The notes under the pieces were generated by a model. The model had not been told where the DNA came from and ran no database searches. It was given only the letters and a program-made list of their open reading frames with translations. Shown one piece after another: positions 1 to 31,321 of a DNA stretch of 31,321 nucleotides. How positions within the stretch are numbered: the stretch's first letter is position 1; each line of letters opens with the position of its first letter. A program made the translations under genes and the position numbers. Where the stretch lies: positions 1 through 31,321 of IMG/VR virus record IMGVR_UViG_3300006101_000929. One strand, 5' to 3'. This stretch comes from a virus.

Positions 1-144
1 GTTGATGTTCCAGTTGCTACCACAGTTGATGTTCCAGTTGCTACCACAGTTGATGTTCCAGTTGCTACCACAGTTGATGTTCCAGTTGCTACCACAGTTG
101 ATGTTCCAGTTGCTACCACAATTGATGTTCCAGCCGACACTCAG
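1..144 (+). repeat. 24-nt tandem repeat, six units
   Basis: The unit is GTTGATGTTCCAGTTGCTAC plus CACA. Units begin at 1, 25, 49, 73, 97 and 121. The first five are identical and the sixth has diverged. The array continues to the left edge of the window, so the true copy number is not known. It is in frame with the partial gene. Confidence 0.97.
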
Positions 145-165
145 GTTACTAACACAGTTACATGA
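1..165 (+). CDS. 3' end of a gene encoding octapeptide repeats (partial)
   Basis: The window opens inside a reading frame that runs in frame 1 to a TGA at 163-165. It encodes five perfect copies of the octapeptide VDVPVATT, a degenerate sixth copy (IDVPADTQ) and a short tail VTNTVT. The start lies outside the window, so full length and N-terminal domains are unknown. Perfect repeats at both DNA and protein level suggest recent expansion by slippage or recombination. The Val/Thr/Pro-rich composition with regular period could be an extended or beta-rich stalk, as in phage fibre proteins, but that is a guess. The holin-like gene follows 12 nt later on the same strand. Confidence 0.6.
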   Translation, partial: VDVPVATTVDVPVATTVDVPVATTVDVPVATTVDVPVATTIDVPADTQVTNTVT

Positions 166-177
166 AAGACAGCCGAG

Positions 178-798
178 ATGACTAGTGGACATCGCAAAAA
201 AGACGAACATTGGTTAAACAGCAAATGGCGACCCATGATGGGTTGGATGTATATGTTTGTGTGTTTTTTTGATTTTGTACTAGCACCTGTATTATGGAGC
301 TTGGTACAGGCTCTGGAACATGGGTCGGTACAGGTCCAATGGCAACCGTTGACTCTGCAAGGAGCTGGCCTGTTCCACGTGGCCATGGGTGCCGTGATTG
401 GTATCAGCGCATACGGTCGCACACAAGAAAAAATGACCGGCTCTAACAACGGTGGTCCATTGAATGGATTCGCACCTGGATCAGGAACTACCTATATTCC
501 ACCAGGTGGACAGAACACTGTGTCAGTTAGCAATCAGCCCACATTTGGATCCACAACCTCTGGCAATTTTGGTTCCAGCACACAGCCTGCATTTGGTCAA
601 CCCAGCACACCCGCACCATTTGGTCAACCCAGCACACCGCCTGCATTTGGTCAACCCAGCACACCCGCACCATTTGGTGCACCACCGGCATTTGGTGCAT
701 CATCGGCCGCAACCGCTCCGCCCGCATTCGGTGCCGCACCACCAGCATTTGGTGCCAAACCAAGTGGACCTCCGGCTGCATCAATGCCAGCAATTTGA
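178..798 (+). CDS. Holin-like membrane protein with FG-rich repeat tail
   Basis: This 206-residue protein has two parts. Residues about 15-80 carry a W-R-P-M-M-G-W entry motif and two hydrophobic segments (about 19-46 and 57-78), followed by Y-G-R-T-Q-E-K. This resembles the GTA/phage 3TM holin family, whose members make inner-membrane lesions that release lytic enzymes at lysis. Residues about 95-206 are low complexity: Gly, Ser, Pro and Phe-Gly dipeptides, including three 9-residue repeats of the FGQPSTPAP type and later PPAFGA units. Usual holins of this kind are about half this length, so the tail is an unusual addition. The start at 178 has only a weak ribosome-binding site. No endolysin gene is visible nearby. 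The holin assignment rests on motif recall and topology. Confidence 0.6.
   Translation: MTSGHRKKDEHWLNSKWRPMMGWMYMFVCFFDFVLAPVLWSLVQALEHGSVQVQWQPLTLQGAGLFHVAMGAVIGISAYGRTQEKMTGSNNGGPLNGFAPGSGTTYIPPGGQNTVSVSNQPTFGSTTSGNFGSSTQPAFGQPSTPAPFGQPSTPPAFGQPSTPAPFGAPPAFGASSAATAPPAFGAAPPAFGAKPSGPPAASMPAI
591..671 (+). repeat. 27-nt in-frame repeat, three units
   Basis: The sequence ATTTGGTCAACCCAGCACAC recurs starting at 591, 618 and 645, a period of 27 nt, inside the C-terminal part of the holin-like gene. It encodes 9-residue FGQPSTP-containing units. Flanking FG motifs are more diverged. Confidence 0.93.
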
Positions 799-810
799 CA
801 AGGAACTGAC

Positions 811-987
811 ATGAAAAAATTATTGATAGTGACCACTGCTATTTTTGCCATAACTCTGGCACAGGCCACAGAAACCAAAACTGTATGCCATGATCGCACC
901 GACAAACATGGCGTGACCAAACAGGTCTGTAAAAAAATCAAAGTGCATGCCAAGTTTGATGGCACTCCGGTTCCGACCAAAAAATAA
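811..987 (+). CDS. Small secreted or periplasmic protein, two cysteines
   Basis: This 58-residue reading frame begins with ATG, 10 nt after the holin-like stop region and preceded by AAGGAAC at good ribosome-binding-site spacing. Residues 1-20 look like a classical signal peptide: MKKLL, then a hydrophobic run and an A-Q-A cleavage-type end. The mature part (about 38 residues) is basic and holds two cysteines (27 and 40) that could form a disulfide in the periplasm. No family was recognised. Its place next to a holin-like gene would fit a lysis or envelope role, but nothing in the sequence shows the activity. Confidence 0.7.
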
Positions 988-1022
988 ATCCGCCTGGCAG
1001 GTCCTGCGGGCATAATTACTGC

Positions 1023-1775
1023 ATGACCGACCATTATCAAACTCTGGGCGTAGATCGATCGGCCACTGCTGACGAAATCAAACAGGCCTATCGACGCTTG
1101 GCCAGCCAACACCATCCTGACAAGGGTGGTGATACGGCTCGATTCCAACAGATACAGGCTGCCTACGATGTGATTGGCAATGCCGAACAACGCTCGAGAT
1201 ACGATGCTCCTGCTGCCGGATTTGGCACACAAACACCGTTTGATTTTGATAACATATTCAACATGTTTGGTGCCAGATTCCAACAAAATACACGTCAACA
1301 ACACATGCGCATGTCCTTGTGGGTGACCTTGAACGACGTGGCACGTGGAGGCACCAGACCAGTCAGCCTGGGTGCTATGACCGTAGAGCTAGAAATACCT
1401 CTGGGCATCAACGATGGCGACAATGTGCAGTACAACAATCTAGGCTACGAAGGTCTCAACCTTGTGGTCAACTATCGCATACACCCGCATCCGCGATGGC
1501 AAAGACAAGGTCTCAATCTTTCGCAAGAAGAAACAGTTTCTATATGGGATCTAATATTGGGCGGGGAAATCATAGTGCGAGATATCTTGGGCAACGATCT
1601 TAGCCTGACTGTGCCTCCACGCACGCAACCTGGAACCCAATTGCGACTGCGCAGCCGCGGACTTAGAGATCGTTCCGGAGCACAAGGAGATCTTATAGTG
1701 CGCATACAGGCACAGGTGCCCACTGACATCAGTCCGGAGTTATTGGCTCAGATTGCCCAAACCCGAGCCAGATAA
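1023..1775 (+). CDS. dnaJ-like: DnaJ/CbpA-type J-domain co-chaperone
   Basis: This 250-residue protein has an N-terminal J domain (about residues 1-62) with the diagnostic H31-P32-D33 loop in the context H-H-P-D-K-G-G-D. A short Gly/Phe-type linker with a D-F-D-N-I-F segment follows, then a C-terminal substrate-binding region of the DnaJ C type (about 95-240). No CxxCxGxG zinc-finger repeats are present, so it is class II (CbpA-like). J proteins stimulate the ATPase of DnaK and hand over unfolded clients. The partner DnaK would have to be the host protein, since none is in this window. It lies directly upstream of a ClpA-like unfoldase. The stop codon TAA (1773-1775) sits inside a late-promoter-like GATAAATA. 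Confidence 0.93.
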
Positions 1776-1778
1776 ATA
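1771..1778 (+). promoter_or_regulatory. T4-like late promoter motif (GATAAATA)
   Basis: GATAAATA overlaps the dnaJ stop codon and resembles the TATAAATA element read by gp55-type late sigma factors. It would direct transcription into clp. It lies just upstream of a sigma70-like promoter, so clp may be transcribed both early and late. Confidence 0.4.
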
Positions 1779-1787
1779 CCTGATAGA

Positions 1788-1816
1788 TTGCATCTGCTGT
1801 GGAATTAGTGTATACT
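1788..1816 (+). promoter_or_regulatory. Sigma70-like promoter upstream of the Clp gene
   Basis: TTGCAT (1788-1793) and TATACT (1811-1816) are separated by exactly 17 nt. Both hexamers match 4-5 of 6 consensus bases. The ATG of the Clp gene is 30 nt downstream. Confidence 0.6.
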
Positions 1817-1845
1817 GGTACATAATCAAACAATCACGGAACAAC

Positions 1846-4104
1846 ATGCAAAACAATCCTGAAATAGAACAACTGATCGAACAAGCAGTAGAACTGGCAC
1901 AAGAATTCAAACACGAATATGTGCTGACCGAACATGTGTTGTTGGCTCTGATCAGGCACAAGCCATTCCGCCAGACTCTGGAAAAATTTGGAGTGGATAT
2001 CGACATGTTTGATCAAGAACTCATGGCCTATCTGGCCGGTTTGGTCAACTTGGTCACCAGCAGTGATCAGGCACCCAAGAAGACCAACGGTCTTGAACGC
2101 TGTTTCAATCGCGCTTTGACCCAGGTGTTGTTCACAGGACGCCGCAGCGTGACCACGGTAGATCTTTACTTGGCCATGATGGCCGAGACCAACAGCCACT
2201 CACACTATTTCTTGCTCAAGTACGGAGTCAAGAAAAACGAATTTGTTGAATTTTGGCAAACCAATTACAGTCAGGAACCGGTCACATTTACGGACAAGCA
2301 GGCCGACGAAATATTGAACGAACACTGTACCAATCTCAGTGCATTGTCTGCAGAAGGCCGCCTGGAACCCATGATCGGTCGTGCGGAAGAACTCAAAGAC
2401 ATGATCACAGTGCTGGCCAGAAAGTTCAAGGCCAATGTGCTCATGATAGGTGATCCTGGTGTGGGCAAGACCGCCATCATAGAAGGACTGGCACAAGAAA
2501 TACAGGCCAAACGTGTGCCCGAATTCCTTCAAGATCACGAAGTGTACAGCCTGGAAATTGGCAGTCTTTTGGCCGGCAGCAAGTATCGCGGTGAGTTTGA
2601 AGAAAAATTCAAGAACGTGATAGCGGCTCTAGAAAGCAAAAAACGCTGTGTGTTGTTTATAGATGAAGCTCATACCATGAAAGGTGCCGGCAGCTCCAGC
2701 AACAGTACCTTGGACTTTGCCAACATGCTAAAACCGGCTATAACCAAAGGTAATATCAAGGTTGTGGCCTGTACCACCTGGGAAGAATATTATGAAAGTT
2801 TTGAAAAAGATCGAGCTCTCATGCGTAGATTCCACAAGGTCACAGTGGACGAACCTGACGCCGAAACCACAGAGAAAATCCTGATCGGGATCAGTTCCAG
2901 ACTGGAGCAGTTCCACAATGTGGAAATCGAATCCGAGGCCATCAAGTCGGCCGTGGACCTGGGCAACAGATACATACATGACAGAAAAAATCCCGACAAG
3001 AGCATCGACCTGCTAGATGGTGCCTGCGCCCGCGAGCGAGTAAAGGATCAAGGTCTAGTCTCTATTACCACCGACATGATCATGGCACAACTGAGCCGTG
3101 TCACTGATGTGCCAGTGGACCGACTACAGAACGAACGCAGTGTCAAGATCCGGGATCTGGAAAGCAACGTCAAGCAACACATTTACGGACAAGATACTGC
3201 TGTGGATGCTGTGCTGGAACGAGTGTATATCAGCTTCAGCGGATTGGGCAATGGCAAACGACCCATGGCCAGTTTCCTGTTCTTGGGCCCAACTGGTACC
3301 GGCAAAACTGAACTGGCCAAACTGTTGGCAACCAATCTGGACATGAAACTGCTCAAGTATGACATGAGCGAATATCAGGAAAAACACACAGTGTCCAGCC
3401 TGATTGGTGCTCCTCCGGGCTATGTGGGCTTTGAGGATGGCAACGTGGGCGGTGGCAAGCTGATCAGTGATCTCAGCAAGAATCCATTCAGCATCATACT
3501 GTTTGACGAAATCGAAAAGGCACACCCAGACGTGATCAACATCATGTTGCAGATGCTGGACGAGGCCCGTATCACCAGCTCCAATGGCAAAACAGTCAAT
3601 CTCAAAAACACCATCATAATCATGACCAGCAATCTGGGTGCTGCTGACAACGAGCGCAACACCATTGGCTTCAGCGACAGCCTGGAACGGTCGGGCGAGG
3701 AAGATCGTGCCATGAAAGACTTTTTCAAGCCCGAACTACGCAACAGGATCGATCGTGTGTGCAAATTTGTCAAGCTGGATACCTTGGCTGTGAAAAAAAT
3801 CGTGGTCAAGTTCCTGGATGAACTACAGACCAGTCTGACCGAACGCGGCATCAGACTCACAGTAAGTGAACCCGTGATCGACATGCTGGCCGAAAAAGGT
3901 TATGACAAAAAGATGGGCGCCAGACCGCTGGGACGCAAGATCGACGAATTGATCCGTGTGCCCTTGAGCCGACGTATCTTGTTTGATGGCCTTGAAAACT
4001 GCAATTTACAGGCTGTGATGGATGGCGATCAAATACAATTTGTACTGGCAGACAGCGTGCAGGCCACAGTAGATCAAGACGGAATTATCAAGATTGGCAA
4101 CTGA
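1846..4104 (+). CDS. clpA-like: ClpA-like AAA+ protein unfoldase
   Basis: The start at ATG 1846 was chosen because the Clp N domain begins here and the promoter lies upstream; the frame is open from 1753. The 752-residue product has a Clp N domain (about 1-140) and a first AAA+ module with Walker A G-D-P-G-V-G-K-T (about 202-209) and Walker B F-I-D-E-A-H. A second module has Walker A at 481-488 and Walker B L-F-D-E-I-E-K, then a D2-small domain. There is no ClpB-type coiled-coil middle domain. An I-G-F tripeptide at 607-609, just before the F-K-P-E-L-R-N-R-I-D arginine-finger region, sits where ClpA and ClpX carry their ClpP-docking loop. It should unfold proteins and could feed host ClpP. 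It may act with the adjacent DnaJ. The next gene overlaps at the stop region. Confidence 0.93.
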   Translation: MQNNPEIEQLIEQAVELAQEFKHEYVLTEHVLLALIRHKPFRQTLEKFGVDIDMFDQELMAYLAGLVNLVTSSDQAPKKTNGLERCFNRALTQVLFTGRRSVTTVDLYLAMMAETNSHSHYFLLKYGVKKNEFVEFWQTNYSQEPVTFTDKQADEILNEHCTNLSALSAEGRLEPMIGRAEELKDMITVLARKFKANVLMIGDPGVGKTAIIEGLAQEIQAKRVPEFLQDHEVYSLEIGSLLAGSKYRGEFEEKFKNVIAALESKKRCVLFIDEAHTMKGAGSSSNSTLDFANMLKPAITKGNIKVVACTTWEEYYESFEKDRALMRRFHKVTVDEPDAETTEKILIGISSRLEQFHNVEIESEAIKSAVDLGNRYIHDRKNPDKSIDLLDGACARERVKDQGLVSITTDMIMAQLSRVTDVPVDRLQNERSVKIRDLESNVKQHIYGQDTAVDAVLERVYISFSGLGNGKRPMASFLFLGPTGTGKTELAKLLATNLDMKLLKYDMSEYQEKHTVSSLIGAPPGYVGFEDGNVGGGKLISDLSKNPFSIILFDEIEKAHPDVINIMLQMLDEARITSSNGKTVNLKNTIIIMTSNLGAADNERNTIGFSDSLERSGEEDRAMKDFFKPELRNRIDRVCKFVKLDTLAVKKIVVKFLDELQTSLTERGIRLTVSEPVIDMLAEKGYDKKMGARPLGRKIDELIRVPLSRRILFDGLENCNLQAVMDGDQIQFVLADSVQATVDQDGIIKIGN

Positions 4105-4105
4105 C

Positions 4106-4765
4106 ATGATCCCGGTAGTCAAGGATCGACTGTTTTTTGGTCGATTTGAGTATTGTGTCAGCTTTCACATGGCCGAAGTCAGTGTGCTGAGAAACCGGGC
4201 CACGTATCAGCAGATTAACACAGCCATTGCATTACGCCGTAGTTGGCGCACCAAACTGTTTGGTGTCACCAAACTGTGTCATGGCGATGAAATAACATCA
4301 ATCAAGATCAGCCATCTACATGATATGGCCGATCTGTTGCAACGTGCTGTTGATCCTTACCGCTTGTGCGTGAGTTCAGATCGAGCCTGGGTGTATGCCA
4401 ACAATCTAGGGTTCCTGGAGTGCATTGTGGCCATGCCCGGAGTCAGTGAACACAGCTACAGCCAGGTGATCATAGATCGTCCGTTGGATACCATACGATT
4501 AAAGGATTCCAACCACAAACGACGCAGCTATTTCCGTGGTCGAGCCATGACTGCCACACAGTATGAACAGTTGCGAGATTTTTTGAACAATTATCAAGAC
4601 AGTGTCAGACTCAGTCCCAGTTTGACCAAATGGCTGGTACATCCCAATCGCAGACTGTATGGTTATTTTTTTGTGGATCACGACGATGACGGATGGTTGC
4701 TGATGGCTCAGCTGGCACAGCCGGGACTGATAAGAACCACTCTAGAAATATTGTCGTATAAATAA
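4106..4765 (+). CDS. Unknown protein, 219 aa
   Basis: The ATG at 4106 follows the Clp TGA (4102-4104) almost directly; a TTG at 4094 in frame is a less likely start. No family was recognised. The protein is soluble, mixed alpha/beta by composition, with many aromatic and basic residues. Features include F-G-R-F-E-Y-C near the N terminus, an L-D-T-I-R-L segment mid-protein, a basic K-R-R-S-Y-F-R-G-R patch, and Y-F-F-V-D-H-D-D-D-G-W near the C terminus. Tight coupling to the Clp gene could mean an adaptor or a co-expressed regulator, but nothing proves it. Its stop codon (4763-4765) overlaps a TATAAATA late-promoter motif. Confidence 0.75.
   Translation: MIPVVKDRLFFGRFEYCVSFHMAEVSVLRNRATYQQINTAIALRRSWRTKLFGVTKLCHGDEITSIKISHLHDMADLLQRAVDPYRLCVSSDRAWVYANNLGFLECIVAMPGVSEHSYSQVIIDRPLDTIRLKDSNHKRRSYFRGRAMTATQYEQLRDFLNNYQDSVRLSPSLTKWLVHPNRRLYGYFFVDHDDDGWLLMAQLAQPGLIRTTLEILSYK
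4757..4764 (+). promoter_or_regulatory. Perfect T4-type late promoter element TATAAATA
   Basis: This is an exact match to the T4 late promoter octamer. It overlaps the stop codon of the upstream gene, and the next ATG (4772) begins only 7 nt after it. A transcript starting at the usual distance would have an almost absent leader. Confidence 0.6.
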
Positions 4766-4771
4766 TTGATT

Positions 4772-5131
4772 ATGACACAATACACTACCTTGACCCTGGT
4801 TCCGTTTTTGCAATGGGGCCAACCTTCCGACTACTACGATGGTGGAAATACCTACACCGGTACGGCTGTTCCAGCAGCCAACTACTATGGCGGTCAAGGG
4901 GCCATACAAACTGTATTGTTTGACGTGACTGCTCTACAGGGCAACGTCACAGTCCAGGCCACATTGAACGACAGCGCAGAATCAGCACCCTGGTTTGAAA
5001 TCGGCAATCTGATTGCCAACAATGTGTCAGGAACAAGTAGCAATACCGTGATTGGCAATTTTACCTGGTTGCGTGCTGTGGTAACTGATTTCGCAGGTGG
5101 CAACATCAATATTATAACTGGATCCTACTAA
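4772..5131 (+). CDS. Probable phage structural (beta-sandwich) protein
   Basis: The 119-residue protein starts at ATG 4772, since the upstream in-frame TTG at 4766 is less likely. It is rich in Thr, Val, Asn, Gly and Tyr with almost no Lys or Arg, typical of beta-rich virion proteins. Segments such as V-L-F-D-V-T-A-L-Q-G-N-V-T-V-Q-A-T-L, F-T-W-L-R-A-V-V-T-D-F and I-N-I-I-T-G-S-Y read as alternating beta strands. A decoration, fibre or neck protein is plausible. A late promoter motif lies immediately upstream, and it overlaps the next gene by a TAATG junction. No named family is claimed. Confidence 0.7.
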   Translation: MTQYTTLTLVPFLQWGQPSDYYDGGNTYTGTAVPAANYYGGQGAIQTVLFDVTALQGNVTVQATLNDSAESAPWFEIGNLIANNVSGTSSNTVIGNFTWLRAVVTDFAGGNINIITGSY

Positions 5132-5565
5132 TGAATACACAATTAACTTGCCGTATAAGCAATACCGATCCCGAATCAGCAGTTGGATTGGAAATTTGGT
5201 TAAATGCCGAACAGATTTACAACAGCGAACATGTGAGTGATCCTGTTGATTTTGAGTACCAATTAAATGATGACAAGGAATACCGTGAATTGCGTTTTGT
5301 AATGAAAAACAAAACACAAGATCATACTCATGTTGATGCTGATGGCAATATCACCAAAGATTGTTGTATCTCCATTGAAAACTTGGCCTTTGACGGGGTC
5401 GACGACTGGCAATGGCTGTTTTGGGATCAGGCTGTGTACGAACATGATTTTAACGGCACTCAGTCCGTGACCAAGTCAAAATTTTACGGCATGATGGGTT
5501 GCAACGGTGTTGTCAGTGTTAAATTCTTCACTCCTATCTATCTTTGGTTGATAGAAATATTGTAG
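5131..5565 (+). CDS. Unknown acidic protein, possible structural or carbohydrate-binding
   Basis: This 144-residue protein starts at the ATG in a TAATG overlap with the preceding gene, suggesting translational coupling. It is acidic, with a strand-rich look: an N-terminal L-T-C-R-I-S-N-T segment, V-G-L-E-I-W-L-N-A-E-Q-I-Y, then E-L-R-F-V-M-K-N-K-T, an aromatic stretch D-D-W-Q-W-L-F-W-D and a glycine-rich G-M-M-G-C-N-G segment. The pattern (small beta sandwich with exposed tryptophans) is compatible with a carbohydrate-binding fold. The gene starting at 13515 has a similar overall style. Function is not known. Confidence 0.7.
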   Translation: MNTQLTCRISNTDPESAVGLEIWLNAEQIYNSEHVSDPVDFEYQLNDDKEYRELRFVMKNKTQDHTHVDADGNITKDCCISIENLAFDGVDDWQWLFWDQAVYEHDFNGTQSVTKSKFYGMMGCNGVVSVKFFTPIYLWLIEIL

Positions 5566-5566
5566 C

Positions 5567-5574
5567 CATAAATA
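5567..5574 (+). promoter_or_regulatory. T4-like late promoter motif (CATAAATA)
   Basis: CATAAATA lies directly after a TAG stop and 7 nt before the ATG at 5582, the same spacing as the TATAAATA at 4757. Confidence 0.5.
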
Positions 5575-5581
5575 TGTTATT

Positions 5582-6889
5582 ATGAATTATCTAGTAATAT
5601 ATCCCGGCCGTTTCCATCCGTTCCATCTAGGACACAAGGCCAGTTACGACTGGCTGGTCAACAAGTATGGTCCTGAAAGTGTTTACATAGCCACCAGTGA
5701 CAAACAGGCTCCTATAACCAGTCCGTTCAGCTATCCAGACAAGGTAGCAATGATGACCAAGCTGGGTGTACCAGCCAGTCACATAGTCAAAGTTCAAAAT
5801 CCTTATCGAGCCACCGAAATAACCAACAGTCTTACGCCTGAACAACAGGCCAGCACTGTGCTGATCTTTGCGGTCAGTGCCAAAGATGCCGAACGGTTTG
5901 ATTTCAAACCCAAACGGGATGGCAGTCCCAGCTACCTACAGCCCTTGCCCGACAGCAAGACTCGTCTCAAACCCATGAGTAAACATGCCTATGTGCAAAT
6001 AACCCCCACTGTGAATTTTCAAGTGCGTGGTCAGGATGCCAACAGTGCCACGGCCATACGCAAGATGTTTATAGATGGCAACGACGATGACCGAGATCAA
6101 ATCATACACGATTTATATGGCACTGCCGACACCAGTCTGCGAGACATGTTCAAACAGCGACTGGGTGCGACCGATCGAGTAATAAAAATGATGCAGGAAT
6201 GTCGTAAGATAGGAACTGATCGAAGCCGTACCTTGATGGAACGTATCATGCAACACGAACGTCGGGCACTGAATGAATTCGCACCCGCCGAACCACGAGA
6301 CGATGACAACTACGAAGAGCCAGAATATCCAACGTCTTTGAAGAACAAAAATGGTCAGCATGTGGGCGACACCATGAAATTAACCAACGGTTCCTGGGCC
6401 TGGCAGTATTGGAAATTGGATCAGAATCCACATGGCCCATTCTACAGCTTTGACATACTTGGTCATGATTTTGCAACTGAAAAAGAAGCCTACGCCAGTT
6501 TACAAGCATATCATGCCACCCACACTGCTCGACAATTACGAGAATTTGCTCCTGCTGAACCACAAGACGGTGACGGTGATGTTCCGCCAAATGTCTACGA
6601 ATTGGCCAATCGTTGGTGGAATAACACAGATGATCAAGACCGAATTGCCATGGTGTTGCGTAGCATGGGCTGGGACATACAGCAGGCCGACGGCGAGGAA
6701 GATGTTTGTCAGCTGACCTATCGCGACGGCACAGTGTATTATCTCAACGACAGCGAGTTTGATCCCGAGTTATACGAAAACGCTGACTACATAGAAGAAA
6801 AATGGAGCGCCAAATACAAACGCAGCATCAATTGCGCCCATCCTCGAGGATTCAGTCAACGGGCTCACTGCGCCGGTCGTAAAAAATAA
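5582..6889 (+). CDS. HxGH nucleotidyltransferase with duplicated linkers and Cys-pair C-terminal tag
   Basis: This 435-residue modular protein has an N-terminal cytidylyltransferase/NMN-adenylyltransferase-like domain (about 1-200). It shows G-R-F-H-P-F-H-L-G-H with the H15-x-G-H18 nucleotide-binding motif, and S-A-T-A-I-R-K (about 154-160) in place of the family's I-S-x-T-x-I-R motif. Such enzymes join a nucleotide to a phosphorylated substrate with release of pyrophosphate; the substrate here is unknown. Residues 230-237 and 319-326 carry near-identical linkers, L-N/R-E-F-A-P-A-E, separating two small domains (about 250-310 and 335-410). The C terminus (418-435) is a basic two-cysteine tag, preceded by A-D-Y-I-E-E-K, which recurs in the gene at 14436. 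The L-x-E sites resemble T4 prohead-protease cleavage sites, suggesting virion processing. Confidence 0.85.
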   Translation: MNYLVIYPGRFHPFHLGHKASYDWLVNKYGPESVYIATSDKQAPITSPFSYPDKVAMMTKLGVPASHIVKVQNPYRATEITNSLTPEQQASTVLIFAVSAKDAERFDFKPKRDGSPSYLQPLPDSKTRLKPMSKHAYVQITPTVNFQVRGQDANSATAIRKMFIDGNDDDRDQIIHDLYGTADTSLRDMFKQRLGATDRVIKMMQECRKIGTDRSRTLMERIMQHERRALNEFAPAEPRDDDNYEEPEYPTSLKNKNGQHVGDTMKLTNGSWAWQYWKLDQNPHGPFYSFDILGHDFATEKEAYASLQAYHATHTARQLREFAPAEPQDGDGDVPPNVYELANRWWNNTDDQDRIAMVLRSMGWDIQQADGEEDVCQLTYRDGTVYYLNDSEFDPELYENADYIEEKWSAKYKRSINCAHPRGFSQRAHCAGRKK

Positions 6890-6907
6890 CAGCCTCGTGT
6901 AAACTAG

Positions 6908-6915
6908 TGTAAATA
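6908..6915 (+). promoter_or_regulatory. T4-like late promoter motif (TGTAAATA)
   Basis: TGTAAATA in the 53-nt gap before the glycosyltransferase gene. Here a normal leader of about 25 nt and a clear ribosome-binding site (AGAGGAAA, 6933-6940) separate it from the ATG. Confidence 0.45.
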
Positions 6916-6942
6916 TTCGCGCTAACTTTATAAGAGGAAAAC

Positions 6943-7854
6943 ATGGCTGATCAAGACGCAGTACCTACAACACAAACCCCACAAGTCGGAGATGTAACCG
7001 AGCAACCAGCGCAGAACTTGCAACCTGGACAGAATCAGATACAGGTCAACATTGACTATCTACGTACCACCCGTGTGCATATCATGATGCCCTGCTATGG
7101 CGGCATGTTGACTGAAAGCACATTCATGAGCTACATCAAATGGTCAAACACCTGTCGGCAGTTGGGCATCGACTGGACCATGGAAACCATGACCAACGAG
7201 AGCTTGATCAGTCGCGCAAGAAATACCCTTACAGCCAAGTTCCTGAACAACAAGGAATCAACTCACTTGATGTTTATCGATGCTGATATCGGTTGGGAAC
7301 CTTGGCATCTATTGGTCATGCTGGATCGTCAAGTGGACGTGATCGGTGGCCTGTACCCTATGAAAAGCCTGCCGGTCAAATGGTGTGTAAACGGATTTGA
7401 CGGTGCCGAAGAAGGACCAAACGGCCTTCAAGAAGTTACCAAAACCGGTACTGGCTTCATGTTGATCAAGCGTGACGTATTTGCCAAGATGGACGCACAT
7501 CCAGCGGTCAGACCGTTCATGAACGACATTGGCTTGCCAGCCGAACTGAATCCGTACATGAAGACCTATTTTGACACAGCGGTGCGTGAAAATCGTTACT
7601 ACAGCGAAGACTGGACCTTCTGTGAAAATTGGAGAGACTTGGGCGGTAAAGTGTGGGTAGACAAGCGTGTGTTGCTCAAGCATACAGGAACCTATGTGTT
7701 TGATTATGCAGCTCAGGATCAGTTGTACAAAGATCTGCACACGTTGGCTGTACAAAATGGCGTAGCAGCTCCAGTTGATACTGGACCAGCTGTGGCACCA
7801 GCACCAGCTGAAGCCACTGTGCTTGCTTCCAGCAAAAAAACCAAGAAAAAATAA
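6943..7854 (+). CDS. GT-A-fold glycosyltransferase-like protein
   Basis: The 303-residue protein has an Ala/Pro/Gln-rich N-terminal arm (1-35), a catalytic-looking core (about 40-270) and an Ala/Pro-rich C-terminal tail ending in Lys-rich K-K-T-K-K-K. The core contains H-I-M-M-P-C-Y-G-G, R-A-R-N-T-L-T-A-K-F, and F-I-D-A-D-I-G-W with D113-A-D115. The latter is a DxD-type metal and nucleotide-sugar site, as in GT2-like enzymes. Downstream are G-T-G-F-M-L-I-K-R and E-D-W-T-F-C-E-N, which resemble acceptor-side motifs. It probably transfers a sugar; donor and acceptor are unknown. A strong ribosome-binding site (AGAGGAAA) supports the start at 6943. A terminator follows, so this gene closes its unit. 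Confidence 0.75.
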   Translation: MADQDAVPTTQTPQVGDVTEQPAQNLQPGQNQIQVNIDYLRTTRVHIMMPCYGGMLTESTFMSYIKWSNTCRQLGIDWTMETMTNESLISRARNTLTAKFLNNKESTHLMFIDADIGWEPWHLLVMLDRQVDVIGGLYPMKSLPVKWCVNGFDGAEEGPNGLQEVTKTGTGFMLIKRDVFAKMDAHPAVRPFMNDIGLPAELNPYMKTYFDTAVRENRYYSEDWTFCENWRDLGGKVWVDKRVLLKHTGTYVFDYAAQDQLYKDLHTLAVQNGVAAPVDTGPAVAPAPAEATVLASSKKTKKK

Positions 7855-7872
7855 CTGCATGGGTTTTGACAC

Positions 7873-7899
7873 AAAGCCGCTTTCTCAGCGGCTTTTTGT
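7873..7899 (+). terminator. Rho-independent terminator
   Basis: AAAGCCGC (7873-7880) and GCGGCTTT (7888-7895) form a perfect 8-bp stem with a 7-nt loop (TTTCTCA). A T-rich tract (TTTTTGTTT) follows. It lies 18 nt after the glycosyltransferase stop. Confidence 0.9.
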
Positions 7900-7904
7900 T
7901 TGGC

Positions 7905-7912
7905 GGTAAATA
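7905..7912 (+). promoter_or_regulatory. Late-promoter-like motif (GGTAAATA)
   Basis: GGTAAATA lies between the terminator and the ATG at 7917, with only 4 nt (CTGT) before the ATG. The first two bases depart from TATAAATA. The position after a terminator supports a new transcription start, but the short spacing is odd. Confidence 0.4.
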
Positions 7913-7916
7913 CTGT

Positions 7917-10900
7917 ATGAATATTCTCGAGCTTGATGCCTATAACCTTGACGATGCAGTCAAATTCCATAATCGTTTGAATCCACGCCTGTGGACCAAG
8001 GATGAACATCTCCAACCCCAAGTGCGTGAACGTCTGTTGGAAATAGCCGACGATTTTAGACAGTTCCTGGGCGTGAAGGATCTGGCTGTACAAGACATCA
8101 CCATCAGCGGCTCCAACGCAGCCTACACTTATACTCCCAATAGCGATATTGATTTGCATTTGGTAGTTGACATGCCCGACGACGAAGTGTATCGAGAACT
8201 GTTTGCAGCCAAAAAATATCAATACAACGACGAGCATGACATCAAGATCGGCGGTGCCGATGTGGAACTGTATGTACAGGACAGTACAGAACCACACATC
8301 AGCCAAGGTTTATACAGTGTGCGTGACAACCAATGGTTGCGGGTGCCCAAACGAGTCAAGAGCGTGATGGACGACAGCAGTACCCGACACAAGTTCGAGT
8401 CCGTGGGTCGAGCCATTGAACGTGCTGTCAAAAGCGGTGACCCAGCCAAGATGACTCGCTTGATCAACAAAATCAAGCGCATGCGACAGACCGGTCTGGA
8501 AAATCACGGCGAGTTCGGACCTGAAAATCTCACGTTCAAACTGTTGAGAAATCAGGGCTTGATCAAGCAGTTGTACACAGCTCGAACAGCTGCGCATGAT
8601 CAAGAATTCAGTCTGACCGAACAGGAACCTCGTAAACCATTTGTGTATGGATTCCGACAGGTCAGAGAAGCCAGTAGTCCGGATGGTGTCAGCCCCGAAA
8701 CCAAGATGTTCCTCAGCGAAGAACCACCCATGGACGATGAAAGTGTGCTCAAAGACTTTGTGGAATTTTGTGTTCGCGAATTGAAAATTGACAGCTTGCC
8801 TGTCATCAAACTGCGTCGAGATCCGCAATGGCCAGTCATGCATAAAACATTTGGTCGCTACATCAACGATCGAGATCTACTGGAAGTGGCCTGGGGCCAA
8901 CGCCATCTCATGGATGTGTTGCGCACTGTGGCACACGAACTCACACACCGACATCAGCACGAGCGAGATGGTGCCAAGATGGACCACACAGCTGGTGAGA
9001 CCGGAAGTCCGTGGGAAAACGAAGCCAATGCCCGTGCCGGCATACTCATGCGCGACTATGGTCGACTGCATCCGGAATTGTTTGACGCTGGGACAGCTGA
9101 GAATCTAAAAGAAGCAACTGGTTACATACCCACTGCGGCCGAAAAGAATGATCCCAGATTCAAGATGGCTCTCAGCGTCGATGTACGTCCAGGAGCCTTG
9201 GGCCAAGCAGCCAATGCCTTCATGTTAAACACCGACAGCCAAGGTCATCCGCAGGAATTGAGACCCGACGGCCTGGTTGATCGCATGCAGGAACAATTGA
9301 ACCAGTTCAAACAAACCGGAGTCTTGAGTGAAACAGTGGAGCTGGACGAAGTCAAAATGAGTCCAACTTCGTTGCGACAATTTGCCGACAGCCCTGCGGC
9401 CGAAGGCATACGTGCCGGCTTTGAGGCTGAGTTGATATTCGCAGGCCTGGGCGAGCCCGACTATGGCGAAACCGAGCCTGATTATGACATGGATGAACGT
9501 GCCTACAGCATACAACAGGTCTTGGATTTTTTCAGCAACGACGAATGGGGCTACGGCCTGAGTGATCGGCAGCGTGACCGGCTGGAAGAACAACTGGACG
9601 AAATGTACATAGAATGGCGAGACGAACAGATACGCCAAGATTTTCAGCACGACGGCGAGGACCTGATCACCGAGTTATGGTTAGAAGACCGACCCATGAT
9701 TGAACGTATCCATGATGCCTTGACAGATGGCCTGGGCTTGTCCGACGATGAAGCCGACGCTGTGATAAAATTACACTCTAGAAGAGAACGTGGTGAGATC
9801 AAAGGATCAGAAATGAGTGAGGCTGAATTGGAAATGGCCGCTCAATACAGTGAAGCCCGTGGCATAGCCGACGACGTGCTGGAAGAGGATGTACAAGGCA
9901 GCATAGACAACCAAGACAGCATTTACGATCAAGCCTTAGACAATTACCGCCTCAACTACTCAGGCAATGACGACAGTTTTTTCAGTGACGTGGGCTTGCG
10001 CTACATGAGCGACATCGAAAACCAATTTAGACTGGACTGGCCTTACATGACCACTACAGGTGGTGACAACGAAGGCGGCTACAGTGAAAGCAGTGCCCAG
10101 GCGCTGGCCGACAGTTTGAAATCGGACCTGGGGGTCAAGATCAAAGTGTCAGGTGGTTATCACAGTACCACCAGAGATGAACATTCGTGGATCTTTGAAC
10201 CCGACTCAAGTTTGACTGCCGATGACAGCGACGACATGCCGGTAGAGATAGTGAGTCCGCCCATGCCGTTAAAAGAGTGTTTGAAAAAAATGGAAGAGTT
10301 TTTTGCCTGGGCCAAATCACACGATGCCTATGCCAACAGCTCAACCGGATTCCACATGGGTGTGAGCCTGCCCACTCAGTTCAACGATGATGTGGATTTT
10401 GTCAAACTGATCCTGTTCCTGGGTGACAAGTATGTGTTGGAACAGTTTGGTCGCGACAGTGTCAACTACTGTGCCAGTGCCATGAAAAAATTAAAAAACA
10501 GGATCGGCAACGATCGAGGCACAGCCATAGCAGATGCCATGACGTTGATGAAAAAGAATCTGTTGGAACTGGCACACAGGAGCTTGGCCAGCAATCAGGG
10601 ATTTGGCAAATATACCAGCATCAATCCCAAGGACAAATACATTGAGTTTAGATCAGCCGGTGGTGAAGACTACTTTCAAGATATCGACAAGTTAAAAAAT
10701 ACCCTGTTGCGTTATGCCCGAGCCATGAGCATAGCCGGCAATCCAGCTGCGGACCGCAATGAATACTATAAAAAATTATACAAACTGATCAGTCCTGACA
10801 CACAAGATCCAACTCTGTCCTTGTTTGCACGCTACAGTGCCGGCGAACTCAGTGCAGAACAACTGAAACGGGACTGGGCTGAATTGGCCTTGGCAAAAGA

Positions 10901-11606
10901 ACGTCCCAAGAAAGGACCGTATGATGATACTGAATGGGAAGCCGTTGACCCTGATACCGGAGAGGTATTGGCCACCACACGAGATTTCAGCATAACCAAT
11001 GCTACCAATTATTTCCGCCAAGATTTAAAGTTGGCTCGTTTCCAAGTACGCGAGAAGGAACCTGACCTGGTCAGTCCCCGTGCCAAATTGGCCAAGCGTA
11101 TCAAACAACCTAAGCCACAAGCCAAAGATGATCAACAAGATGCAGAACAACTACAGGCCCGTATAGATCCCGAGTCAGCACAGATTCCAAGAAACTGGGA
11201 GTTTTATAGTGCAGACAGCGGCACTGTAATTGATCGTGTAGATGGAATCAATCTGATGCAGGCCAATGCAGTCAGAGCCGATGTAGTACGTAGATATCGA
11301 CTGCCAGACGAGAGTGTGCGTATGCGTAGCGTGCCCACTGCTCAGTCAGCTGAACGAGCTAGAGCTAGAGTACAGGATATTGAACCCGACGTAGCACAAA
11401 ACTTTGATCGACCCGAGGGAATTCAATCAACTGTGGCGGGTGTTCCGGCCTGGTACATATACAACACCCGCAATGATGCCATAGTAAGAACATTCTTCCA
11501 ACCCACACGTGACGCAGCCGAAGTCTATGCCAGTGGGTGGTTAAGAAACAACGGTGTTCAAGATACCACCGGGTATCAAGTAAGACCGGCAATGGAGACA
11601 CCGTGA
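7917..11606 (+). CDS. Giant fusion: nucleotidyltransferase + zinc metalloprotease + amidoligase-like protein
   Basis: The start at ATG 7917 places the terminator upstream. The 1229-residue product reads as a chain of domains. Residues about 1-210 form a pol-beta-type nucleotidyltransferase with G65-S-N and D77-I-D79 (the GS...DxD pattern). Residues about 280-385 form a zinc-metalloprotease-like domain with H340-E-L-T-H344 and downstream glutamates (367, 369) as candidate third ligand. Residues about 395-480 are a G-Y-I-P-T-containing module. Residues about 490-990 resemble a COOH-NH2 (amido)ligase: G-F-E-A-E (501-505), I-V-S-P-P, T-G-F-H813-M and E910-F-R-S, in family order. Residues about 1020-1229 hold two or three W-x-x-Y/V-type repeats. 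Several junctions carry L-x-E or I-x-E (I-L-E, L-T-E, L-K-E, L-S-E, L-D-E), like T4 prohead-protease sites. It is probably a late virion-associated polyprotein; substrates are unknown. Confidence 0.8.
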   Translation: MNILELDAYNLDDAVKFHNRLNPRLWTKDEHLQPQVRERLLEIADDFRQFLGVKDLAVQDITISGSNAAYTYTPNSDIDLHLVVDMPDDEVYRELFAAKKYQYNDEHDIKIGGADVELYVQDSTEPHISQGLYSVRDNQWLRVPKRVKSVMDDSSTRHKFESVGRAIERAVKSGDPAKMTRLINKIKRMRQTGLENHGEFGPENLTFKLLRNQGLIKQLYTARTAAHDQEFSLTEQEPRKPFVYGFRQVREASSPDGVSPETKMFLSEEPPMDDESVLKDFVEFCVRELKIDSLPVIKLRRDPQWPVMHKTFGRYINDRDLLEVAWGQRHLMDVLRTVAHELTHRHQHERDGAKMDHTAGETGSPWENEANARAGILMRDYGRLHPELFDAGTAENLKEATGYIPTAAEKNDPRFKMALSVDVRPGALGQAANAFMLNTDSQGHPQELRPDGLVDRMQEQLNQFKQTGVLSETVELDEVKMSPTSLRQFADSPAAEGIRAGFEAELIFAGLGEPDYGETEPDYDMDERAYSIQQVLDFFSNDEWGYGLSDRQRDRLEEQLDEMYIEWRDEQIRQDFQHDGEDLITELWLEDRPMIERIHDALTDGLGLSDDEADAVIKLHSRRERGEIKGSEMSEAELEMAAQYSEARGIADDVLEEDVQGSIDNQDSIYDQALDNYRLNYSGNDDSFFSDVGLRYMSDIENQFRLDWPYMTTTGGDNEGGYSESSAQALADSLKSDLGVKIKVSGGYHSTTRDEHSWIFEPDSSLTADDSDDMPVEIVSPPMPLKECLKKMEEFFAWAKSHDAYANSSTGFHMGVSLPTQFNDDVDFVKLILFLGDKYVLEQFGRDSVNYCASAMKKLKNRIGNDRGTAIADAMTLMKKNLLELAHRSLASNQGFGKYTSINPKDKYIEFRSAGGEDYFQDIDKLKNTLLRYARAMSIAGNPAADRNEYYKKLYKLISPDTQDPTLSLFARYSAGELSAEQLKRDWAELALAKERPKKGPYDDTEWEAVDPDTGEVLATTRDFSITNATNYFRQDLKLARFQVREKEPDLVSPRAKLAKRIKQPKPQAKDDQQDAEQLQARIDPESAQIPRNWEFYSADSGTVIDRVDGINLMQANAVRADVVRRYRLPDESVRMRSVPTAQSAERARARVQDIEPDVAQNFDRPEGIQSTVAGVPAWYIYNTRNDAIVRTFFQPTRDAAEVYASGWLRNNGVQDTTGYQVRPAMETP

Positions 11607-12133
11607 GAGCAGAAGAATTCGTCACCGAAGCCCAACGTTGGCCCGACATTGAATCGGCCAAACGAGCATTTGTCAGCAATCCCAGATTCCAACATTTGCC
11701 CGTGAGTACAAGACAGGCCATGGCGGCCAGTGCTTATCAAAAACAACGTGCGCCCACAAAAGATCTGTCTGCAAAATTAAAACAACCTGCAACACCGCAT
11801 TGGCAGGATCTTGATGAATCCTACTATCGAGTGCCTGGCAACATATTCCCCGATGGCGATCTGTATCTGACCTCGCATGCTCTTCATACCAGATTTCCTG
11901 AAAGAAATATACCAATAGATCGAGTGATCGATCTGTGCCAACAGGCCGGTGAACAATTTCCCAACAAACTTGAAAATTTAGGAGATGCCAGTCTGGTGAT
12001 CCAGGCACCTGATCAGTTTGGTGTAGCCTTGCTCAAACAGGAAATGTCCGATGGCACTTGTCGATACCTGGTCAAGACAGCACACGATCGGTTGAAATGC
12101 AGTCAAGAACAAACAGTGATAAGGGTAAGGTGA
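11603..12133 (+). CDS. Putative encapsidated protein with capsid-targeting-like N terminus
   Basis: The start is GTG 11603, overlapping the previous TGA (GTGA) with GGAGA upstream. It was chosen because it gives the N terminus M-R-A-E-E-F-V-T-E-A, shared with three other genes nearby; the frame itself opens at 11537. The T4 internal proteins begin with a similar capsid-targeting peptide (M-K-T-Y-Q-E-F-I-A-E-A) that is cleaved after Glu by gp21. The 176-residue remainder has an alpha-helical N part with S-T-R-Q-A-M-A-A-S-A-Y, then a region with Y-Y-R-V-P-G-N-I-F-P-D-G and L-T-S-H-A-L-H-T-R-F-P-E-R. No enzyme family was recognised. Packaging in the capsid is inferred from the N terminus. Confidence 0.75.
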   Translation: MRAEEFVTEAQRWPDIESAKRAFVSNPRFQHLPVSTRQAMAASAYQKQRAPTKDLSAKLKQPATPHWQDLDESYYRVPGNIFPDGDLYLTSHALHTRFPERNIPIDRVIDLCQQAGEQFPNKLENLGDASLVIQAPDQFGVALLKQEMSDGTCRYLVKTAHDRLKCSQEQTVIRVR

Positions 12134-12546
12134 TGCGAGCAAGCGAATTTGTCACAGAAAACAAAGACACAGCCATGATGGGCAAGATTGAAGCCACGGG
12201 CAAAATAGTTCGCATACTGCAAAAAGCTCACTCGGTGAAATTCAGTGATCAAAAAGATTGGTTGCTGATCGACACCGATCCAGCCAAGGGCAGTAGGGGC
12301 CAAGGACTCAAATGGATACCGGCCAGCACAAGATTTGAATGGGTACGTCCGTACATGGCCGACATTGAAGAAAACTTTGCCGATGGCAAGAAAAAAGGTC
12401 GTAGTCGCCCAGGACGTGTGAAACGTGCCGGTGCCAGTTGCTCAGGATCGGTCACTGATTTACGTGCTCGGGCCCGACGAGCATCGGGCGAGCGTGCCAA
12501 GATGTATCATTGGTGTGCCAATATGAAATCGGGCAAGAAAAAATGA
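12133..12546 (+). CDS. Putative encapsidated basic protein with Cys-pair C-terminal tag
   Basis: ATG 12133 overlaps the preceding TGA (TGATG). The 137-residue product begins M-R-A-S-E-F-V-T-E-N, the capsid-targeting-like peptide. Residues about 11-80 form a small domain (G-K-I-V-R-I-L-Q-K-A-H, D-W-L-L-I-D-T-D-P, then L-K-W-I-P-A-S-T). The C-terminal third (86-137) is strongly basic, with R-P-G-R-V-K-R-A-G, Cys103, a helical R-A-R-A-R-R-A-S-G-E-R-A-K run, Cys128 and a final G-K-K-K. This could bind packaged DNA or a metal through its two cysteines. It overlaps the next gene by ATGA. Confidence 0.8.
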   Translation: MRASEFVTENKDTAMMGKIEATGKIVRILQKAHSVKFSDQKDWLLIDTDPAKGSRGQGLKWIPASTRFEWVRPYMADIEENFADGKKKGRSRPGRVKRAGASCSGSVTDLRARARRASGERAKMYHWCANMKSGKKK

Positions 12547-13115
12547 TATTGGTATACATACACGGCGCATCGGCCACCAGCGAAAGTTTCAATTACATTC
12601 GAGATCGTGTTGGTGGTCGCGACATGATGATCAACTATGACAGCCGCAATGGATTTGAAAACAATCTGCAGGCCATCCGCAATCAGATAGGTCATACACG
12701 TGACATATTCTTTGTGGCACATAGCCTGGGTGGCATATATGCTCTACATCTTGCAAATGCCATACCCGAGCAAGTGCTGGGTGCCGTGACCTTGAGCACA
12801 CCCTATGGTGGTGCAGAAGTGGCAGATTTTGCCAAGTTTTTCCTACCTTTCAGCAGACTCATGCGCGACATAGGACCCACGTCGTGGGCCATGCGACAGG
12901 CAGACAAGATCAAGATACAGCATCCGTGGTGCAATGTGGTCACACTTCAGGGACAAAGTCCTTTTATGGCCGAAGCCAACGACGGCGTGGTCACTATCAA
13001 CAGCATGCGAAAGCATCCGGACATGGAACTGATCGATGTGCAACTGAATCATTACGAAGTGGTTCTCAGTGACCAAGTGGTCGACATAATCAAGCAACGA
13101 ACAAACATTTTATAG
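12543..13115 (+). CDS. Alpha/beta hydrolase (lipase/esterase-like)
   Basis: ATG 12543 overlaps the preceding TGA (ATGA). The 190-residue protein is a compact alpha/beta hydrolase. It has Y-I-H-G-A-S near the N terminus (the oxyanion-side H-G), the nucleophile elbow H60-S61-L-G-G64, a candidate acid Asp147 in N-D-G-V-V and a candidate His170 in N-H-Y-E. L-S-T-P-Y-G-G (about 84-90) follows the strand after the nucleophile, as in lipases and PGAP1-like esterases. It should cleave an ester or thioester; lipid or acyl-sugar substrates are possible. It lacks a signal peptide and the capsid-targeting-like start found in its neighbours, so it may act in the host cytoplasm or be recruited by a partner. 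Confidence 0.85.
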   Translation: MILVYIHGASATSESFNYIRDRVGGRDMMINYDSRNGFENNLQAIRNQIGHTRDIFFVAHSLGGIYALHLANAIPEQVLGAVTLSTPYGGAEVADFAKFFLPFSRLMRDIGPTSWAMRQADKIKIQHPWCNVVTLQGQSPFMAEANDGVVTINSMRKHPDMELIDVQLNHYEVVLSDQVVDIIKQRTNIL

Positions 13116-13124
13116 GACATGGTC

Positions 13125-13478
13125 ATGCGAGCTCAAGAATTCGTCCCAGAAGCTGTGAACCAGGCGATCATGCGCACTGACTGGGAGCAACTCAAACATC
13201 AGAATGGATACGACCTGATCGCACAGGGTCACAATAGTGGCATCAGTGTGTATGCGTTTGATGCCAATGACCGAAACATCGGATGGGCACACTTTGAAGT
13301 CAAAGGTGATCATCTAGAAAGTTATGACAGCTATGTGAGTCCCGAACTGCGCAGACAGGGTATAGCCACGCTCATGTACAACTATGCCCAAGAGCTGGGC
13401 AACGACATCCGGGCCAGTACACATCAGACCCGGGCTGGTAAACGTTTCTGGCGCGACCGGCAACAGACCAGCAGCTGA
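13125..13478 (+). CDS. Small GNAT-like acetyltransferase with capsid-targeting-like N terminus
   Basis: The frame opens with ATG 13119, but the second ATG at 13125 gives M-R-A-Q-E-F-V-P-E-A, matching the neighbours, and is preferred. The 117-residue product has a short GNAT core. A strand pair covers I-S-V-Y-A-F-D-A-N-D and I-G-W-A-H-F-E-V. Motif A follows as Y-V-S-P-E-L-R76-R-Q-G-I-A81, the acetyl-CoA pyrophosphate loop (R/Q-x-x-G-x-A), then a helix L-M-Y-N-Y-A-Q-E-L-G. It is shorter than typical GNATs (about 150 residues), with the C-terminal strands reduced to a basic tail. It probably acetylates an amine. With the N-terminal peptide, delivery inside the virion is an attractive inference. 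Confidence 0.75.
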   Translation: MRAQEFVPEAVNQAIMRTDWEQLKHQNGYDLIAQGHNSGISVYAFDANDRNIGWAHFEVKGDHLESYDSYVSPELRRQGIATLMYNYAQELGNDIRASTHQTRAGKRFWRDRQQTSS

Positions 13479-13502
13479 GTGATTTCTGATACTGTGTTCA
13501 TG

Positions 13503-13510
13503 ACTAAATA
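13503..13510 (+). promoter_or_regulatory. Late-promoter-like motif (ACTAAATA)
   Basis: ACTAAATA with 4 nt (CAGC) before the ATG at 13515, the same spacing as GGTAAATA before the ATG at 7917. Another ACTAAATA at 13921-13928 lies inside the next gene, 65 nt before the Dps start, and could serve it. Confidence 0.35.
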
Positions 13511-13514
13511 CAGC

Positions 13515-13811
13515 ATGACACGACATTTTGTTAGATTATTGGCAGATGTACATTGCGATTGGTCTGGATCGAGTCCGATCTATCGAGCCTATGTGAACAA
13601 CGAATTGTTTGCCGAACGCAAATGGATCTGGCATGACAGCTATCTGGAAGAAATGTTCCAGATTGACGCCGAACCCGGAGACTACCACATACGTTATGAA
13701 CTGGTGCCCCCACATTTGGCCAGTCTACGAGTACAAAACATACGTGTGGATCATGGTCCAGCACACCTGATTGACAGCAACACCATAAGGATAACAGATG
13801 CGATTGCATGA
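13515..13811 (+). CDS. Unknown small protein, probable beta-sandwich
   Basis: ATG 13515 was chosen over the in-frame start at 13479 because it follows the late-promoter-like motif. The 98-residue protein shows V-R-L-L-A-D-V-H-C-D-W, Y-R-A-Y-V-N-N-E-L-F-A-E-R-K-W-I-W, P-G-D-Y-H-I-R-Y-E-L and L-R-V-Q-N-I-R-V-D-H. The alternating strand pattern and a Trp-rich edge suggest a small beta-sandwich structural or carbohydrate-binding domain. The last codons overlap the next gene. No family name is offered. Confidence 0.7.
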   Translation: MTRHFVRLLADVHCDWSGSSPIYRAYVNNELFAERKWIWHDSYLEEMFQIDAEPGDYHIRYELVPPHLASLRVQNIRVDHGPAHLIDSNTIRITDAIA

Positions 13812-14004
13812 ATTTGTAAATCTACACGAAGACGGCGGCACAGTGAGCGGCGCCATAGCACCTGTGGTTCAGCCCTTGGGAGGTACCATTTCCAGATCTG
13901 GCGGCAGTTTCTTTAGTGGCACTAAATACTCTAACGACGCCACGCCCAACACACCGGACTGGATGAAACAGTATAAACAAGGAAAGACCAAACGTGCTCG
14001 CTGA
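13798..14004 (+). CDS. Small capsid-targeting-like protein upstream of Dps
   Basis: This 68-residue protein begins M-R-L-H-E-F-V-N-L-H-E, a variant of the peptide on the three other genes; it contains L-H-E (5' of F-V and again before D-G-G), fitting an L-x-E protease site. The rest is Gly/Ser-rich (T-V-S-G-A-I-A-P-V-V, S-G-G-S-F-F-S-G-T) with a basic C terminus (K-Q-G-K-T-K-R-A-R). It has no obvious catalytic domain. It overlaps the end of the upstream gene by 14 nt and the start of the Dps gene by 11 nt. It may be a scaffold-targeted peptide or packaged basic protein. Confidence 0.75.
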   Translation: MRLHEFVNLHEDGGTVSGAIAPVVQPLGGTISRSGGSFFSGTKYSNDATPNTPDWMKQYKQGKTKRAR

Positions 14005-14434
14005 TTTGTTAAAGACCCTGCTAGGAACACAATTTGCTTATTACTTAAAGTCTCATTCGTTCCATTGGAACGTTGAAACTCCCGATTTCTATCAGTACCA
14101 TAAATTTTTCCAAAAGATCTACGAAGATGCTTATGAAGCAGTGGATCCCATAGCCGAATATATTAGAAGTTTAGATGAATATGCGCCGGGTAGTCTTGAG
14201 CGCATGTTAGAATTAAGCGTAGTACCTGGACAGACCAAAGTACCACGTGCCCAACTCATGATCGAAGAATTGTTGGCCGACAGCGAAACCATAGTTGATT
14301 TGTTGAATCAATGTTTTACCGCTGCTACCAATGAAAACAAACAAGACATAGCAAACTTTATGGCCGAACGTCTCAGCCAACAAAACAAGTTTGCATGGCA
14401 ACTTCGTAGCACATTGAAAGAGAACCGGGCATGA
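13994..14434 (+). CDS. dps-like: Dps-family ferritin-like protein
   Basis: GTG 13994 is the start, with GGAAAG upstream; it overlaps the previous gene by 11 nt. The 146-residue protein carries the Dps signature S-H-S-F-H-W-N-V. The usual ferroxidase ligands are in order: H24, H36 (Y-H-K-F), D51 and E55 (D-P-I-A-E-Y-I). Later helices follow the family pattern (P-R-A-Q-L-M-I-E-E-L-L-A-D-S-E-T-I, then K-F-A-W-Q-L-R). Dps proteins form 12-subunit cages that oxidise and store iron using peroxide, and many bind DNA. Here it could shield phage or host DNA from oxidative damage, or store iron for the virion. The Lys-rich N-terminal DNA-binding tail of E. coli Dps is missing. Confidence 0.9.
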   Translation: MLADLLKTLLGTQFAYYLKSHSFHWNVETPDFYQYHKFFQKIYEDAYEAVDPIAEYIRSLDEYAPGSLERMLELSVVPGQTKVPRAQLMIEELLADSETIVDLLNQCFTAATNENKQDIANFMAERLSQQNKFAWQLRSTLKENRA

Positions 14435-14435
14435 T

Positions 14436-14987
14436 ATGGCAAACAATGACATATACAGCATAGTACAGCGATTGGCTGTACTGGAAGGCCGTATCACTCC
14501 GGTCGCCGCTCGTCATGGACTCAACCCGCAACAAAAAAGCGTGCCACAGATGCCGGCCTTGTTTCGCCCTCGCACACAGAAAATCTTGGGCGGAGATCCT
14601 GACGCCAAAAACCCCATGAGCGGATATGCCGTGGGCGGGTGCGAAGAAAGTGCCATGCAGGAAGAAATACTGGGCAAGAAGTCCTTGCGCGACTATCTAC
14701 AGACCGTGCAGGCGCACAAGGACAACGAGATATTGGCCAAACGACCAAATGCACATGGATTGGAAACCCGAGTAGTGACCATAGAAATGGCCGATGGCAG
14801 GACCTGTGAGATACACGGCAACGATCAGGACGGTTATGAAGTACGTCACGCCGGACGCAGCTTGCCTACCAAATTTCCTCACATGGATCATGCCAGAATG
14901 GCTGTGGACATGTACAATCATAGATCGGCCACAGCCAGCAAACAGACTGAGCAACACAGTGATGCTGATTACATAGAAGAGAAATAA
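14436..14987 (+). CDS. Modular protein of unknown function sharing the ADYIEEK motif
   Basis: ATG 14436 follows the Dps stop by one base. The 183-residue protein has an N-terminal segment (about 5-45) with I-V-Q-R-L-A-V-L-E-G-R-I-T-P-V and L-N-P-Q-Q-K-S-V-P-Q-M-P-A-L-F. A Gly/Cys patch follows (G-Y-A-V-G-G-C-E-E-S), then a helical linker E-I-L-G-K-K-S-L-R-D-Y-L. A small domain (about 105-165) with T-R-V-V-T-I-E-M-A-D-G-R-T-C-E-I-H comes next. It ends S-D-A-D-Y-I-E-E-K, and the same A-D-Y-I-E-E-K occurs near the C terminus of the nucleotidyltransferase gene at 5582. Shared peptides suggest a common processing or packaging role. No enzyme is recognised. Confidence 0.75.
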   Translation: MANNDIYSIVQRLAVLEGRITPVAARHGLNPQQKSVPQMPALFRPRTQKILGGDPDAKNPMSGYAVGGCEESAMQEEILGKKSLRDYLQTVQAHKDNEILAKRPNAHGLETRVVTIEMADGRTCEIHGNDQDGYEVRHAGRSLPTKFPHMDHARMAVDMYNHRSATASKQTEQHSDADYIEEK

Positions 14988-14991
14988 TGAT

Positions 14992-17115
14992 ATGAACCTA
15001 TTTGATTTTTTTGAGGACCGCAATAAAAAACCATCAGCAACCACAGAAGGCAAACGACCATGGGGTCGCGAGGCCTTGGTCAAACGATTGGATCAATTGA
15101 AAAAACAGGATCAGGAAAACAATCGAGGACTCAGCGGCTTGGACTTTGAGCGTCACCAACGCGAGCTTGAAGCGATGGCACAACGCCTAGATCCCAACCG
15201 ATCCAAGCCGGACCTGGATGAATATCAGACCAACGAGCCCAGACGCAGCAACTTCATGAGTGGCGCACCTGCCGCAGTAGATCCTGAACAACGTTGGAAA
15301 CGACAGGTACGCGGTATAGCACAGGCCTACATGGGTCGCCAACGACAGCTGGCTCAGTTGGCACAGAGCAAGGGACGAGACAGTATCTATCAGGTGGCAT
15401 GGGATTATCTGCGCCATCCAGGCCAAGGCATCAGATACCCCGAAGGTGGCGGAGTCAATGCCGTGGATGTGGACTGGAATGATGTGGTAGCTGGCATACC
15501 AACCAGCCCCACTGTGGGTGGTCTGGATTTGCTGAAAGCTGCGCACAAGGAACTGGTCAGGATGGGCTATGGCAATACACCGGAAACGGCTCAGTTGCTC
15601 AAGGATGTGCTGAACATGAGTCCCAAGATGCATCAAGAGATACAACAGGCCTACGATAGAAAAGTCAACGCCAGCAAGGAGTTGGCGGAGGAACTTGCTC
15701 CAATTGCAGGAACCTGGATTGCAAAATATTGGGATAAACAACCTGAAAATACCCCAGCCGAACAAATATTCCGTTCCGAAGATGAAGCACGGAAATTCTT
15801 AAACAAACTGCCAACTCATTATGTAAAAGCATTGCGACCAGCAAGAGCCGCAGGACATTTAAAAGACCAAGGTGTGGCGGAAGGCTTCTTAAATGAAGCC
15901 AACAGTCTAAAAGGCACTATAGACAGCATCGTGGTGCATGGTGAGGCTATCGCACAGATATATGAACAGATGAAGTCGGCCGCTAAGAAATATGTGGATA
16001 ATCACGGCGAGCTGGAAGGATTCAGCATGGTTGCCGCTGGTATCGGATCACGCTGGTTCCAGTCATTCTATTTCAACAAACTACAGAACGAACTCTATGC
16101 CCTGGTCAAACAGGCACCTAAATACTCTCCACTCCTGCTGGATTTCCTCAAGTCGGAAGATTCCAAGTCATTCGGTAGAGTAGCAAAAGGTCTCCCGGGT
16201 ATCCTGGAACAGATAGGATCAGAACTGGGCAGCCAGGAACTGATGCGTTTCGGAAAACATTGGGCCCAGCGCCGTAGCGATTACCAGGCATATCTCAGCG
16301 GTCTCGAAGACGATGATGACTACGATGATGGTCCTCAAGAAAAGAAACCTAAGGATACGACACAGGGTCAACAAAATGCACAGGCGGCGGTGTTGATCAA
16401 TCAAGGGATTAAAGATCATATACCTGCCAAATATCAAGGCAAAGTTAGGAATATGATCGATCGTTTACCTATGGAAAAAAGGATTATAGCACTTCAACAG
16501 GCCATAGAAAAATTCAAGGGTATGAATGAAAGTAAGCAAGGTGTGGTGGAAGGTCATAAAACTATCAAAGGACCACATGGTCGATTGGATGTGGACACAA
16601 CCACATCAGGTGTGACCCGTGTGCAACAGAAAGATCGCACAGGTGCCAAACGATTCGGATTACCTTTCAAAACAGGTGGTCACGTGGGCCGAGACACCCA
16701 GCAGTCCGCTCCGGGTGCCAGTTCTTTGCTGAATACGACAAATGGAGTCCGTAGAGCAACGCCTAGATTGGATCATAGCGATGATCTGCGAGAAGAACAG
16801 GACGTCGAGGGTGTGGAACGTGCGATCCTGCACAGGATCATGGTTGGTCATAAAGATTTGTTGTTGAAGTATGGACCGCAAAAGGTCATGCAAGCAGCAG
16901 AAGAAGTGGCCTATAATACCGGTGACATCAGTGAGATTGGCACCAGCGATGTGTCCGGCTGGGTACAACAGGTTGAACAGATACTAGGTGCGGTAAGTGA
17001 AGCCAAGGCAGTAAAAACCAGACTGGATCCTGCTTGCTGGACTGGTAAAAAAATTGGCAACCCCAAAACCAAGGTCAAGAATGGTGTCAGAGTCAATAAC
17101 TGCGTACCAAAATGA
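14992..17115 (+). CDS. Large modular, low-complexity phage protein with Cys-pair C-terminal tag
   Basis: This 707-residue protein starts M-N-L-F-D-F-F-E-D-R and is rich in Gln, Lys and charged residues. Residues about 1-90 are basic and helical. Residues about 95-235 form a helical region with R-Q-V-R-G-I-A-Q-A-Y. Residues about 300-430 make another helical domain (S-L-K-G-T-I-D-S-I-V-V-H-G-E, L-L-L-D-F-L-K-S-E). An acidic D-D-D-D-Y-D-D patch lies near 445. Two copies of Q-G-V-A/V-E-G sit at 293-298 and 516-521. A Gly/Thr-rich linker leads to a C-terminal helical domain (about 605-670) and a basic tag with Cys682 and Cys704. It may be a scaffold-like or injected protein. No catalytic motif was seen. 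It overlaps the deaminase ATG by four bases. Confidence 0.8.
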   Translation: MNLFDFFEDRNKKPSATTEGKRPWGREALVKRLDQLKKQDQENNRGLSGLDFERHQRELEAMAQRLDPNRSKPDLDEYQTNEPRRSNFMSGAPAAVDPEQRWKRQVRGIAQAYMGRQRQLAQLAQSKGRDSIYQVAWDYLRHPGQGIRYPEGGGVNAVDVDWNDVVAGIPTSPTVGGLDLLKAAHKELVRMGYGNTPETAQLLKDVLNMSPKMHQEIQQAYDRKVNASKELAEELAPIAGTWIAKYWDKQPENTPAEQIFRSEDEARKFLNKLPTHYVKALRPARAAGHLKDQGVAEGFLNEANSLKGTIDSIVVHGEAIAQIYEQMKSAAKKYVDNHGELEGFSMVAAGIGSRWFQSFYFNKLQNELYALVKQAPKYSPLLLDFLKSEDSKSFGRVAKGLPGILEQIGSELGSQELMRFGKHWAQRRSDYQAYLSGLEDDDDYDDGPQEKKPKDTTQGQQNAQAAVLINQGIKDHIPAKYQGKVRNMIDRLPMEKRIIALQQAIEKFKGMNESKQGVVEGHKTIKGPHGRLDVDTTTSGVTRVQQKDRTGAKRFGLPFKTGGHVGRDTQQSAPGASSLLNTTNGVRRATPRLDHSDDLREEQDVEGVERAILHRIMVGHKDLLLKYGPQKVMQAAEEVAYNTGDISEIGTSDVSGWVQQVEQILGAVSEAKAVKTRLDPACWTGKKIGNPKTKVKNGVRVNNCVPK
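15868..15884 (+). repeat. In-frame QGVAEG repeat, copy 1
   Basis: CAAGGTGTGGCGGAAGG encodes Q-G-V-A-E-G within the 14992 gene. It matches copy 2 at 16537-16553 at 16 of 17 positions and sits at an apparent domain boundary. Confidence 0.7.
16537..16553 (+). repeat. In-frame QGVVEG repeat, copy 2
   Basis: CAAGGTGTGGTGGAAGG differs from copy 1 by a single base and encodes Q-G-V-V-E-G. Like copy 1, it follows a helical segment and precedes a new region. Confidence 0.7.
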
Positions 17116-17750
17116 AACTGAGCGATTTCCAAATCAGCAATCATGACAAGCTAGACTCGATACTGGTTAGGTTATGCGAACTGGTCATGGACGGTCAAAA
17201 GAAAAATCCAGATCGTTACGGCATGGTAGCAGCCGCGGTACTAGATCCTGACAACAACTGTGTGGCCGCTTTGAATTATCAAACAGCTGATGGTGATGTG
17301 CATGGTGAACGTGCCGCCATAGATGCTTATCACGAACGCTTTGGTGAGATACCCGAAGGCAGTATCATCTTGACTACCTGTAGTCCGTGTACCGAGCCCA
17401 TGTCAGACCGCTATGGTTCTAGTTGCAAAGATCTAATCAGCTCGACCGCGGTGCACAAGGTCTATGCTGGTTATAGAGATCCCAGCCAACAGACGCATGG
17501 CGGTGACAAGACTTATCATTTGGAAATCACTCGTAACAAAAAGATACAACAACTGTGCCAGGCCTTTGCTGACACCTGGTTACGAAACGAACTGACCGAA
17601 CTTGAATTCTTGGGCAGCCCTTGCACTAAAGACTGTTCGGGTCACAGAGCCGGTTATGCCTGGAGCCAAAGCCGAGGTGGGCGTGTGGCACAGAGTCCAT
17701 TCAGCCCCAGCTTCAACAAAGGCAGCCAATTGCAGGTGGATGGCAAATGA
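17112..17750 (+). CDS. Zinc-dependent cytidine/deoxycytidylate deaminase-like protein with C-terminal tag
   Basis: This 212-residue protein has a CDA-fold catalytic core (about 15-140). It shows H64-G-E66, which replaces the usual H/C-A-E, and T-T-C90-S-P-C93, so one His, two Cys and a general-base Glu are in place. Cys105 is an additional cysteine. Such enzymes deaminate cytosine or related bases in nucleotides, nucleic acids or proteins. The sequence is not a clear match to T4 gp cd dCMP deaminase, so substrate is open. Residues about 168-212 add a separate module: S-P-C171-T-K-D-C175-S-G-H-R-A-G-Y, then S-P-F-S-P-S-F-N-K-G. The N terminus, M-K-L-S-D-F, loosely resembles the capsid-targeting-like peptides. 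It overlaps neighbours at both ends. Confidence 0.8.
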   Translation: MKLSDFQISNHDKLDSILVRLCELVMDGQKKNPDRYGMVAAAVLDPDNNCVAALNYQTADGDVHGERAAIDAYHERFGEIPEGSIILTTCSPCTEPMSDRYGSSCKDLISSTAVHKVYAGYRDPSQQTHGGDKTYHLEITRNKKIQQLCQAFADTWLRNELTELEFLGSPCTKDCSGHRAGYAWSQSRGGRVAQSPFSPSFNKGSQLQVDGK

Positions 17751-17836
17751 TCGACTATCCTTATCCGGTATACCCTGACCCTGATCCAGCATGTCCTGAG
17801 CAGGATCGTCTGAGACTTCCTTATGCACCTGTATAG
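17747..17836 (+). CDS. Possible 29-residue proline-rich peptide
   Basis: An ATG overlapping the deaminase stop (ATGA) opens a 29-codon frame rich in Pro, Asp and Tyr (M-I-D-Y-P-Y-P-V-Y-P-D-P-D-P). The coupled start and non-random composition support it, but it is short and has no recognised relatives. Confidence 0.35.
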   Translation: MIDYPYPVYPDPDPACPEQDRLRLPYAPV

Positions 17837-17917
17837 AATTTGGCCTTAGGACCGAATGGCCGGCAGCTGGCCTGGTTGACCGATTCGCTACCGGTTAACC
17901 TAAAAGCGGCACGATCA
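17837..17917 (+). other. Structured intergenic region upstream of the dsbA promoter
   Basis: This 81-nt stretch has no clear gene. GGTTGACCG (17874-17882) can pair with CGGTTAACC (17892-17900) to form a 9-bp stem (one G-T pair) with a 9-nt loop. Upstream, GGCC at 17858-17861 and 17869-17872 flanks GGCAGCT. No U tract follows, so it is not a standard terminator. It does not fold into a convincing tRNA cloverleaf by eye. Confidence 0.45.
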
Positions 17918-17946
17918 TTGACTGTGTGTGTTGTATCGTGTATAAT
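17918..17946 (+). promoter_or_regulatory. Near-consensus sigma70 promoter
   Basis: TTGACT (17918-17923), a 17-nt spacer and TATAAT (17941-17946). The -10 is perfect and the -35 matches five of six. An AGGAGAG ribosome-binding site (17960-17966) precedes the ATG at 17971. Confidence 0.85.
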
Positions 17947-17970
17947 TACATATTCAACCAGGAGAGCTCA

Positions 17971-18231
17971 ATGACAAGTCGTGTGTTTACCACAGAACAA
18001 ACTGCCAAACTAAACCAAATCATCAACGAAGGCATGCAGGTCACGCATGAAATCGAAACTTTGACCGAAGGTCTCAATGACACAGTCAAGGCCATAGCCG
18101 AAGAGCTGGAAATCAAACCAGCCATTCTCAAACGTGCTATCAAACTGGCACACAAGGCCGAGTTTGGCCGCGCACAGCAGGATCATGAAGTGCTGGAACA
18201 GATCTTGACCACGGTGGGCAAAACTCTCTAA
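17971..18231 (+). CDS. dsbA-like: DsbA-like small dsDNA-binding protein (T4-type)
   Basis: The start at 17971 is set by the promoter and AGGAGAG ribosome-binding site; an upstream in-frame ATG at 17926 would lie within the promoter. The 86-residue product is almost wholly helical: E-Q-T-A-K-L-N-Q-I-I-N-E-G, then I-E-T-L-T-E-G-L-N-D-T-V-K-A-I-A-E-E-L, then I-K-P-A-I-L-K-R-A-I-K-L-A-H-K. Size and pattern match the T4 DsbA family, a small dsDNA-binding protein linked to late transcription. The family call is by pattern. It is the first gene of the replication-side block and has its own strong promoter, so it is probably highly expressed early. Confidence 0.6.
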   Translation: MTSRVFTTEQTAKLNQIINEGMQVTHEIETLTEGLNDTVKAIAEELEIKPAILKRAIKLAHKAEFGRAQQDHEVLEQILTTVGKTL

Positions 18232-18236
18232 TCCAG

Positions 18237-18878
18237 ATGGAAGCGTTTAGACACCAGCATCTGGTCTATGTGCCCATCACCAAGCATGCCAGTACCAGTT
18301 ATCGACATCTGTTCCGAGATCAGTTGGGATGGCAACCCATGCAAACCGACGAAATTGATTGGACTGTAGATCATGTGTTTGGTCACCTGTTGCACCCGTA
18401 TACTCGGCATTTGCAAGGCATCACAGAATGTGTGCAGAAATACAATCTTGTACATCTGGTCGACGATGAATGTTTTTTAACCCTGTTGGGTACCGCAGTG
18501 TTTGATCTGCATTCATACCCGCTGTCGGCAGGATTTGGTGACAGTCTTTACAAAATTGACTGGATCCTGCTGGATCACCATATATACGACAGTGACTATA
18601 TCACACGGAATTTTTTACAACAGCACGGTATCATGATAGACACCATACCCAGGTTGAACACTGCTAGACCCAATGAAAAGGTATTGTTGGAAAAAATACA
18701 GACTGTCAGAGACAGCAAAGATCTTACCAACACGCTGACCTATTTTTACGAACAGGATGTGGTCTTGTATGATCGGGTGAATCGACACAGCAGATACCAT
18801 GAGCTTGAAAATTTGCCGTGGTCTGAATGCAGTTGGTTGACCAACTATGTACCAATCAAGGTCGAAGTTGATCTGTAA
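18237..18878 (+). CDS. Sulfotransferase-like protein
   Basis: This 213-residue protein begins near Y-V-P-I-T-K-H-A-S-T-S-Y-R, resembling the 5'-phosphosulfate-binding loop of sulfotransferases (P-K-x-G-S-T-S). H-L-L-H-P-Y-T-R-H-L-Q-G (about 50-61) resembles the R-D-P-x-x-R 3'-phosphate motif. Sulfotransferases move sulfate from PAPS to sugars or small molecules. The canonical Lys is placed as T-K-H and the first Arg of the second motif is His, so activity is uncertain. The gene ends with a 32-nt overlap into the next reading frame. With the next gene it forms an insert of possible glycan modifiers between dsbA and the polymerase. Confidence 0.5.
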   Translation: MEAFRHQHLVYVPITKHASTSYRHLFRDQLGWQPMQTDEIDWTVDHVFGHLLHPYTRHLQGITECVQKYNLVHLVDDECFLTLLGTAVFDLHSYPLSAGFGDSLYKIDWILLDHHIYDSDYITRNFLQQHGIMIDTIPRLNTARPNEKVLLEKIQTVRDSKDLTNTLTYFYEQDVVLYDRVNRHSRYHELENLPWSECSWLTNYVPIKVEVDL

Positions 18879-19827
18879 CATAGATCCTTACCTGGATCAA
18901 ATCTGGCAAAAAAGCCAGTGCAGAAAACATGAATGGGCGATTTTGGGTACCCTCGAAAATCTCGTGAACACTCTTCCTGATAAAAGCAACACATATATCT
19001 GTTTGGTTGATGCAGTGCCCGAAAATGTTATTGTAAACTATCGTACCATAATCACTGATAATATCTTGAAGACCGATTCGGTACAACTATGGCCAGAATT
19101 TTGGGGCACTTTCAGCTACGATCCAGAATATTCGGATCGTGCTCCACAAAAACTATTCAACTGTTTTATGCACCGGACCGGAGTCATGCGACAGACATGG
19201 TTCTACGAACTGATCCGACGAGAATTGTTGGATCTAGGATCAGTTTCATTCTTGTTAGATTATAGAGACAATGCTGGTTATACCAAAGGCTGGAGCACTG
19301 TAGAAGAAAAACAGGCTCTGTTCCAATGGATATTTGAAAAACTTGATGCAGAATTTCTGGCCGAGCACGAAAGCATACGATCGTTGGTACCTTATCGTAA
19401 TTTCCACACTGATCTTGACCAGGCCGTCGTAGATTCAAAAATAAGCCTGGTACTAGAGACCTATTACGACAACTCGATGGCCATTGCATTCAGTGAAAAG
19501 GTATTTAGGGCTTTACAATTGCCTCGTCCTATGTTACTATATAGTGGTGTTGGTGCCATCAACGAGTTACGGAAAATAGGATTTGATCTTTACGATGACA
19601 TAGTGGATCATGGCTACGACCTAATTGTGGACTCCAATCAAAGACAATTAGACATTTTATCCAGGCTAGAAAATTTTAAAAGTTTTAATTACACAGACAA
19701 CACTCTTCGAGATTTTGAACAACGAGCTAACAAAAACAGAAACATCTTGAAAAATTTAAAACAAAATTGGCCTCATAAGCTCGACAAAATTGTTGCCAGC
19801 CTCAGAGATCACAACAACGGAGAATAG
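18847..19827 (+). CDS. Putative glycosyltransferase, GT10-like C-terminal half
   Basis: The 326-residue protein starts at an ATG 32 nt inside the preceding gene; no better internal start precedes its conserved-looking part. The C-terminal half carries S-L-V-L-E-T-Y-Y-D-N-S-M-A-I-A-F-S-E-K-V-F-R-A-L, then P-M-L-L-Y-S-G-V-G-A-I-N-E-L-R-K-I-G-F-D. This pattern (conserved E-K, then a hydrophobic strand, then L-x-x-x-G-F) is seen in the nucleotide-sugar side of GT10 and related GT-B enzymes. The N-terminal half is not recognised. The last 150 nt are visibly AT-rich. It probably modifies a glycan; donor and acceptor are unknown. The TAG lies just before the polymerase start. Confidence 0.5.
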   Translation: MYQSRSKLICNIDPYLDQIWQKSQCRKHEWAILGTLENLVNTLPDKSNTYICLVDAVPENVIVNYRTIITDNILKTDSVQLWPEFWGTFSYDPEYSDRAPQKLFNCFMHRTGVMRQTWFYELIRRELLDLGSVSFLLDYRDNAGYTKGWSTVEEKQALFQWIFEKLDAEFLAEHESIRSLVPYRNFHTDLDQAVVDSKISLVLETYYDNSMAIAFSEKVFRALQLPRPMLLYSGVGAINELRKIGFDLYDDIVDHGYDLIVDSNQRQLDILSRLENFKSFNYTDNTLRDFEQRANKNRNILKNLKQNWPHKLDKIVASLRDHNNGE

Positions 19828-19828
19828 A

Positions 19829-20848
19829 TTGAGTTACATTGATGCACTCTACGATCGCGAACACGATCGCATACACATAGTCGAGCGTCGCGATGGCGCA
19901 AGACACTATCGCGAATATCCGGCCAACTATATCCTGTACTATGACGATGCCAGAGGAAAATTCCAAAGCATTTTTGGCACACCGGTGTCGAGATTCAGCA
20001 CCAGGAACAACAAAGAGTTCCGCAAAGAAGTAAAGTTGCAGTCGGGCAAACGCCTGTACGAAAGCGACATCAATCCCATATTCCGTTGCCTGGAAGAAAA
20101 CTACAAGGGACAAGATGCTCCCCGGCTCAACGTGGCCTTTTTTGACATCGAAGTGGACTTTGATCCCGAGCGTGGATTCAGTCCACCAGCAGATCCATTC
20201 AATCCAATCACGGCCATCTCGGTCTATCTGGGCTGGTTGGAACAGCTGGTGACTCTGGTCATACCTCCACGTCACATGAGTGAGGACACTGCACAAGAAA
20301 TAGCCAGTGAATTTGAAAACACCATCATATTCCGAGACGAAGCCGAAATGCTGAAAACCTTTCTGGATCTGATCGAAGATGCTGATGCACTGTCGGGCTG
20401 GAACAGTGAAGGGTTTGATATCCCGTACACAGTCAATCGAGTGACTCGTGTGCTCAGTCGAGACGATACCAGAAGGTTCTGTCTATGGGATCAGTATCCC
20501 AAGAAACGCACGTTTGAACGCTTTGGTGCCGAAAACGAGACCTATGACTTGATCGGTCGTGTACACATGGACTATATGCAACTGTATCGCAAGTACACCT
20601 ATGAAGAGCGACACAGCTACAGCCTAGACGCCATTGCCGAACATGAATTGGGTGAAACTAAAACAGTGTTCGAAGGTACCCTGGATCAACTGTACAATCA
20701 AAATTTCCGTATCTTTATCGAGTACAACAGACAGGATACCATGATCCTGGCCAAGCTGGATCGCAAACTGAAGTTTTTGGATCTGGCCAACATCCTGGCA
20801 CACGAAAACACAGTGTGCTACAGACCACCATGGGTGCGGTGGCCTTGA
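19829..20848 (+). CDS. 43 (N-terminal part): DNA polymerase family B, N-terminal exonuclease part (gp43-type)
   Basis: TTG 19829 is preferred: GGAG (19819-19822) lies 6 nt upstream and the product starts M-S-Y-I-D-A-L-Y. The frame itself is open from 19790. The 339-residue product has the three 3'-5' proofreading exonuclease motifs: D106-I-E108 (Exo I), N192...F-D197 (Exo II) and Y299...D303 (Exo III). The frame runs normally to H-E-N-T-V at about 20815. It then continues out of register for about 11 codons to TGA at 20848, whereas the conserved polymerase sequence goes on in the -1 frame. The rest is in the next entry. Together they would make a roughly 886-residue gp43, close to T4's 898. 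Confidence 0.92.
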   Translation: MSYIDALYDREHDRIHIVERRDGARHYREYPANYILYYDDARGKFQSIFGTPVSRFSTRNNKEFRKEVKLQSGKRLYESDINPIFRCLEENYKGQDAPRLNVAFFDIEVDFDPERGFSPPADPFNPITAISVYLGWLEQLVTLVIPPRHMSEDTAQEIASEFENTIIFRDEAEMLKTFLDLIEDADALSGWNSEGFDIPYTVNRVTRVLSRDDTRRFCLWDQYPKKRTFERFGAENETYDLIGRVHMDYMQLYRKYTYEERHSYSLDAIAEHELGETKTVFEGTLDQLYNQNFRIFIEYNRQDTMILAKLDRKLKFLDLANILAHENTVCYRPPWVRWP

Positions 20849-22488
20849 CCGAACAGGCCATCATCAACGAAGCACACGAGCGTGGCATGGTAGTGCCCAA
20901 TCGCAAAGAAAGATACAGCGACGAAGACACACAGGCCGCAGGTGCCTATGTGGCCTATCCCAAAAAAGGCATACACGAATATGTGGGCTCCATAGACATC
21001 AACAGTCTATATCCCAGCGCGATCCGAGCACTCAACATGGGTCCCGAAACCATCGTTGGGCAGTTGAGACCCATCATGACCGATCGTTATATTGCAGACA
21101 AGATCCGAAGCGGTAGCAGTTTTGCTGCTGCCTGGGAAGGACTGTTTGCCACATTGGAATATACCGCAGTCATGGAGATGCAGACTGGTACCGAAGTCAC
21201 AGTGGACTGGGAGGACGGCGATGAAACTGTGCATAGTGCAGCCGAAGTCTGGCGGATCATATTCGACAGCAACCGGCCCTGGATGCTGACAGCCAATGGC
21301 ACCATATTCACCTACGAACGCGAAGCCGTGATACCTGGCTTGCTCAAACGCTGGTATGCCGAGCGTAAAGACATGCAGAAAAAACTCAAAGAATGCGCCA
21401 ATCAAGATGACGAAGAATACTGGGACAAACGACAACTGGTCAAAAAGATCAATCTCAACAGCCTGTACGGTGCTATTCTCAATCCTGGTTGTAGGTTTTT
21501 TGACAAGCGTATCGGTCAAAGTACTACTCTCACAGGGCGCAGCATTGCCAAACATATGGACGCCTATGTGAACGAATGTATCACAGGCCGATACGATCAT
21601 GTGGGCGACGCCATCATCTACGGTGACACAGACTCGTGCTATTTTACAGCCTATCCGTTTCTCCGAGAAGATATCGAACAGGGTCGTATGACCTGGACCC
21701 GAGACCTGGCAGTACAGTTATACGATTCCATAGCCGAACAGGTCAACGACAGTTTTCCTGGTTTTATGGAAACTGCGTTCCATGTGCCCAGAGAGATGGG
21801 CACAGTGATACGTGGTGGTAGAGAAATCGTGGCATCAAAAGGTCTGTTCATCACCAAAAAACGCTATGCGGTCATGTACTACGACAAAGAAGGCCGGCGT
21901 GTGGACACCCACGGCAGTCCAGGCAAGGTCAAGGCCATGGGACTGGATCTCAAAAGATCCGACACACCTCGAGTGATCCAGGATTTCCTGAGCGAGATCC
22001 TGAACGATGTGCTGGTAGGTGCCACCCGCGAACAGATCGTGGAAAAGATCCGCGAGTTCAAATATGTGTTCCGCGATCGACCCGGATGGGAAAAAGGCAG
22101 TCCCAAGCGAGTCAACAACTTGACCAAGTACAGCAAAGAAGAAGAACGTCTGGGTCGGGCCAACATGCCTGGTCATGTGCGTGCGGCCTTGAACTGGAAT
22201 GCCTTGAGAAAGATGAACGGCGACCGATACAGCCTGCAGATCGTGGATGGCATGAAAACCATCGTGTGCAAGCTCAAGGACAATCCGTTGGGTTGGACAT
22301 CTATCGGCTATCCAACCGACGAATTGCACTTGCCCGAGTGGTTCCGAGAACTGCCATTCAATGATTCGGAGATGGAAGCCACCGTGGTCGATCAAAAGAT
22401 CGACAACCTGTTGAGTGTGTTGGACTGGGATCTGGCCAGTGCTACCAATACCGACAATACCTTTGAGACCTTGTTTTCATGGAACTAG
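20815..22488 (+). CDS. 43 (C-terminal part): DNA polymerase family B, palm/fingers/thumb part (gp43-type)
   Basis: This 557-residue frame holds all three polymerase motifs: motif A D61-I-N-S-L-Y-P-S, motif B K-I-N-L-N-S-L-Y-G (about 210-220) and motif C Y269-G-D-T-D-S274, with the two metal-binding aspartates. It starts at GTG 20815 or ATG 20830, overlapping the exonuclease frame by 34 nt. No good ribosome-binding site precedes either start. The junction reads ACA GTG TGC TAC in one frame and GTG CTA CAG in the other. Adding one C (GTG CTG CTA CAG) would restore V-L-L-Q-T-T-M in a single frame, so a one-base deletion or sequence error is likely. A true split gene or frameshift remains possible. 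Confidence 0.93.
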   Translation: MLQTTMGAVALTEQAIINEAHERGMVVPNRKERYSDEDTQAAGAYVAYPKKGIHEYVGSIDINSLYPSAIRALNMGPETIVGQLRPIMTDRYIADKIRSGSSFAAAWEGLFATLEYTAVMEMQTGTEVTVDWEDGDETVHSAAEVWRIIFDSNRPWMLTANGTIFTYEREAVIPGLLKRWYAERKDMQKKLKECANQDDEEYWDKRQLVKKINLNSLYGAILNPGCRFFDKRIGQSTTLTGRSIAKHMDAYVNECITGRYDHVGDAIIYGDTDSCYFTAYPFLREDIEQGRMTWTRDLAVQLYDSIAEQVNDSFPGFMETAFHVPREMGTVIRGGREIVASKGLFITKKRYAVMYYDKEGRRVDTHGSPGKVKAMGLDLKRSDTPRVIQDFLSEILNDVLVGATREQIVEKIREFKYVFRDRPGWEKGSPKRVNNLTKYSKEEERLGRANMPGHVRAALNWNALRKMNGDRYSLQIVDGMKTIVCKLKDNPLGWTSIGYPTDELHLPEWFRELPFNDSEMEATVVDQKIDNLLSVLDWDLASATNTDNTFETLFSWN

Positions 22489-23450
22489 ATTTTGTACAAC
22501 TGGTGGCTTACCACAATCTGCTAGAGCATCAATCGTGCATGAACATGCGAAAAACATTATCACCGGGTCTGGACCATATCTTGCATACCGTAGAAAGACA
22601 TGCTGACTTTGCCAGTTTGGCACTGATTGAAAAACAACAGCAGATACAGACTGCTTTTGATCAGTTTGAACAAGAGCTGGATCGTATCAAGTGGCAGGTA
22701 CGGGACAAGATTGCCCAGCAAGAAACAGTCTGGTACCAGCGTAGCTATCAACAGTATGAAGGTACCTTGCAGGATCGACTTTCACAACGTCCAGAATTTG
22801 TGCAGGAATATCGCAATCAACGCAGGTCAATCAGCGCAGAAATGGATCATGTGTTGCAGTCTCGTGTGATGCGATACGGTGATTGGCGTCATGCTGGCAT
22901 GATCATACATCCGGGATCCGAACAATTCCTGGATCACCTGGTCGGGCTAGATCCTCTGTATCTTGTAGACGAAAGCCTGTATCTGTTGGAACCGGTGTTG
23001 GCACAACACACCGAAGTCTATCAACGCCGACTGCGTACCTATACCATTGAAGAAAATCTTGACCGATCAATCTTGAGCCAAATACCCAATGATCAATTTG
23101 CTTTCTGCTTGGTCTACAACTACTTCGAATTCCGACCGGTAGACATGATACGTCGGTATTTGGACGAGATCTGGCACAAGCTCAAACCCGGCGGAATCTT
23201 GGCCATGACCTTCAACGATTGCGATCGAGTCAGTGCAGTACAGCTGGTAGATCGTAACTTTGCCTGTTACACTCCGGGTCGGGTCATACGAGATCTAGCA
23301 CAGTTGCAGGGCTACGAGATTGAGTTTGAATGGTCAGATGAAGGACCCACGACCTGGTTGGAACTGAAACGACCGGGGACCTTGACCAGCTTGCGTGGTG
23401 GCCAGACTTTGGCCAAAATAGTTCCGTATTCAGTTGAAAATTCTAAATAA
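22479..23450 (+). CDS. Class I methyltransferase-like protein with coiled-coil N terminus
   Basis: ATG 22479 overlaps the polymerase end by 10 nt. The 323-residue protein has a helical, probably coiled-coil region (about 45-125: I-E-K-Q-Q-Q-I-Q-T-A-F-D-Q-F-E and following). A Rossmann-like domain spans about 135-320. There, D-P-L-Y-L-V-D (158-164) may be the acidic end of strand 2, F-C-L-V-Y-N-Y (209-215) strand 4, and L-K-P-G-G-I-L-A-M-T-F (235-245) the familiar motif after strand 4 in SAM methyltransferases. The glycine-rich SAM loop is degenerate. Methylation substrate is unknown; a sugar or nucleic acid is possible. It closes the polymerase unit; its 3' end carries the promoter for the clamp operon. 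Confidence 0.6.
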   Translation: MELDFVQLVAYHNLLEHQSCMNMRKTLSPGLDHILHTVERHADFASLALIEKQQQIQTAFDQFEQELDRIKWQVRDKIAQQETVWYQRSYQQYEGTLQDRLSQRPEFVQEYRNQRRSISAEMDHVLQSRVMRYGDWRHAGMIIHPGSEQFLDHLVGLDPLYLVDESLYLLEPVLAQHTEVYQRRLRTYTIEENLDRSILSQIPNDQFAFCLVYNYFEFRPVDMIRRYLDEIWHKLKPGGILAMTFNDCDRVSAVQLVDRNFACYTPGRVIRDLAQLQGYEIEFEWSDEGPTTWLELKRPGTLTSLRGGQTLAKIVPYSVENSK

Positions 23451-23462
23451 ACCCTGTACAAT
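23434..23462 (+). promoter_or_regulatory. Sigma70-like promoter of the clamp operon
   Basis: TTGAAA (23434-23439), a 17-nt spacer and TACAAT (23457-23462). It overlaps the last codons of the methyltransferase-like gene. An AAGGAG ribosome-binding site (23471-23476) precedes the ATG at 23484. Confidence 0.8.
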
Positions 23463-23483
23463 ACATATTCAAGGAGAACGACA

Positions 23484-24206
23484 ATGAGAGATCACTTATT
23501 AGATTTGGTAGGACACACACATGACCTGGGTTGCATTGACCTGGTGCGTATCGCCGGCACAGCCGACAAGACCACGATCGAGGCCTTGGCCGAAGATCGC
23601 AGCGTGGTGTTGCAAGGTGAATATGCCACACCCGTGGCTGACTTCATGGGCACGTTTGGCATGCCCAATCTTGGCAAGCTCAAGATCATGCTGAACCTGC
23701 AAGAGTACAAAGAAAATGCTGTATTGACGCTGGGTAAAAATTCTGCAGGTGAGCCCGAGCATATCAGTTTCAAAAATGCCGCAGGTGATTTCAAGAACAA
23801 CTACAGATTCATGGCCGCCGCACATGTGAATGCCAAGCTCAAGACCATTGAATTCAAAGGTGTGCCCTGGGTGATCGAGTTTACACCCACGGTGGTGGCC
23901 ATACAGAGATTCAAGATGCAGGCGCAGGCCATGGCCGAGGAATTGAACTTTGATGTCAAGACCGAAGGCGGCGATTTGAAATTCTACTTTGGTGATCATT
24001 CGACCCATGCTGGCAATTTTGTGTTTGAATCCGGTGTGACTGGTGTTCTCAAAAGAACATGGTCATGGCCAATCAAGACCGTGATTTCAATTCTGGATTT
24101 GGCCGGAGACAAGACTTTCCGTATCAGTGACAGTGGTGCAGCCATGATAACTGTGGATTCAGGACTGGCTGTTTACAACTACATTTTGTTGGCACAAACC
24201 AAGTGA
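23484..24206 (+). CDS. 45: DNA polymerase sliding clamp (gp45-type)
   Basis: The 240-residue protein matches T4 gp45 in size (228) and architecture, a PCNA-like fold of two repeated domains that forms a trimeric ring and tethers polymerase to DNA. It also helps activate late transcription in T4. Recognisable segments include D-R-S-V-V-L-Q-G-E-Y near residues 39-48, P-V-A-D-F-M-G-T-F-G-M-P-N-L-G-K-L and the C-terminal G-V-L-K-R-T-W-S-W-P-I-K, F-R-I-S-D-S-G-A-A and V-Y-N-Y-I-L-L. It has a strong own promoter and ribosome-binding site and heads the operon down to about 27783. T4 clamp-loader genes 44 and 62 are not between it and gene 43 here. Confidence 0.93.
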   Translation: MRDHLLDLVGHTHDLGCIDLVRIAGTADKTTIEALAEDRSVVLQGEYATPVADFMGTFGMPNLGKLKIMLNLQEYKENAVLTLGKNSAGEPEHISFKNAAGDFKNNYRFMAAAHVNAKLKTIEFKGVPWVIEFTPTVVAIQRFKMQAQAMAEELNFDVKTEGGDLKFYFGDHSTHAGNFVFESGVTGVLKRTWSWPIKTVISILDLAGDKTFRISDSGAAMITVDSGLAVYNYILLAQTK

Positions 24207-25771
24207 TACAGGACGACCTAACTGCCAAGCAACACGACTACGCAGTATTCTTGCCGGCCATCTCGGGATTCTATGCCACGTTTGTGGGCAAGCAAAGAGA
24301 TCCGGTAAACGGTCCTTATGTGGATCCAGCTCGTATGCCTGTGGGCATACCGGACATGGAACAGATGAACTGGTTGAACGACCAGAAAGCCCTGTTCCCC
24401 TACAAGTGGTCGTTATACTCGGGTGGTCATGCCAACTTGGATTTGAACAAGCAGGACTGGAGCGAAGACATGGTTCGCAATCGAGATCCCAATACCTTGT
24501 TGTTGGGAGACTCGGGCGGATTCCAGATTGCCAAAGGCTTGTGGGAAGGTGACTGGCGTGCCGGTTCTGGTTGTAAAAAAGCCGAAGCCAAGCGACGAGC
24601 GGTGTTGACCTGGCTGGACAGCGTCAGCAACTACTGTATGACCTTGGATATTCCGACCTGGGTCATACACGACAAGAAAGCATCAGACGCTTGCCAGATA
24701 CGCAACTTGCAAGAAGCCATTGACGCTACCAAGTTCAACAACGAATATTTCATGCGGCATCGCCGAGGCAAGGCCAATGGTGGTACCAAGATTTTGAATG
24801 TGTTGCAGGGCGACAATCATCCCAATGCCGACGACTGGTACGAGATCATGAAAGAATACTGTGATCCCATCAAATATCCCGACACACACTTTGATGGCTG
24901 GGCCATGGGCGGACAGAACATGTGTGATGTACATCTGATCCTGCGCAGATTGGTGGCCTTGAGACATGATGGCCTGTTACAGGAAGGTGTACATGATTGG
25001 ATGCACTTCTTGGGCACTAGCAAACTGGAATGGGCAGTGTTGTTGACCGACATACAACGAGCAGTAAGAAAATATGTGAATCCGGCATTTACCATCAGTT
25101 TTGATTGCGCCAGCCCGTTCTTGGCCACGGCCAATGGACAGGTATATCATCATATCGATCTGCCGCACGAAGGCAAATGGTGTTACAGAATGAGTCCAAT
25201 CGTGGATGACAAAAAATACAGCAACGACACCAGGCCGTTTGGTCCTGCTGTGGTAGCTGATGGCCTGATCAAGCACTTTGACGAAAGCCCGATCAGTCAG
25301 CAGTTGACCATGAAAGACGTGTGTATCTATGCACCGGGTGATCTCAACAAGATTGGCAAGGAAGGCAAGACGTCGTGGGACAGTTTCAGTTATGCGTTGT
25401 TGATGGGTCACAATGTGTGGATGCACATCGAAGCAGTACAACGTGCCAATCGCGAATACGATGCCGGAAATTATCCCTACATGATGCGGAACGAAAATGG
25501 CGGAAACGAAATGTTCCGCGATATCGTGGAAGCCATATTTGCCACACCAGACCGAGCCGAAGCCGAGGCCATAATCGAGTACTACGATCGTTACTGGATG
25601 GACATAATCGGTACCAGAGGATTCAAAGGCAAGAAGGCCAAGAGTGGACGTCCGTTGTTCAATCAACTGTTTACAGTGACCGACTCTGAGTCGGTTGACA
25701 CCGCAACAGATGACAGTGTACAATTAGATACAGCACTATTGGATCAACTGGAACAGGAACCAATCACATGA
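24203..25771 (+). CDS. dpdA-like: TGT-superfamily protein, DpdA-like DNA 7-deazaguanine transglycosylase
   Basis: GTG 24203 overlaps the clamp TGA (GTGA). The 522-residue protein has tRNA-guanine-transglycosylase motifs in order: G-D103-S-G-G-F-Q108 (general-base Asp in TGT), L-Q-G-D-N (201-205, TGT has V-Q-G-G), G-W-A-M-G-G (232-237, base-recognition loop) and S-F-D301-C with A-T-A-N-G (TGT has M-F-D-C-V-L-P-T-R-x-A-R-N-G; this Asp is the nucleophile). The C-terminal zinc motif C-x-C-x-x-C of TGT is missing. Members such as DpdA exchange guanine in DNA for a 7-deazaguanine, protecting phage DNA from restriction. Context with clamp, polymerase and a QueD-like gene supports DNA rather than tRNA. 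Acidic tail at the C terminus. Confidence 0.75.
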   Translation: MIQDDLTAKQHDYAVFLPAISGFYATFVGKQRDPVNGPYVDPARMPVGIPDMEQMNWLNDQKALFPYKWSLYSGGHANLDLNKQDWSEDMVRNRDPNTLLLGDSGGFQIAKGLWEGDWRAGSGCKKAEAKRRAVLTWLDSVSNYCMTLDIPTWVIHDKKASDACQIRNLQEAIDATKFNNEYFMRHRRGKANGGTKILNVLQGDNHPNADDWYEIMKEYCDPIKYPDTHFDGWAMGGQNMCDVHLILRRLVALRHDGLLQEGVHDWMHFLGTSKLEWAVLLTDIQRAVRKYVNPAFTISFDCASPFLATANGQVYHHIDLPHEGKWCYRMSPIVDDKKYSNDTRPFGPAVVADGLIKHFDESPISQQLTMKDVCIYAPGDLNKIGKEGKTSWDSFSYALLMGHNVWMHIEAVQRANREYDAGNYPYMMRNENGGNEMFRDIVEAIFATPDRAEAEAIIEYYDRYWMDIIGTRGFKGKKAKSGRPLFNQLFTVTDSESVDTATDDSVQLDTALLDQLEQEPIT

Positions 25772-25965
25772 GCGATTACACAAATAGACTACGACATCTA
25801 GAAGAAGCACATCACACTTTGGACAAACGCATCGACGGCATGGAACGTACCGGCATTTTTGGTGATTTCAATCTAGAAGACATGAAAAAACAACGCCTGC
25901 TGTTGCGAGACCAGATTGTTGCCCTTAAACAACAACACCAGATCGACGACAAAAAACATGGATAG
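25768..25965 (+). CDS. DUF465/SlyX-like small coiled-coil protein
   Basis: The ATG overlaps the DpdA-like stop (ATGA). The 65-residue product is helical and charged: R-L-R-H-L-E-E-A-H-H-T-L-D-K-R-I, then L-E-D-M-K-K-Q-R-L-L-L-R-D-Q-I. This is the hairpin pattern of DUF465 (short two-helix protein, L-K-K-x-R-L-x-L-K-D-x-I). Function of the family is unknown. Its place in the operon suggests an accessory subunit, but this is only context. The next gene starts 8 nt before its stop. Confidence 0.65.
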   Translation: MSDYTNRLRHLEEAHHTLDKRIDGMERTGIFGDFNLEDMKKQRLLLRDQIVALKQQHQIDDKKHG

Positions 25966-26473
25966 ACCTGGACACAACAACATAAGTTTTTTTGTCGGAA
26001 CCGAAGTAGAACACACACCGGCCCATGGACACAAGACCTTGTTTGTGGTGGGCACGCAAGACCCAGATGTCATATCAAAACGGTGTCGAGAAAACTGGTG
26101 TGAACACATCTACTTTGGAGCCAATCAAAGTTTTCCAAATCCTGCTGTCGGTGACACCACAGCTTGGCAGGCCTGGGAAAGCATGATTGTGCCGTGTTTG
26201 CAAGCAGGATACTTGTGTACCCTGGATATAGATGTGAGTGCAGTGGCAGGCCTGACCCAAGGGTGTTTGGTCGAATACCATAACTTCATACCCATGATCT
26301 CGGTCAAGATACCGCATATACAACAGTTGGGCTACCATGCCACAATCAAGATTGACGACACCGACTTTGCCAAAAGCAACCCCGGAGTTTGGTGTCATAG
26401 TTTGCATGATTTAAGGACTAGAAAACAATTTACTCCGTGGGCGGCTTATACCAAAGACAAGGTGATCACATGA
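25958..26473 (+). CDS. Unknown protein, 171 aa
   Basis: ATG 25958 lies in the coupled position, overlapping the preceding gene by 8 nt; the longer frame from 25916 is not needed. The protein reads as a compact alpha/beta domain: I-S-F-F-V-G-T-E-V-E-H-T-P-A-H-G, L-F-V-V-G-T-Q-D, then H-I-Y-F-G-A-N-Q-S-F-P, L-C-T-L-D-I-D-V, F-I-P-M-I-S-V-K-I-P and I-K-I-D-D-T-D-F, ending P-G-V-W-C-H-S-L-H-D. It has the look of a conserved T4-like marine phage protein. Strand-rich with His and Cys at possible active-site positions (H-T-P-A-H-G; W-C-H-S). No reaction is proposed. Confidence 0.75.
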   Translation: MDRPGHNNISFFVGTEVEHTPAHGHKTLFVVGTQDPDVISKRCRENWCEHIYFGANQSFPNPAVGDTTAWQAWESMIVPCLQAGYLCTLDIDVSAVAGLTQGCLVEYHNFIPMISVKIPHIQQLGYHATIKIDDTDFAKSNPGVWCHSLHDLRTRKQFTPWAAYTKDKVIT

Positions 26474-26802
26474 AATCAGAACAACCAGCTACCGGCATAT
26501 TGAAAAATCGAGACTGGGGCGATGCCGTGACCTACAAAGTGGTCTGCGAATGCGGGCAACCCGATCATGAACATGATGTCTGGATCGAAGCCTCTGAGAC
26601 CGGAGTGGAAGTGCATGTGTATTTGACTGTCAAGACCAATTTCTGGAGTCGCACACGTTGGTCGCACATGTGGCAGTTGCTCACACAAGGCCATGTCCGC
26701 GCTGAAACCACGATTGGTATGAATCAACAGCAGGCCCAGAACTATGCCTCTGCCTTGCATCATGCAGTAGAAGATGTGACACGATTAAGGCAAGCACCAT
26801 GA
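26470..26802 (+). CDS. Unknown protein with N-terminal C-x-C motif, 110 aa
   Basis: ATG 26470 overlaps the previous TGA (ATGA) and is preferred to the upstream GTG at 26437. Residues 20-35 include V-V-C-E-C-G-Q-P-D-H-E-H-D-V-W-I, so a C-x-C and H-x-H pair could bind a metal. A strand pair V-E-V-H-V-Y-L-T-V-K and a helix W-S-H-M-W-Q-L-L-T follow, and it ends with a Q-Q-A-Q-N-Y-A-S-A-L helix. Family unknown. It continues the coupled operon; ATG of the next gene overlaps the stop. Confidence 0.75.
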   Translation: MKSEQPATGILKNRDWGDAVTYKVVCECGQPDHEHDVWIEASETGVEVHVYLTVKTNFWSRTRWSHMWQLLTQGHVRAETTIGMNQQQAQNYASALHHAVEDVTRLRQAP

Positions 26803-27074
26803 TCAAACGATTATTGCGACGCCTGATCAACTGGGCCCAAGACCTGGATCACTGCAATGCCTTGTCCGTATCATCCTGTAGACCCGACATCGAAATGCCC
26901 AGTCCGGTCAGATTCAAAATACAACAGGCCACAGGTGGAACTATCGTTGAAATTGCCCATTATGATAGCAAACGAGACGAAAGTCGTGTAAACTTACATA
27001 TTATACCCGATTCAGAATCTGACATGCCTCAAGCGATCGCTCAAATTATAACCATTGAATTATTGAAAGCCTAA
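26799..27074 (+). CDS. Unknown small protein, 91 aa
   Basis: ATG 26799 overlaps the preceding TGA. The protein starts with a basic amphipathic helix (M-I-K-R-L-L-R-R-L-I-N-W-A-Q), then a domain with V-R-F-K-I-Q-Q-A-T-G-G-T-I-V-E-I-A-H-Y-D, V-N-L-H-I-I-P-D and a C-terminal helix I-A-Q-I-I-T-I-E-L-L-K-A. Probably a small alpha/beta phage protein. Function not known. Confidence 0.7.
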   Translation: MIKRLLRRLINWAQDLDHCNALSVSSCRPDIEMPSPVRFKIQQATGGTIVEIAHYDSKRDESRVNLHIIPDSESDMPQAIAQIITIELLKA

Positions 27075-27075
27075 C

Positions 27076-27540
27076 ATGATATCAAGTCAAAGAGAAACTG
27101 CGGAACGCATCAGCCGAGCAGCTACCAGAAAAATCTGGGTACGTTTCCAAAAAGAAGGCATACACCGTTATCCGGCTGCCGCGACTGATCCACTATTGGC
27201 CACCGGAGACGAGTATGATGTTTCGTTCCTGGCCAGCCCACATCGTCATATCTTCCATTTTAGAGTGTGGATTGATGTGTTCCATAACGATCGAGACATC
27301 GAGTTTATACAGTTCAAACGCTGGCTCGAGAACCTTTACAGTGGAACCGGTCCCTATAATGAAGGTCGAGTTTTAGAATTAAATTACAAATCTTGTGAGA
27401 TGATGGCCGATGACTTATATATACAGATAGCAGATCGCTATCCGTATCGTGCTGTATGGATCGAAGTGGCCGAAGATGGCGAGAATGGTTGCTTGATCCA
27501 GTATGAACTTGCTCGCCCTAGCCTATCAATCGACATTTAA
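27076..27540 (+). CDS. QueD/PTPS-like T-fold protein (tentative)
   Basis: The 154-residue protein begins one base after the previous stop. Its layout matches 6-pyruvoyl-tetrahydropterin synthase/QueD. H30 lies in G-I-H-R-Y-P near the N terminus. S-P-H56-R-H58-I-F-H-F-R-V-W-I-D-V occupies the place of H-G-H-x-Y-x-V-x-V, and D-I-E-F-I-Q-F-K-R-W-L the place of M-V-x-D-F-x-x-L-K. S-C-E108-M-M-A-D-D-L-Y then A-V-W-I-E-V-A-E-D lines up with T-x-E-N-L-A and V-x-V-x-E-T. The three-His zinc site may thus be preserved. QueD makes carboxytetrahydropterin, a 7-deazaguanine precursor. The catalytic Cys and the H of the charge relay are not clear, so it could be a diverged relative. It fits with the DpdA-like gene upstream. 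Confidence 0.5.
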   Translation: MISSQRETAERISRAATRKIWVRFQKEGIHRYPAAATDPLLATGDEYDVSFLASPHRHIFHFRVWIDVFHNDRDIEFIQFKRWLENLYSGTGPYNEGRVLELNYKSCEMMADDLYIQIADRYPYRAVWIEVAEDGENGCLIQYELARPSLSIDI

Positions 27541-27552
27541 CAAGGAACCTAG

Positions 27553-27783
27553 ATGGGACGCCCACAATACCAGACCAATGCACGGGCCATGGCCGCTTGG
27601 AACGACCTGGATCGATTTAGAAATTTCTGCGTGGAATATGGTTATAGATTCCGTGAAGAAGACCTTTACAACTTTAAAACCTATGCCTGGCAACAGTACA
27701 ACAAATGGGCGCAAGGCAAGAATGCCAAAAACATGTGGGAAGAAGATACCCGCAGATTCTCAGGATACCGATACAGTAGATGA
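27553..27783 (+). CDS. Unknown small aromatic protein, 76 aa
   Basis: AAGGAACCTAG upstream supports ATG 27553. The protein is rich in Trp, Tyr, Phe and Arg: A-W-N-D-L-D-R-F-R-N-F-C-V-E-Y-G-Y-R-F, then D-L-Y-N-F-K-T-Y-A-W-Q-Q-Y and K-N-M-W-E-E-D. It looks like a compact helical domain and resembles small conserved proteins of T4-like marine phages. It closes the clamp operon, with its stop overlapping the next ATG. Confidence 0.75.
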   Translation: MGRPQYQTNARAMAAWNDLDRFRNFCVEYGYRFREEDLYNFKTYAWQQYNKWAQGKNAKNMWEEDTRRFSGYRYSR

Positions 27784-28646
27784 TCAATATATTTTTCGTT
27801 CCAGGAATGTTTGGATCAACCATCGAATACGTATTAAGATCTTTTACCAAAGAATACACACCCGTCACATGCAGTATCGATGATGATGGATCCATGCACT
27901 CGTTCAAGAAACAATTTCATCCACTCTCATTAGATGACCTGGGCAACTCTGTTTACTCGGACATTACCACTCCAATATATCCATTCAAAAAAGGTCACCT
28001 TCCTGAAATTATTGAGTTATTTCAAAAACAGGTTATGGACAAAAAATCTGTATTGATATATGCTGATTCATTACAATCAGCCGAACTCAACATGCTGTTT
28101 CAGTATTATAAAATTGCAAATGGATCAAGATTAAAACTCGGTCTGGATATATTCTGCGGGGACAATGCCCAAAACATTATAAATTGGAATAAAAAATACC
28201 GACACTGGAGCGATATGCAATATTGGGAGCTTCGTGAATGGATCAGTCTGTTTTACCCACAGTGGGTACAGGAATGGATAATGTCTCAACATCAGGTACC
28301 CAACGGATTTTTAAAGATATCAAATACAGATCTATTATATAATACCAAGGACCGCTTGATTGATATTGTAAATTTTACCAAACTAACCATTAGCAAACAG
28401 CTTGATGATTTTGTGACCAAATGGCAACAGAAGCAACAATATATTGTGTCGGAATTTGATACGTTAGATCAGATCATGTCCAACACGTTGTCTCAAAAAG
28501 ATTTTTCCTGGTGCCCGTTGTGTATCATTGGCGAAGCTATCATACAACAACGCTTACGGGCTGAAAAATTCGAGATCAGGTGCGATGGGCTCAACACCTT
28601 TCCAACAGACGCCAAAACACTTTACTCTCTGCTAGAAAAATGTTAA
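27780..28646 (+). CDS. Unknown AT-rich protein, possibly P-loop/sulfotransferase-like
   Basis: ATG 27780 overlaps the previous TGA (ATGA). The 288-residue protein begins M-I-N-I-F-F-V-P-G-M-F-G-S-T-I-E-Y, where the G-x-x-G-S-T-I after a hydrophobic strand resembles a sulfotransferase phosphate loop, though no Lys is present. A mid-region W-E-L-R-E-W-I-S-L-F-Y-P-Q-W and a later L-D-D-F-V-T-K-W-Q-Q-K-Q-Q segment look helical. A C-terminal C-P-L-C pair may matter. Its DNA is visibly more AT-rich than both neighbours, with many TTA, ATA and AAA codons, suggesting separate acquisition. It begins the glycan block, so a carbohydrate-modifying role is possible but unproven. Confidence 0.7.
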   Translation: MINIFFVPGMFGSTIEYVLRSFTKEYTPVTCSIDDDGSMHSFKKQFHPLSLDDLGNSVYSDITTPIYPFKKGHLPEIIELFQKQVMDKKSVLIYADSLQSAELNMLFQYYKIANGSRLKLGLDIFCGDNAQNIINWNKKYRHWSDMQYWELREWISLFYPQWVQEWIMSQHQVPNGFLKISNTDLLYNTKDRLIDIVNFTKLTISKQLDDFVTKWQQKQQYIVSEFDTLDQIMSNTLSQKDFSWCPLCIIGEAIIQQRLRAEKFEIRCDGLNTFPTDAKTLYSLLEKC

Positions 28647-28671
28647 ACTGATAAAACTATAGGAAATACAT

Positions 28672-29865
28672 ATGAGAAAACTATTTTATTGCGGACTTGA
28701 ATCGTATGAATCAAGATACACTTTACAACTGACTGAATGGAATCGACGTGTGTTTGATCGCCGCGGCCTAGACGTGATCTATGTTCCAGGTCAAACTATT
28801 GACAATACTGGTGCCATCAGCGTGGGGCAGGTGTTGGACGCACATGGTCGCAGTTATTTTAGCATGAGTCAGATGATGAATCTGGTGCAGATGATGCGAA
28901 ATGGGGAAGTCACTGGCGATGATGTGGTCTACTTTGAAGACATGTTCCAGCCTGGAATCGAAAGTCTGCCCTACATCATGAATCAAATTGATCCCAGCAT
29001 GCGACCAAAAGTGTTTGTGCGTTGTTTGGCACAGAGCATAGATCCCGATGATTTTGTGCATGTGTGGGGCATGGCCGGTTGGATGGGACAATATGAACAC
29101 ATGGTGAACAGTTTTGTCACTGGCGTGCTGGCCAGCAACGAAGAGATGGTAGCCCACATGCGGATCGCTGGCTGGACTGCTCCGATCTACAACATAAGTG
29201 GACTGGCATTTGGCAAAAGCGAAGTGCTTGAGCGCATAGGTGGCTCGCAAAATATCCGACCATTTGATCAACGTACTCGCAGGGTGTCTTTTGCGGCACG
29301 CTGGGATCAAGAAAAACAGCCCGGCTTCTTCATGGATCTGGCCCAGCAACGTCAGGGGCAAGGCATTGAATTTGCTGTCATGCAAGGTGGGCCGTTGCGC
29401 AGCAACAATCCTGACTACGTGACCCGTGCTCGTGAACTGGAAGCCAATGGTTGCCTGACCATATATGAGAATCTAAAGAAAAATGATTACTATGCTTTGC
29501 TTAATGATACCCGTGTGCTATTTAACTGTGCTTTACAGGACTGGGTCAGCAACACCGTGTCAGAAGCAGACACGCTTGGATCGAATGTGTTATATCCTGC
29601 TTATCGTAGTTTCCCTGAAACTTTTGCAAATGACGCTGACCGGTTGTATGTTCCTTGGAGCCTGGCAGATGCCAGTGCCAAACTGGATAGACTGTTGCAA
29701 CAACCGCACCCGAATCAAGGCTTGATCAGTGACTGGACTGATGGCACTGTGGATCGTGTGGTGGACATCCTGAGCAACAACGGTCTAGAATGGTTCAGAA
29801 GCGGACCTGCATATCGTTCATATGCCAATGAGGCCAAGTATAAATTGAACAAGGCACAGCCATGA
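28672..29865 (+). CDS. GT-B glycosyltransferase-like protein
   Basis: The 397-residue protein starts at ATG 28672 after AGGAAA. It has a two-domain GT-B layout. The N-terminal half contains L-F-Y-C-G-L-E-S-Y, D-V-V-Y-F-E-D-M-F and V-F-V-R-C-L-A-Q-S. The C-terminal half starts at R-R-V-S-F-A-A-R-W-D-Q-E-K-Q-P-G-F-F (about 202-219), the usual G-R-x-x-x-x-K-x-x-x-x-L position of GT4 enzymes. It continues to V-S-N-T-V-S-E-A-D-T-L-G-S-N-V-L (about 297-312), which parallels the E-x-x-x-x-x-x-E nucleotide-sugar region. It probably builds a glycan on virion or host. It overlaps the epimerase gene by ATGA. Confidence 0.7.
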   Translation: MRKLFYCGLESYESRYTLQLTEWNRRVFDRRGLDVIYVPGQTIDNTGAISVGQVLDAHGRSYFSMSQMMNLVQMMRNGEVTGDDVVYFEDMFQPGIESLPYIMNQIDPSMRPKVFVRCLAQSIDPDDFVHVWGMAGWMGQYEHMVNSFVTGVLASNEEMVAHMRIAGWTAPIYNISGLAFGKSEVLERIGGSQNIRPFDQRTRRVSFAARWDQEKQPGFFMDLAQQRQGQGIEFAVMQGGPLRSNNPDYVTRARELEANGCLTIYENLKKNDYYALLNDTRVLFNCALQDWVSNTVSEADTLGSNVLYPAYRSFPETFANDADRLYVPWSLADASAKLDRLLQQPHPNQGLISDWTDGTVDRVVDILSNNGLEWFRSGPAYRSYANEAKYKLNKAQP

Positions 29866-30812
29866 AAATAGCAGTTACCGGGGCCGCCGGCTATATTGGT
29901 GGCCAGACCTTGCTGGATTTGATTGATGCCGGGCATGAAGTGCTGGCCATCGACCATCGTTTACCGCCTAGCCATCTGCTGCCGACACCCAGGACCTGGT
30001 GGCATACCGGTGATTATGCGACTGAATTGGCCTTTACTGCACTGCATCGGTTTGCACCTGAGGCCATCATACACTGTGCCGGTACCAGCTTGGTTGGGCC
30101 CAGCATGACCGACCCAGCTGTATACTACGAAAACAATTTTGTGAAAACCAAACGGCTTCTGGATTTCTTGATCGTGAATGGCATGACTCCAAGAATCATA
30201 TTCAGTTCGAGTGCATCAGTATATGGCAATCCGGTCATGACTCCATGCCAGGAATGCGATCCTGCGGAACCAATCAGTCCGTACGGACAAAGCAAGCTCA
30301 TGACCGAATGGCTGTTGCAAAGCTATAACACAGCATACGGTGTGGACTATGTGGCGTTCCGTTACTTCAATGCGTGTGGAGCAGACAGTCAAGCCAGGCA
30401 TGGACAGGAACCAGGTGCCACACATATCATAGCTCGAGTGTTGGAGGCCATGCGTGATCAAAACAATTTTGTGCTGAATGGCACGGATTTTGAAACAGCA
30501 GATGGAACCTGTGTGCGAGATTATGTGCATGTGCATGATTTGGTCCATGCGCATATCTTGGCTGTAGATTCCAAAGTGCCCGTTGGCATTTACAATCTGG
30601 GTACCAGTACTGGCCATAGCAATTTGGAAATCATACAAGGTGCCATTGCTGTGACCAAAAAAGATTTTGTTTACCAGTCTGGCCATAAGAGACCCGGTGA
30701 TCCGGCCATGCTCACAGCCGATGCTGGCCAGTTCCAAAAGGTCAGCGGCTGGCAACCCAGACATGATCTAGACGCGATTTTATCACATGCCTGGGCCTGG
30801 TACACCCGATGA
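29862..30812 (+). CDS. galE-like: NAD-dependent nucleotide-sugar epimerase (GalE-like SDR)
   Basis: This 316-residue extended short-chain dehydrogenase has the NAD-binding G7-A-A-G-Y-I-G13 loop and S-S-S-A-S-V-Y-G (115-122). The catalytic pair is Y141-x-x-x-K145 in Y-G-Q-S-K. R-Y-F-N-A-C-G-A, R-D-Y-V-H-V-H-D and Y-N-L-G-T-S-T-G-H-S all match UDP-glucose/galactose 4-epimerase family positions. It should invert C4 of a UDP-hexose or a related sugar; exact substrate cannot be told. It is slightly shorter than bacterial GalE (about 338). ATGA overlaps join it to the glycosyltransferase and the aminotransferase, making a nucleotide-sugar pathway unit. Confidence 0.9.
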   Translation: MKIAVTGAAGYIGGQTLLDLIDAGHEVLAIDHRLPPSHLLPTPRTWWHTGDYATELAFTALHRFAPEAIIHCAGTSLVGPSMTDPAVYYENNFVKTKRLLDFLIVNGMTPRIIFSSSASVYGNPVMTPCQECDPAEPISPYGQSKLMTEWLLQSYNTAYGVDYVAFRYFNACGADSQARHGQEPGATHIIARVLEAMRDQNNFVLNGTDFETADGTCVRDYVHVHDLVHAHILAVDSKVPVGIYNLGTSTGHSNLEIIQGAIAVTKKDFVYQSGHKRPGDPAMLTADAGQFQKVSGWQPRHDLDAILSHAWAWYTR

Positions 30813-31321
30813 GTTTTCAAGCCTTGTTTGATTTTGAAACAGCCCTAGCTGATTATACCGGCGCACCTTATGTGGTTGCGACCACAGGTTGTACCCAGGC
30901 CTTGGAACTGTGTTTGAGATACGAACATGTGACTGCCTGTGAGCTCACGGCCTTTACCTATATCAGCATACCGCAACTGTTGCGACAGCTGGGCATCAGT
31001 TATAGATTCCGTACCGAATATTGGATCGGTGAATATCAGTTGCGTGGTACCAGAATCTGGGACAGCGCCAGACTGTTACGACCTGGCATGTACAGGCCCG
31101 GACAGTTGCAATGTGTCAGTTTCGGTCATGCAAAGCCTTTACAGATAGGCCGTGTGGGTGCTATACTGTTAGATCGCAAGGCAGAATATGAAATGTTTAG
31201 TTGCATGAGATCGGATGGTAGAGACCTGCGCATTGAACCCTGGCAACGTCAGGAGACTTTTGCAGAAGGATATCACTACTGTCCAACCCTGGAAGATTGT
31301 GAGCGAGGCCTACAGTTGTTG
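30809..31321 (+). CDS. DegT/DnrJ/EryC1-type sugar aminotransferase, 5' part
   Basis: The frame opens at ATG 30809 in an ATGA overlap and stays open for 171 codons to the window end, so the gene is truncated by the window. The N-terminal part reads F-E-T-A-L-A-D-Y-T-G-A-P-Y-V-V-A-T-T-G-C-T-Q-A-L. This is the DegT hallmark (helix, then A/T-T-x-x-T-x-A-L, binding PLP phosphate). S-F-G-H-A-K109-P-L in the position S-F-x-x-x-K gives the PLP Schiff-base lysine. Family members use PLP to aminate 3- or 4-keto nucleotide sugars. Spacing between the PLP motif and Lys (about 85 residues) is short for the family, so it may be a reduced version. It probably works with the epimerase. Confidence 0.75.
   Translation, partial: MSFQALFDFETALADYTGAPYVVATTGCTQALELCLRYEHVTACELTAFTYISIPQLLRQLGISYRFRTEYWIGEYQLRGTRIWDSARLLRPGMYRPGQLQCVSFGHAKPLQIGRVGAILLDRKAEYEMFSCMRSDGRDLRIEPWQRQETFAEGYHYCPTLEDCERGLQLL

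Follow-up and report, generated by a model that had tools for sequence, protein, structure and literature searches.

A putative DpdA-like, QueC-independent DNA-guanine transglycosylase cassette in the replication operon of a large phage

In a 31,321-nucleotide stretch of viral DNA (the window: positions 1 to 31,321 of IMG/VR record IMGVR_UViG_3300006101_000929), a gene for a protein with the fold of tRNA-guanine transglycosylase (TGT) follows directly on that of a probable sliding clamp. Does such an enzyme serve tRNA, or does it place a 7-deazaguanine in the DNA of the phage, and which neighbouring genes would make and finish the base? The initial annotation had placed a TGT-fold enzyme of 7-deazaguanine DNA modification in the replication operon; this core claim has strong support from the modelled structure, from profile links to DpdA2 and from the folE, queD and queE neighbours seen in relatives, whereas its details on a QueD-like protein and on help from the host have changed. 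As a whole, the stretch is explained best, and with considerable confidence, as a cassette for modifying DNA with 7-deazaguanine, carried by a large (jumbo) phage of the Caudoviricetes. In the best reading, the system is a distinct, DpdA-like, QueC-independent DNA-guanine transglycosylase, possibly ending in a glycosylated deazaguanine. Table 1 shows the features discussed.

Table 1. Features of the replication operon and cassette within the window.
Feature	Position	Strand	Basis
Family B DNA polymerase, exonuclease part (separate ORF)	19790..20848	+	PF03104 1.6e-21
Family B DNA polymerase, polymerase part	20815..22488	+	PF00136 7e-38
Probable sliding clamp	23484..24206	+	hhalign 100% to Phosso protein annotated 'sliding clamp beta'
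TGT-fold protein, proposed DpdA-like DNA-guanine transglycosylase	24203..25771	+	522 aa, AF2 model, invariant D103, D301
Small DUF465 protein, optional	25768..25965	+	PF04325 2e-12; 29/134 loci
Conserved partner protein directly 3' of TGT-like gene, no function named	25958..26473	+	126/134 loci
QueD/PTPS-type T-fold paralog, proposed CDG-processing enzyme	27076..27540	+	PHROG 17812, AF2 model
Orphan protein inserted in this lineage	27780..28646	+	9/134 loci
GT-B glycosyltransferase (GT4-like)	28672..29865	+	family PF00534 matches, hhalign links; 72/72 loci
NAD-dependent nucleotide-sugar epimerase/dehydratase	29862..30812	+	PF01370 7e-50; 62/62 loci with enough sequence
DegT/DnrJ/EryC1-like sugar aminotransferase fragment, cut by window end	30809..31321	+	PF01041 7.7e-11 on L002:16607-17182

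The TGT-fold protein and its relatives

The GTG start of the TGT-like gene overlaps the stop codon of the upstream ORF, which bears out its described position; the clamp label is probable, by homology to the Phosso annotation. The probable clamp gene lies upstream of the TGT-like gene in all 134 loci and the polymerase part in 131 of them. The protein carries DSGGFQ (residues 103-108), SFDC (299-302) and ANG (310-312) and lacks CxCxxC, as had been read from the sequence. CxCxxC is likewise absent from all 80 close homologs, so that the canonical tRNA TGT zinc site (CxCxxC...H) is missing; only the outgroups L140 and PhiXhv-15 retain the motif. Single-sequence scans of the protein against Pfam, PHROG, NCBIfam and PADLOC gave no match, nor did phmmer against the PDB, and the PF01702 (Tgt) profile found nothing in the window. 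The fold was obtained from an AlphaFold2 (AF2) model (pLDDT 85.5). Its nine best Foldseek matches are all TGT (E 5e-7 to 1.4e-5, the next fold following at 2e-3), as are the best 50 entries listed by VIA-align (Z 19.6, 307 residues aligned); a better match to another barrel family, which had been named as the outcome that would speak against the claim, is not among them. According to this model, the protein is a TGT-superfamily TIM-barrel, and no other fold matches comparably.

The motifs of E. coli Tgt (DSGGFQ, QG, FDGxAxGG) align with the family, in which D103, D149 and D301 are all invariant or nearly so, D103 and D301 without exception in 38 diverse members. By motif, D301 corresponds to the Tgt nucleophile; by analogy with TGT, Asp301 would be the nucleophile, and Asp103 would serve as the general acid/base. 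Fold and catalytic aspartates are thus common to bacterial Tgt and the window protein, which differs in its missing zinc site, its missing Pfam match and its replication and DNA-modification gene context. Homologs are encoded by at least 599 IMG/VR stretches, and since hundreds of them keep the frame and the model has a TGT fold, the gene is not a chance ORF. Bacterial homologs of the gene adjoin a PF02592 transporter and a glycosyltransferase (GT).

Hutinet et al. 2019 (PMC6884629) report that DpdA2 proteins of phages place deazaguanines in DNA. The HMM comparison with DpdA families that had been suggested for the window protein gave a divided result: over about 190 residues, hhalign links the TGT-like family to KVP40 DpdA2 at 95.4% and to a four-member DpdA2 group at 96.4%, and finds no detectable profile similarity to DpdA1 of phage 9g (0.2%). 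The family shares DSGG(F/L)Q, IS(F/Y)D and H(F/M)LG with KVP40 DpdA2 and differs from it in motif detail (ISFDxASPF versus ISYDSTTH). Similarity in sequence to any DpdA of known activity is remote. A sequence search with a single query does not connect the family with KVP40 DpdA2; a search for related loci with KVP40 DpdA2 returned two near-identical loci only, and one with PhiXhv-15 returned none. No match was found in phi38:2 and CP220, a DpdA3 check that carries little weight.

In the Vibrio phages KVP40 and nt-1, DpdA2 is, like the TGT-like protein, a TGT-related phage enzyme encoded near folE, and there also near queF and queC; unlike the cassette described here, KVP40 has queC and queF and no T-fold paralog. 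In X1, ACP17 and BUCT-ZZ01, DpdA2-type genes replace the TGT-like gene in otherwise similar gene sets. Homologs of the conserved partner protein occur in Paride and, beside the DpdA2-type gene, in ACP17. Enterobacteria phage 9g, with its DpdA1, shows the same order polymerase-clamp-dpdA-folE-queD and the same proposed chemistry, and reaches archaeosine via Gat-QueC (PMC6884629).

Proposed synthesis of the base and the T-fold paralog

The window, a 31 kb fragment, does lack folE, queE and queC, as had been stated, and from this it had been concluded that the host or other genes would have to help. The host need not provide all of these genes; the one that is missing is queC. Contig L002, which matches the window over 17 kb at 99.99%, is identical to its tail and extends past its end, carries folE at window-equivalent ~31374-32156, about 50 bp past the edge (PF01227 5e-38). 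Contig G001 ends 3.4 kb past the edge, so that the pathway of this exact phage is visible only up to folE. Among loci with enough sequence, folE is present in 44 of 47 and queD in 26 of 43; in whole relatives, queD is found in 13 of 14 and queE in 12 of 14. This true queD is not the T-fold gene: in relatives it is found 7-11 kb farther downstream, counted from the TGT-like gene. The search beyond the window therefore yielded folE and, in relatives, queE, but queC and queF are almost always absent from relatives, and queF was not found in any of 12 virus records searched. Vibrio phage 2.275.O encodes a TGT-like homolog together with queF, a YhhQ-like gene, queC and folE. The genetic link to deazaguanine synthesis genes by which DpdA is recognized is present, with folE adjacent and queD and queE downstream in relatives, and the best reading is that the pathway runs without QueC.

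The QueD/PTPS-like protein is, as described, the fifth gene after the TGT-like gene, on the same strand and with tight or overlapping junctions. It belongs to PHROG 17812 (1.3e-33), a family of unknown function, and the gene is present in all 79 loci with enough sequence. Its AF2 model (pLDDT 89.8) has the T-fold that had been sought, and the top Foldseek matches are all PTPS/QueD. Like QueD (6-carboxytetrahydropterin synthase), it keeps the substrate-binding Glu and three conserved zinc His (H30, H56 and H58, aligned to H16, H31 and H33 of E. coli QueD). Since hhalign, run along the whole protein, gives 16% for E. coli-type QueD, and 86% for the phage QueD group in the C-terminal part only, the T-fold call rests on the AF2 model. 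FolE and QueF gave no hhalign match.

The fold and zinc His of the earlier QueD-like call were thus upheld, whereas QueD function was rejected: the catalytic Cys27 position is an invariant Leu, the DHHxLN (Asp-His) segment is missing, and a real QueD is separately encoded in the same phages. The T-fold gene is present in phages without queC and absent in phages with queC. This alternation, together with the lost catalytic residues, argues that the paralog, which is not QueD, is probably a second enzyme in the pathway that acts on the QueE product 7-carboxy-7-deazaguanine (CDG). Cui et al. (2023, NAR) reportedly found dDG and dCDG in phages and proposed DpdL as a CDG decarboxylase; such a role would suit the place of the paralog after QueE in phages without queC, and its identity with DpdL is a lead.

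Sugar genes and the nature of the proposed modified base

The initial annotation was silent on the GT and sugar genes at 28672-31321. The GT gene is present in all 72 loci with enough sequence. PF00534 is matched by 8 of 19 family members (best 8e-12), the GT of the window itself falling below the Pfam cut-off; R210, E214-K215 and E298 are invariant, and matches to PDB glycosyltransferases are weak. The orphan protein encoded ahead of it was dropped as a component of the mechanism, as it is not conserved (it is missing from the near-identical locus L003) and has no match among phage sequences.

In the proposed mechanism, CDG would be made by FolE, QueD and QueE, whose genes lie a short way past the window end in this phage or in its relatives. 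Without QueC, CDG would be processed by the T-fold paralog, probably in a zinc-dependent reaction such as decarboxylation. The TGT-like enzyme would then put the product in place of guanine in replicated DNA, possibly at the fork as had been suggested; its family very probably replaces guanines of the phage's own DNA with a 7-deazaguanine. The GT-B and sugar genes would probably add a sugar to that base or a derivative, and the effect would be protection against host restriction. The T4 alpha- and beta-glucosyltransferases (PMC13216743) are likewise phage enzymes that add sugar to a modified base in DNA, there hydroxymethylcytosine, whereas the base pathway linked to the GT here is that of deazaguanine.

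Fold and catalytic motifs are equally those of tRNA TGT, and the TGT-like protein could instead modify tRNA, that of the host or of the phage, with queuosine precursors and so tune translation. This is improbable, given a zinc site missing in 80/80 close homologs, the lack of queF in the 12 virus records, profile relatives that are DpdA2 proteins (PMC6884629), and a gene that stands between polymerase/clamp and the rest of the cassette in an order repeated in 9g. Less credible still is a base-removing or inactive relative, for instance a DNA glycosylase-like regulator: strong divergence, and the failure of every curated family to recognize the protein, would fit it, but both catalytic aspartates are invariant and DpdA2-type genes occupy the same place in the similar gene sets of X1, ACP17 and BUCT-ZZ01.

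If guanine exchange in DNA is accepted, the identity of the base has to be considered. The DNA might contain plain dCDG or dDG while the GT and sugar genes serve another acceptor, e.g. a virion or surface glycan, a serious possibility short of being probable. A CDG-level base is what folE, queD and queE without queC or queF predict, the reported dDG, dCDG and DpdL point the same way, and the T-fold gene has no GT nearby in phiST, RHph_I1_18, Bakedbeans, Ahp1 and D479. Against it stand the constancy of the GT (72/72) and the GTs of the same superfamily beside the transglycosylase or T-fold gene in Paride, Phosso, X1, ACP17 and BUCT-ZZ01, and beside transglycosylases in bacterial islands without the phage cassette; these islands also encode a YhhQ-like transporter. 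It can be tentatively proposed that a glycosylated 7-deazaguanine is made in the DNA of the phage and, separately, in that of the bacterial islands: a CDG-derived base would be inserted by the divergent transglycosylase and the sugar added by a dedicated GT-B. For the phage, the supply of this GT-B by the cassette-encoded epimerase and DegT-like protein is an equally tentative part of the proposal. Decarboxylation by the T-fold enzyme would leave a product without a C7 substituent, so that the GT would need another acceptor; the two roles are incompatible without a further step.

Biological significance

The TGT-like family is carried by at least 599 IMG/VR stretches, yet the window protein is unrecognized by four family libraries, so that annotation misses what is probably a major system of DNA modification in large phages from the environment. 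PA5oct and Paride, phages of Pseudomonas aeruginosa, are cultured carriers of homologs, which makes the system directly testable. The alternation of queC and the T-fold gene suggests that one branch of the pathway does without QueC, and the constant pairing of TGT-like and GT genes is a hint that the DNA may contain a guanine carrying a sugar, of which no example was found in the literature searched. If the sugar sits on the base, it would represent a DNA hypermodification of a new class, and phages would have a new route past restriction and other defences.

Transglycosylase-like protein and its genomic setting

The cassette is very probably a QueC-independent DNA-guanine transglycosylase system, as predicted from its genes and from structural models. 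The initial annotation had assigned DSGGFQ, SFDC and ANG motifs, without zinc motif CxCxxC, to the TGT-like protein and had placed a QueD-like gene five genes beyond it; both descriptions hold. The protein matched nothing in any family library scanned, and its relatives are encoded on at least 599 IMG/VR stretches, with distant homologs in PA5oct/Paride-type phages, Vibrio phage 2.275.O and Phosso, and on bacterial and MAG contigs. Its AlphaFold2 model, built from a 38-sequence alignment (pLDDT 85.5, pTM 0.85), had TGTs as its best nine PDB matches (Foldseek, E 5.2e-7 to 1.4e-5), ahead of a xylanase (2.1e-3), and all 50 entries listed by VIA-align were TGTs (Z 19.6, rmsd 4.5 Å, 307 aligned). 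All 38 sequences share D103, S104-Q108, H268 and D301, with D149 and H403 close to invariant. DSGGFQ, the QG motif and FDGxAxGG agree with E. coli Tgt. Judging from sequence, the zinc site was probably lost within this branch, because the motif is kept by the distant member L140 (CDCPVC; weak PF01702 match) and by the PhiXhv-15 relative (CTCPIC).

In profile comparisons the family connects with DpdA2, at 95.4% for the KVP40 protein and 96.4% for a four-member group, and with the ACP17 (96.0%) and PhiXhv-15 (98.1%) relatives; its match to E. coli Tgt is weak (70.8%), and 9g DpdA1 shows none (0.2%). The gene order of phage 9g (polymerase, clamp, dpdA, folE, queD) gives its DpdA the same position as the TGT-like gene, but the two proteins look unrelated. 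DpdA2 was defined by Hutinet et al. in phage nt-1, in whose DNA they detected dPreQ0, dADG and dG+ (PMC6884629).

Directly 3' of the TGT-like gene lies one that is shared by 126 of the 134 loci and encodes a likely unrecognised partner. Acidovorax phage ACP17 has its homolog between folE and a DpdA2-type gene; in Paride the homolog is some 30 kb away from the TGT-like gene. The Paride polymerase is likewise two ORFs, with a homing endonuclease between them, and in 2.275.O an amidoligase-like gene adjoins the TGT-like gene.

Features of the 31,321-base IMG/VR virus fragment and its extension
Feature	Position	Remarks
ClpA/ClpB-like AAA protein	1753-4104	Phage-encoded; Clp_N domain
Nucleotidyltransferase and amidoligase signatures	7866-11606	One 1246-aa protein
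Family B DNA polymerase	19790-22488	Exonuclease and polymerase portions on two ORFs that overlap, upstream of clamp homolog
Clamp homolog	23484-24206	Homolog of Sinorhizobium phage Phosso protein with sliding clamp annotation
TGT-like protein	24203-25771 (+)	522 aa; GTG start; overlaps stop of 23484-24206
Candidate partner	25958-26473	Fold unrecognised
T-fold (QueD-like) protein	27076-27540	PHROG 17812
Orphan gene	27780-28646	AT-richer; in 9/134 relatives, missing from near-identical L003; no match found among phage records
Glycosyltransferase	28672-29865	GT-B
Epimerase	29862-30812	PF01370
DegT-like gene	30809-31321	Truncated
folE (GTP cyclohydrolase I)	~31374-32156	On contig L002, window-equivalent; PF01227, 4.8e-38

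Deazaguanine pathway genes and the T-fold protein

Contig L002, 99.994% identical to positions 14204-31321, extends 3.4 kb past the window and carries folE. Across the 134 homolog loci, counted only where downstream sequence sufficed, folE is present in 44/47 and queD in 26/43. Among 14 whole relatives, queD (PF01242) occurs in 13, the sole exception being L002, which ends before queD would appear, and a queE relative in 12. QueC was not found in nine of ten IMG/VR relatives (a partial match in the tenth), nor QueF in the 12 virus records searched, its single match being in a whole bacterial MAG. Within 6 kb past its TGT-like homolog, phage 2.275.O has queF, a YhhQ-like transporter, queC, a GATase-like gene and folE. 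QueE of L206-L214 and L081:14460-15332 departs from CxxxCxxC: it has GCxxxC and, tens of residues on, GCD[ST], a long insertion lying between cluster cysteines two and three.

The T-fold gene is present in all 79 loci with enough sequence, alongside a true queD in those where one can be seen. Its product was modelled (pLDDT 89.8) in the order beta-beta-alpha-alpha-beta-beta, and its first 14 Foldseek matches are PTPS/QueD structures (VIA-align Z 11.4 and 10.0). Like QueD, it retains three zinc histidines and one Glu; unlike QueD, it has an invariant Leu at the Cys position and lacks the Asp-His segment. Full-length queC was absent from all 11 cultured T-fold-bearing phages examined (partial matches in X1 and D479), while 2.275.O, PhiXhv-15, KVP40 and 9g (E < 1e-50) and phi38:2 (by annotation) have queC and no T-fold gene, an alternation seen in a non-random sample of phages uncorrected for phylogeny. 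The simplest reading of sequence and model is a second T-fold enzyme that would carry CDG (7-carboxy-7-deazaguanine, the QueE product) onward without QueC.

A CDG decarboxylase was reportedly named DpdL by Cui et al. in 2023; the T-fold protein as a DpdL candidate is only a lead.

Sugar genes and bacterial loci

The glycosyltransferase superfamily matches PF00534 in 8 of 19 aligned members (best 8e-12), and the window form is tied by profile comparison, at 96.7-98.5%, to the Paride/bacterial form and to those of X1, ACP17 and Phosso. Where sequence sufficed among the 134 loci, the glycosyltransferase occurs in 72/72 and the epimerase in 62/62; the DegT-like gene is in 58/64 folE-bearing loci. 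Superfamily members lie adjacent or close to the transglycosylase and T-fold genes in Paride, X1, ACP17 and BUCT-ZZ01, and to the T-fold gene in Phosso. A sugar on the modified base is plausible, though somewhat less likely than not. Combined with decarboxylation it would call for a further step, since a decarboxylated base would be bare and offer the glycosyltransferase no acceptor at C7.

In eight bacterial loci (L112, L117, L130, L131, L133, L134, L135 and L137) the TGT-like gene accompanies a glycosyltransferase of this superfamily and a PF02592 (YhhQ-type) transporter. Because YhhQ transports preQ0 (PMC6884629), these loci independently link the family to deazaguanine and glycosylation. 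Most also encode an integrase and a 585-aa partner that matches no Pfam family; an integrase-like gene lies near the TGT-like gene in 18 bacterial loci. These eight are possibly mobile islands for modification or defence.
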